The position numbers were made by a program, and so were the translations under genes. 64,000 nucleotides of DNA from Branchiostoma lanceolatum. Lineage: Eukaryota; Chordata; Leptocardii; Amphioxiformes; Branchiostomatidae. Numbering within the stretch: position 1 is the first letter of the stretch; each line of letters begins with the position of its first letter. The notes below the pieces were generated by a model. The model was not told the DNA's origin. It was given only the letters and a program-made list of their open reading frames with translations, and did no database searches. Location of the stretch: NCBI RefSeq assembly GCF_035083965.1, contig NC_089724.1, forward strand, positions 24,704,474-24,768,473, given 5' to 3'. This document shows, one piece after another, positions 1-64,000 of this stretch.

Positions 1-2590
1 TGCATCCTACCTTAATCCCCATCACTCACGTGCACCCCCTTCACTCCCATGCATTCCCATCACTCACGTGCACCCTCCTTCACTCCCATGCATCCTACCT
101 TAATACCCATCACTCCCCTGCACCCCCTTCACTCCTATGCATCCCATTCACTCACGTGCACCCTCCTTCACTCCTATGCATCCTACCTTAATCCCTATCA
201 CTCACGTGCACCCCCTTCACTCCCATGCATTCCCATCACTCCCCTGCACCCCCTTCACTCCTATGCATCCCCTTCACTCACGTGCACCCCCTTCACTCCC
301 ATGCATTCCCATCACTCACGTGCACCCTCCTTCACTCCTATGCATCCTACCTTAATCCCCATCACTCCCCTGCACCCTCTTCACTCCTATGCATCCCCAT
401 CACTCACATGCACCCCCTGCACTCCTATGCATCCCCTTCACTCACGTGCACCCTCCTTCACTCCCATGCATCCCCTTCACTCACGTGCACCCCCTTCACT
501 CCTATGCATCCCCTTCACTCACGTGCACCCTCCTTCACTCCTATGCATTCTACCTTAATCCCTATCACTCACGTGCACCCCCTTCACTCCCATGCATTCC
601 CATCACTCCCCTGCACCCCCTTCACTCCTATGCATCCCCTTCACTCACGTGCACCCCCTTCACTCCCATGCATTCCCATCACTCACGTGCACCCTCCTTC
701 ACTCCCATGCATACTACCTTAATCCCCATCACTCCCCTGCACCCTCTTCACTCCTATGCATCCCCATCACTCACATGCACCCCCTGCACTCCTATGCATC
801 CCCTTCACTCACGTGCACCCTCCTTCACTCCCATGCATCCCCTTCACTCACGTGCACCCCCTTCACTCCTATGCATCCCCTTCACTCACGTGCACCCTCC
901 TTCACTCCTATGCATCCTACCTTAATCCCTATCACTCACGTGCAACCCTTCACTCCCATGCATTCCCATCACTCCCCTGCACCCCCTTCACTCCTATGCA
1001 TCCCCTTCACTCACGTGCAACCCTTCACTCCCATGCATTCCCATCACTCACGTGCACCCTCCTTCACTCCCATGCATCCTTCCTTAATCCCCATCACTCC
1101 CCTGCACCCTCTTCACTCCTATGCATCCCCTCCACTCCTGTGCACCCTCCTTCTCTCCAGGACCTATGCATTCTCATCACTCACATGCACCCCCTGCACT
1201 CCTATGCATCCCCTTCACTCACGTGCACCCCCTTCACTCCCATGCATCCCCTTCACTCACGTGCACCCCCTTCACTCCTATGCATTCCCATCACTCACGT
1301 GCACCCTCCTTCACTCCCATGCATCCTACCTTAATCCCCATCACTCACGTGCACCCCCTTCACTCCTATGCATTCCCATCACTCACGTGCACCCTCCTTC
1401 ACTCCCATGCATCCTACCTTAATCCCCATCACTCACGTGCACCCCCTTCACTCCTATGCATTCCCATCACTCACGTGCACCCCCTTCACTCCCATGCATT
1501 CCCATCACTCACGTGCACCCTCCTTCACTCCTATGCATCCTACCTTAATCCCCATCACTCCCCTGCACCCTCTTCACTCCTATGCATCCCCATCACTCAC
1601 ATGCACCCCCTGCACTCCTATGCATCCCCTTCACTCACGTGCACCCTCCTTCACTCCCATGCATCCCCTTCACTCACGTGCACCCCCTTCACTCCTATGC
1701 ATCCCCTTCACTCACGTGCACCCTCCTTCACTCCTATGCATTCTACCTTAATCCCCATCACTCACGTGCACCCCCTTCACTCCCATGCATTCCCATCACT
1801 CCCCTGCACCCCCTTCACTCCTATGCATCCCCTTCACTCACGTGCACCCCCTTCACTCCCATGCATTCCCATCACTCACGTGCACCCTCCTTCACTCCCA
1901 TGCATACTACCTTAATCCCCATCACTCCCCTGCACCCTCTTCACTCCTATGCATCCCCATCACTCACATGCACCCCCTGCACTCCTATGCATCCCCTTCA
2001 CTCACGTGCACCCTCCTTCACTCCCATGCATCCCCTTCACTCACGTGCACCCCCTTCACTCCTATGCATCCCCTTCACTCACGTGCACCCTCCTTCACTC
2101 CTATGCATCCTACCTTAATCCCTATCACTCACGTGCAACCCTTCACTCCCATGCATTCCCATCACTCCCCTGCACCCCCTTCACTCCTATGCATCCCCTT
2201 CACTCACGTGCAACCCTTCACTCCCATGCATTCCCATCACTCACGTGCACCCTCCTTCACTCCCATGCATTCTAACTTAATCCCCATCACTCCCCTGCAC
2301 CCTCTTCACTCCTATGCATCCCCTCCACTCCTGTGCACCCTCCTTCTCTCCAGGACCTATGCATTCTCATCACTCACATGCACCCCCTGCACTCCTATGC
2401 ATCCCCTTCACTCACGTGCACCCCCTTCACTCCTATGCATCCCCTTCACTCACGTGCACCCTCCTTCACTCCCATGCATCCCAATCACTCAGGTGCATCC
2501 TGCTTCACTCCAATGCATCCCCATCACTCACATGCACCCCCTGCACTCCTATGCATCCCCTTCACTCACGTGCACCCTCCTTCACTCCTA
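1..2590 (+). repeat. Higher-order repeat copy 1 (2,590 bp)
   Basis: The 38-bp units are arranged in a 2,590-bp higher-order unit. Matching landmarks recur exactly 2,590 bp apart (49, 2639, 5229; 137, 2727, 5317). Inside each copy a marker, TTCTCTCCAGGACC, occurs twice: at 1151 and 2344 here, then 3741, 4934 and 6331. The spacings alternate 1,193 and 1,397 bp, so the unit is itself a diverged dimer. Copy 1 and copy 2 differ at only a few bases by eye. Confidence 0.9.
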
Positions 2591-5180
2591 TGCATCCTAC
2601 CTTAATCCCCATCACTCACGTGCACCCCCTTCACTCCCATGCATTCCCATCACTCACGTGCACCCTCCTTCACTCCCATGCATCCTACCTTAATACCCAT
2701 CACTCCCCTGCACCCCCTTCACTCCTATGCATCCCATTCACTCACGTGCACCCTCCTTCACTCCTATGCATCCTACCTTAATCCCTATCACTCACGTGCA
2801 CCCCCTTCACTCCCATGCATTCCCATCACTCCCCTGCACCCCCTTCACTCCTATGCATCCCCTTCACTCACGTGCACCCCCTTCACTCCCATGCATTCCC
2901 ATCACTCACGTGCACCCTCCTTCACTCCTATGCATCCTACCTTAATCCCCATCACTCCCCTGCACCCTCTTCACTCCTATGCATCCCCATCACTCACATG
3001 CACCCCCTGCACTCCTATGCATCCCCTTCACTCACGTGCACCCTCCTTCACTCCCATGCATCCCCTTCACTCACGTGCACCCCCTTCACTCCTATGCATC
3101 CCCTTCACTCACGTGCACCCTCCTTCACTCCTATGCATTCTACCTTAATCCCTATCACTCACGTGCACCCCCTTCACTCCCATGCATTCCCATCACTCCC
3201 CTGCACCCCCTTCACTCCTATGCATCCCCTTCACTCACGTGCACCCCCTTCACTCCCATGCATTCCCATCACTCACGTGCACCCTCCTTCACTCCCATGC
3301 ATACTACCTTAATCCCCATCACTCCCCTGCACCCTCTTCACTCCTATGCATCCCCATCACTCACATGCACCCCCTGCACTCCTATGCATCCCCTTCACTC
3401 ACGTGCACCCTCCTTCACTCCCATGCATCCCCTTCACTCACGTGCACCCCCTTCACTCCTATGCATCCCCTTCACTCACGTGCACCCTCCTTCACTCCTA
3501 TGCATCCTACCTTAATCCCTATCACTCACGTGCAACCCTTCACTCCCATGCATTCCCATCACTCCCCTGCACCCCCTTCACTCCTATGCATCCCCTTCAC
3601 TCACGTGCAACCCTTCACTCCCATGCATTCCCATCACTCACGTGCACCCTCCTTCACTCCCATGCATCCTTCCTTAATCCCCATCACTCCCCTGCACCCT
3701 CTTCACTCCTATGCATCCCCTCCACTCCTGTGCACCCTCCTTCTCTCCAGGACCTATGCATTCTCATCACTCACATGCACCCCCTGCACTCCTATGCATC
3801 CCCTTCACTCACGTGCACCCCCTTCACTCCCATGCATCCCCTTCACTCACGTGCACCCCCTTCACTCCTATGCATTCCCATCACTCACGTGCACCCTCCT
3901 TCACTCCCATGCATCCTACCTTAATCCCCATCACTCACGTGCACCCCCTTCACTCCTATGCATTCCCATCACTCACGTGCACCCTCCTTCACTCCCATGC
4001 ATCCTACCTTAATCCCCATCACTCACGTGCACCCCCTTCACTCCTATGCATTCCCATCACTCACGTGCACCCCCTTCACTCCCATGCATTCCCATCACTC
4101 ACGTGCACCCTCCTTCACTCCTATGCATCCTACCTTAATCCCCATCACTCCCCTGCACCCTCTTCACTCCTATGCATCCCCATCACTCACATGCACCCCC
4201 TGCACTCCTATGCATCCCCTTCACTCACGTGCACCCTCCTTCACTCCCATGCATCCCCTTCACTCACGTGCACCCCCTTCACTCCTATGCATCCCCTTCA
4301 CTCACGTGCACCCTCCTTCACTCCTATGCATTCTACCTTAATCCCCATCACTCACGTGCACCCCCTTCACTCCCATGCATTCCCATCACTCCCCTGCACC
4401 CCCTTCACTCCTATGCATCCCCTTCACTCACGTGCACCCCCTTCACTCCCATGCATTCCCATCACTCACGTGCACCCTCCTTCACTCCCATGCATACTAC
4501 CTTAATCCCCATCACTCCCCTGCACCCTCTTCACTCCTATGCATCCCCATCACTCACATGCACCCCCTGCACTCCTATGCATCCCCTTCACTCACGTGCA
4601 CCCTCCTTCACTCCCATGCATCCCCTTCACTCACGTGCACCCCCTTCACTCCTATGCATCCCCTTCACTCACGTGCACCCTCCTTCACTCCTATGCATCC
4701 TACCTTAATCCCTATCACTCACGTGCAACCCTTCACTCCCATGCATTCCCATCACTCCCCTGCACCCCCTTCACTCCTATGCATCCCCTTCACTCACGTG
4801 CAACCCTTCACTCCCATGCATTCCCATCACTCACGTGCACCCTCCTTCACTCCCATGCATTCTACCTTAATCCCCATCACTCCCCTGCACCCTCTTCACT
4901 CCTATGCATCCCCTCCACTCCTGTGCACCCTCCTTCTCTCCAGGACCTATGCATTCTCATCACTCACATGCACCCCCTGCACTCCTATGCATCCCCTTCA
5001 CTCACGTGCACCCCCTTCACTCCTATGCATCCCCTTCACTCACGTGCACCCTCCTTCACTCCCATGCATCCCAATCACTCAGGTGCATCCTGCTTCACTC
5101 CAATGCATCCCCATCACTCACATGCACCCCCTGCACTCCTATGCATCCCCTTCACTCACGTGCACCCTCCTTCACTCCTA
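2591..5180 (+). repeat. Higher-order repeat copy 2 (2,590 bp)
   Basis: Second copy of the 2,590-bp unit, near-identical to copy 1. One difference is the TTAA variant at about 4858-4867, which reads CTACC where copy 1 (about 2268-2277) reads CTAAC. Confidence 0.9.
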
Positions 5181-6613
5181 TGCATCCTACCTTAATCCCC
5201 ATCACTCACGTGCACCCCCTTCACTCCCATGCATTCCCATCACTCACGTGCACCCTCCTTCACTCCCATGCATCCTACCTTAATACCCATCACTCCCCTG
5301 CACCCCCTTCACTCCTATGCATCCCATTCACTCACGTGCACCCTCCTTCACTCCTATGCATCCTACCTTAATCCCTATCACTCACGTGCACCCCCTTCAC
5401 TCCCATGCATTCCCATCACTCCCCTGCACCCCCTTCACTCCTATGCATCCCCTTCACTCACGTGCACCCCCTTCACTCCCATGCATTCCCATCACTCACG
5501 TGCACCCTCCTTCACTCCTATGCATCCTACCTTAATCCCCATCACTCCCCTGCACCCTCTTCACTCCTATGCATCCCCATCACTCACATGCACCCCCTGC
5601 ACTCCTATGCATCCCCTTCACTCACGTGCACCCTCCTTCACTCCCATGCATCCCCTTCACTCACGTGCACCCCCTTCACTCCTATGCATCCCCTTCACTC
5701 ACGTGCACCCTCCTTCACTCCTATGCATTCTACCTTAATCCCTATCACTCACGTGCACCCCCTTCACTCCCATGCATTCCCATCACTCCCCTGCACCCCC
5801 TTCACTCCTATGCATCCCCTTCACTCACGTGCACCCCCTTCACTCCCATGCATTCCCATCACTCACGTGCACCCTCCTTCACTCCCATGCATACTACCTT
5901 AATCCCCATCACTCCCCTGCACCCTCTTCACTCCTATGCATCCCCATCACTCACATGCACCCCCTGCACTCCTATGCATCCCCTTCACTCACGTGCACCC
6001 TCCTTCACTCCCATGCATCCCCTTCACTCACGTGCACCCCCTTCACTCCTATGCATCCCCTTCACTCACGTGCACCCTCCTTCACTCCTATGCATCCTAC
6101 CTTAATCCCTATCACTCACGTGCAACCCTTCACTCCCATGCATTCCCATCACTCCCCTGCACCCCCTTCACTCCTATGCATCCCCTTCACTCACGTGCAA
6201 CCCTTCACTCCCATGCATTCCCATCACTCACGTGCACCCTCCTTCACTCCCATGCATCCTACCTTAATCCCCATCACTCCCCTGCACCCTCTTCACTCCT
6301 ATGCATCCCCTCCACTCCTGTGCACCCTCTTTCTCTCCAGGACCTATGCATTCTCATCACTCACATGCACCCCCTGCACTCCTATGCATCCCCTTCACTC
6401 ACGTGCACCCCCTTCACTCCCATGCATCCCCTTCACTCACGTGCACCCCCTTCACTCCTATGCATTCCCATCACTCACGTGCACCCTCCTTCACTCCCAT
6501 GCATCCTACCTTAATCCCCATCACTCACGTGCACCCCCTTCACTCCTATGCATTCCCATCACTCACGTGCACCCTCCTTCACTCCCATGCATCCTACCTT
6601 AATCCCCATCACT
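5181..6613 (+). repeat. Higher-order repeat copy 3 (partial)
   Basis: The third copy follows the first two until about 6613, where it switches to different 38-bp variants. It carries one of the two TTCTCTCCAGGACC markers, at 6331. The break marks the edge of the homogenised array. From here to 8690 the units are more varied. Confidence 0.85.
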
Positions 6614-8785
6614 CCCCTGCACCCTCTTCACTCCTATGCATCCCCTTCACTCCTGTGCACCCTCCTTCACTCCTATGAATTCCCATCACTCACCTGCACC
6701 CCCTTCACTCCCATACATCCCCTTCACTCACGTGCACCCCTTCACTCCTATGCATCCCCTTCACTCACGTGCACCCTCCTTCACTCCTTTGCATCCTACC
6801 TTAATCCCCATCACTCACGTGCACCCTCTTCACTCCCATGCATCCCCTTCACTCACGTGCACCCCCTTCACTCCTATGCATCCCCTTCACTCACGTGCAC
6901 CCTCCTTCACTCCTATGCATCCTACCTTAATCCCCATCACTCACGTGCAACCCTTCACTCCCATGCATTCCCATCACTCACGTGCACCCTCCTTCACTCC
7001 CATGCATCCCCTTCACTCACGTGCACCCCCTTCACTCCTATGCATCCCCTTCACTCACATGCACCCTCCTTCACTCCTATGCATCCTACCTTAATCCCTA
7101 TCACTCACGTGCACCCCCTTCACTCCCATGCATTCCCATCACTCCCCTGCACCCCCTGCACTCCTATGCATCCCCATCACTCCCGTGCACCCTCCTTCAC
7201 TCCTATGCATCCCCATAACTCACCTGCACCCCCTTCACTCCTATGCATCCACATCACTCAGGTGCATCCTCCTTCACTCCTATGCATCCCCATCACTCAC
7301 ATGCACCCCCTTCACTCCTATGCATCGCCATCACTCAGGTGCATCCTCCTTCACTCCTATGCATTCCCATCACTCACCTGCACCCCCTTCACTCCTATGC
7401 ATTCCCATCACTCACATGCACCCTCCTTCACTCCTATGCATCCTACCTTAATCCCCATCACTCCCCTGCACCCCCTTCAGTCCTATACATCCTACCTTAA
7501 TCCCCATCATTCACCTGTACCCCCTTCACTCCCTTCACTCCCATGCATTCCCATCACTCCCCTGCACCCCCTTCACTCCTATGCATCCTACCTTAATCCC
7601 CATCACTCCCCTGCACCCTCCTTCACTCCTATGCATCCCCATCACTCCCGTGCACCCTCCTTTACTCTTATGCATTCCGATCACTCTCATGCACCCCCTT
7701 CACTCCTATGCATTCCCATCACTCTCGTGCACCCCCTTCACTCCTATGCATTCCCATCACTCTCGTGCACCCCCTTCACTCCCATGCATTCCCATCACTC
7801 CCCTGAACCCCCTTTACCCCTATGCATCCCCTTCACTCACGTGCACCCTCCTTCACTCCCATGCATCCCCTTCAATCACATGCACCCCCTGCACTCCTAT
7901 GCATCCCCATCACTCCCGTGCACCCTCCTTCACTCCCATGCACCCCCTTCACTCTCATGCACCCCCTTCACTCCTATGCATTCCCATCACTCTCGTGCAC
8001 CCCCTTCACTCCCATGCATCCTACCTTAATCCCCATCACTCACATGCACCCCCTTCACTCCCTTCACTCCCATGCATTTCCATCACTCACCTGCACCCCC
8101 TTTACCCCTATGCATCCCCTTCACTCACGTGCACCCTCCTTCACTCCCATGCATCCCCTTCAATCACATGCACCCCCTGCACTCCTATGCACCCCCTTCA
8201 CTCACGTGCACCCTCCTTCACTCCCATGCATCCCGATCACTCTCATGCACCCCCTTCACTCCTATGCATCCCCTTCACTCACGTGCACCCTCCTTCACTC
8301 CTATGCATCCTACCTTAATCCCCATCACTCCCCTGCACCCCCTTCAGTCCTATGCATCCTACCTTAATCCCCATCATTCACCTGCACCCCCTTCACTCCC
8401 TTCACCCCCATGCATTCCCATCACTCCCCTGCACCCCCTTCACTCCTATGCATCCTACCTTAATCCCCATCAGTCCCCTGCACCCTCCTTCACTCCTATG
8501 CATCCCCATCACTCCCGTGCACCCTCCTTTACGCTTATGCATCCCGATCACTCTCATGCACCCCCTTCACTCCTATGCATTCCCATCACTCTCGTGCACC
8601 CCCTTCACTCCCATGCATTCCCATCACTCACGTGCACCCCCTTCACTCCCATGCATTCCCATCACTCACGTGCACCCCCATCACTCATGTATAACCTACT
8701 TCATTACCTATTATTGAGTTCTTTCAATACCAGATGATTAGTGATGTTACGTTGATGAAAGTTAGACATCCAGGTAGTAAGATAC

Positions 8786-9044
8786 GCCAAAAATGATTAC
8801 TCAAGCAACTGGATAAAGTTTTGAAACAGTTAGACGTTTCAGACAGCATCCACTGTCTGTCGTCAGTGACTAACGATAGGACTGAGAACACCAGTTTTTG
8901 TACCAAAACTCTGAATAGGTATGTTAATGAGGTTAAGACAATTTAGGATGTCTTGAAGTAGTCTTTAAAAGAAGATTAATTCAAGACAAAGTTTTGTGCC
9001 AATAGTTCAATTAGCTACTGTTGATTTTAGTACAGTAACTAAAT
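8786..9044 (-). repeat. Left inverted arm of the Penelope-like element
   Basis: Reverse complement of 9205-9463 with few differences. Together the two arms could form a 259-bp stem with a loop of about 160 nt. Confidence 0.9.
8827..8872 (-). ncRNA. Hammerhead ribozyme motif, left arm (probably weakened)
   Basis: On the minus strand the core CTGACGA (8860-8866) is followed by a helix II hairpin (AGACAG/CTGTCT) and GAAACGTC. One helix I pair is broken relative to the right-arm copy, because TAAC faces GTCA. Activity is therefore less likely here than at 9377-9422. Confidence 0.5.
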
Positions 9045-9048
9045 CCTA

Positions 9049-9210
9049 GATCGTGAAGAACGCTGGTTCGAACGGGGAATTAGAGAAGCAATTTATGAGA
9101 GGATGTACAACCCCGCCCTCAACAGGAAAGGGGGTCTACGCGTTGAACTTTCAGGCACTTGGGATAATGTGCTGACCACCACCCCCCACCCCCGGACGAA
9201 CAACATTTAG
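9049..9210 (+). pseudogene. GIY-YIG endonuclease C-terminal remnant (Penelope-like)
   Basis: The frame starting at 9049 reads DREERWFERGIREAIYERMY, then NPALNRKGGLRVELSGTWDN, with the stop at 9208-9210. The pattern ExxWFxRGxxEAIxER..NPxLNRxGG..LSxxWD is the C-terminal end of the GIY-YIG type tail found in many invertebrate reverse transcriptase proteins. No upstream catalytic GIY or YIG residues and no reverse transcriptase remain, because the left arm begins directly before it. It is a coding fossil. Confidence 0.75.
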
Positions 9211-9463
9211 TTACTGTACTAAAATCAACAGTAGCTAATTGAACTATTGGCACAAAACTTTGTCTTGAATTAATCTTCTTTTAAAGACTACTTCAAGACA
9301 TCCTAAATTGTCTTAACCTCATTAACATACCTATTCAGAGTTTTGGTATAAAAACTGGTGTTCTCAGTCCTATCGTTAGTCACTGACGAAAGACAGTGGA
9401 TGCTGTCTGAAACGTCTGACTGTTTCAAAACTTTATCCAGTTGCTTGAGTAATTATTTTTGGC
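9205..9463 (+). repeat. Right inverted arm of the Penelope-like element
   Basis: Inverted partner of 8786-9044. It follows the coding remnant, as a 3' terminal repeat would, and holds the better-preserved hammerhead motif. Confidence 0.9.
9377..9422 (+). ncRNA. Type I hammerhead ribozyme motif with minimal helix III
   Basis: The conserved core is present: CTGACGA (9383-9389, fits CUGANGA) and GAAA (9409-9412). Helix II is a perfect 6-bp hairpin, AGACAG (9391-9396) with CTGTCT (9403-9408). Helix I pairs TAGTCA (9377-9382) with TGACTG (9417-9422). Helix III is only the palindrome ACGT (9412-9415), so a single molecule has no closing loop, but two copies can pair through it. Cleavage would fall after C9416. 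One extra A (9390) lies between the core and helix II. Minimal helix III hammerheads acting as dimers are known in Penelope-like elements. Activity of this copy is inferred, not shown. Confidence 0.65.
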
Positions 9464-9477
9464 GATTAGTGATGTTA

Positions 9478-10170
9478 TCATCGGCTATTGGAGTGTGTGA
9501 AAGCTCAGATCAGATAAAAGTTTGCTTCCTTACATAAAAGCTTGTTACAATATGTCTGCTGTTTAGACGGCCTTTTTTTACCAATACTTACAGCTATTTT
9601 GTGTAGGAATATTTCAGTGCTTTTACTATTCAGGGCAATGCGGTAAGTTTGTTTGCTTCAATCGATAAACTGCCATTGCATAAGAAGTAACAGACACCTG
9701 TGCAGTTAAGTTTCAGCTGCCTAAGATTAGACTGTATAAGTGTAAGGTGCGATTGACTCACATTTGGATGGACACCTACTCTATTCAATGACTGTGGTGG
9801 GTTCACTTTTCTTATGTGCTCTCCACGCGAGACATCATACAGGTGTATTAAAAAAGCGTGTTTTCTTCGACTGAGACACCATACAGGTGAGATATGTGTG
9901 TTTGTACAGGTGAGTCGGAGCGTTTTCCTTTATGTAGGGACCAAGAAAGATAACTTAAAAGTGAGGTAGGTTTGTTCTCTTTCACTGGAGCCCAGGTAAG
10001 ACTTTGTGCTGGCACAACTTTAAACAAGTGTGTCTTCTTGCCTAAGGTTCATATGACACACCGCACAGGTGAGAGAGGTGTCTGGTATTAAACTGGCACC
10101 ACTTGAGACACCATAAAGGTGCTATACGTTTGGTTTCTTTGACTAGTTGAGAAAGGTGTTATCTTTCACT
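9478..10170. other. Spacer between retroelement and satellite block 2
   Basis: No gene is visible. Positions 9825-10170 contain loosely repeated phrases such as GAGACACCATACAGGTG followed by a TTTTCTTNGACTG-like tail, at irregular intervals of roughly 50-80 bp. This is a degenerate tandem repeat unrelated to the 38-bp satellite. Confidence 0.5.
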
Positions 10171-13100
10171 GGGGTACATGTGAGTGATGGGGATTAAGGT
10201 AGGATGCATTGGAGTGAAGGAGGGTGCACGTGAGTGAAGGGGATGCATAGGAGTGAAGGGGGTGCACGTGAGTGAAGGGGATGCATGGGAGTGCAGGGGG
10301 TGCACGTGAGTGAAGGGGATGCATAGGAGTGAAGGGGTGCACGTGAGTGAAGGGGATGCATGGGAGTGAAGGGGGTGCACGTGAGTGATAGGGATTAAGG
10401 TAGGATGCATAGGAGTGAAGGAGGGTGCACGTAAGTGATGGGGATGCATAGGAGTGAAGGGGGTGCAAGGGAGTGATAGGGATGTATAGGAGTGAAGGGG
10501 GTGCACGTGAGTGAAGGTGATGCATAGGAGTGAAGGGGGTGCACGTGAGTAATGGGGATGCATAGGAGTGAAGGGGGTGCACGTGAGTGATGGGAATGCA
10601 TGGGAGTGAAGGAGGGTGCACGTGAGTGATGGGGATGCAATAGGAGTGAAGGGGGTGCACGTGAGTGATGGGAATGCATGGGAGTGAAGGGGTGCACAGG
10701 AGTGAAGGGGATGCATAGGAGTGAAGGGGGTTCAGGGGAGTGATGGGTATTAAGGTAGGATGCATAGGAGTGAAGGAAGGTGCACGTAAGTGATGGGGAT
10801 GCATAGGAGTGAAGGGGGTGCAAGGGAGTGATAGGGATGTATAGGAGTGAAGGGGGTGCACGTGAGTGAAGGTGATGCATAAGAGTGAAGGAGGGTGCAC
10901 GTGAGTGATGGGAATGCATGGGAGTGAAGGGGGTGCATGTGAGTGATGGGGATGCATAGGAGTGAAGGGGGTGCACGTGAGTGATGGGAATGCATAGGAG
11001 TGAAGGAGGGCGCACGTGAGTGAAGGGGATGCATAGGAGTGAAGGGGGTGCACGTGAGTGAAGGGGGTGCATGGGAGTGAAGGAGGGTGCACGTGAGTGA
11101 AGGGGGTGCATAGGAGTGCAGGGGGTGCATGTGATTGAAGGGGATGCATGGGAGTGAAGGAGGGTGCACGTGAGTGAAGGGGATGCATAGGGGTAAAGGG
11201 GGTGCATGTGAGTGATGGAAATGCATGGGAGTGAAGGGGGTGCACGTGAGTGATGGGAATGCATGGGAGTGAAGGGGGTACACGAGAGTGATGGGAATGC
11301 ATAGGAGTGAAGGGGGTGTATGAGAGTGATCGGAATGCATAAGAGTAAAGGAGGGTGCACGGGAGTGATGGGGATGCATAGGAGTGAAGGAGGGTGCAGG
11401 GGAGTGATGGGGATTAAGGTAGGATGCATAGGAGTGAAGGGGGTGCAGGGGAGTGATGGGAATGCATGGGAGTGAAGGGAGTGAAGGGGGTGCAGGTGAA
11501 TGATGGGGATTAAGGTAGGATGCATAGGAGTGAAGGGGGTGCAGGGGAGTGATGGGGATTAAGGTAGGATGCATAGGAGTGAAGGAGGGTGCACGTGAGT
11601 GATGGGAATGCATAGGAGTGAAGGGGGTGCAGGTGAGTGATGGGAATGCATAGGAGTGAAAGAGGATGCACCTGAGTGATGGGGATGCATAGGAGTGAAG
11701 GGGGTGCATGGGAGTGATGGGGATGCATAGGAGTGAAGGAGGATGCACCTGAGTGATGTGGATGCATAGGAGTGAAGGGGGTGCAGGTGAGTTATGGGGA
11801 TGCATAGGAGTGAAGGAGGGTGCACGGGAGTGATGGGGATGCATAGGAGTGAAGGGGGTGCAGGGGAGTGATGGGAATGCTTGGGAGTGAAGGGGGTGCA
11901 CGTGAGTGATAGGGATTAAGGTAGGATGCATAGGAGTGAAGGAGGGTGCACGTGAGTGAAGGGGATGCATAGGAGTGAAGGGGGTGCACGTGAGTGAAGG
12001 GGATGCATGGGAGTGAAGGAGGTGCACGTGAGTGAAGGGGATGCATGGGAGTGAAGGGGGTGCACGTGAGTGATGGGGATTAAGGTAGGATGCATAGGAG
12101 TGAAGGAGGGTGCAGGTGAGTGAAGGGGATGCATAGGAGTGAAGGGGGTGCACGTGAGTGAAGGGGATGCATGGGAGTGAAGGGGGTGCACGTGAGTGAT
12201 GGGGATTAAGGTAGGATGCATAGGAGTGAAGGAGGGTGCACGTGAGTGAAGGGGATGCATAGGAGTGAAGGGGTGCACGTGAGTGAAGGGGATGTATGGG
12301 AGTGAAGGGGGTGCAGGTGAGTGATGGGAATTCATAGGAGTGAAGGAGGGTGCACAGGAGTGAAGGGGATGCATAGGAGTGAAGAGGGTGCAAGGGAGTG
12401 ATGGGGATTAAGGTAGGATGCATGGGAGTGAAGGAGGGTGCACGTGAGTGATGGGAATGCATGGGAGTGAAGGGGGTGCACGTGAGTGATGGGGATTAAG
12501 GTAGGATGCATAGGAGTGAAGGAGGGTGCAGGTGAGTGAAGGGGATGCATAGGAGTGAAGGGGGTGCACGTGAGTGAAGGGGATGCATGGGAATGAAGGG
12601 GGTGCACGTGAGTGATGGGGATTAAGGTAGGATGCAAAGGAGTGAAGGAGGGTGCACGTGAGTGAAGGGGATGCATAGGAGTGAAGGGGTGCACGTGAGT
12701 GAAGGGGATGTATGGGAGTGAAGGGGGTGCAGGTGAGTGATGGGAATTCATAGGAGTGAAGGAGGGTGCACAGGGGTGAAGGGGATGCATAGGAGTGAAG
12801 AGGGTGCAAGGGAGTGATGGGGATTAAGGTAGGATGCATGGGAGTGAAGGAGGGTGCACGTGAGTGATGGGAATGCATAGGAGTGAAGGGGGTGCACGTG
12901 AGTGAAGGGGATGCATGGGAGTGAAGGAGGGTGCACGTGAGTGAAGGGGATGCATAGGAGTGCAGGGGGTGCATGTGAGTGATGAGAATGCATAGGTCCT
13001 GGAGAGAAGGAGGGTGCACAGGAGTGAAGGGGATGCATAGGAGTGAAGAGGGTGCAGGGGAGTGATGGGGATTAAGGTAGGATGCATGGGAGTGAAGGAG

Positions 13101-14400
13101 GGTGCACGTGAGTGATGGGAATGCATTGGAGTGAAGGGTTGCACGTGAGTGAAGGGGATGCATAGGAGTGAAGGGGGTGCAGGGGAGTGATGGGAATGCA
13201 TGGGAGTGAAGGGGGTGCACGTGAGTGATAGGGATTAAGGTAGGATGCATAGGAGTGAAGGAGGGTGCACGTGAGTGAAGGGGATGCATAGGAGTGAAGG
13301 GGGTGCACGTGAGTGAAGGGGATGCATGGGAGTGAAGGAGGGTGCACGTGAGTGAAGGGGATGCATAGGAGTGCAGGGGGTGCATGTGAGTGATGGGGAT
13401 GCATAGGAGTGAAGAGGGTGCAGGGGCGTGATGGGTATTAAGGTAGGATGCATGGGAGTGAAGGAGGGTGCACGTGAGTGATGGGAATGCATAGGAGTGA
13501 AGGGGGTGCACGTGAGTGAAGGGGATGCATAGGAGTGAAGGGGGTGCAGGGGAGTGATGGGAATGCATGGGAGTGAAGGGGTGCACCTGAACGATAGGGA
13601 TTAAGGTAGGATGCATAGGAGTGAAGGAGGGTGCACGTGAGTGAAGGGGATGCATAGGAGTAAAGGGGGTGCACGTGAGTGAAGGGGATGCATGGGAGTG
13701 AAGGAGGGTGCACGTGAGTGAAGGGGATGCATAGGAGTGCAGGGGGTGCATGTGAGTGATGGGGATGCATAGGAGTGAAGAGGGTGCAGGGGAGTGATGG
13801 GGATTAAGGTAGGATGCATAGGAGTGAAGGAGGGTGCACGTGAGTGATGGGAATGCATGGGAGTGAAGGGGGTGCACGTGAGTGAAGGGGATGCATAGGA
13901 GTGAAGGGGGTGCAGGGGAGTGATGGGAATGCATGGGAGTGAAGGGGGTGCACGTGAGTGATAGGGATTAAGGTAGGATGCATAGGAGTGAAGGAGGGTG
14001 CACGTGAGTGAAGGGGATGCATAGGAGTGAAGGGGGTGCAGGGGAGTGATGGGTATCAAGGTAGGATGCATGGGAGTGAAGGAGGGTGCACGTGAGTGAT
14101 GGGAATGCATGGGAGTGAAGGGGGTGCACGTGAGTGATGGGGATTAAGGTAGGATGCATAGGAGTGAAGGAGGGTGCACGTGATTGAAGGGGATGCATAG
14201 GAGTGAAGGGGGTGCACGTGAGTGAAGGGGATGCATGGGAGTGAAGGAGGGTGCACGTGAGTGAAGGGGATGCATAGGAGTGCAGGGGGTGCATGTGAGT
14301 GATGGGGATGCATTGGAGTGAAGCAGGATGCACCTGAGTGATTGGGATGCATGGGAGTTAAGGAGGGCGCACTTGGGTGATGGGAATTCTAGGAGTGAAG
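10171..14400 (-). repeat. Satellite block 2: the same 38-bp repeat in inverted orientation
   Basis: The same 19+19-bp units as block 1 run on the minus strand. The order of variants mirrors block 1. The string at minus 12462 matches plus 6548, and minus 11429 matches plus 7581. Both sums equal 19010, so the mirror axis is at 9505. One CTCTCCAGGACC-type marker is present at about 12994-13008. Open frames up to 570 codons on the minus strand have the same artefactual origin as in block 1. The block ends sharply near 14400. Confidence 0.93.
11916..12790 (-). repeat. 416-bp tandem duplication within satellite block 2
   Basis: Two consecutive stretches (starting at minus 12374 and minus 12790) carry the same unusual variants, including GAATTC in place of GCATTC, 416 bp apart. 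Block 1 has this segment only once (around 6636). The copy number changed after the inverted duplication arose. Confidence 0.75.
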
Positions 14401-15358
14401 TTTTCATTAGGTATGAGTATCAAGGTGTCCATGCCTGTCTTGGTGCATTGCATACGTGGTATCTCGTACACACTTGTGATACATCTGCATATGTATGTCA
14501 TTTGCATACTCGGGACAAAGTAAATGAAGCCGTTACCCCATTTTGGGGCTTACCCGTGGTCGTTAGCGGGGTTGCTATAGGACGTATTCAGTCACGTGAC
14601 CCTCCCCCTAGGAACGAGCACTGTCGGCCATTTTGGGGTTCACTTGATAGTGGAGCCCTATGGAACTCTCCGTAGCAATGGCAGATGTTTTCTACGCCAT
14701 TCACAATTTCCCTTCAAAACGTTTTGTCTCATAATCATGGCGTTTTGCCTCGTGGTCGGATGTTGGATTGGGACTGATAAAGCACACACTGATCGGGTAA
14801 CAGTAAGATTGGTTTTGCGTTTCTCGTGTAGGTGCGGGAACATGCGAAGGGACTAACGACTGAAACAAAAGTGGATTTCTGAGATACGAACAGCGGAACC
14901 GTGTATTTACCGTGTATACCTTCATTCCATCCTTGTGCCTCGGCAACAACCAAGATGGCCGCTAACACCAACTGTTTTCGGAACAAGAGGGCATTGAAAT
15001 CATCATTCTCAAATGCTCCAAAATTCTTAAGCTCCTTCACTTTCTTTAAGACCTTGTCACACAACAGGACTGAAATCTATAGGAGGACGAGGCTACGAGA
15101 TCTAAATGACATTTTCCGCAGTGAAGCGCCCAGTGTTCTGTCTATTTATATATCGCGCGCATTTTAGAGACCGGTCGATGTTTGAGTAGGTCCCCAAGCC
15201 CTGTCCAATGCAATGTGATAGATTTTCGGACGATTTTGAAATTACCGATCAGCAAACACGACTTAAAGCTCGTCGACTGTGTGACAGGGATTTTGTGTGC
15301 GTCTGTGGTTCTTCGATCACCAATTCGAAAATACACGATGAATTGTTGTCAAATAGAC
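14401..15358. other. Non-satellite spacer, no gene recognised
   Basis: The sequence leaves the satellite abruptly. Several short open frames occur on both strands, but none has an ATG start together with recognisable homology. A TATA-like AT-rich stretch lies at 15143-15154. The part near 15200-15358 is probably the 3' untranslated end of the LINE that follows. Confidence 0.5.
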
Positions 15359-18300
15359 TCAATGCAGCAGAGTCCTCCCCAGTTCGGACTTGAACTGGGC
15401 GAGGCACTCTGCCTCCACCGCACCAGGCTCTAAATCATTCCATTCCCTGATGGAGCGCGGGAAAAAGGAGAGCCTGTAGAAGTTGCTCTTGCTCGCGATG
15501 GCCTGCAGAGTTTGTGTGTGATTGGTGCGGCGGGAGCATCGAGCCACCTGGAGGAGCCTGGTTGAGTGTAGGACGGAGATGATGTTATTAATGATCTTAT
15601 AAAGAGTAACCTGGCGGGCAATTTTCCTTCTCAATTCTAGGGTTTGCCAGCCCAGGTTATCCAGCATGGCTGAAACAGAACTTGTGCGTCTGTAGTCGCT
15701 AAGTACATACCGGGCAGCTCGTCGTTGTACACTCTGCACCCTTCTCACCTGGTCCTTGGTATGAGGGTCCCACACGCTGCAGCTGTACTCAAGGGTTGGT
15801 CTTACAAGGGCCATGTAGGCCCTACCCTTCACCGCTGTGCTGGAGATCCTCAGGCAGCGTCGCAACATTCCAAGGGTCCTGTTTGCCTTGGAGGTTATTG
15901 ATTCGACATGCTTACCCCAGGTTAGGTTTGCAGAGATGGAGATACCAAGGTACTTTGTGTTACTCACCTTTGCTAGGGGATGACCGTGTAAAGTGTAAGT
16001 AAATGAGACAGGGTTTCTAGAGCAGGGGACTGACATGACTTCACATTTTGAGGGATTGAAGGCCATCAGCCATTTATTCTCATACACTGATATCGTCAAT
16101 GTCGTGTTGTAATTTCTCACAGTCGTCCCTGTTCCTGATGCCCATCTACAGGATGCAATCATCGGCGAAGAGTCGTACCTTTGCATATGCAGAGTGTTTA
16201 GGAAGGTCATTTATGTATGCCAGGAAGAGAATTGGGCCCAAGACTGTACCTTGGGGAACACCCGAGGTCACTGGCACTGGGTCCGAGGATTCTCCCTCTA
16301 GCACTACGGTTTGTGAGCGGCCTTGCAGGAAATTCTGGATCCAGACAAGTGTTTTACCTGTAATACCATAAAACTGGAGTTTGTGTATTAGTCTAAGATG
16401 CGGAACTTTATCAAAAGCTTTGGCGAAGTCCATTATAATAAGGTCAGTCTGGATCCTGTTTTCCCTGTTGTATGCCAGGTCATCAGTAAGAGAAATGAGT
16501 TGAGATTCGCATGATCTACCTCGTCTGAACCCATGTTGAAGGTCGTACAGGATGTTATTTGTATCAAAATGTGTCATCATAGTACTCGCTATAATGTGTT
16601 CCATGATCTTTGAACAGATGCATGTCAAGGAAATGGGTCTGTAGTTGGCAGGGTCAAGTCGGTTTCCTTTCTTGTAAATTGGGGCAATGTTGGCCTCCTT
16701 CCAGGCCTCCGGCACGCAGCCGGTTTCAAGACTTTTCTGGAAGATCACCTGGAGGAAGGGGCTTATAGTGGAGCTAAGTTCCTTGAGGACACATGCGTGG
16801 ACGTGGTCCGGTCCACATGCTTTATGGGGGTTCAAGTTGTCTAATAGGGTCTTAATACCGTTTACATTTATGCAAATATCGGACATAGCTGGGTGCGGGC
16901 TAGGCCCCATGTCAGGTAGGGGGTCCTCTACAGGTTCGGATGTAAAGACAGACTGGGATTGTGTATTTAGAAGGTTGGCCTTGGCCTTGCTGTCGGAAAC
17001 AAGTCTCCCTTCGTTTTTGAGCTGAGTGACCCCGATTTGTTCGGATTTCTGGCTTTTAAGGAAACTCCAGAGTTTTTTGGTACCTTGCTTACCTTGTTCG
17101 GGGTCGAGGTCAAGCACTACTTCCTCAATGTACTGCCAGTAGCACTCTTTCATTTTCTTGTTTATTTCCTTTTTAAAGTTGGTGAGTTTTTCTTTCCTTT
17201 CTGGTGTTTTTAGGTTTATTATTTTTCTGTAGAAGCGGTCCCTCTTTCTCATTAGGCGTTTGAGTTCGGGAGTCATGTATGGTAGGTGTTTCTTATTACC
17301 GGACATCTTTGTGGGGACGTACTTGTCAACACAGTTTGATAGTTTAGAGGTGAACCTATTATATAGGTCATCTACTGAGGTTTCGCCTTCGGATAGTTCT
17401 ATGAATTCTGTCCTGAAGTCATCCATTTCATCACGGAACTTATCCCATTCAGAACGTTTGTACAGGTAGATTTTGCGGGGTTTGGCCTTTTGTTTCTTGG
17501 GTCTCAAGTCTGCCTCAACAGACACTATATCGTGGTCGCCAATGGGAGGTAAAGTGCGAACACAGGTGACACAGTTATCGTTTGACATGACTACAAGGTC
17601 AAGAGTATTATCATACCTGGTGGGCTTGTCTACTACCTGGGCCATGTTGTAGTCACTCAGCAGTTCTAAGAACTGGCGGTGTAGACCTGGGTAGGGACAG
17701 CCTGGCTTAAGTATAGGCTGCTGGGGGTCTGCCCAGTCCCAGCCTGGGAAGTTGAAATCGCCAATAGGCAATAATCCATACGTGATTGTTACGTTTATTA
17801 CATATGCGTTCCATGGATTGTTCTAGGCAGTCAAGACTGATGCTATCCCCTACTTGAGGTCTATAGTAGGCACATATGTTTAAACATTTAGACCCGACAA
17901 GTTCTATCTTAACCATACCATTTCACAATTTGTTTCAAGTTGTGGTTCTTGGGTACAAAGAAATTCGTTAGAAACTGCTATAAGCACGCCTCCATGATTG
18001 TCGTCCTGTCTGCTTTTGTAGAACACTTGCATGTTGAGGTAGCTTGGGAAATATTCAGCAATATTACATGAGCTATCTAACCAGGTCTCTGTAATTACCA
18101 GAATGTCAGGTTTAGTCTCCTCTACTAGGGTTTCCAGTTCTACTTTCTTGTTCCTAAGCGATTGGAAGTTTGCATTTATAAGGCGCAATGGCCTAGCGTG
18201 GGACCTTGGTTTGTTTTGGTTAGGGAGTTTCGGGGAGGATGCAGCCTGGGGGATTCCTGGGCTGGCATCGCTTAAAGGACTGAACGGGTTGGGGGACGAC

Positions 18301-18479
18301 AGGTCACCAGAGGCAGAAAAGAATGAGGTGGACAGGTTGGGCAAACCACAGTTCAAGCAAATCCATGATACATTGGAGTTACTTAAAAAGGGGTACATGT
18401 ATGAGCTTACGCCCTGACAGTCATGGTGGAACCAAAAATCACAGTTGTCACAGCATACTGCTTTCTGTTTGAAAGTCAC
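15359..18479 (-). mobile_element. CR1-type non-LTR retrotransposon, frame-broken
   Basis: Reading from 18479 downward, the protein begins with a Cys/His-rich PHD-like finger (CCDNCDFWFHHDC). It continues into an exonuclease-endonuclease-phosphatase domain (LINANFQSLRNK, ITETWLDSS, then [10 protein letters not shown] near 17760) and a reverse transcriptase ([35 protein letters not shown]). It ends with the usual C-terminal region (LEYSCSVWDPHTKDQVRRVQ) and a stop at 15359. This order is that of CR1/Jockey-group elements, which encode copy-and-paste retrotransposition by target-primed reverse transcription. The frame is broken near 17910 and 17740. A TAG interrupts the text directly after FADDCIL (16146-16148), and one more shift lies near 16100. 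The copy is nearly full length for its second ORF but inactive as given. Confidence 0.9.
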
Positions 18480-18688
18480 AGCTTTCCCACAAGAACCGCA
18501 CGGTAAAACAACACATGTTTTAAATCAAAAGACGTTCGGAAGAGAAATGGCAGGAACCCGACCATCATCAAAATCCCGATTTTTACGTCTGAAAATAAAC
18601 TTCTTACGACTCGGGTATTGTTTTTACTCGCAACTTTGAGGACGGGCATCGCCAAGAAGAACATAAAAGTCACTGAGTTGTTTACTTA

Positions 18689-19328
18689 GGCCACAGCAAG
18701 TAATTTTTATGGATGACATCAGCGCGCTCATTAATTTTGGCCTGATTTTGAAATAAAAAACAAGAAATTTCATTGCCCTCCGGCGGTGGTCAACATGCCA
18801 AAAATTGGCAAATATGTCGTAAACGTTGACAGTCTAAGGTGTTTCCTTGCATATGAATACCCAGTGTAGTTCCTGCCCATGATGGTATAATAACAAGCTG
18901 TTTTCTGCATTTGTTCTAGCAAGGACATTATACAAATAATGGGGGGGGGGTATAGTTAATTAAGCTGTATACACAAGGTGTTTCATCGCATATGAATACC
19001 CAGTGTAGTTGCTTCAGATGGTGTTACAACAAGCTCTTTTCTGCATTTGTTGTAGTTAGTCTATCGAGATGTGTACACATCTACAAGGACATGTTTACTG
19101 TTGAATCAAGGTTTTATATTATATATGAATGAATACAGGACTAAAAGACCTGTTGGTCATGATATCATATTTCGTCACCTCAATTCTTGTTTAGCAAGAA
19201 TTATGATCTCAAAATTTGAATATATAGGAATCTTGTTTTTTTTGGCCCAGCTTGTTTTTTTTTCGCCCTATCTCATTAATTTTGGAGTCTGTGGAGGATG
19301 TCATCCATAAAATTTACTTGCTGTGGCC
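18689..19328. mobile_element. MITE with 3-bp TTA duplication, Harbinger-like
   Basis: The ends are inverted: GGCCACAGCAAGTAA at 18689 and its complement ending GGCC at 19328. The similarity continues inward for more than 50 bp (ATGGATGACATC, CATTAATTTTGG). Both sides are flanked by TTA (18686-18688, 19329-19331). A TWA duplication is characteristic of PIF/Harbinger elements. No transposase is present. Inside, a block starting GGTGTTTC and containing GCATATGAATACCCAGTG is repeated 138 bp apart, after about 18836 and 18974. Confidence 0.7.
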
Positions 19329-19355
19329 TTATATAACAAGCATGTATTGCATCTG

Positions 19356-19530
19356 ATTAACCCGCTAACCTCTTGCCTCTACCAGGCTACTAGGTCTCAA
19401 ACTGAACTTTTCTAGGTCGTAAACTGAACTCCTTGGCCAGCTTACTCCTCTGGCATGTCATCTGTCTATTTGATAAATTTCTACCATTTTCCAGCGACAT
19501 GTGGAGCCTGGTAGAGGCTAGTTAACCTCC
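19356..19530. mobile_element. Small fold-back element
   Basis: CTAACCTCTTGCCTCTACCA near 19365 is mirrored by TGGTAGAGGCTAGTTAACC ending near 19528. The pair bounds a segment of about 170 bp with no coding potential, as in a MITE. Confidence 0.5.
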
Positions 19531-19579
19531 ATGTGTCTTCTTCTTCTTCTTTGGGGTTAGGCAGCCAGCATCAACATGT

Positions 19580-19680
19580 TGATGAATCTGCTGCGCAATG
19601 TGTCTGGTGCAGGGACGGGGACATCGATGTAACAAACACGTGAACAGCACGTGCACAGCTGTGGCATTGTAAACTATGCC
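19580..19680 (-). repeat. Dispersed repeat fragment (copy of 49235-49320 and 55238-55350)
   Basis: On the minus strand it reads ACAGCTGTGCACGTGCTGTT and then CACGTG and CGATGTCCCCGTCCCTGCA, matching the two plus-strand copies at 49235-49320 and 55238-55350. Confidence 0.5.
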
Positions 19681-20618
19681 TGCTTGCCTACCTGCCTACG
19701 TGCTCAGGCCAGAAACTGGCCCCTTGCTTTCCAGGAGGATCCTCCAAGAATTTGTCTCCGTTCCCTGATGCGAAATGGGTAGAAATTGGTCGAGTTTCAA
19801 TCAAGTTATTTCAACAAGGACAGGTGTGTATATTGTGTTCAGCACCAAGGACAGGTCACGTTTCATCCGTGTGTGTGGTGGGTTGTTCCATTGTTGCATC
19901 AACAACAAAGCCACAGCTGTGCTGTGAGATTTGATAACCGTTGATACTTACTCTGATCATGCACATGCCTCCAATCAGCATCGAAAATACAAACTTACAG
20001 AAATCACGAAATGCACATGAATCATATGCTTTTCTGACTTATTTTGTAAAGTAAGCTGAACGCACATAATTCACATCCAGTTATGTGAATCACTGCTTAC
20101 GTCATGAAAATCTTATGTTCCAAAATAACCCGGCAAGGGACACAAACCTCTACCATTTCTTCACTACCCCAAATACTATCTGCTAAAAAAAGCTTTACTA
20201 GATGTCAACCTACCAACACACCAGAAATCAAATACGAAAAATAACATAAGATACCAACAGCAACAAAAACTTCCTGCAGTAGCAAAGAAAAGTTTGAAGC
20301 ATCTCATTTCCTTTATCTAAGTTTTGTTATGTTTGACGTAACGATTGATGACTTGTCATCAAAAATCATTGCGTCGACGTGTTTTGCTGTGGAGCGCTCC
20401 AAGCGGCTTGGAGCAGAACGACAGGGGTGGCCTACGCGTCAAATTTGAATTTTCAAAGACCTTGTATACAATGAGATGCTGCATGTTATATTCTTGATTC
20501 TTAATCCTTACAAGAATTTCAATAAGAAAGTGAGAAGTCGTGAAATAAATTGGTTCCTATCGCACAACAATGGCAAGTTTCACCCCTACGGTTTGAAGTG
20601 GTTCATTCCGGTCCCAAA
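19681..20618. other. Intergenic sequence upstream of the epimerase gene
   Basis: No convincing gene. No TATA box is evident close to the start codon at 20619. Confidence 0.4.
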
Positions 20619-23600
20619 ATGGCAGGTGTCGAAGGTGGCATGTTGGGTTCGTGCTCGTGTAAGATCGGTCCTTCAATCCTGAACGCCGACCTGTCTAACC
20701 TGGCGTCCGAGGCGCGACGTCTAATGGACTGTGGAGCCGACTACCTGCACCTGGACGTCATGGACGGGTGAGAAACGACGAAATATTGCAGCTGAAATGT
20801 GCGACACGTGCATCAGGTGGGGAGGGGGGCGCCAAGTTTAGTTCACCAAGACTTTGACAAAAATGTTATCCCCAGTAAATGTGGAAAGGATATCATATGT
20901 ATGTATGTATAAATATACATTTTGGTACTAATTGGTGTAAACTATGCAGAAAGACATGATATCATTGTTGCCTGTTTCTCTGTTTCAGACATTTTGTACC
21001 AAACATGACATTTGGGCACCCAGTGGTGAAGTCTCTCAGGCAACATTCGGATGCCTTCTTTGGTAGGTAAATATGAAAATATTTTTTTGTAAAATAGTAA
21101 CTTGACTCCAAGTGTCCGTCTGTCTGGGTCTATGTGTGTGTGTCTGTCTTTCTGTGAATTATCGCACATTTATTATGCACTGCAATAACATTACACCCTC
21201 AGTGCAGCTAATTTTGTTTGTTTGTTTGTTTGTTTGTTTGTTTATTTATTTAACCAGGAATACAGTATCGCCTGGCGGCGTGTACACAACTCCCTCGGCT
21301 ACACAACTCCCTTGCCGGCATTAGAGACCCCCCCCCCCCCAATATATATGCCGCCGTTATAGGAAGCCTGCACAGGAGGCTACCGTTTCCCTACATGTAT
21401 TTTGGCGAGAGGGCCCAACCAGTCCCTGACAGTGAAACATTGTGTAACACGGGCTACTATTTTTATCTGGGACTGGAGGGGTAAAAAATCAGTATGGGTA
21501 AAGGGGTGAAGTCTGCCATCTCTGATTGCCTTGTGTAGTGGATTTCTCCCCACTCACTTGTTTTCTGTTTGCCATATTTTTTGTGGAAGATTTTGAGTGC
21601 GTACAAATTGCATTAACAATTATATTGTAACTCTAGAAACTAGTACAGTAGTAGTCGTTTTTTTCTTACTTCTTTCACTCTCTTCCCAGATATGCACATG
21701 ATGGTGAGCAGGCCTGAACAGGTGAGTATTTAAGAAATATTAAACCCTGTCCTGAGTCTTTTTGTTGATGTGAATATTCAATGACAGTGTTTATTTGATT
21801 TCTTGGTTCTCATGTTGTAGATAATTGAAAAACGAGAGAATGGAGTGAAGTCAGTGAACATCAAAGAAGAACATGCGGTTGTAGGATGCTATTTCTTTAT
21901 ATCAATAGCCAATTTCTCGCTTTTCACTACGATGATTATACATATTAGTTGACCTCATAACCTCATAGTCTAAATTCAGTTTCTGTTTATCTGTTCATTA
22001 AACCTGTTAGAATATAAGTGGTCTGTTGTCTTCTGATGCTACATATTGAGGGGTGCCAAAGAATACATATGAATTTTACGGAATACATATGAATTTTACG
22101 GAATACATAGGATCCATTACTAGAAACATACGATCCGTACGGAATACATACGATCCATTACGCGGAATACGGACAAGACAAAGCTAGATTCGGTGCTGGC
22201 GCGATGGCCAGCAAATTAGTAAGGATCGTATGTATTCCGCTTAATGGATCGTACGTATTCCGTATGTTTCTGCGTAATGGATCGTATGTATTCCATACGG
22301 ATCGTATGTTTCTAGTAATGGATTGTATGTATTCCGTAAAATTTGTACGTATTCCGTAAAATTCGTATGTATTCTTTGGCACCCCTGATATTCATAATCA
22401 TTGTCATAATGTACAATTCATATACATTGTAGTGGATTGAGGGAATGAGAGATGCCGGAGCAAACCTGTTCACGTTTCACGTGGAGGCCACAGACGACGT
22501 GAAGGGCTGTATCAGGAAAGTGAAGGAGTCAGGCATGCAGGTGACAACATCTTTCATCTAAGCCCTTCCTCCCCCAAATAGATGGAAAATGATAAGAAAA
22601 CTGATTGTTTATGTGTATCTTATTGATAAGTTTTCACTTGTTCAGTGCAGTATTGTGTATTGTGCTGTTATTTTCACAAACCTAAAGTAGTTAGAAGCTT
22701 TGAATATATTTCTTGAAGTGTGTTCAGCTGTAGTACCACTTTTTACTTTTTTTCCACAAGTTCATACTATGTAGGTTCCAGAAAAACCTAAAAACAGCAT
22801 AAAAAGTACAGTTGTTTACAAAGTACTATTTCCGAATATTGCTACAAATTTCATGTTAATCTGGGACAGACTTAACATGAATACAGCTACTCCATATTGT
22901 AATCAATATACAGAAAACTTAATGCTAAACCTATTTCAAAGTTAACATGTAAATTGTGCAATTCTATTTTATATGAAACAAGAGATATTTCATGACATTT
23001 CTGTGTATGATCTTTGTGAAAAGGTTGGTATTGGCCTGAAACCCAAGACGCCTGTGGACGTGGTGTTCCCCTATGTGGAGGATGTAGACATGGTGCTGGT
23101 GATGACTGTGGAGCCAGGCTTCGGGGGACAGAAGTTCATGGCTGACATGATGCCAAAGGTTAGCCGTGTGTGATGAGAATTCTTAGGAAAGCTTCAACTT
23201 AGGTATCCCTCCAAATGAAGGAGGGGGGGGGGGGGCTTGAGGCCCCGGGCTAAGGCGGCCAGGCCTCCAGCCTGGCTCGAAAAGTCTCAGTCTTTGAATT
23301 GGATTGATGTGATTGCATTTTAGATGCCAACTTGTGATTGGTGTAAGATTTAGGCCATGCTGATTTCATTTCTTGATTCTCAGACCAAGCTAATGGTGTA
23401 GGAGCACGAAATACAAATTAATATTTTATAATGATAAAAGACAACAACCATTTGTGTTGGACCCAAATATTTCCACAAAAGCCATAAAATCAACATGCTA
23501 GACCTGTTAACATTTCAAACAAATAATTAAATCAAACTTTTGATTGATGTATTGATGAATGGGTTAAAAAGAAACTTGAAGAATTAGAAAGACAACAACT

Positions 23601-25360
23601 GTCGGTTCCAAAATATGACCATTTTGGGACTGATTCATATCATAAATGGTACATGTGATCTTTTTTATCAGAAACTTGAGAACTTGAATTGGTGTGACCT
23701 TGGTACAGAAACCTTATGACCTGTTCTGAAGACTTGTACAATTTTTCTACATATCGCAATACTTTAAAAAAAGGCTTATTGGTTTTGTATGCTCTCACTC
23801 ACTCACTCTCTCCCATAGCTTAGTCAGCTGTCGGGGCAGCATCATAGCTTTCACTGAAGGCTCTCCACTGCTTGCGGTGCTTTATATGCTACCTTATGAT
23901 AAAGAAATGGATCCTGGACATAATGAATCTTTCTGTCATCCTCCCCACCCCAGGTTCAGGCCCTGCGTGCCAAGTACAAGTCCCTGGACATTGAGGTTGA
24001 TGGGGGAGTGGGGCCTAGCACCATCGACCTGGCAGCTGAGGTGAGAACAACATTCCTGCCAGACGGGCGGTTTGGCATCATTTTTATATCAAGGATGTGG
24101 CGTTGTGTTGGTGTAATGGTCAGGGCGTTTGGCCAAGAACCTAGAGGTCCTGGATTCGAATCCCCTGACATGCCACTGATGTTGTGACCTTGGGAAAGGC
24201 ACTTAACATAACTTTCCTCACTCCACCCAGGTGTAAAAATGAGTTGGGGAGGTAAAAGGTGGGGAAAGTGAAGGATTGGGCTCCGCCTTCCAATCAAGTC
24301 GAAGTCAAAGTTCCTTCCTGCACCGATGGTGCATAGGGCGGCGCCCATCTCCGTTTCAGTAGCCCTTGGGCCACACAACTTTGTGCAATCACTACAGCAG
24401 GGGGCTAGTCCACTGGTAGTGGTGTGTGTTTAACTTCCATACTCTTTCCCAAATGCTGAGTGCTAAGCGAAGAAAGCAGTATGTACCATTTTTGAAGTCT
24501 TCTGATGTGTATGACCTAGCCGGGGATCATACTCACGACCTACCGTATGCAAGGCGAACACTCTACCCACTAGGCCATTGCACCACCTTCTAATACCATG
24601 CCCTATTAAAACACTGTGGATAACAACCCACTGTCCCTATTGCCTGAAAAGAAAGCAAATTTCTGTCCAGGGACAGAGGGACGGGTCCTGGAGACAGCCC
24701 TGCATGGATGTCTTAAACTGTTTTCAGGGCATTCAGTAACATTTTCTATCTCCAAAAAATGTCCTGAAAATAAGTGAAAAAGTTCCATAATAACATTGTC
24801 TATATGTGTATATAAATATGATAGTAGTAGTAGTGCAATGAAGCCTTTTGAAATTTTATTCTCAAAATGTAGGAAACTCAATGTCTGAATTTTAAAAGAT
24901 GCCAAACTCCTAGACTTCTAACAAGTTGGGCTCTTGAAACTTTCACTGACAGATGCTCTGTATAGTTGTGTCTGTTTCCTTAGCGCCACCTATTCGAAGT
25001 CAATAAAACTGCACAGATGAAAATGGATGCCACACCAAGCCAAATGTAACTTTCTTAATATGTAATAACCGTGTTAACTGTACATATGTGGTCAATGCCT
25101 TTATCTCATAAACAAAGACTTGGCTCTTTTTCAAAATGCTTGAAACTTAATACATTGACTGCTTTCTTTTCATAACCATAAGAAAACAATAGTGTGTCCC
25201 ATAGGCTAGCTAACACGTGTCGTGTTTTTATCTTCAGGCTGGCGCCAACATGATCGTTTCGGGAACCGCAGTCGTTAGGAGTGACAATCCACGTGATGTC
25301 ATAGGTCAACTGAGAGGCAAGGTGGACGAGGCAATACAGAAGGCTAACCTGGAGAGATGA
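20619..25360 (+). CDS. RPE: Ribulose-phosphate 3-epimerase, 7 exons, 235 aa
   Basis: Interconverts D-ribulose 5-phosphate and D-xylulose 5-phosphate in the cytosolic pentose phosphate pathway. Coding exons are 20619-20767, 20989-21062, 21690-21721, 22433-22540, 23024-23158, 23954-24040 and 25238-25360. Every junction has GT/AG and the frame closes at 708 nt, 235 residues (human about 228). The TIM-barrel signatures are all present: [55 protein letters not shown] and [12 protein letters not shown]. These carry the catalytic and metal ligands expected for the family (Ser in GPSIL, His/Asp in HLD, His in MHMM, Asp in VDGG). No frameshift. Introns hold a palindromic MITE, two SINEs and microsatellites. 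The start ATG follows CCCAAA and is the only one in frame near the homologous N-terminus. Confidence 0.96.
21821..21877 (+). other. Candidate in-frame cassette exon in RPE intron 3
   Basis: After a pyrimidine-rich tract and TTGTAG, 57 nt read [19 protein letters not shown] with no stop. They could be inserted between residues EQ and WIEG without changing frame. The only donor is GTTGTA, which is poor. Known epimerases have no such insert, so this is speculative. Confidence 0.25.
22048..22386. mobile_element. Palindromic MITE in RPE intron 3
   Basis: GGGGTGCCAAAGAATACATA (from about 22050) is matched by an inverted end TATTCTTTGGCACCCC. TGA flanks both ends. The interior is made of short repeats related to GGATCGTATGTATTCCG in both orientations, and the whole element can fold on itself. 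It has no coding potential. Confidence 0.65.
24095..24395 (+). mobile_element. tRNA-derived SINE in RPE intron 6
   Basis: The head resembles a tRNA: an A-box-like TGGTGTAATGGTCAGG and a B-box-like GGATTCGAATCCC. It is followed by a central segment CCTTGGGAAAGGCACTTAAC and ACTTTCCTCACTCCACCCAG. The same order recurs, inverted, at 42830-43045 and 33120-33345. The central part resembles the conserved domains of Deu/V/Nin-DC SINEs; I cannot decide which. Confidence 0.7.
24430..24595 (-). mobile_element. Second SINE remnant in RPE intron 6
   Basis: On the minus strand a tRNA-like head (GGTGCAATGGCCTAGTGGGT, with a B-box-like stretch GTGAGTATGATCC) is followed by CTTTCTTCGCTTAGCACTCA. It is a different SINE type from the one at 24095, with the reverse orientation. 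Confidence 0.5.
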
Positions 25361-26178
25361 TGACATCACACTATCGGTGGGGAGGGGGGTGAAAAACAAA
25401 GCCAAGTAGACCTGGTTAGTTGACAAAATTCATGTTTGCATTCAATTAGGGATGTGTACCTAAACCCACGTTCAAGTTCAGGTCCTGATTTGAATCCAGA
25501 GGTTTAGGTTCACATTTGGACCTAACAGTTAACAAGTCCAGAGCTGAACCCATGGCATATTTGACTATTTTTGAGTAATGTTATAACGGCATTGTGCGAG
25601 CAACTTGGCTAAATCAAGTTGAAGACTCTTTAACAAAGACTTTTATCAAAGACACCGCATAACTGCAGATTAAAGTAAACTCAAACTTGTCTGATTTATT
25701 CTTCAATTGCACCAACTGTAAGGTAACTGCCACATAGATGTTCCGGGATTTTTTCTATCAATTGACTTCTTTGGCATCATTTACCCTTGTTAATGCGGAA
25801 GCTAACAATATCGTTGAAACTAACTGTACCAAAGAGCCTCCAGCAGGAGAGGATTTGTGCGCTTTCAATGCACAATCTGTAACATGATATCCTGTAGTTA
25901 TAGCCATCTTCATGGAGCTAACTACTTGAGCAAGGCTGTAGATCGACAATTGGAATGTTTGAACAATTAATTTGCGGTAATGTTAACATCAAGTCTAATG
26001 ATTCCACTTGGTACACTAAAATCTCTACTTTTGAAAAGTGGTGAATTTAAAAGCATCTACTAGACAGTGCACCGAGGTATTTGCACTTAAGTGTTTAATA
26101 CATTCTTGTGAAGGCCTCAATGACACCTTTTTTGTGGTAGTTTCAGACCATAAGATTCAGACAAAGGCATGTAATGCA

Positions 26179-26205
26179 AATAAAAACACTGAAGTTTTCA
26201 ATAAA
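26179..26205 (+). terminator. Two polyadenylation signals, probable RPE 3' end
   Basis: AATAAA occurs at 26179-26184 and 26200-26205, about 820 bp after the RPE stop. They are the closest paired signals downstream. The transcript end itself cannot be seen. Confidence 0.4.
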
Positions 26206-26229
26206 GACGCAATTATGCTTTGCAAAGGC

Positions 26230-27941
26230 ATATTTTACTGACTTGTGTTATGTGGAGAAAGCACACTGGTTTACACATTTTCAGGACATGACTTAGTCTT
26301 ACATATTGTTGTATCGGATTAAATTGTTGACACTCTCCCCTCCCCAGTTGCTAGGTAAGAGGGCAGTAAGAATATACCATCAAACACTCGATATTCAGGG
26401 TGCGGTCACAGTCATACATGTAGCACCATTTTTGATTGTGGTAAGATTTTCAGCACAGCTATGACAGAATGGAGGCTCTACGACAATGTTTTTTATCAGG
26501 TAGTTTCTATATATGTATCACGCATCCACGATTATTCGCAGAATGCTCCCAATTTGCTGTCCAAACATCTGCATTCCATTAGGTTGGCGACCTCACTGCG
26601 ACCGAGCAATTTGACAAATTTCATAGCTAAAAATCTAATCATTTTTACGCTTTTTGTGTTTTGCCTTTGCTGTGTCATACTTTAAAGGCAACCAGAGCAA
26701 TATTAGTGCCAAAAAATGGAAATAAGATAATGCTGAAATCTTTATGGTAGTGACATTTACTAACACTGTTTAGCACATTTGGGTAGTAACTTCATACTTT
26801 GAGAATTTTAAATGGGCGCAAAAACTTGCTGTACGATGATCACCTTGGTTTTGCGAGCCTACAAAAAAACCCAGCGACGATTTTCACTGACTTCTCACAT
26901 CACAACGACATATTTGTGCATCATGTCGCTATACTTTGTGATATTGTTGTTTGACCTAATCATGTATAGAAATGACTAAATAGACTTTCAAAATTCTGAA
27001 CTTTCGGGCCCTGATATTGCTTGGGTTTCCTTTAACATGTTGCATGATATTCCAATGATTGAGTCAAGGGTTACTGTGCTAGCACAAATCCAATTTAGGC
27101 CTCAGCGTGATCGCCGTCCAGTGGAATGGGGGCCTAAACCTATCGTACACTGAATATGACAGGCCCTTACTCTTAGGAGAGATTATGACCTACCCTATAG
27201 TAAACACAGTTTAACTGTAAACCCATTGTATGGGACACCTGTCTGCATTGTACCCAGTCAAGATGCTTGTTTTCCCCCTGGCTTAAAAGCCAGGGCACAT
27301 CATGTACAAACAATACATTACGTGAGAAATACGTGCTGGAAATGTTGACATAGCAATTATGGCGGCCCCCTACTGTAAATTACCATGTGTGCTCGGTGTC
27401 AGCTGCTTAACTGTGATGTTAAAACTATGAGATGGTTATCTTGTTTTCACTTCAAACAATTAACATTTGACCAGGGTGAACTATATGTTAAGCTGTAACT
27501 CCTCAAATGAGTTTTTGTGAAAGGCAATTGAAAGTAACTATCGTGTATATTATGAATATAAATCATTTGTGTATGATATGTAAATCTTCACCAATATCTT
27601 AAATCATGGGGTTTTAAAGTTTCAATATCAAAGTAGTTTGCTTATGTACACAAGTCAAGCCAGGTAAAACATACATGTAGCCTATTCTTTGGTCATGGTA
27701 GCTCGTCAGTTAGAACCGGGGTAGTATGGACTATCATCTAAACACTAAGAAGTCCTATACATCGCGGTCTAAGAAGTAATCAGAATGATCAACCACTTAC
27801 GTATTGCTTGAGTGATTAAGCAAGTCATTTAGACATCTCTGAACAGATTAAGTATTGTTCTAGCAATGACAACTGTAAGTCGAAAGCACAAGCCTCTTTT
27901 CTCGGCTCAAATATGCACGGCATACATCGTATAAAACAGTT
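26230..27941. other. Intergenic sequence, nothing recognised
   Basis: AT-rich DNA with short random open frames only. No homology, RNA gene or clear repeat structure is visible between the RPE 3' region and the inverted repeat at 27942. Confidence 0.4.
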
Positions 27942-28128
27942 GTTAAAGGTAGTTCTACTTAGCCTGAGTGCCAGCCTTTTTAGCTTCCGTCCGCTACCCT
28001 AGCTCCGCTGCGATACCCAAGCTCCGCTGCCAGCGTATGAAAGCTAAAAAGGCTGGCACTCAGGCTAAGTAGAACTACCTTTAACATTCTGTTTTAAAAG
28101 GCTGGCACTCAGGCTAAGTTCTAGAATG
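27942..28128. mobile_element. MITE with perfect 45-bp inverted repeats, plus a partial third arm
   Basis: Arm 27942-27986 is the exact reverse complement of 28041-28085. The ends read GTTAAAGGTAGTTCTACTTA. The 54-bp centre contains AGCTCCGCTGC twice. A third fragment, AAAAGGCTGGCACTCAGGCT, follows at 28096-28115. It lies only about 60 bp beyond the stop codon of the Ser/Pro-rich gene, in its 3' untranslated region. Confidence 0.7.
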
Positions 28129-28145
28129 AGTTCAAGTCCGAGGTA

Positions 28146-29555
28146 TCAGTCGTTTCCTTTCCGAAGATACCGACACGTTTTTAACTCTTCAAAACTGTCC
28201 CTCATGCCCCCGGCCTCGCTCGCTTCAACTTTGACGGAGAAGTCCCTCTTGACTAGCGGCGTGCCTTGTTGGCTGAGGTACAGAGGAACCATCCTGGTGA
28301 ATGTCGCCGCTCGCGACGACTCTTCGTCGTCTGAGGAGTCGCTGGCGTACACGTCGGCCGGTCTGATCTTCCGGCACTTCCAGCGACTCGAGCCCGTGCT
28401 GCGCATGTAGGAAGGCGGCGCCTGGCTTTTGAGTATAATTCTTGGCGAAGTGGGATCCTCTTTTTGTTCTGTGTCGTTTGCACGTGGTGGGTGTGACTCT
28501 TGAGTCTTAAAAGACGGTATGAGTCGGTGAGGAGGCGCGGTGTTCACTCTCCTGAGCAGACGCGGTGAGGAGACAGCGTCCAGAAGCAGGGACGAGTTCG
28601 AGTGAAAGAGGGCCGGTTTGGGCTTCCCGCTGGTCGGGCGACTGGCAGACCCGGGCCGTCCCCTAGGGCTGGCCGACATCGGTCTGGTGTTCGCCGAGGA
28701 TTGAGTCCGTTCTTGCGTTGTGGACGCAAGAGGATAGGGGCCCCTTGCAGAGGTCGGTCTGTTTTCTGTAGCACGTGGAGAGGATGATATTGGGACATCC
28801 CGCGGTGAGAGAGACCGGGACACTTGACGTGGAGTAGACGGGTTGGAGTCGGCTCGAGGACGGGGCGACCCGGGTGCATGATGGCCGGCTCGGCGGGGAG
28901 ACGCGGACGACGGGCGAGGTGACGACGGTGGGGTCGGTACAGGCGAACCGTCTTTGAGTCCTCTCGGAAAGGCAGGGGGTTGCGGTAGGGATGCAGAGTC
29001 AGACCAGGAACGTTTCCTTAGCGGCTCGATATGTTTGTTGACTGGTGGGAGTAGAAAGATGTCCTCTTGAAGGGCCAGCTTTCGTGACAGCCGCTTGGTG
29101 AACGTACCGTCTGAGACCGTCCGAGTCAGGGGCTTGTGTCGCCGCGGGGTGCTCGGGGTCGATGACCCCGGGGTAGAACCACCTGATCTTGGCGACTGGT
29201 CTCCGCTTCCTAGAGGAGAGTCTTCTGAGGTTTCGTCTTCTAGTGTTCCCACTGCCCTACCGATCAGAGGCGCAGGGCTCATGCGGTTTACGTGCTGTAA
29301 GGTCCGAAGGTCTTCCATACTCTGTGTTTTGTCGATTTCAAGAGACTGCAGCAGCTTCTGTTGGATATGACTAATCGCACGGATGTTACCCTCCTCGACT
29401 TTCTTCAGCGCCTTCTCCTTGGATTGTAGCAGGTTCTCCAGTGACCTGTTTTTTACAGTCATCTCTTTGTTCTTCGTCTTTGTGACGTGAAGTCCTTTCA
29501 AACTCAACGCTATGTCGTCGGCCATGTTCTTTTCTTCGCCCTTGGCCTCTTCCAT
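28146..29555 (-). CDS. Uncharacterised Ser/Pro-rich protein with N-terminal coiled coil, 469 aa
   Basis: A single uninterrupted frame with an ATG in an excellent Kozak context (GCAGCCATGG). Residues 15-75 are charged and predicted helical (KNKEMTVKNRSLENLLQSKE and onward), fitting a short coiled coil. Residues 100-370 are low-complexity, rich in Ser, Pro, Arg and Thr-Pro/Ser-Pro pairs (TPGSSTPSTPRR, SPRPSSASPRR), so mostly disordered and a likely target of proline-directed kinases. The C-terminus has an acidic patch, YASDSSDDEESS, and ends SFEELKTCRYLRKGND. The frame is GC-rich compared with its surroundings. I do not recognise the family and give no function. It could be the whole coding region or one large exon. 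Confidence 0.75.
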   Translation of the reverse strand: MEEAKGEEKNMADDIALSLKGLHVTKTKNKEMTVKNRSLENLLQSKEKALKKVEEGNIRAISHIQQKLLQSLEIDKTQSMEDLRTLQHVNRMSPAPLIGRAVGTLEDETSEDSPLGSGDQSPRSGGSTPGSSTPSTPRRHKPLTRTVSDGTFTKRLSRKLALQEDIFLLPPVNKHIEPLRKRSWSDSASLPQPPAFPRGLKDGSPVPTPPSSPRPSSASPRRAGHHAPGSPRPRADSNPSTPRQVSRSLSPRDVPISSSPRATENRPTSARGPYPLASTTQERTQSSANTRPMSASPRGRPGSASRPTSGKPKPALFHSNSSLLLDAVSSPRLLRRVNTAPPHRLIPSFKTQESHPPRANDTEQKEDPTSPRIILKSQAPPSYMRSTGSSRWKCRKIRPADVYASDSSDDEESSRAATFTRMVPLYLSQQGTPLVKRDFSVKVEASEAGGMRDSFEELKTCRYLRKGND

Positions 29556-29559
29556 GGCT

Positions 29560-32500
29560 GCTGCGAACGGCTACAATTCTCTCACGAACCTGTCACACGA
29601 ATTACGCGCTCGTTTCAGTATATTTGCTCACGCTACCCCCGGTGACCCTTCTATTAGCATCGGCGCTATCTCACCTGATACGGACGGCGTGGGTTCGGTT
29701 TACTCTGGGATGCCAGCCGTAGGTACGGGTGGGGTAAACACGCTTTCTCCCTCTGGCGACGGGTCCCTGCGACTCAACCGCTCGAGTATCAACAAGGTGT
29801 GAAGTTCGTACAAGTCGCCAAAGACGTACTGACAGAAAAGTCCTCACACAGCTGTGCGATGATATAGAATCCCAGGTACAGGTAGCTAAGTGACCGAACA
29901 AATCCTGTCAAGTCATTCGCGGGGCTGACAGGTACAGTGACGTTTTTCCAAGCAAACTCGGGCGTTTCACATGCCGCACAAAAAGGTCATACGTCACTTC
30001 AAGCCAGTAAATCAGTCTTCATTGGTTAATGGGAAGTCAGGACCCAAGTGAGAAGAAAATTGGCTCAGCAAACCGATGTGTGTTCTTGACTTAAATCCGT
30101 GAATGGATGACGCTTTCCCCCCGCAATAGCCGAGTGACAGGTTAAGGTGCTTTGCTGTACTCGTGTGTTTTCAGTACACGGCCTCTCTTTGTTTGCTGCC
30201 GTAGTCTTTAGTTGGTTACGAAAACATTCCGTCTTTTATGGCGAAGGACTGGGAAACAAAGTGTCGACCCAGTACAGGTGGCATTGTGCGAATCCAATGG
30301 GGCGTACGAATCGAACACTTTGGTCAGTAGAAAATACGTGTTATTCGGCGAGTAGGCCCCAGGCGAAGAACACATATCCCTTCTCGATGTTAGGTTGTCA
30401 GTACGTTTAGCAAGTACGTACTCCAGTTGAATGTGATTTTGAAGTGACGCGTCTTGTAACAAATTCCAAATCCTGAGTTCAAGTGCCCGTGACTTGTAAC
30501 TCGGCGATAAAGGCCTCCGATGCCTATATGCCAACTTGGGTTTTGGAGCGTCCTCTAGTCGTGGAGAGAGCCCTTTCGGTCAGAGAAAGGACAGCAGGTT
30601 TTGAGCACGGTCCACATCAAATGCCTGCCTTCAATGTAAACAAAGATGTGCTGGAAATGCTGAGTGTTCCACAAGAAAGGTGGCTTCTGAAACAACTGAC
30701 TGGCACCATAAAATGGCCTATTGCACTGTCAAGAATATGCTTTTAGTGTAGATGTTTAGTAACCTCCCAGCATTTCGACGTGACGGCTAGTTCTTCCTGT
30801 CAGTCTGTCCATCGAGAAGTCTTACCTGACGTTTTCTTTCAATGGGCAGTCCCGACTCCATTTTCACCCTGCTCACACCTAAAATAAAGGAAAATCCGCC
30901 GGACTTGTCACCCCTATGTGTCGTCTATAGCTAACATCGGCCCGGCGAAGTCCGTTTTTGTGTCGTAGCTGACCCGACAATATCGGTTACCTACAGCTCA
31001 ACATGTGCCGTCCGCCTTTTGTGTCGTACGGTAATCGTAGACTGCGTTATCGCGATCACAGTAGCTACGGAAGCTTAGCTTCAATCCCCTCTTCACTCGC
31101 GTATGTATAGACGTCCTCTCTGATCAACTCGGTTATCTAAATCTCCGGTCATTTTAGTCATCAGGAATTGCGAGAAGCGTACAGGAAACATAACACCACC
31201 GGAACGACTTCAATCACACATCTGACGTAATTAAGTTAAATGCGCATGTTCCTAGGTAACTTAAGTCAACATTTCGATTGGCGATGATGACAACAATTGG
31301 TTTTGTTGACTCTAGATAGCTCCACTGGTGGTATTAACAAGGGGCCATCGTTTCCTCACCCTGTATACGGGCTAGTTGTTGTCGCTACAAAAATAGTCCA
31401 AGCATTAGTCTTGTTGAGGTAAACCCCTGCTTGGAATTTGTATAAATATGTTTTAAAAACAGAGCAGGTCTTCTATTTGACACCATCGAAAAGCAAACCA
31501 AATAATGGCGCCTCCAAGTATTTGTTCTGTCGTCGACCACGTTATAGTACAGACTGTCTGGGCTACACTGTGTAACTGATAGATTAGCTCTTTAATCAAG
31601 GCACCCTCAAAGTTACCTACCTACAATGTAATCAAAGAGGATTAAACCTCCTTGATGTAATGAACTGTACGAAATGAACCTTGACACTTTGCTGGTTTGT
31701 CTTTTTATGCGGCGTTATAAGAGAGCAGCGTAGCAGAAGGAAGAAAGGTAAAAACTACAGACATTGAATAAAATACAAATCAAATCAAATAAAACGTATC
31801 AAGTACAAAGTACGTATACCCTACTCTCGTCCATAAAAGGACAACAGTAGCCATGACCGCTCGTTTTTGTTATCAACCAACAATTGTGTGTGGGGGGGGG
31901 GGGCGAATCTGAAGACTCGCCGTCATCAAATATTGAATGGTTCTCTTCATTACGTACTGTATTTGAAAAGAGCTTGGAGTAGAAAGAACATTATTTTGTG
32001 TGTGCGTGTGTGTATGGGGAGGGGGTGTTTTGCGTCGCTGGGTGTAGTTATGTAACGATCCAATGGCGTACGCCTGCGAATCTTGTGTTTAACGTCAAAG
32101 GGCACAACACGAGTTGATAAATACAATTACAGAACGTACTTAGTCGGCAACACCTGGGCGTATTGATTTGAATGGCAAATATTTGCGCATCGGTCACCCA
32201 AACAGAGGTAAGAATGGACTAAATGTTTGGCTGTATGTCAGGCTTAACACTTTCAGTGAGCTGGAAAGTTACTGTAAAGCGACCTGTCGTTTGGTGTTAA
32301 GCGAACCGTTTAAATCGTGTGTAGTAAAATATGTTTAAAGATGTTGAAGTTCGGTGATTTTTTTGGAGTTTTGTACTTTAGACGTAAGTACAAAGCTAGC
32401 TGTTGGTTTACTTATCACACACTCACGTGTGATGCATACCTTAATGACTGAGATAACAGAGCACATGGTGGTGAGTTACTCATTAGTTTCCAATCCTGTA

Positions 32501-33119
32501 CTCTGGCTAGAAGTTAGTCTAGGAACACTCTGCAGCCTTATCCATGTAGTTTCCCTATGATACGCCAGGCGGCGTTTGAAATCTCCACTCTTGCCTGGTT
32601 GGCATGGTTGCTGAAATGGGGACACAGTATGTTCTTCGTTTCAAGCATGACATAACGCTGAATACCAGTTGATTCTAATGTGGCTTATCATCACAGGAGA
32701 GATAGAATGAAACCCTGGTGTAGACTTTGTTTATAGCAATCAGCTTTATCATCTTTAAAACACAATGAGATATCTAAATTGCTATCTCGTAGTTTTGTTA
32801 GGCTTTCCGTTATGTTCTGAAATGCCCCTTGTTCTACCGTGTCCAACGTCTTGCCACCACGGCAAGTCAAGTTAGATGGGAAAACGATGTTGTTTGCAAA
32901 AACACATTTCTAGACTACTCAACATTGCGCAAACAAAACTTAACTACATGTTGTTGTTATCTTATTCTCTACAACATGATATGTCCCATTTCACGCTCCA
33001 GCTATCAGGCGAAGCCTCCGAGCTTACTTGGGTCTACAGTTTTGTTTATTTGTTTTGAATAACTTGTAAACTGCCTTCAGGCGCAACACACCAGTTTTGT
33101 GCTGTACGTACAAGCTGCG
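29560..33119. other. Long intergenic region upstream of two divergent genes
   Basis: The first 250 bp are GC-rich with CpG and probably form the promoter of the minus-strand Ser/Pro-rich gene. Beyond that only short open frames without homology occur. A poly-G run lies near 31890. I see no exon or RNA gene. Confidence 0.4.
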
Positions 33120-33345
33120 TACGTAAGACCAGCCTCTCCTTGAACACTGGATCTCCTCTTTACGTCCCACCCGAGAGGACGTCCCTAGCCTAAGCTAGGT
33201 ACTCATTTTTACCTGAGTCGTGTGAGGCAATAGGTGTTAAGTGCCTTCCCCTAGGATAAAACATCAAGGTATGCAAGTGATTCGAACGCAGAACCTTTAG
33301 GTTCTAAGTCAACAACCCTAGCTACAAGACCAAGTTGCCACCAGA
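33120..33345 (-). mobile_element. SINE ending next to the TMEM45-like start codon
   Basis: Minus strand: a tRNA-like head with GCGTTCGAATCAC, then GGGGAAGGCACTTAACACC and CTCACACGACTCAGGTA. The tRNA-like end lies within about 12 bp of the ATG at 33355, so the transcript's 5' untranslated region would be largely SINE. Confidence 0.6.
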
Positions 33346-33354
33346 CGATGCCGG

Positions 33355-36195
33355 ATGGGGAATTTCATCGGCCATGCTGCCCCTGGGTGCTTCTTCTTAC
33401 TGTTTGGGCTGTGGTGGACCATCAAGTACTCCGTCATGCGGGCCAGTCGGCTGGGAGGCGGGAAGACTAGCTGGGCTCACACGGCGTGCTGCTGCAGAGG
33501 GCCTGGCCGCTTCCTGGAGAGGGCCCCGATAGAAGGACTGTGCAAGATCATGTTCACGTGCGCAGGTATCACGAGCAAACTCCTTGTTTTCACCATAATT
33601 TTTTTTAGATACAGAGATCGGATATCACAAACATATCTATAAGCGTCAATAGAACACAGTTAGTTTGTTAGTTAAAATCCTCCCACACCATCATTGATGT
33701 ATAGGGCTTGAACCCCAGTCCTTCTGGTCCAAGTAATTTGAACCAGATGTGGTGAGAGACAGAAGCGCAGACCACTACATCACAGGGACATCCCCCCTCC
33801 ATTAGAACACAAGTATCAATATTTTGATACAAATTTTAGGCTTCGTCACACAAATAGCTGATGTAGAACGATATGTTTTCATTTCAAGAATGGGGTTTCA
33901 TGCATTATTGTCTGCACAACAAACAAATACGCAATATTTGAATGATACATTTGATATCAAAGTAAAACAGTTGATAGTTACCTATTAAAAACACTTTATT
34001 GTTTTAAGAGCATTGATATTCTATGTTTAAGCAAGTCCCGTAACTCCAACTGTATGTAATGGTTCAACACATAGGTAGAGTAAACTGAAGAATACGTCTC
34101 TTTCTTCTTCTCGTAGGAATGTTGGTATTTAGACCTTGGTAAACAATATACAACTGCTAAAACATGAGTCAAACGTTAGTACAAACTGTGATCCTAGCAG
34201 ATTATGATGGCGGTAACATATATGTAGCAAGGAAGCATCCGATATCTTCCCAAAACAACAAAAGTGCCTACAAAGCACCTCGGTTTTTCATAGTTACGTT
34301 CGTATACGTGGGCTGGGGTATGTCAGAATGTCGCCATTTGTTTGACAAGCAGCTGACAAAGCATATCTGAAGACAAACTGAAGATGACCATACATAAATC
34401 ATATCATAAGACACATTTGATTTTAATCATACCTTCCTTTGATGTTACAGGTGTGATATGTGAACAGATTACAGCCAACTGGACCCTGGTTGACTACCGG
34501 ACAGTTTCACATGCTAGGGAACTGGCAACACAGCACCATGCACGTCTTCTTTGCCCTGAACGGAGTTTGCGATGTTTTAGTCGCTCTTAGAGCGCCTATA
34601 CCAAGAGGAATAGATCACACTACCATGTCGTTGGCGTTTTCTGTGGAGGGACTTTCATTTTTCTATCACCTACACGGCCGTCCTGACCTGGATGTTCACG
34701 TGCATCAACTGATCCTCCTGGCTATAGTCCCGACTGTGGTGGTGACAGGGCTGGAGACATGGAAGCCTCAAAAGTGTACCTACCCATGCTCAGAGCGGCG
34801 TTGGTTCTGCTGCAGGGGACCTGGCTGTGGCAGGTCAGATGTTTGTTATCTCCATGAGATATAGTTTTGGGTGTGTCTGTGTGTGTGTGTTTGTGTGTCT
34901 GTCTGTCAGGAACCTCTTGATGGATTACGATGATATTTGGTATGTGGGCGGGTGTTGTGAAGCCGAAGTTCAAGGTCTATTTTGGGCCCCTAGTATGTGA
35001 CCTTGGTATTGCAGCTGAACTTCCATTTTTGTATCTTTTGACCTTAACGTGCTATGGTCTTGATTTTTGGGTGGCAGAAGGCTTGTGATGTACTAAAGAA
35101 GTGATGTCGGTTTGGGCTCCCTAGCAGCTTGCTATGGAACTGAAGTGGCGTGGCGTTAATGTGAAAATCTTCTACTACGGGGGAATAACTGAACAAAGGA
35201 AAGACGGATTTCCATCATATTTTTTTTGTTTTGGTTTATTTAGATCTCCATTAGTGTTACAACAGAGAAACACTATTCTACCTGGAGTTCACTTACATAA
35301 TAAATGAATAAATCCAGATGTCATAGCCGTCTTCTTCATTGTATTTTGTCGGCACAGACCTCAGCAATGGGTTACGTGTATGAAAACTTTATCGTTAACC
35401 TGAGTTCTGAAAACCCAAATGCAGAAGCACTAATAGTTCATGTGATAGAGTTGGTAACATGTTACCAAAGATGTATATTTTCATCAATAGTTCGTCGTTA
35501 ACGCGTTGTATATTTCTACCACTAAGCATGTCAGAAGAAGGTATCAAAATCAAAGATTAGTAGATGGTCCAGAAACGATCAAGAAGAGTATTGATATGGC
35601 CCTCGGTAGAGTCAGAGCTCTATTAGCGTGTTCATCTGAGTTGGTAGTTTACATCATGGAAAGTTCAAATCGTTCTCCAACTAAAGAAATCGGACTGAAT
35701 CACTCAGTCTTCTTCTGCTTCTTGAGGGCGCACCAACCTTTTTTTTTACCGGGACGGGGCGCGATATTGACTTCCAACAACCTTTGACCCAGTTCTGACG
35801 TGGCACGTGAGACAAGTCACGTGTCCAGAGCTATTAAAGCTGAAGAAGACAGTCCCATTGTCGAGTTGGAGAACAGTTTAAATTTCCCATAACCTTTCCT
35901 CCATTTATTTTTTTAAAGCTAAACTTGTTGTTGATTTATGTCTGTGTAGGTTGGGTTCATCTTGTATCCTCCCTTCCCTGGCCATGAGTGGGACCTGGAA
36001 AACCAAGAGAACATGATGTTTGTCTCCATGGCCTTCTGTTGGCAGATCCTGGGCATCCTACTCTTCATGAGTGTCGTGTACACCGTAGTTTATCACATCT
36101 ACCAAGCCAAGGAGGAACATGGAGGTACCGAGCTGGAGCTGGGAACGCTGTTTTCACACATGCTACAGACACAGTCAGACTCAGACTTGGACTAG
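33355..36195 (+). CDS. TMEM45-like multipass membrane protein, 3 exons, two frameshifts
   Basis: Exons 33355-33565, 34451-34833 and 35950-36195 have GT/AG junctions with matching phases. The start, MGNFIGHAAPGCFFLLFGLW, aligns with the TMEM45 N-terminus. Exon 2 carries NWQHSTMHVFFALNGVCDVL, SVEGLSFFYHLHGRP and VYLPMLRAALVLLQGTWLWQ. Exon 3 carries VGFILYPPFPGHEWD and MFVSMAFCWQILGILLFMSV. Family members have several membrane helices. Their biochemical role is poorly known. Exon 2 is broken: the text leaves its frame near 34500 (an extra base) and returns near 34755 (a missing base). Both flanks are in the same frame, so the shifts cancel. Either the consensus has errors or this allele is defective. 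Confidence 0.85.
33680..33790 (-). mobile_element. Possible tRNA-like SINE fragment in TMEM45-like intron 1
   Basis: Minus strand: GATGTAGTGGTCTGCGC and GGGGTTCAAGCCC resemble the A and B boxes of a tRNA-derived SINE. No central domain is visible. Confidence 0.35.
34845..35220 (-). mobile_element. Dispersed TIR repeat, copy C, in TMEM45-like intron 2
   Basis: This is the inverted, diverged version of the 3' half of the elements at 40339-41027 and 43668-44698. Shared parts include the CA/TG-rich tract, GGATTACGATGATATTTGGT and GTGGGCGGGTGTTGTGAAGC. A TATCTCCATGA end is visible at about 34847. Confidence 0.55.
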
Positions 36196-36209
36196 CACAT
36201 TGCGTATTG

Positions 36210-36215
36210 TTTATT
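36210..36215 (-). terminator. Polyadenylation signal for the carboxylesterase
   Basis: AATAAA on the minus strand lies about 130 bp beyond the esterase stop (36342) and only 15 bp beyond the opposing TMEM45-like stop (36195). The two 3' untranslated regions must overlap or nearly so. Confidence 0.45.
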
Positions 36216-36341
36216 CATTTCACCATGGGGTACACATCGCCTACCGGCGTTTATGAGCTGGCTATCAACAACAACAAAAACCAAATAATGCCTACATCGA
36301 TCCATGAAAACCCTATTTTCTTTATCGCTGATTTGCAACTT

Positions 36342-38036
36342 CTAATCTGTTCCTGAGTAGATATTTTCCTTATCCCAGAAGTCACACTTTTCTTGGTTAT
36401 AGTCATGAACTATAACGTTCTGGGGAGTGGTGAAGTTCATGTTGGGGAACTGGTTTTCTTCGTTGTACTTTGGCCAGTTCAATGGTGACTTCAGGACATC
36501 GCCCGTGGTGTAGACATACGGACTGGGTTTGTTAGGGTCCCCCGTGTGTGCGAAGTTACCATAGTGGTACGCCATGGTGTCGGCCATTACTTGCTCGTCA
36601 GGGGTGAAGCTCAAGTTTAAAATTAGATTTGTTTGAAACACGAACGGAATGTCTTCACCGTGACAGACGTGGCCATTGCAGTAGTCGTAGTCGTGCCAAA
36701 GCGTCTTAAAGGACCAGACGTGATCAAAGACGTACAGCCAGACGTCGCCTTCACCATTTGCGACTGCGTTTCGGACGGCATTTCGGGTTGGACATTCAAA
36801 GACCCAGTCTGTCACGGCCTGAGACAAAAACGGGCGATAGTCTGATGTTTGTGGCGGGTTGTACTCATGAAGAACTGCCGGTCCTTTTCCACGGAGAAAG
36901 GCCAAAGCAGCCGCGTCTAACTCAAGTTTAGAGATAGGCTTAGTAAAGGCCCCATAAATATACAGGACAGATTCTTCCCGTACAGTGCCTATGATGAACG
37001 GTTTTCTCTGAAACTGCCCCTTTGCAAAACTATCTACAGTTTGTCTAGGTAAAACATCACCATCTACTGCAGGGCCCCATTGAAGAAATATTTCCAGGAG
37101 GCGAAAGGGGTTAGCTATGTAAATACCCACTTCATATTGAGCGTGAAGAATGTCATCAGCTGTCCTGGAGCGAAGGCACTTCATGTCCCCGGCAGAACAG
37201 TTCGCGAGCTTGGTGAAGTCATTCCCGAGACGAATGGCTTCCAATTGTGTCTTGTGAGTGATGGAGAACGGCACGCTCAGCATGATGCCCTGGTGGAACA
37301 GGTGCGCCGCCCTATCGGATGTCAGGAGAACTGCAACCGAATCGGACCCGGCGCTCTGTCCGAAAATGGTGACTTTGTCCTTGTCTCCGCCGAAGTCAGC
37401 GATGTTCTGTTGGACCCACTTTAGCGCCTCGATCTGATCTAATGTCCCATAGTTCCCCCTTGCGTCGTCTTCTCCCTCACCGGTCACAAGGTAACCGAAG
37501 ACCCCAAGTCTGTAGTTGGTCGTCACGATGACGGTGTTGGTTTTGTTGGCCAAAATCCGCCCATCGTACACCATAGCGGCGCCAGTGCCCGCGTGATAGT
37601 CTCCGCCATGAAACCAACACAGAACAGGTAGCCTGACAGCAGTAGAGTTCAGAACGGATCTGGGCACGAAAACGTTCAGATACAGACAGTCTTCGCTCTG
37701 CGTTCTAGCTTTGTCGCGGTTACAATCGTGATGATAGTCGGTGATGTTCGGTCCGCACCCTATTTGTCGGCACGCCGGGCCCGGTACGGTGCCGTCGCGG
37801 ACTTCGGGCGCCCAGGACGTGTTGTACGCCCGAGGAGGCTTCCAGCGCAGCTCGCCTACCGGCGGGACCCCGAACGGGAGCCCGAGGAAGATGGCTCCTT
37901 CCTCCACGTACATGCCCCGCACGTCTCCATACTGTGTCCGAACGATCGGACCGTCCGGTTTCGTCAGTACAGCGGCGTACCCAACGAAAACAAGGGCTGC
38001 GAAGACCAAGAGTCGAGAGAACGTTGTTGCCGCCAT
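36342..38036 (-). CDS. Secreted type-B carboxylesterase, intronless, 564 aa
   Basis: An alpha/beta-hydrolase of the carboxylesterase/cholinesterase family, hydrolysing ester bonds. Start chosen at the ATG of MAATTFSRLLVFAALVFVGY, a clear signal peptide. The open frame extends four codons upstream but without another ATG. The oxyanion HGG is at 144-146. The nucleophile elbow GQSAG puts Ser at 228, the acid is Glu355 in TVREES, and His459 lies in CHGEDIPFVF. The EDCLYLNVF signature is at 115-123. N-glycosylation sites such as NTS and NIT are frequent. There is no C-terminal membrane anchor or tetramerisation tail, so it is probably soluble and exported. An intronless gene is unusual in the family and suggests a retrocopy, but the frame is intact. 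Which substrate it uses cannot be said. Confidence 0.93.
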   Translation of the reverse strand: MAATTFSRLLVFAALVFVGYAAVLTKPDGPIVRTQYGDVRGMYVEEGAIFLGLPFGVPPVGELRWKPPRAYNTSWAPEVRDGTVPGPACRQIGCGPNITDYHHDCNRDKARTQSEDCLYLNVFVPRSVLNSTAVRLPVLCWFHGGDYHAGTGAAMVYDGRILANKTNTVIVTTNYRLGVFGYLVTGEGEDDARGNYGTLDQIEALKWVQQNIADFGGDKDKVTIFGQSAGSDSVAVLLTSDRAAHLFHQGIMLSVPFSITHKTQLEAIRLGNDFTKLANCSAGDMKCLRSRTADDILHAQYEVGIYIANPFRLLEIFLQWGPAVDGDVLPRQTVDSFAKGQFQRKPFIIGTVREESVLYIYGAFTKPISKLELDAAALAFLRGKGPAVLHEYNPPQTSDYRPFLSQAVTDWVFECPTRNAVRNAVANGEGDVWLYVFDHVWSFKTLWHDYDYCNGHVCHGEDIPFVFQTNLILNLSFTPDEQVMADTMAYHYGNFAHTGDPNKPSPYVYTTGDVLKSPLNWPKYNEENQFPNMNFTTPQNVIVHDYNQEKCDFWDKENIYSGTD

Positions 38037-38049
38037 ATCTAAAATCACC

Positions 38050-39327
38050 CTTAACTGGAGGCTGAAGTAAGGTCTCTACGTGTCAGCATACCAAGTTGTT
38101 ATCATCATCTGGGTACCCTTTGGACCCATCTTCTTTGTTTAGCACTTTTATCTTCCTTCACTCATTGACATATCGGGCGACACTACTAGAGAAGTAAACA
38201 AACCATCCTTACACAACATCAGCTAACCTAGTTATCAAGCATTCTAGTCTCTGGAAAAGACTCCATAGGTAGCTTGAAAAATAGAAGAAATCGGCCAAAT
38301 AGACTGATGAACTTGCCAGAGGAGTTACTCCTATAGCCGTTCTACAAAGTATGTGTCTGACTGTATATACATGTGCTTTTTTTGGTCACATCGAGAGGTA
38401 AAAAGTCCGTCGACACACACAACGGTTGAAACTGCTAATCATTGTTTCAGAATAAACATCAATCAAGATTTTTTTTCCAATCTTAAGTTAGAATTTCCAA
38501 CAACTATAATGAAATTTACATATACATGTCTAATGGAAGAAGTCTAATTCTGTCGACACAACGGTCGAAACTGACAATCATTGTTTCTACACAGGATTTC
38601 GGAATAAACATTAATTAAGATTTGTTTGTATTCTTTACCACTTTATAATCGAACTATTATTAATATTGCCCACGTACAAAACATAACCCTCTCAGCGAAG
38701 GTAACAAGATAATAAGAAGCACAGCGAAGACGTGATCGACCAGTCACAAATCTGCAAAGATATCGAGAGATTTTTAATGCAATACAAAGGTACAATGTAT
38801 ATGTAAGGGTAGCGATCGCTACTTGGCAGAATAGGTGATATTACCGGTAAAAATCGAGATCGGTGTCTCTGCTGATGGAGATCTCTACCTGTACAATCGG
38901 TGATTCTGGTGGTAGAGGTTTCGATCCTGGTCTCTACTTGTACGTGTATATGTAGAATCACAGTCTCTACTGAGACAGGCGCTATCATCGTTACGACTAG
39001 ATCTTTAATAGAAGTTTATTGCAAGTTCATGCCCGTGGGCTAATTTCAAATACATGGTAAACATAGGGAAAAACATACATGCGTCAGTTAACTGTGTCTG
39101 ACTTTGTTGTAACAATAGGCTACTAGATAGTTCGATTACTGTTTCTATCAGTTGAATCGACCATTCCGGTATAATCGCTTATTGTGCCAGATCTCTGACA
39201 CCGTGTGTACAAATTTGTCTTCCCGGCTCTCCTGAAACGAGGAATGGCGTAGGACATACCAGTTGTGATTTTGTTTTCAGAAAGACAAGAAGTCAGAAAA
39301 TGGAATGGAAAATTTGCTTTTTCCCTG
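38050..39327. other. Intergenic sequence between esterase and sepiapterin reductase
   Basis: No gene. Positions 38395-38480 and 38550-38625 share a repeated phrase (GTCGACACAA, ATCATTGTTTC, GGAATAAACAT), about 150 bp apart. Positions 38800-38985 hold loosely repeated GATCGGTGTCTCT/GATTCTGGTGGTAGAG phrases. Positions 39008-39090 are a LINE 3' tail. Confidence 0.45.
39008..39090 (-). mobile_element. LINE 3' tail fragment
   Basis: TTTATTGCAAGTTCATGCCC and GGGCTAATTTCAAATACATGG match the 3' end of the LINE fragment at 56930-57250 in the same orientation. Confidence 0.5.
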
Positions 39328-43391
<4,064 letters not shown>

Positions 43392-44726
43392 GATTAGACC
43401 TGGTGATTTTTAGAGAAGCGTTAGCATATATTTTTTTGCACTTTGGACTCGTGCATATTGGTCTAATGCCTGAAGGGTCACGATATGGTAAGGGAGCCGT
43501 TGAAAGCCCAGATTATCTAGGCCCCGGCCGGGATCTGACACCGGATTGACCCCCTACAGATGAGGAACACAGTTAACGACTCGAGCCGTAGATATATCCA
43601 CAGAACTTTTCACGATCAAATGTAGGCTATGCTTTTACAACATGGCCAAGGCATGGTCCACCTGATCAATCTCCATGAACAATTCTATTCATGCAAATGA
43701 CTTACACATTTGCATAATATATGCTTGGTCATAAACACCTTTATCTAACTTACATGTTGCAATATTGACAGTCCTATAATTTTCCAAATAGATGAATTAT
43801 CGTGTTTTGCATTAATTATGAAAATTAGGAACTTTATTTGCATAATTGGTATCTGTTGATGCTCCACTTTCCATAAAGTACATATGTTACATGTATTTGA
43901 GTCTGATAATAGAAAACACTGTAAATATGGATTTTCCTCATTAGATATGCAAATTAAGTCACAATTAGCATAATTTGCACTTCATTATGTATATCTCTGT
44001 CTAAGCTACCTGCTTACTAAGTATCATATTGACAGTCCTATAATTTTCCAATTAGATGAGATATGGTGTTTTGCATTGATTATGCAAATTAGGAATTTAT
44101 TTGTATAATTGGTATCTGTTGATGACCCACTTTCCATAAACTACATACGCTACATGTATTTGAGTCTGATAATGGAAAACACTGCAAATATAGATTTTCC
44201 TCATTAGCTATATGCAAATTAAGTCCCAATTAGCATAATTTGCACTTCATTGTGTATATCTCTGTCTAAGCTACCTGCATACTAAATATCATGGAAATCT
44301 GTTGTTCCTTTGTTCAGTTATTCTCCTTAGAAGATTTTCACGAAAACGCCCCTGCAGTTTCAGAGGAAGCTGCTAGGGGGCCCAAACCTACACCACTTCT
44401 CTATTACATCACAAGCTATCTGCCACCCAAAAGACCACAGCACGTCCAGGTCAAAAGATACAAAAATTGCAGTTCTGCTGCAGTACCAAGGTCACATACC
44501 AGGGGGCCCAAAATCGACCTTAAATTTCGGCTTTACAACACCCGCCCACATCCCAAATTTCATTGTAATCCATCAAGAGGTTCTTGAGTTATGCTGACTG
44601 GAGTGGTGCGGAAACACAAACATACACACATACATACACACATACACACACACAGACAGACACACCCAAAACAATATCTCCATGTTTCATGGAGATAACA
44701 AAGACTGATACACAAACTCCAGTTCT
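43392..44726. other. Head-to-head intergenic region between SPR and the P450
   Basis: SPR (minus) and the P450 (plus) start about 1.5 kb apart. Most of the space is the repeat at 43668-44698. The unique promoter space left is about 270 bp on the SPR side and about 150 bp on the P450 side. No TATA box is obvious. Confidence 0.5.
43668..44698 (+). mobile_element. Dispersed TIR repeat, copy B, with internal duplication
   Basis: Starts ATCTCCATGAACAATTC and ends TTTCATGGAGATAA, like copy A at 40339. It is longer because an internal segment of about 265 bp (starting ATTGACAGTCCTATAATTTT at 43763 and 44028) is duplicated in tandem. The 3' part includes a CACATACACACA tract. Confidence 0.6.
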
Positions 44727-44830
44727 ATGTCAAAGAATGCAGTTCGACTCTACAAGGTTACACCATGTCAAAGAATGTAGGTCGACTCTACAAGGTTATA
44801 CCATGTCAAAGGATGTAGGTCATAGTTCAT
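44727..44830 (+). repeat. 38-bp minisatellite, 2.7 copies
   Basis: ATGTCAAAGAATGYAGKTCG starts units at 44727, 44765 and 44803. It lies about 50 bp upstream of the P450 start and shares no sequence with the 38-bp satellite of 1-14400. Confidence 0.8.
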
Positions 44831-44878
44831 GGCAACTGGGTACGTGTCTAACCTGTTTGTCTGCGGTCGTGGTTAAAG

Positions 44879-47800
44879 ATGGCTGCGGCATTCTTGAATT
44901 GGATAACCGAGTCCATGCAGAATATATCACAAATCTCTGGGCTGACTCTGCAATCTTTTCTCGTATTCATTACGGCCTTTCTGCTGGCATATTTACTCTT
45001 GAATCGCCCAAGAAACATGCCTCCTTACCCGGCAGGAAGTGTGCCTGTTCTCGGACACCTCCTCGCCTTAGGCCGAGCACCTCACCTCAAGCTGACGGCA
45101 TGGAGGCCGCAGTACGGGGACGTCTTCACCGTCAGGATGGGGATGAAAGATATGGTGGTTCTGAACGGCTACACTGCCGTCAAGGACGCGCTCGTGGACA
45201 GGTCCAAGCTGTTCGCATCCAGGCCGCCAAACTTCCTGTTTGATTCATCATTTGGTTTCGGAAAAGGTAAAGTATTCCATTTCCAGTCCTTTTGTATACT
45301 ATGAATTTGGAAATTTGATCTACGTTTTAGAAATCATCGATCAATTTTGGCGGCACCTTGGGGGCGAGCCTAATGGTATGATATTGTGTGCAGTCGGCAA
45401 AAATTCTAGGAATTGTGAAGGGATGCGTACACAGGAATTTTAGTCCCAAGAGATATTAGTCATGAATTGAAATGGTAGAAAGTGGATCATGTAGGCTCGC
45501 CGGAGCATTCGTTATAGAAAACTGAGACATTCGGCCACAGGTGTCAGCCAGATGTAGTAAGTTCAGTTGTATATCTACATGCCAGGACCATCCGGTCGAC
45601 AATGAAAGAAAGAATATCATTGACAGGAACATACTGTCATGCAATTTTTTCCCAGGTTTGGTTTGTGTAATATGCCTAGCTCTATAGTAACAGACAATCG
45701 TCGCCATGGCAATATAAATGATTTTATTGCTTTTCGTGTTGCACAAGTCATGTTCGTGCACCAAGAAGGAAGGGAAAGCATACCATTGTTTTCCCTATAC
45801 GTATAGGTTATATACTGTTCTATAAAATGGGGGGCAAAAGCTCTCCCTTTCCAAGAGTGTAGAGAGGTGCAGCGCTGTTACCCTACATAGATCCACTATT
45901 GGGGTCCTATGAGACAATGAAAAAGAGGGGGAAAACACTCATATGTCATCATTAAAATATATTGAGGTCATCGTCTTTTTCCTGAAGACATTGGTACTGC
46001 ATGTTGGGGGACCGAGTTGACGCAGAGAAGAAGGTTTACCGCCACCGCCTTGAAGAATTTGGGCATGAAGAGTGGAGCTGGCAGCATTGAAGAGAATATC
46101 CGAGAGGAGGCGAGCTGTCTACGGAATAGGGTGGGTTGAAATCTTTCTAAAAATGAACTCAGTAAGATCTTGAATCTTCTACCTTCAATGTCTGTTGGAC
46201 AAACTCGTTATTTTCCTGATGAAGGAACTTTATTTAGATTGCAGAATACGAGGGAAAGCCACATGACATCGCCCATGACGTCACCGTGACTGTTGCTAAC
46301 GTCATCTGCTCCATGGTGTTCGGGAAGCGCTACGACTACGAGGATGAAACCTTCCGCGAGCTCACTGAAGCGATTTTAACGGTAGCAGCTGACCTTAGCG
46401 CCGGGCAGATCATCAACGTCTTCCCCCTGTTACGGTTTGTTCCAGGAGGTCAGCATATCACATGTGTCTTTACAGTCTTTCCTCTATCATAGATAGCCGA
46501 ATTGTAGTTTCGGCTATATTTACTAGACAAGTACTGCAACCTTCTTCGGGATCCAATGACCAGTCGCTCGGTCGTGCATGATGGAAACGTAACGTCAGTA
46601 ATTGTTCAGAAATGCTCGGATGTTCATAACGACCCCCCCCCCCCCCCCGCTTTTCTTCGTTGTGTTACAAGGTACCAAAAATATTGATACCAGCACAGAT
46701 AAAGTTTTATGCTAAAGTTTTCCATATCGTCAGAAAATAGTACTTTGCTGATGATTTACCATTATCGCCATTCACAGTGAACCGAGCATTTCTTAGTGTA
46801 TCTGGACAGGTCGCTAAGATCCAAGAGTTGTTGAAAGAAGAAATGGCTCGTCATCGCGAACGCCTGGATCGCGAGAACCCGCGAGACTTCCTCGACTTCT
46901 GCCTTCTGGAACTTGAACAGCAGGAGCATGTGAACGGTCTGACAGAGGAGATTGCCATGTACTTGGCCCAGGATCTTTTCTTTGCAGGAACAGACACAAC
47001 TGCCAACACCCTGCTGTGGAGTCTGCTTTTCATGACTTTGAACCCTGATATCCAACATAAGGTACTTGTCAGCATCACATGTCACCCTATAGCTATGTCA
47101 GACGCTTGGTAAAGATCACTAGAAATTTAGGCCACTGTCCCTTTGTAGCTGCATATGCCCTCTCTCTTTGCATATACCCTACTAACTTCCAAACGTAATT
47201 CTGCAAATTTCTTACGACTTTTAGTAAGCCTTGTGGTGTTAGTGAGGGTTACTTCAAGACGATGTAATCCGAACAGGTACAAGAGGAGCTTGATGCCGTT
47301 GTTGGTGAGAGTCTGCCCACCCTGTCCCACCGTGCCCAGCTGCCCTACGTGAATGCCTGTCTGCTGGAGGTCATGCGGATCCGCCCCATCGCACCTCTTG
47401 CCATTCCCCATGCCACTACAGAGACCGTCAAAGTGCGGGAATATTACATACCCAAAGGAAGCCAGGTATTGCTACTTGCCATAAGATTTCAAATTCTTTT
47501 TATAGCGTTGCAAAGATGGTCCCTTTACTTAGAAGTGGCCACACAACTGAGAGTTAACACATTTACCCTATGGCAGTCCTGTTTCAGCCTCTACCAAGCC
47601 CTGCGAATGCCTAGGAAAAATAGTAGAAATTGAGTGAGTTGTATGAAGGGAGTCGGCTACGCAGAGAGGGTCCAATCTGCAATCCCAGGGCCTGCGAATG
47701 AAACCGTCGATGGCCAAACTCCCCTGGCAAATATTTTCCCTATAGCCTGCGCGGTGAGCTTGGTAGAGACTGGTCCTATTTAACTCGGGGTGAAGATTTA

Positions 47801-48579
47801 CAGAAATAGTTTACTTGACATGTTAGGTTTTCAGTGTGTATCTATACGTATCAACACAATGTCTATTTTGTTTGATCCAGGTACTACTGAACCTGTACTC
47901 TGTCCACATGGACCCCGTCTACTGGCCTGATCCGGACCGGTTTGACCCCGGAAGGTTTCTGGACGCGGAAGGGAACGTCATCAACAAGCCTGAGTCCTTC
48001 ATGCCTTTTTCAGGAGGTAATTTTCATTGAAAAATCATTCTAGCCAAAAAAGTGATATATTCGATAGTTGAGAGTATTTTGATGGTTATTTTTTTATCTT
48101 AATAATTTAGATGAAATGAAGATGGTTCATTATCTTCTCCAAATTTGTTTCTTACTCTTTATGCCATAAATTCTCAGTATCTGTTTTATTATTTTGTGCA
48201 CTCTGTGGTGCAAGTTTGTCATTATTCAAAGTGAGACAATACTGCATGCGGTTGTCACAGCCGTGGGCGTTCCAAGTCACTTCGCGACCCCGTGTGTAAA
48301 CAGAGCGCCCTTGAGTCGGCCTTCAGCCGAGTGTGCTCCGAGTGAACTTGGAAATGCGTGTGCAAACCTAGTCTTACTTCTTGGCATTCTATACCTCCAG
48401 GCCGACGCGTGTGTCTTGGTGAGCAGCTGGCCAGGATGGAACTTTTCCTGTTCTTCTCGACCCTGCTGCAGTCCTTTACCTTCAAGACGCCAGAGGGCGC
48501 TCCTCCTCCAAACGCGGACGGCGTCCTTGGTCTGACGTTGGCGCCGCATTCGTTCCAGCTATGTGTGACACCGCGTTAA
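44879..48579 (+). CDS. CYP2-clan cytochrome P450, 7 exons, 509 aa
   Basis: A haem-thiolate monooxygenase, anchored in the endoplasmic reticulum membrane and using electrons from P450 reductase. Coding exons are 44879-45266, 45988-46130, 46238-46448, 46778-47061, 47277-47465, 47881-48016 and 48401-48579. All have GT/AG borders and the frame closes at 1,530 nt. Residues 22-41 form the N-terminal anchor, followed by the proline hinge NMPPYPAGSVPVLGH. Helix C has RRRFTATALKNLGM. Helix I has AGTDTT (317-322), EVMR is the ExxR pair (373-376), and FSGGRRVCLG (448-457) holds the haem ligand Cys455. The best fit is the CYP2 clan (CYP2U/CYP2J-like). Subfamily and substrate cannot be assigned by eye. 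No frameshift or missing key residue. Confidence 0.94.
48270..48390. repeat. MITE fragment in P450 intron 6
   Basis: CCGTGTGTAAACAGAG and CGAGTGTGCTCCGAGTG followed by TTGGAAATGCGTGTG resemble the ends of the element at 48996-49200. Confidence 0.4.
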
Positions 48580-48734
48580 GTCATTACTAGTATCACATAG
48601 AAGATTGTTTCCAGGTCAAGTGTTTTCGAAATTTGTAGTTCAGACACTTGCTGTTGGCTATATATTAGAGATTTTCTTCTCTAAGCATTCAATAACAAGA
48701 TGTGTATTGGTGTCATGTTGATGATTAACTGATA

Positions 48735-48800
48735 TTTGCCCAAAATAGTTACTCAAACAACTGGATAAAATTTTCACAAACAGTCAGACGTTTGAGACAT
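48735..48800 (-). mobile_element. Penelope-like terminal repeat fragment
   Basis: AGTTACTCAAACAACTGGAT and CAGTCAGACGTTTGAGACA match the left arm at 8795-8845 with substitutions. The hammerhead core (CTGANGA) has been lost beyond the break, so it cannot be active. Confidence 0.65.
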
Positions 48801-48995
48801 ATTAATTGACATCTGTATTTGTAATACGTCAGGCATTAAGGTTAACATGAAGTTAAGACATGTCATCATACCACATTGCCGATCAGGTGTAAAGCTATCT
48901 CTCTACTATCTAGTAGCCTTTAAAACTCCATGTTTCTCCTTCCAAGGAGTTTCACTGACGTGTTTGAACCTCGATCTATTCCTACCCTGAGGCCC

Positions 48996-49200
48996 AGTTT
49001 ACACGTGCGTTTCCAAGCACACTCGGGGTGTTCTCTAGCCTGTGTTTACACAATTTCTCGCTGGCCGAGGTTAATGACCTCCTCCCCGAGGGGGCGGTAA
49101 CATTCGGGCCAGCCGCTAGGAGCGCGACTTAGTCAGGCTACGGTGTGCTCCGAACACTCTGAACATACTCCGAGTGTACATGGAAACGCGTGTGTAAACT
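48996..49200. mobile_element. MITE with AGTTTACAC inverted ends
   Basis: AGTTTACACGTGCGTTTCCA at 48996 and TGGAAACGCGTGTGTAAACT ending at 49200 are inverted ends of about 30 bp with a few mismatches. The internal CACACTCGG/CCGAGTGT also pairs. No coding potential. Confidence 0.65.
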
Positions 49201-51095
49201 GAGACTACTTCATAGACAATATTGAACCCAAGAACACAGCTGTACACGTGTTGTTCACGTATTGTGCACGTGATTTGGACGTCTGTGCAATGTCCTCGTC
49301 CCCGCACCAAATAATGGACGTTCCTGGTCTGATAGGTTAATAAAATGCATTACATCATGTGTAAATATTCAACCACGTATCTAGTAGCTGTAAATTTCTT
49401 TTTCTTTAACTATCTGTTCTTAATATTACAACCAATCGAAGTACGACTTAGTTTTTCACATCATAGACAAGAAACATAACGGGAGCTGCCCAAACACGTG
49501 ACGTTTTTTTACGCGCTCGAACTCACGGCGCTCCATTGCTGGTTGCCAGAGAATGGTCATGTTTTAATGAATGAATTTTGAACACATTCATCTAAAGAAC
49601 ATACATGGACAAGAAATGTATTCATACTGTTCATGGGCCCTTCACGCTCCGCGTTACCAGCGGAAAACGCTGTGAGACGTTTTCACGAATGTACCTTCTG
49701 ATTTAGTGCTACGCCAGATAGTGTGCCTAACTTATTACGCTTTGGTAATTTGCTCTCTTCGGAAGTTTGTGATGAAGTTTGGGAAATGTAAATAAGGCTT
49801 GAAGTTTGCTATATTCTAGCTTTCTTTTGACCAGAAAATTTTGACTGTATGCATTTCTCACGTCATGTGAGAAGGGCTATATCCAGCGCATCCCAGCTCA
49901 TGTTTTCACGGGAGATAGGCTACTAAGCACTGTGCGCGCGGCCCGACGTACGTCTGGCATGCGACCCGACTTACAAAATCATTACGAAAAAACGACACCG
50001 CTTACATCAACGTCTACTTATTGGGAAATATCTTCGCCATCTCTGTATTCAGTTTCCTTTTCATAGACGGTACCAATCACATATTAGAGCGTTACAAAGC
50101 TGTGCTTTGAATCGCCGTCCGCCACCATCGCGGCCCAAAAAAATGGCGGGAAAACAACGTCGGCAGACGGCAGCGATGTTAACGTGTTTTCTTTGGTCGG
50201 TTTTCTTCTCAACAAACACTTAAAGACCCAATTTTTGTGTGTTTTATGAAGTTATATTTCTTATGTGTATGATAGTTGTGTATCTGCTTGGCACAGGTCG
50301 TATATTTAGGTGCCGGGTCGTCTAGCTACGCAGTGACCCTCTACTCAGCGTTGCCATCATTATTGTCAAAATACTATTCTCGACAAAACAAGAAATAAAT
50401 ATGTATAGATATGTTTTGAATGCAAATAACAATTATGTGCATGAACTTGGTTTATTTACCTTCCTTATGAGCATTGTCAGTGGACAAAAACAAGGCGTAC
50501 TTATGCATAAAAAGATCACTAAAAGATCCGTCACGTGTTAGGGCGCGTCATGACTTAGGGCAACCCCCCTTATAGCAAAAATTATGTTTTTGATGATATC
50601 TGCAACCAAGGTTTTGTTTGTTATAGCCTTGGTTCATTCATTAAAACTCAAATCGGTCTGCGCAAGCTGGTCGCCTTTTATTGAGGTCATATGGGAAGAT
50701 AAGGGTTAGACAAGATGTGACAAAGATACAGAATATATGATTAAAGTCCTGATAAATCCATAAACATATATCCTTTCACATATACTTTATTACAAAAACA
50801 CATACATGTAGTAACAAAATATTTAGTTGTCTTGTGGTTCGTGTCCACCCATTCCGGTCGTTTCTGTCATAGCAAAAGTCTCCGAAAAGATCGAGGACGT
50901 TTGGCTCTAGCTCTATCTTCTTCCGCCGTCTTTCATAACACGTGTTGTGTTATTGAACACGAGGCACGTGCACGTGCAAATGTCCATGACCCATGTCCAA
51001 AAATAACGCACGATCTTTTCTGACCAATGACGATCGCGGACGAGCGCTTGTTTGTTTCGTGCTAATGAATCATAATGTATCATAACTAGAACAGC
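49201..51095. other. Intergenic region upstream of the first LRR receptor
   Basis: Positions 49235-49320 are a dispersed repeat (ACAGCTGTACACGTGTTGTT) shared with 55238-55350 and, inverted, 19580-19680. The remainder shows only short random open frames. CACGTG occurs several times near 50940-50980 by itself. Confidence 0.4.
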
Positions 51096-51173
51096 TATTT
51101 ATACAGACGCAGACGATAACAGCACATCGGTAAGCTGAGCCTGGACCTAAGTCAGCCCATTCCTGCACCATCG
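51096..51173 (+). promoter_or_regulatory. Candidate TATA promoter and 5' untranslated exon of the first LRR receptor
   Basis: TATTTATA at 51096-51103 would place transcription start near 51125-51130. A good donor, GTAGGT, starts at 51174, and an acceptor TTGTTGTCATAG ends at 52196, 26 bp before the chosen ATG. The intron would contain the TIR element at 51270-52109. This is a prediction from motifs only. Confidence 0.4.
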
Positions 51174-51269
51174 GTAGGTAACTTACATATGATTTAGACA
51201 TTTTGTGTCAAGCAGGAAATACTGAAAAACGGAAGTCAAATATGTCCACCATCAAATAAGATGGTAGAG

Positions 51270-52109
51270 TTAAGCCCCGGTCACATACATCGTACGATGC
51301 ACCTACGATAGCATATCCCGTACATCGCACGATGATCGTAGGTAAATCGCAGGTAAATCGTCGGTAAAATCAGCTATCGCCGAGGGCCGAGCGATATTCA
51401 ACATGTCATGCATCGTCGTAAGATTTTTATAGCCCCTAATTCAGGCTTTACTGCGGCCTTTTTGTAATTTTAAGGTGACAAATTCATGAATTTTGACCGT
51501 GTTCTGATGGTTTCAGTTACCCTGATATTGCCTGATATTGATATAGTAACCATCAGAACACAGTAGAAGGCAGAAAACAGCGCGCCCGTAGAAGAGCCTG
51601 CTTCCAAGTTTATATTTTCCACGTGTTAGATCCTGTACCACGTGCAGGTGATGCATACAATTGTTTAATGGCTCGTTGTTTTCTGGTTGCTATTGTGTTC
51701 TGATGGTTAAACTTTGCATCAACATCGGCAATATCAGGGAAAACTTAAACCACCAGAACGCGGTCGAAATTTATGAATTTGTCACCTTGTACCTCATCAT
51801 GAGAAATAAAGGCCGTAGTAAAGCCTGCTGACAATGCTCATAAGGGGCTTTAAAAATGGATAAAATTTTGAACGCGTTCAAAATCCTTTTTAGCTGTATT
51901 TTCCATCGCATGACGGCGATTGCTAATTTTACGTGCGATTGACCTGCGATTGACCTAGGTACACTAAAAAAAACATCGTACGATGACCACAACTTTATAC
52001 ATCTTAACTATTGCACCCGATTTTCCCAAACGTACGACGTACGGCGATGTCATCGCAGATGAAACCCCCATCGCAGGTACGACGTGCGATTTCTGTGACC
52101 GTAGCTTAA
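51270..52109. mobile_element. Nested TIR element flanked by TTAA
   Basis: TTAA (51270-51273 and 52106-52109) flanks ends GCCCCGGTCACA and TGTGACCGTAGC. Within it a second long inverted pair exists: GGTGACAAATTCATGAATTT near 51473 mirrors AAATTTATGAATTTGTCACC near 51768, and GCTTTACTGCGGCC mirrors GGCCGTAGTAAAGC. A TTAA duplication is the piggyBac hallmark, but the terminal bases are not the classic piggyBac ones. No transposase. Confidence 0.65.
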
Positions 52110-52222
52110 ATCGTATAATATAATAAAAAGCAAATTATGACTCCTCCGAGTTGTATCGATCGGCAAAATATTTCGTTTGTGTCTTTGTTGTCATAGGAAG
52201 CCTTTCCCTGTGGATTATACCA

Positions 52223-54485
52223 ATGCGTTACAAAATGGAATCCGCGACTTCCTTCTTCATTCTAACCCTGCTAACCACTACTGTTGGGAAGAACCTTCAT
52301 TATACCGGTCATAACTTAACGCACGTCCCAATAGACTCCATCACGCCAGACGCATATAAAGTCAGTCTGTCAGACAACAAAATATCCCACCTTGGCTCCT
52401 TCAAAACAACGCCGTACATTCGGCATCTGTTTATCGCCAACAACAGGGTAAACAACCTATCCCCGCAAACCTTAGCTTCCGACGTCTGGGTGACCTTCGT
52501 GTTCTGGATCTGAACAGAAACTGTATCGTTTTCGTCTTTTCCGACCTCACCGCGCTTTTAGATCTCTTCCTCTCAAACAACCTGATTTCCGCCATATCAG
52601 AACGCGCCTTCCACGGTCTGGCAAGTCTGGAGTTCCTGGAACTTTCCGGGAATAGACTGTCTGTGGTTCCCATGCAGGCCATCAGGCTGATTCCTAGTAA
52701 ACAGCTACTGCTAGTATTGCTCATGGTTAACAACATCAGTCACATACCGAGAGATATAAAATCAGCGCACCCGTCCGCTTCTTACCAGTTCCAGGGGAAC
52801 CCTTTGCGCTGTCCTGATGGACAGGTCAGTCGTGATGATGTGGTTAACGTTGATATCATGGAGAAATGGCCCATAATAACACCTTACACCATCAACACTG
52901 AACATAACCGCTCTTTCGTTGGAAAGTCTTTCCTCGCCAGGTCCGGTTTGTTTAAATACTTTGGTGTTCTTCCCAACACATTCTACATAAGTGAACATCA
53001 TTCTATTAAACTGCCTTTTTATTTAATGGGCATTTACATACGTTTTTATTCCTACTCCTGGCACACCCCGACAGGGCGCCGCCACACGGCCAATAAAACA
53101 CTCGTGGTGGAAGATTTCAGCGCGGAAGATTCGGGCATGTACACGAGTGAAATGGGCATGCCTGGTAGCACGATGAGCTATCGGTTTGATCTGCTGCTGT
53201 GCCTTTCTAACCGACCAAATGAGAAACAGGAACAAAACACGACCATGTCGCCCCCATTCGACAACATTTCCTCACCAGGTAAAAACAACACAGACACGTG
53301 TGTGGGTTCTACGAACCAATCCTGTTGTTCCTACTTCCTTGCTAACTGTCGACCAAATGAGAAACAGGGACAAGACACGACTATGTTGCCTCCATTCGAT
53401 AACATTTCCCCACCAGGTATAAACATCACAGACACGTGTGTGGGTTCAACGAACCAATCCTGTTGTTCCTACTGGTTAGTTTTCAAGCCATCATTTCATC
53501 AAAAGTTCTGTGTTGTTGGAAGCACAAACTCAAAAGCAAAACCCACCGTCGTATTTATCATTGTCATTTCTGTTAGCGCCATTCTTATTGTACTCTTTCC
53601 TTCCGCGTTATTTTGTTGGAAAAAACGACGAACGCGGCCAGAAAACAATCGCACCGCCCGTGCAACATTGGACACGGGGGTACAAGCCATCCCCCTCCAC
53701 ACCCTGCCAAATTTAAGAGAACATTCCACAGAGGTAGAATCGAACCCGAGCGCACTTCCTCTTGCACGTCTGCAATCACGAGAATCTCACTGGTCGGCCA
53801 TGAAAATGGTAGCCACGCAATACAGTTTCCACTGCGTGGCAGAGGCGCCCCAGCGGATACGGTCGGTACCACAGAAGATCAGGTTCATCACCATGACAAC
53901 GTTGACGCATCAGATGCAGATGAGTTCCAGCATCACCTTTATGCCTCTGCAGCGCCGCCCCCTCTACCGGTCTCTGAGGAGGCTGCAGCTCGCACTGTAG
54001 ATACAGAAATTCTAGAAGGAGTATCTGAACAACCTTCTTTTCCAGTCGGAAATAACGATACTGGTGAGGAAGAAATGCATTACGGAATAGCCTCGGCAAA
54101 TTCACTGTACCAACGAGATACGGATTTCAATCTTGGAAGTCTCACAAGTTACGATACAAGTGTCACCGCTGCAAATTACCGTGCGATAGATGGGAACAAA
54201 CTGGAAGAAAGACCTTATGCCATAACAAAAACAAACACACTTTATCAACGAGATACGGCGGCAGGTCGTAGAACTCTAACCAGTGAGCGTACAGATAGCG
54301 CCGCCCGCACCGCAAGTTTCAGTGAGGCAGATGCGAACGAAACGGAGACCGTCATCACTGACTTGTACGGACAGCCAACTGATCACGCTGCCATGTCACA
54401 TGAGCTAACAAGGACGGCAAGTCACGAGTCTGTGGCGGATTTGGGCGTTCTGTGTGACTGGAGTGGTGCGGCAACTATCGAGTAA
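52223..54485 (+). CDS. LRR receptor 1: leucine-rich repeat/Ig-like transmembrane protein, two frameshifts
   Basis: A type I surface receptor of about 750 residues. Start chosen at an ATG (MRYKMESATSFFILTLLTTT) that gives a signal peptide. The ATG at 52235 is an equal alternative. LRRs follow (LSDNKISHL, LRVLDLNRNC, LEFLELSGNRLSVVP). An LRR cap with NPLRCPDG and an Ig-like fold (VVEDFSAEDSGMYTSEM) come next. The expected second Ig cysteine is Ser here. A 46-residue stalk is duplicated. Then comes a helix, VVFIIVISVSAILIVLFPSA (about 53550-53610), and a 290-residue tail with tyrosine pairs (NSLYQRD, NTLYQRD). The frame shifts at about 52482, where a T is probably missing, and again between 53700 and 53880. 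Both look like one-base losses. Ligand unknown. Such receptors are often immune in amphioxus. Confidence 0.8.
53212..53475 (+). repeat. Stalk repeat in LRR receptor 1, 138 bp x ~1.9
   Basis: RPNEKQEQNTTMSPPFDNIS and its second copy RPNEKQGQDTTMLPPFDNIS begin 138 bp apart (53212, 53350). Each carries TDTCVGSTNQSCCSY and several N-glycosylation sites. Recent in-frame duplication of the juxtamembrane stalk. Confidence 0.85.
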
Positions 54486-54548
54486 CTTAAGTATTTAAAA
54501 ATCCATTTTCCCACCCAAACTGTCAAAGAGTGGAACTTGTTACCAAAT

Positions 54549-54730
54549 ACATCCATGCTAGCCTCCGTTGCAGACTCCTTCGTCTGTTTTCTTTTTCAAG
54601 TTACAGTTTTACTATTACACTTTTTTTCTTATTGCTTCCCGGCCAGCAATAAGAAAAAATGTAATAGTAAAACTGTAACTTGAAAAAGAAAACAGCCGGA
54701 AGGAGTCTGCAACGGAGGCTACATCCATGC
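54549..54730. mobile_element. Near-perfect palindromic MITE with 10-bp target duplication
   Basis: ACATCCATGC occurs on both sides (54549-54558, 54721-54730). Between them, arms of about 70 bp starting AGCCTCCGTTGCAGACTCCT pair with few mismatches around a short loop near 54635-54650. A 9-10-bp duplication fits Mutator-type transposition. It follows the LRR receptor 1 stop by about 65 bp. Confidence 0.75.
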
Positions 54731-56174
54731 AGTGAGGTATATAATTACATCAATTACAACTTTTAAACAACTTAGATGCTGTAACCTTATGCCTCTGGGG
54801 TTCGTTACTTCAAGGAGGTTTTATTTCTATATAAAACCTCATTGGTTACATTCAGGACTGTTAATAGAATTCGTTGCTTTCTGTTTCTTAGGTTCATGGG
54901 TATTTGAAGGTATTTTGTGATTCTATTTCTTTTTAACTTAGAAACATTACACTAAATATTGCACTTAATAACTGATGTGTGCATGAAAATGAATTATGTA
55001 ATTTCATTCTAGATTTGATTAATTTTTCGTGGTTGATACTTCATCATTCAAATTTGATGTATCCGACCAATTAACGAAGTCATCCTTAATCCAATCATTT
55101 AAAACTAAATATTGCTATATAATCCCTCTCTCCAGCCTCAAAACATGTTTTACTTCCGAGGGGTTTCAATTTCTTGTTTTGAAATCTACCTATTCCTACC
55201 GAGAGACTCCCAGAGAAATGTTTGACATCTGAGAAAATTGAACCCAAGGACACAGCTGTGCACGTGTTGTTCACGTGTTGTGCGCGTGTTGTGCGCGTGT
55301 TCGGGACGCCTGAGCGATGTCCTCGTCCCTGCAACAGAAACGTGGACGTTAACGGCAAGAACGGAAATACATCTTTCTCACGCATGCAGCAGACGTGATA
55401 GAATGAAAACGAGGCCAATGAGGCAAACAAACATTCAAACAAAAATCATTTTCCATTCAGGAAGGAAATGTCGGTCAGCAATGTTACAGTACCCGGAAAA
55501 GCTGCTAGGGGGCCCAAAATCGCAATGGTTTGTTGAGACTTCAACAACTACCCACATACTAGAATTCATACAAATCCATGAAAAGGATCTCGAGTTACAG
55601 GTGCGAAAACACAACTACACAACCAAAAAAGAACTACCGTCGGAAGACCATATTTCCTAGGAAAAATATCGTGTTTTTACGTTACTACATCCAAGGCTAT
55701 TTTAACATCCTTGCTACATCAAAGAACATCCACGCGGTGAAATAATGAATATTGCGTAGTAATCTAGATCCCACAGTAAATGTTGATTTGATTGCATTCT
55801 GGTGAAACCAGCGAAAAATGTCATCTTACAAAAAAAGAACAGCTTCAAACGTCTGGTAAAATGCTGAATAATGCATGTTACTCCCACAAAAGCTACATAA
55901 ACACATTCTCTTGTGCAAATGACCACATTCTCAGGCCTCCCAGGGTTGCTACATAAGGCTGGTTCGAGCGGACATCCCTGTGGTGAAGGTAGTGTACTGT
56001 AGTATAGGCCAGTGCAGGGTTGAGGATATCTAGTGGTTTTCAGAGGTGAGACGATATTAGATCCGTTGTTCTAGTGATGGAGCTAGGTAGCATTGAGAAA
56101 CAAATTTCGCAGTGAAGAAACTTCGCAGAAATTCTGTCCTATTCAGCAGCATTTGAGAATCTGGTGTTTCCACT
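54731..56174. other. Intergenic region between the two LRR receptor genes
   Basis: Contains the dispersed repeat at 55130-55360 (also at 48920-49320) and, at 55440-55640, a diverged piece of the repeat family at 40339 (CTGCTAGGGGGCCCAAAATC, ACCCACATACTAG). No gene is recognised. Confidence 0.5.
55130..55360 (+). repeat. Dispersed repeat, second plus-strand copy
   Basis: CCTATTCCTACCGAGAG, ACACAGCTGTGCACGTGTTG and GATGTCCTCGTCCCTGCA recur in the same order at 48965-49320. The middle has a local GTTGTGCGCGT duplication. Confidence 0.55.
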
Positions 56175-59100
56175 ATGGCTGTAAATTTGATGGTAAAGTT
56201 CTATCTAGTGTTAGTTGTACGTCTGACAGTGCCGTGTGTAGAGGCAGGGGACTGGCAACACTGTCAGAAGGTATCACAGGAGAGATGTAGTGTTGGCGAC
56301 AGTAGCTATGAAGGATCGCAGTCTGAATACCGGCATGACACTGGCGTGTACAAGTCCAGGTGGAACAAAGGCCCATATAGTTACCAAGGGCCTTTCAATA
56401 GCATCAATGTATACCCAAGCTTCATGTCCTGCTACAGCTGTGCAGGAAGTGTATCAGGTAGCTCTGTCGCAGGTGAAGTCCAGAGTGTCACCCTGAGTCC
56501 CTCCCAACGGGACATCACCGTTATGATACTTGTCATAGCCGATCACAACGTTGGCACATTGAATACAGGTGACACCACCGCAGTCTCTAAGATACCATGT
56601 GGTACAGAGTGTAGCGTATGGCTCGTAAACTGTAACATAACAACCATAGAGGTAGGCGCGTTTGCTAAGCTTCCACAGGTGAAGACGCTGGTCATCTGGC
56701 GGAGCAACCTTCAGACCCTGAAACACGGCGTGTTTGAGGGGATGGAAGGCCTCGAAGACCTGGCTCTACTAGAGAACAACATAACCTGTCTGGAGGTTAG
56801 TTCACCGCACGCACGTATGGTATAAAACGACTTGTTAGATCTCGAGTGACAGACTATAGACAGAGTTTCATTGCATTACTTTGTGTTTATTACAGTTACC
56901 ATCAAAATGAATTACATAATAATAATAAGTTTATTGCAAGTTCTTGCCCGTAGGCTAATTGCAAGTACATGTAACATGAAAGGACGGACAGACAATTGAT
57001 AACAATATAGCATGACTTTTCTAGTCTAAATAATAACACTAAATTCTGGTTTGGGTTTGACTTCTTTTTCCGAGACAGTGGAAGACGAATGATCCCACTT
57101 TTTCTATGATGTGTGGGTTTTGTAATGTTAAGAGGAGAGTAGTTTTCTTGTCTGTTAACTTGGAGAAATTTGGATGGAATTTGGTGGCCTCCTGAAACAG
57201 CGCCTTTCTTTCTTGATCGTAGAAGGGGCAACTTGAACAAGTCACGGCATTTTCAATGTATCTACAACAACATTGATAGGTTAAGGATATTTATCATTCT
57301 CAGTTTGTCATAAAAGCTGTCGCAAAAGCTATATCTTGCTGGCTAGGTTTGAATACTTTTATTACCTCCATAAAAATGGAGGTTATATTTTCAGTGGGGT
57401 TTGTCTGTGTGTCTGTAAACAAGATAACTCAAGAACGGCCAGACGGATTGGTTTCGTATTATTCGGAAATGTGAATATGTTGCGCACAAATTATACTAGT
57501 GAGCAGGTTTGTAAGTTAGTTAAAGATGGCCATTTCAATGCAAAAGAAATTATACAAATTCAAAATATTTCATGGAGGTATGAGATCGCCGAACTCTAGT
57601 TTTCAAACCCGTTTTAAAGTGGTCTAAAACACTACTTTTATATGATAGGCTGGTGCCTTCGACGGCTTGCCATTGTTGATGTCCCTCTATCTCGTGGACA
57701 ACCAAATCCTGACGATGGCTCCCGACATGCTGCGTGGACTACAGCTGAGCTGGCTGGACGTAAGTATAAATTCTATCTGGTACATAGCACCTGGGGTACT
57801 GCAGGAAACGCAGTCTGTGCGAAGTATCTATCTCTTAGAGAACAAGCTTCAGTCAGTCAGCGTGGAAATGTTTGCTAAGCTTGTAAACATGCAGGTCTTG
57901 CACTTGGAGTACAACGAAATCTCTTGGATTGCAGATGGCGCATTCCAGTCAAATAAGCAACTGGGTGTGCTTAATTTGGTGGGCAACAAGCTGACCTATC
58001 TATCAGGGCTTTGGATCAAACAGGCGACCAACCGAATCCTAGTGGATCTTAAGGGAAATGCTATAGCCGCTGCCTATCTGGGAAGAATGAGTCAGAGGTT
58101 GAATGTTCGAATTCCCGACAATCCACTTCGTTGTACTGGTGCGAACATTGGGTTGTATGAACATCTGTTTAGGCGCTGGAAATCCCGGTTAGGGCCTCCT
58201 CCTCGATATTCCAAGATGTCCCTTCAGGGTGTCCCGCCTCATCCTTAATGGAAATTCCTGCTGTACCGGTAAACGTTAGCGCCCTACCCTGCCCGGCACC
58301 ATTTGTGGAGATCCTAAACGTAGTACAAAATCATGAGTCACCGGAATACAGAGTCGTTGGTAACGTGTACTGGGAGGAACTGCCCCAAGTGTCCTGGACC
58401 TTTCCCAATAGATCAGAACACTCAATGAACTTAACGTTCAACACAAACACAACGACACACGCCAGTCTGGCAATAGGCAACCTAACTGTGAGGGTGGGGA
58501 CCTACCTAAGGGCTGAGGGGTGGACAAAATGTAACATGAAGGATCTTGATATCGGGGAACCCGGGAAACAGACCGCATGTTCTAACTACATGGGGAGGTC
58601 AAGCTTCACTCTTTGGCTTGAGGGTTCGGGGACTTTGGCATTGAGGAACACACTATGTACTGCTTCCTCGGCTGGTGGGTATTACGCAACCAACCTTGAG
58701 GTATCAAACGACACGCACATGTCACATTTTCACATAACACAACGTCTCACTACAACAGCGCTCCCACTGATGAGCACAGTACAACATCGTGCTACAACAC
58801 GCCAAACAACAGCGCCCTCAACGATCAGTATCAGCACGAGTGTCGATAGATACAACAATGTCATGTGGTATATTTGGGTTGCAGCCACTGTTGGACTTTT
58901 GTTGGTTATGAAGGTAGTTTGGGAATATTTCAGGTGTGTGAAAGTTAAGCTCTGTCCTATCGCTAGAGATGATAGTGCACAACAACCCCTTGGTGTCCGT
59001 GCGGTCATTGTCTGCTCCAACTGGCCTGTCGGAGATCACGACAGGTCGGGCGAGTCAGTCATCAGTCCTTACGCGGAAGGTCGTTTTGAAGACCACGACA

Positions 59101-60224
59101 GTTTGGATGAATCAGAATCAGTCATCAGCCCATACGCTGAAGGTCGTTTTGCAGACCACGACAGTTTGCGTGGCACAGATTCTTCTGTCTCTTCAGACGT
59201 TGTCCCTTACGGACAAGCAGCGCTGTGTGCAGCTTACGTAAAGCGTGATCGAAGCAGTTACGAAAATACTAGCACGGGAAATTCAAATGTATCCGATCAA
59301 AACTGCTACAACCACCTTTCCATTCCCCCCAACCTGGGCGCCGCCCAGTCCTCTGCCTACCAGCAGCGTAGTAGCTACGAAAATACTAGCGCCGGAAATA
59401 CAAGCATGTCCGACCAAAACTGCTACCAGCACCCTTCCATTCTCCCCAACCCGGGCGCCGCCCAGTCCTCTGCCTACCAGCAGTGTAGTAGTTACGAAAA
59501 TACTAGCGCCGGAAATTCCAACATGTCCGACCAAAACTGCTACCAGCACCCTTCCATTCTCCCCAACCCGGGCGCCACCCAGTCCTCTGCCTACCAACAG
59601 CGTAGTAGTTACGAAAACACTAGCGCCGGAAATTCCAACATGTCCGACCAAAACTGCTACCAGCACCCTTCCATTCTCCCCAACCTGGGCGCCACCCAGT
59701 CCTCTGCCTACCAACAGCGTAGTAGTTACGAAAATACTAGCGCCGGAAATTCCAACATGTCCGACCAAAACTGCTACCAGCACCCTTCCATTCTCCCCAA
59801 CCCGGGCGCCACCAAGTCCTCTGCCTACCAGCAGCGTAGTAGTTACGAAAATACTAGCGCCGGAAATTCCAACACGTCCGACCAAAACTGCTACCAGCAC
59901 CCTTCCATTCTCCCCAACCCGGGCGCCGCCAAGTCCTCTGCCTACCAACAGCGTAGTAGTTACGAAAATACTAGCGCCGGAAATTCCAACACGTCCGACC
60001 AAAACTGCTACCAGCACCCTTCTATTCTCCCCAACCCGGGCGCCACCAAGTCCTCTGCCTACCAGCAGAGTGATGATCCTATCCCCGCTGCGCAAAGTTC
60101 TCGCGACTCGCCCTGCTATAACTCAGCTGCTGTGGCACCTGACGTAGAACGTACCCTGTCCAACACATATGTCCAACATGACCCCAAGGTAAAACAGTCT
60201 TCAGCCCCGCAGAATCCCCCGTAG
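56175..60224 (+). CDS. LRR receptor 2 with seven tyrosine-motif repeats in its tail, 2 exons, one frameshift
   Basis: A type I membrane receptor of about 1,065 residues. Exon 1 (56175-56795) gives the signal peptide MAVNLMVKFYLVLVVRLTVP, a Cys-containing N-terminal region and LRRs (LVIWRSNLQTLKHGVFEGME). Exon 2 (57649-60224, phase 0) continues the LRRs (LYLVDNQILTMAPDML, LHLEYNEISWIADGAF) to the cap NPLRCTGAN. The juxtamembrane part has N-glycosylation sites and an Ig-like VSWTFP. The membrane helix is WYIWVAATVGLLLVMKVVW (about 58865-58920). The tail has a duplicated SVISPYAEGRF, then seven 39-residue repeats (residues about 742-1014) with SSYENTS and CYQHPS. The frame shifts near 58216, where TATTCCAAG probably should be TATTTCCAAG. 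SH2-dependent signalling is inferred from the motifs. Confidence 0.83.
56930..57250 (-). mobile_element. LINE 3'-end fragment in LRR receptor 2 intron
   Basis: Minus strand from 57245: TCSSCPFYDQERKALFQEAT then KFHPNFSKLTDKK, a typical C-terminal Cys-rich end of a LINE reverse transcriptase protein. The last part has lost frame. The 3' end reads TTAGCCTACGGGCAAGAACT followed by TTATTATTAT. The element is 5' truncated. The same tail lies at 39008-39090. Confidence 0.6.
59250..60068 (+). repeat. Seven coding 117-bp tandem repeats
   Basis: Seven exact 117-bp units encode RSSYENTSAGNSNMSDQNCY followed by QHPSILPNPGATQSSAYQQ. The first unit is the most diverged (STGNSNVSDQ, NHLSIPPN). Units 3-7 are almost identical. 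The repeat keeps long open frames in two other frames, which are shadows. Confidence 0.97.
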
Positions 60225-60880
60225 CCGACAGCTATGAACCTGCTTCCCTGCCCACTTGTGTGGAGGGAACCTATGAGTAAAACAATCCTAGACAGTCCAC
60301 TAACTCTGATTCAATGACGCGCGCCCATTGCTGCAACGTTAGTAACATACAGTCAGAATGACCTGAGACAGACTAGAAATAACTCCCCGGAGTCCCCTGA
60401 TACAAACAGCTACGAGCCTCAAATGATTAAGTGTCTAGGCAATGGGGTGGTAGATTTTTTAGCGTTGGCTGACTGTGATATGTCATTATTTAGTAGAATG
60501 TCCGTAATTAGACATAGCTTACAAAATAAACAAAATTAAACCTGTCCGTTTATAGCAGCACGTAATAAGTAAAAAGTCATACGTTTCAATTTCGGACATG
60601 GTTTATCAGATTTACCTCTTTCTTGGGCTTGAAGATATATGAGCGTATAGAAACGACAATGCGTCTAGTGAGGGCCCCGTTTCCAAAACGTATACGTATG
60701 GCAAATGGCAAAGATGACTCCAAATTAAAGAAGCGATCCTAAAGGATTCCGAGTAGGCAAGAGTCACCCCGGGCCTGATAAGCGAAGCCCTTCCCATTTG
60801 CCAAACTCGGAACGCAGCTAAAACATTTGCTCCACGGCTTCATCTCTGCCAGAGGCCTTCGCGGATGCCGAGTAACTTAC
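60225..60880. other. Sequence downstream of LRR receptor 2, no gene seen
   Basis: No open frame with homology. An AATAAA-type signal (ACAAAATAAACAAAATTAAA) at about 60525 may end the LRR receptor 2 transcript. Confidence 0.4.
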
Positions 60881-61057
60881 GCGGCTACCACGAAAAAGAC
60901 CGAAATACTCGAAGTGTCCGTGCGGGACGATCCAGAAAGCGAGAAGGGCGATAATTACCGCGGATAACCGGAGGAAGTTTGTTTTGGGGTGGTTTTGGAC
61001 GTACGGTCTCCGTGGTCGAATAGTCGTAGTCTGTTCTACTACGCCTGATGCGTTCAT
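60881..61057 (-). CDS. Possible first exon of a type II membrane protein
   Basis: From the ATG at 61057, 59 codons read MNASGVVEQTTTIRPRRPYV, then a basic stretch and a hydrophobic helix, RLSAVIIALLAFWIVPHGHF. They stop exactly at a perfect donor, GTAAGT (60880-60875), in phase 0. Basic residues before one helix suit a type II anchor. No second exon was found before the neighbouring LRR gene, and the frame also runs on to a stop after 79 codons. It may be a pseudo-exon or the start of a gene whose remaining exons I cannot see. Confidence 0.3.
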
Positions 61058-61063
61058 TTGCAC

Positions 61064-61879
61064 AAATGCCTACCAGACAAACAAGCTTAGGGAGTGGCGT
61101 GAACTAAACATATCTTTCAGAAACTGAAATTACCCAGGCATAAATTCGCCAATACTTCATGTAGAATAATGTAGCGATTGTACCGATCTCTCTCTACGCG
61201 GCAATGTAGTAGTTTTTTTCTTAATATAGTATCTATTGTTATCAATGGTAATACGTGTACATGTAGTAGTTTTCCCTTTCATTTAGCAACGGTTAGCTAT
61301 TAGACTTTAATTCAAGTTGTAAATTGTAGGAATGAGAGCGGTAACGTACTTCATGTGATATCTTGTAATAGTTGTTAGATTGTGATATTGACTCCTCCAT
61401 CTGAAATATTTTATATGTGCCATCAATTGAGTAGTCCGATAGTTGCATCGGATGAAGAAGTACTAGACATAGCTTTAAAGTGAAAAACTATGCCATCTAG
61501 CCATTCATCAAGCGGCTTTCTATGCACCAAAGAAATAAGAGGCATATTCTTCGTACATTCGTGAAGCGCAAACCTTTACATGTCTTGCATTTGTTTGGTT
61601 CCGCTGTTATTTCATATTTCACCTCTTTCCCAAAATCGCAATCCTTACCATTTGCCTCAGTCTGTACAAGAAAATGATGGTGGTTGTCTGTTTTTGGTGT
61701 ACTAGGACTGCGTGTATTGTACCTGTACCTGTAAATGTATCTAGGTACAGGTTTAGACCTGAAAATTGTGTATAACTGTACCTGTATATGTACCTGTAAA
61801 TCATTCAGGTACAGGTGCATGAACATGTAGTATAGATGTATCTACACTTGAGCAAAATAAACATTAGTGGCTATCATCA
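61064..61879. other. Intergenic sequence with TACAGGTACAGGT clusters
   Basis: No gene. Positions 61710-61820 contain repeated GTACCTGTA/TACAGGT phrases that could fold back on one another. Confidence 0.4.
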
Positions 61880-63830
61880 TTTACAATCTACAGATGAGAG
61901 GCAAGCAGAAACCGATATCATGATAATGTACATTTGGCAGTATTCACAGATGAGCCGCTTAAGAATGGGAACCATTGGCGATATGAATTTACACCTTACA
62001 ATGGTTCTCCGATTTTCTTCCTTTTCCATTTCTTTGTAATGCTCTTAAGGATTCGAAGGAATGTTTTAAGAAAAGACACTGGGCTCCAAAACATGTTTAC
62101 ATGGGCAGTCTAAAGATGAAAGGAGAACAATAACCTGTACGTAGATGTATACAAATGAGCCGCTGAAGAATGGGGGGATTTGGCTTGTTTTCTTCAGTTC
62201 GATGAATCTGTTTTCATATGAATGAAACAGCTTCGTCAGTGGCAATAAGGATATTCAAATTACAGCGGTTCTCATATTTTCCTCCTCTTCCAGTTCTTTA
62301 ATGCTCTTTTTTAAAATAATTCACAGGAATTTCAGATTTTACAAAAGCCACTGGGCTAAAAAAACACGAGTACACGTAAAATATGATTTTGTCTCAAAGC
62401 ATACATTAATACTGATAAGCCCGCAGTTGACAGCAATTCAGACGTGTTTGTCATTTCAACATCGCGCAACTTTGGGATTTTTTAATACAAAAATTGATAA
62501 TGTACCAAGAAATCCTTCAGTATTCAATGCAGAATGAATTTCACATTCAAAAATGCGAATACAAGGATATTTGATATACCTGTAGCATGCAATCATTGAA
62601 TGTGGCTTATGTACTATCTTAAATGACATGTCTTGGCTGAGGGAAAAACAAGATCCATAACTATTGAAAATTCATAGGTCCTGAATATTCATCACGTAAA
62701 ACTATATTGTCGTTGTTTTTTTTACTTTAAAAAATCAAGAAAATGAGGGATTGTTGTGAAAAGTCTAACTTTGTCTTATATGTGAATACTGGAAAGTCCA
62801 AACAATACAGTCTGAAATGGGGGCCATATAGATACTGCTGTAATTGTTTCTTTTTATAGAGTTCTAAAAACGTATACTTTGGTCCCAAAAAAAAGCATGT
62901 TCACACAAAGCTGTTCCTGAAAGTACGCAGTCCCTTACCCAGCGGATAAAAGTCACCCCTAAATCGCACCAAATCTCATAGTTTTCAGAATAAAGAAGCA
63001 ACTTGTTTTCTTAGAATGATGTGCCAGGTCTAGCAATAAGCAGATGAAAGACAAACAAAAATGTGGTTATGTTTACAAATGAGCAGCTGAAAAATGGCAA
63101 CAATTGGGCTTATTTTCTTCAGTTCGATGTGTTTTTTTCATATAAATGAAACATCTGTGTTTTATCGGCGGTGATTAGATCATAGCTCTTACTTTTGGGA
63201 TTCTATAAGAATTTCAGGCTTGAACAAAGACCACTTGGCTCCACAACACGTGCACAGTACCAAAACATATGGATACGACTGACATGTTATGCTTTCTTTT
63301 TTGTAGATTGATCCTCAAAAAACGTGTAATCTGGCAAAAGAACGTGCTCACACAAACCTATATCGGACAAATGTACGAAGGCCTAATAGTATGCTCCTCG
63401 GACAAAAGTCACCCCTACATCTGATTTTTCAGCATAAAGAAATTTTTTTTTCGAAATGACATGTCAGGAGCCTGGTCAAGCAATCTAAAGATGAAAGGCT
63501 TTCAAAAACTGGTATGTAGGTGTGTCCATTTGGTAATGTTTACAAATAAGCTGCTAAAGAATGGGGGAATGCAAATAGGCTTATTTTCTTCAGTTCGATT
63601 TTTTTCAAAACATATCAATGATGGATTAAATCATAGCTCATACTATTGTCTCAGCAGCACTATGAATTTGAAAATTACAGCAGTTCTTATATTCTCTTTC
63701 TTTTCTTACTCTTTTTTTGCGATTTTAATTTGGAAATCCAGGTTCCAAAACACGTGTACACGTGCAATCTAATTTGTATCAAAGCATGCATTGATATCAA
63801 TATAAGTTTACAATGCAGAAAAGATCTTTA
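61880..63830 (+). repeat. Degenerate long tandem repeat
   Basis: A set of phrases recurs in order: AGATGAAAG, ACAAATGAGCCGCTGAAGAA, TTTTCTTCAGTTCGATG, CATATGAATGAAAC, then CACTGGGCTCCAAAACATGT. Copies start near 61890, 62110, 63040 and 63485. AAAAGTCACCCCTA recurs at about 62945 and 63400, close to 450 bp apart. Copies are heavily diverged and partly deleted. No coding potential. Confidence 0.6.
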
Positions 63831-64000
63831 AAACAAGTCTACTAACTTGTACCAACACATACACTACCTCTTTGCTGTATCATTACATCACGCTCATTAG
63901 TTGATCATTTACATGGGACTGTTTCGTCAATATTCCGGGCTAGTACCTTTACTTATTACATACAAGAATGTTAAAGTCTCTTTTATTTCACTTAACAATG

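Follow-up and report, generated by a model that had tools for sequence, protein, structure and literature searches.

A minimal type I hammerhead motif at the ORF start of a putative Penelope-like element copy with inverted pLTRs in Branchiostoma lanceolatum

Introduction

Penelope-like elements (PLEs) with inverted pseudo-LTRs (pLTRs), a short target duplication and a tail at one end have been described before (PMC11167929 and the accessible part of PMC3846280). Inverted pLTRs and short 3' extensions are named as PLE features in the available section of a curation guide (PMC8969392), and the tail of Penelope in D. virilis is 30–40 bp long, as told in PMC11167929. Minimal type I hammerheads that lack helix III are also published for PLEs. 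They may cleave as dimers, and their role in PLEs is described as unknown (both from the accessible text of PMC7761336). Such dimer-cleaving minimal hammerheads were reported by Cervera and de la Pena (2014) and Lunse et al. (2017), as relayed in extracts of PMC7761336 and PMC6466107.

The Poseidon PLE of Anolis carolinensis, PAc, carries a hammerhead at the start of its ORF, which begins at stem II (PMC11167929). This hammerhead does not cleave without protein. The PAc enzyme cuts and extends both strands, with priming at two neighbouring internal positions of the RNA, and the stretch between these is the tail. Its endonuclease prefers ATT near the ORF–pLTR junction (all PMC11167929). Animal retrozymes, as described in the available part of PMC7229834, are tandem non-coding repeats of ~150–450 bp with canonical type I hammerheads.

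Here we analyse a 64-kb stretch of Branchiostoma lanceolatum DNA (64,000 nucleotides; hereafter the window), in which a hammerhead ribozyme had been predicted within a Penelope-like arm. Our preferred reading is a minimal type I hammerhead in the pLTR of a PLE, overlapping the start codon of the element ORF, in a probably silent copy that would have arisen by priming from both strands. We put its probability at about 0.82. The observations are the sequence, the position of the motif at the ORF start and the terminal structure of one 742-bp insertion, and from these we infer the rest.

Results

A hammerhead motif with a loopless helix III

The 46-base minimal type I hammerhead motif at 9377–9422 (+), located by descriptor match and verified letter by letter, is real. 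Its core consists of CTGACGA (9383–9389) and GAAA (9409–9412), and a GUC triplet sets the predicted cleavage site after C9416. Helix II has 6 bp (AGACAG 9391–9396 with CTGTCT 9403–9408) around a TGGATG loop. Helix I also has 6 bp (TAGTCA 9377–9382 with TGACTG 9417–9422), one of them a T-G wobble. These parts are as originally predicted, as is the extra A (9390) that separates A9 from helix II. De la Pena and Flores are said to have described, in 2001, a natural viroid hammerhead with an extra core nucleotide, reportedly placed next to A9. The extra adenine of PMC12531169 was not taken as support for A9390, having been added to a three-adenosine core and, from the portion of that paper at hand, apparently in a different place.

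The right-arm motif contains the core requirements of a hammerhead, namely CUGANGA, GAAA, an NUH triplet, the A15.1–U16.1 pair and helices I and II. In standard hammerhead numbering, the final A of GAAA is paired to the U of GUC. Helix III is represented by the palindrome ACGT (9412–9415). A9412-C9413 is followed directly by G9414-U9415 with no loop, so helix III cannot form within one molecule and the 4-bp ACGU pairing is possible only between two. This supports the earlier view that two copies would have to pair.

A second copy of the motif is found in the left arm at 8827–8872 (−). There a C replaces the extra A, and a G-to-A change in helix I produces a C-A mismatch.

Architecture of the insertion

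The motif lies in an insertion spanning 8736–9477, 742 bp with both target duplications included. Its order is a 14-bp duplication, a 35-bp tail, an inverted 260-bp pLTR, an ORF end and a direct 260-bp pLTR without a tail. The left target-site duplication (8736–8749, GATTAGTGATGTTA) has an exact 14-bp copy at 9464–9477, the right target-site duplication, with G9464 common to the duplication and the arm end. In a control, 11 of 5000 pairs of random points drawn from 20–60 kb reached at least 14 bp, with a maximum of 20, under a looser rule than the case itself, as a word shared near both points sufficed and abutment on both ends was not required.

The tail (8750–8784, −; 35 bp) occurs at the left end only, between duplication and arm, and the ORF continues through it to codon 33. 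The inverted pLTR, or left arm (8785–9044, −; 260 nt), has four mismatches to the reverse complement of the direct pLTR, or right arm (9205–9464, +), which has no tail and starts with ATT (9205–9207). Inverted pLTRs, a short target duplication and a tail at one end, the structural marks of a PLE, were thus all found.

Both ends of the element ORF are represented. Its 3' end is at 9045–9210 (+; frame ILDREERWFERGIREAIYERMYNPALNRKGGLRVELSGTWDNVL..., stop TAG 9208–9210). By translation, the frame is open across 9045–9204 between the arms, and the TAG falls just inside the right arm. We take this fragment of ~55 codons to be a candidate C-terminus, with its stop codon, of the GIY-YIG endonuclease that in PLEs follows the reverse transcriptase. 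It gave no Pfam match at E ≤10 and no sequence match in PDB, and a search of viral contigs with the endonuclease peptide returned 38 pattern stretches, with 0 confirmed relatives. The insertion fragment contains no reverse transcriptase domain of the element; the telomerase-like enzyme that marks PLEs would have been lost from this copy by truncation. The ORF start (9400–9463, +) is an ATG in hammerhead loop II (MLSETSDCFKTLSSCLSNYFW). No stop interrupts the frame from ATG 9400 before the arm ends, 65 nt on; in the left arm it stays open across the tail as well, for 100 nt or 33 codons. The motif is placed in a pLTR at the ORF start, while its PLE class rests on the PLE reading. The Penelope-like setting originally proposed is strengthened by the target duplication, the tail, the start codon inside the ribozyme and the stop codon at the arm's inner end.

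Another endonuclease-like piece at 41022–41093 (blastn 27 bp, E 0.001; nhmmer E 0.017) was not counted, because its local alignment score of 48 compares with a shuffled mean of 40 and a maximum of 63 among 200.

A third pLTR copy and other features of the window

A decayed third pLTR copy of the same PLE family was found at 48738–48925 (−) by blastn (62 bp at 87.1%, E 3.7e-15), nhmmer (E 1.2e-8 over 48890–48732) and alignment. It retains CTGACG and AAACGTCTGACTG and has lost helices I and II in the form seen at 9377–9422. Over 259 positions compared, it carries the right-arm letter at all four arm differences, with 9390 poorly aligned. The left arm, including its helix I mismatch, therefore looks derived. 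A tail in this copy (8 shared bases, TCATCAAC) was not counted, its score being reached by 27% of 2000 shuffles.

Arrays of a 19-bp unit with a 38-bp higher period flank the PLE insertion in opposite orientations (~1–8690 and ~10160–14360). Their arms are up to 1015 nt long and 97% complementary about several different mirror centres, and so do not amount to one simple fold-back. Degenerate repeats at 9872–10135 contain ACAGGTGAG-like words, which we take to recall C2H2 zinc-finger linkers. Pieces of a LINE-type retrotransposon cover 15359–18479 (−), with RVT_1 at E 5.7e-26 in the ORF 16146–17771; the ORFs beside it are presumably parts of the same element. A carboxylesterase-type gene is located at 36342–38048 (−; COesterase E 8e-113). 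The interval 57667–60224 (+) contains a leucine-rich-repeat ORF (LRR_8 E 2e-28) and, after it, an ORF in which a unit recurs about seven times nearly unchanged; over these repeats long ORFs are open in overlapping frames. Apart from the locked ribozyme and the end structure described here, the PLE locus is ordinary mobile-element debris.

Origin of the inverted arms

The two ends of the insertion correspond to different internal positions of the element, as expected if both cut strands served as primers. The element enzyme would have cut both target strands 14 bp apart. Primed by each cut end, reverse transcription would have begun within the element RNA, yielding the tail in one case but not in the other. 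If the two DNAs were then joined inside the ORF, the product would be a dead copy, truncated at its 5' end and with its pLTRs inverted. In its most specific form, this makes the insertion a natural in vivo footprint: the strand without a tail primed at the inner site, the tailed strand primed 35 nt further along the RNA, the cDNAs met at the ORF–pLTR border, and fill-in closed the 14-bp stagger. We give this detailed version an even chance.

Alternatively, the inverted arms may have arisen after insertion, by inversion, gene conversion or fold-back repair. Self-priming is favoured for head-to-head palindromes of Adineta vaga elements in the accessible part of PMC3846280, and the satellite flanking the insertion is itself inverted, which marks the region as prone to inversion. 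Against this, the 14-bp duplication adjoins both outer ends and the tail is present at one end only. If one pLTR had been inverted later, this alone would not have brought a tailed end next to the duplication. We regard a post-insertion origin as possible but rather doubtful.

Priming from both strands, if true, would provide in vivo support for the in vitro behaviour of the anole enzyme and would explain the frequent inverted pLTRs with a one-sided tail in PLE copies. The tailed and tailless ends beside an exact 14-bp duplication make this locus a testable case.

Folding of the motif at this locus

Folding energies, which leave out tertiary contacts and protein, favour a rod for the isolated 46-mer (−18.2 kcal/mol) over the hammerhead pairs alone (−12.5) or a fold in which only the core is kept open (−14.0). 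In the rod, core GACG (9385–9388) pairs with CGUC (9413–9416). Within the pLTR alone, pair probability was 0.02–0.03 for helix I and 0.51–0.75 for helix II. Double hammerheads between two right copies (−23.3 kcal/mol vs −40.5 for the best duplex) or two left copies (−9.9 vs −36.9) were likewise outcompeted. The whole-element transcript, folded for the + strand, formed a ~260-bp hairpin of −502.7 kcal/mol (z −52.9 against 20 shuffles) that buries the sense hammerhead by pairing it with the antisense arm.

The mirrored arm had been proposed as the second copy required for cleavage. This did not hold up. Each strand carries one sense and one antisense motif, and the arms pair over ~260 bp in the + strand fold. 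Since a single RNA can form a dimer only if it holds two sense copies, the mirrored arm was rejected as a partner in cis, and neither strand contains a second, tandem sense copy for dimer cleavage. The energies are poor as well, the right+left double hammerhead reaching −16.6 kcal/mol against −38.7 for the best duplex.

Could the ribozyme nevertheless work here, with transcripts of either strand cleaving at 9416/9417, whether on their own or when paired with an opposite-strand transcript? In the right-arm motif no core letter is missing and helices I and II are complete, and its arm looks less decayed, given the agreement with the third copy at 4/4 positions (9390 being poorly aligned). Even so, the single sense copy per strand, the near-complete pairing with the antisense arm in the + strand, the preference of the monomer for a rod that sequesters GACG with CGUC, and the helix I mismatch of the left copy together make activity at this locus very unlikely. 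In this copy the hammerhead is probably silent, because it shares its strand with an antisense copy and lacks a second sense copy. Where a ribozyme is locked in an inverted repeat, as here, the presence of the motif does not by itself justify assuming activity.

If copies were intact and in tandem, their transcripts would be expected to be cut by the hammerhead 17 nt into the ORF. Cleavage would then proceed through a dimer between neighbouring pLTRs, paired via ACGU, or with help from the element protein.

Rarity of the motif and covariance-model searches

A looser descriptor, which allowed helices I and II as short as 4 bp and at most two extra bases after CTGANGA, gave a single match over the two strands of the 64-kb window, at 9377–9422; the left-arm copy went unmatched because of its helix I mismatch. 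A stricter one (at most one extra base, 5 bp or more in each of helices I and II) returned the same single match, compared with one match when the 64-kb window was dinucleotide-shuffled 400 times, a figure that flatters the motif, as the descriptor was written after the motif had been seen. A DNA pattern found 16 loci in viral contigs, and the hammerhead descriptor, set to a 4-bp minimum for helices I and II, matched none of the loci taken from these.

Rfam covariance models gave no match at gathering score across the whole window. At E ≤10, region 8700–9650 gave four matches, none from a hammerhead family. One was Group-II-D1D4-2 at 9392–9503 (21.7 bits, gathering 36, E 0.052); this and the three weaker matches were under threshold and taken as chance. 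The original prediction had named a missing covariance hit as grounds against itself, and on that count the result weighs against it. The Rfam hammerhead models appear to expect a helix III, which the motif at 9377–9422 lacks.

Chance or coding constraint, the motif merely resembling a hammerhead, would fit the lack of a covariance-model match, and part of the motif is coding sequence as well. This explanation is set against the rarity of the stricter descriptor match in shuffled windows and against the position of the motif, which is where PLE hammerheads are known to stand (PMC11167929), and we judge it highly improbable.

A non-autonomous animal retrozyme in place of a PLE is extremely improbable: there is a type I hammerhead inside a ~260 bp repeat, but the retrozyme pattern of tandem non-coding repeats with a canonical type I hammerhead is missing, with no tandem here, an ORF ending inside, and the pLTR flanked by ORF end and ORF start.

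Discussion

The preferred reading, a hammerhead at the ORF start of a PLE copy, is best placed by comparison with PAc. As in PAc, the ORF starts at hammerhead helix II, here with the ATG in loop II (PMC11167929). The arm begins with ATT at 9205–9207, comparable to the ATT preference of the PAc endonuclease near the ORF–pLTR junction. In PAc the cut site is 26 bp beyond the start codon, and the predicted site here lies 17 nt past the A of the ATG. Priming in PAc takes place 111–118 bp into the ORF (both PMC11167929), whereas the present arm ends at 65 nt and the tail at 100 nt. Unlike PAc, the copy described here is a fragment with inverted pLTRs.

Penelope families of Adineta vaga, as far as the accessible portion of PMC3846280 describes them, likewise have inverted pLTRs around a 5'-truncated ORF, with a short target duplication. 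An optional tail of 31 bp is found there on one of the inverted pLTRs, compared with 35 bp here. The Adineta vaga pLTR holds the first 12 codons, or 22 with the tail, and the pLTR at this locus similarly includes the first codons. Target duplications are 8–10 bp in the Adineta vaga cases described there and 14 bp here. A hammerhead is present at this locus, whereas none is mentioned for the Adineta vaga families in the accessible main text of PMC3846280.

With the minimal hammerheads of PLEs, as presented in the available parts of PMC7761336 and PMC6466107, the motif shares the missing helix III loop, the palindromic helix III and the location in a pLTR. It differs from them in one extra base after CTGACGA. 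Those hammerheads act between tandem pLTRs, whereas the pLTRs here are inverted. PLE hammerheads of this kind are already known; this copy is new, and ordinary for its kind.
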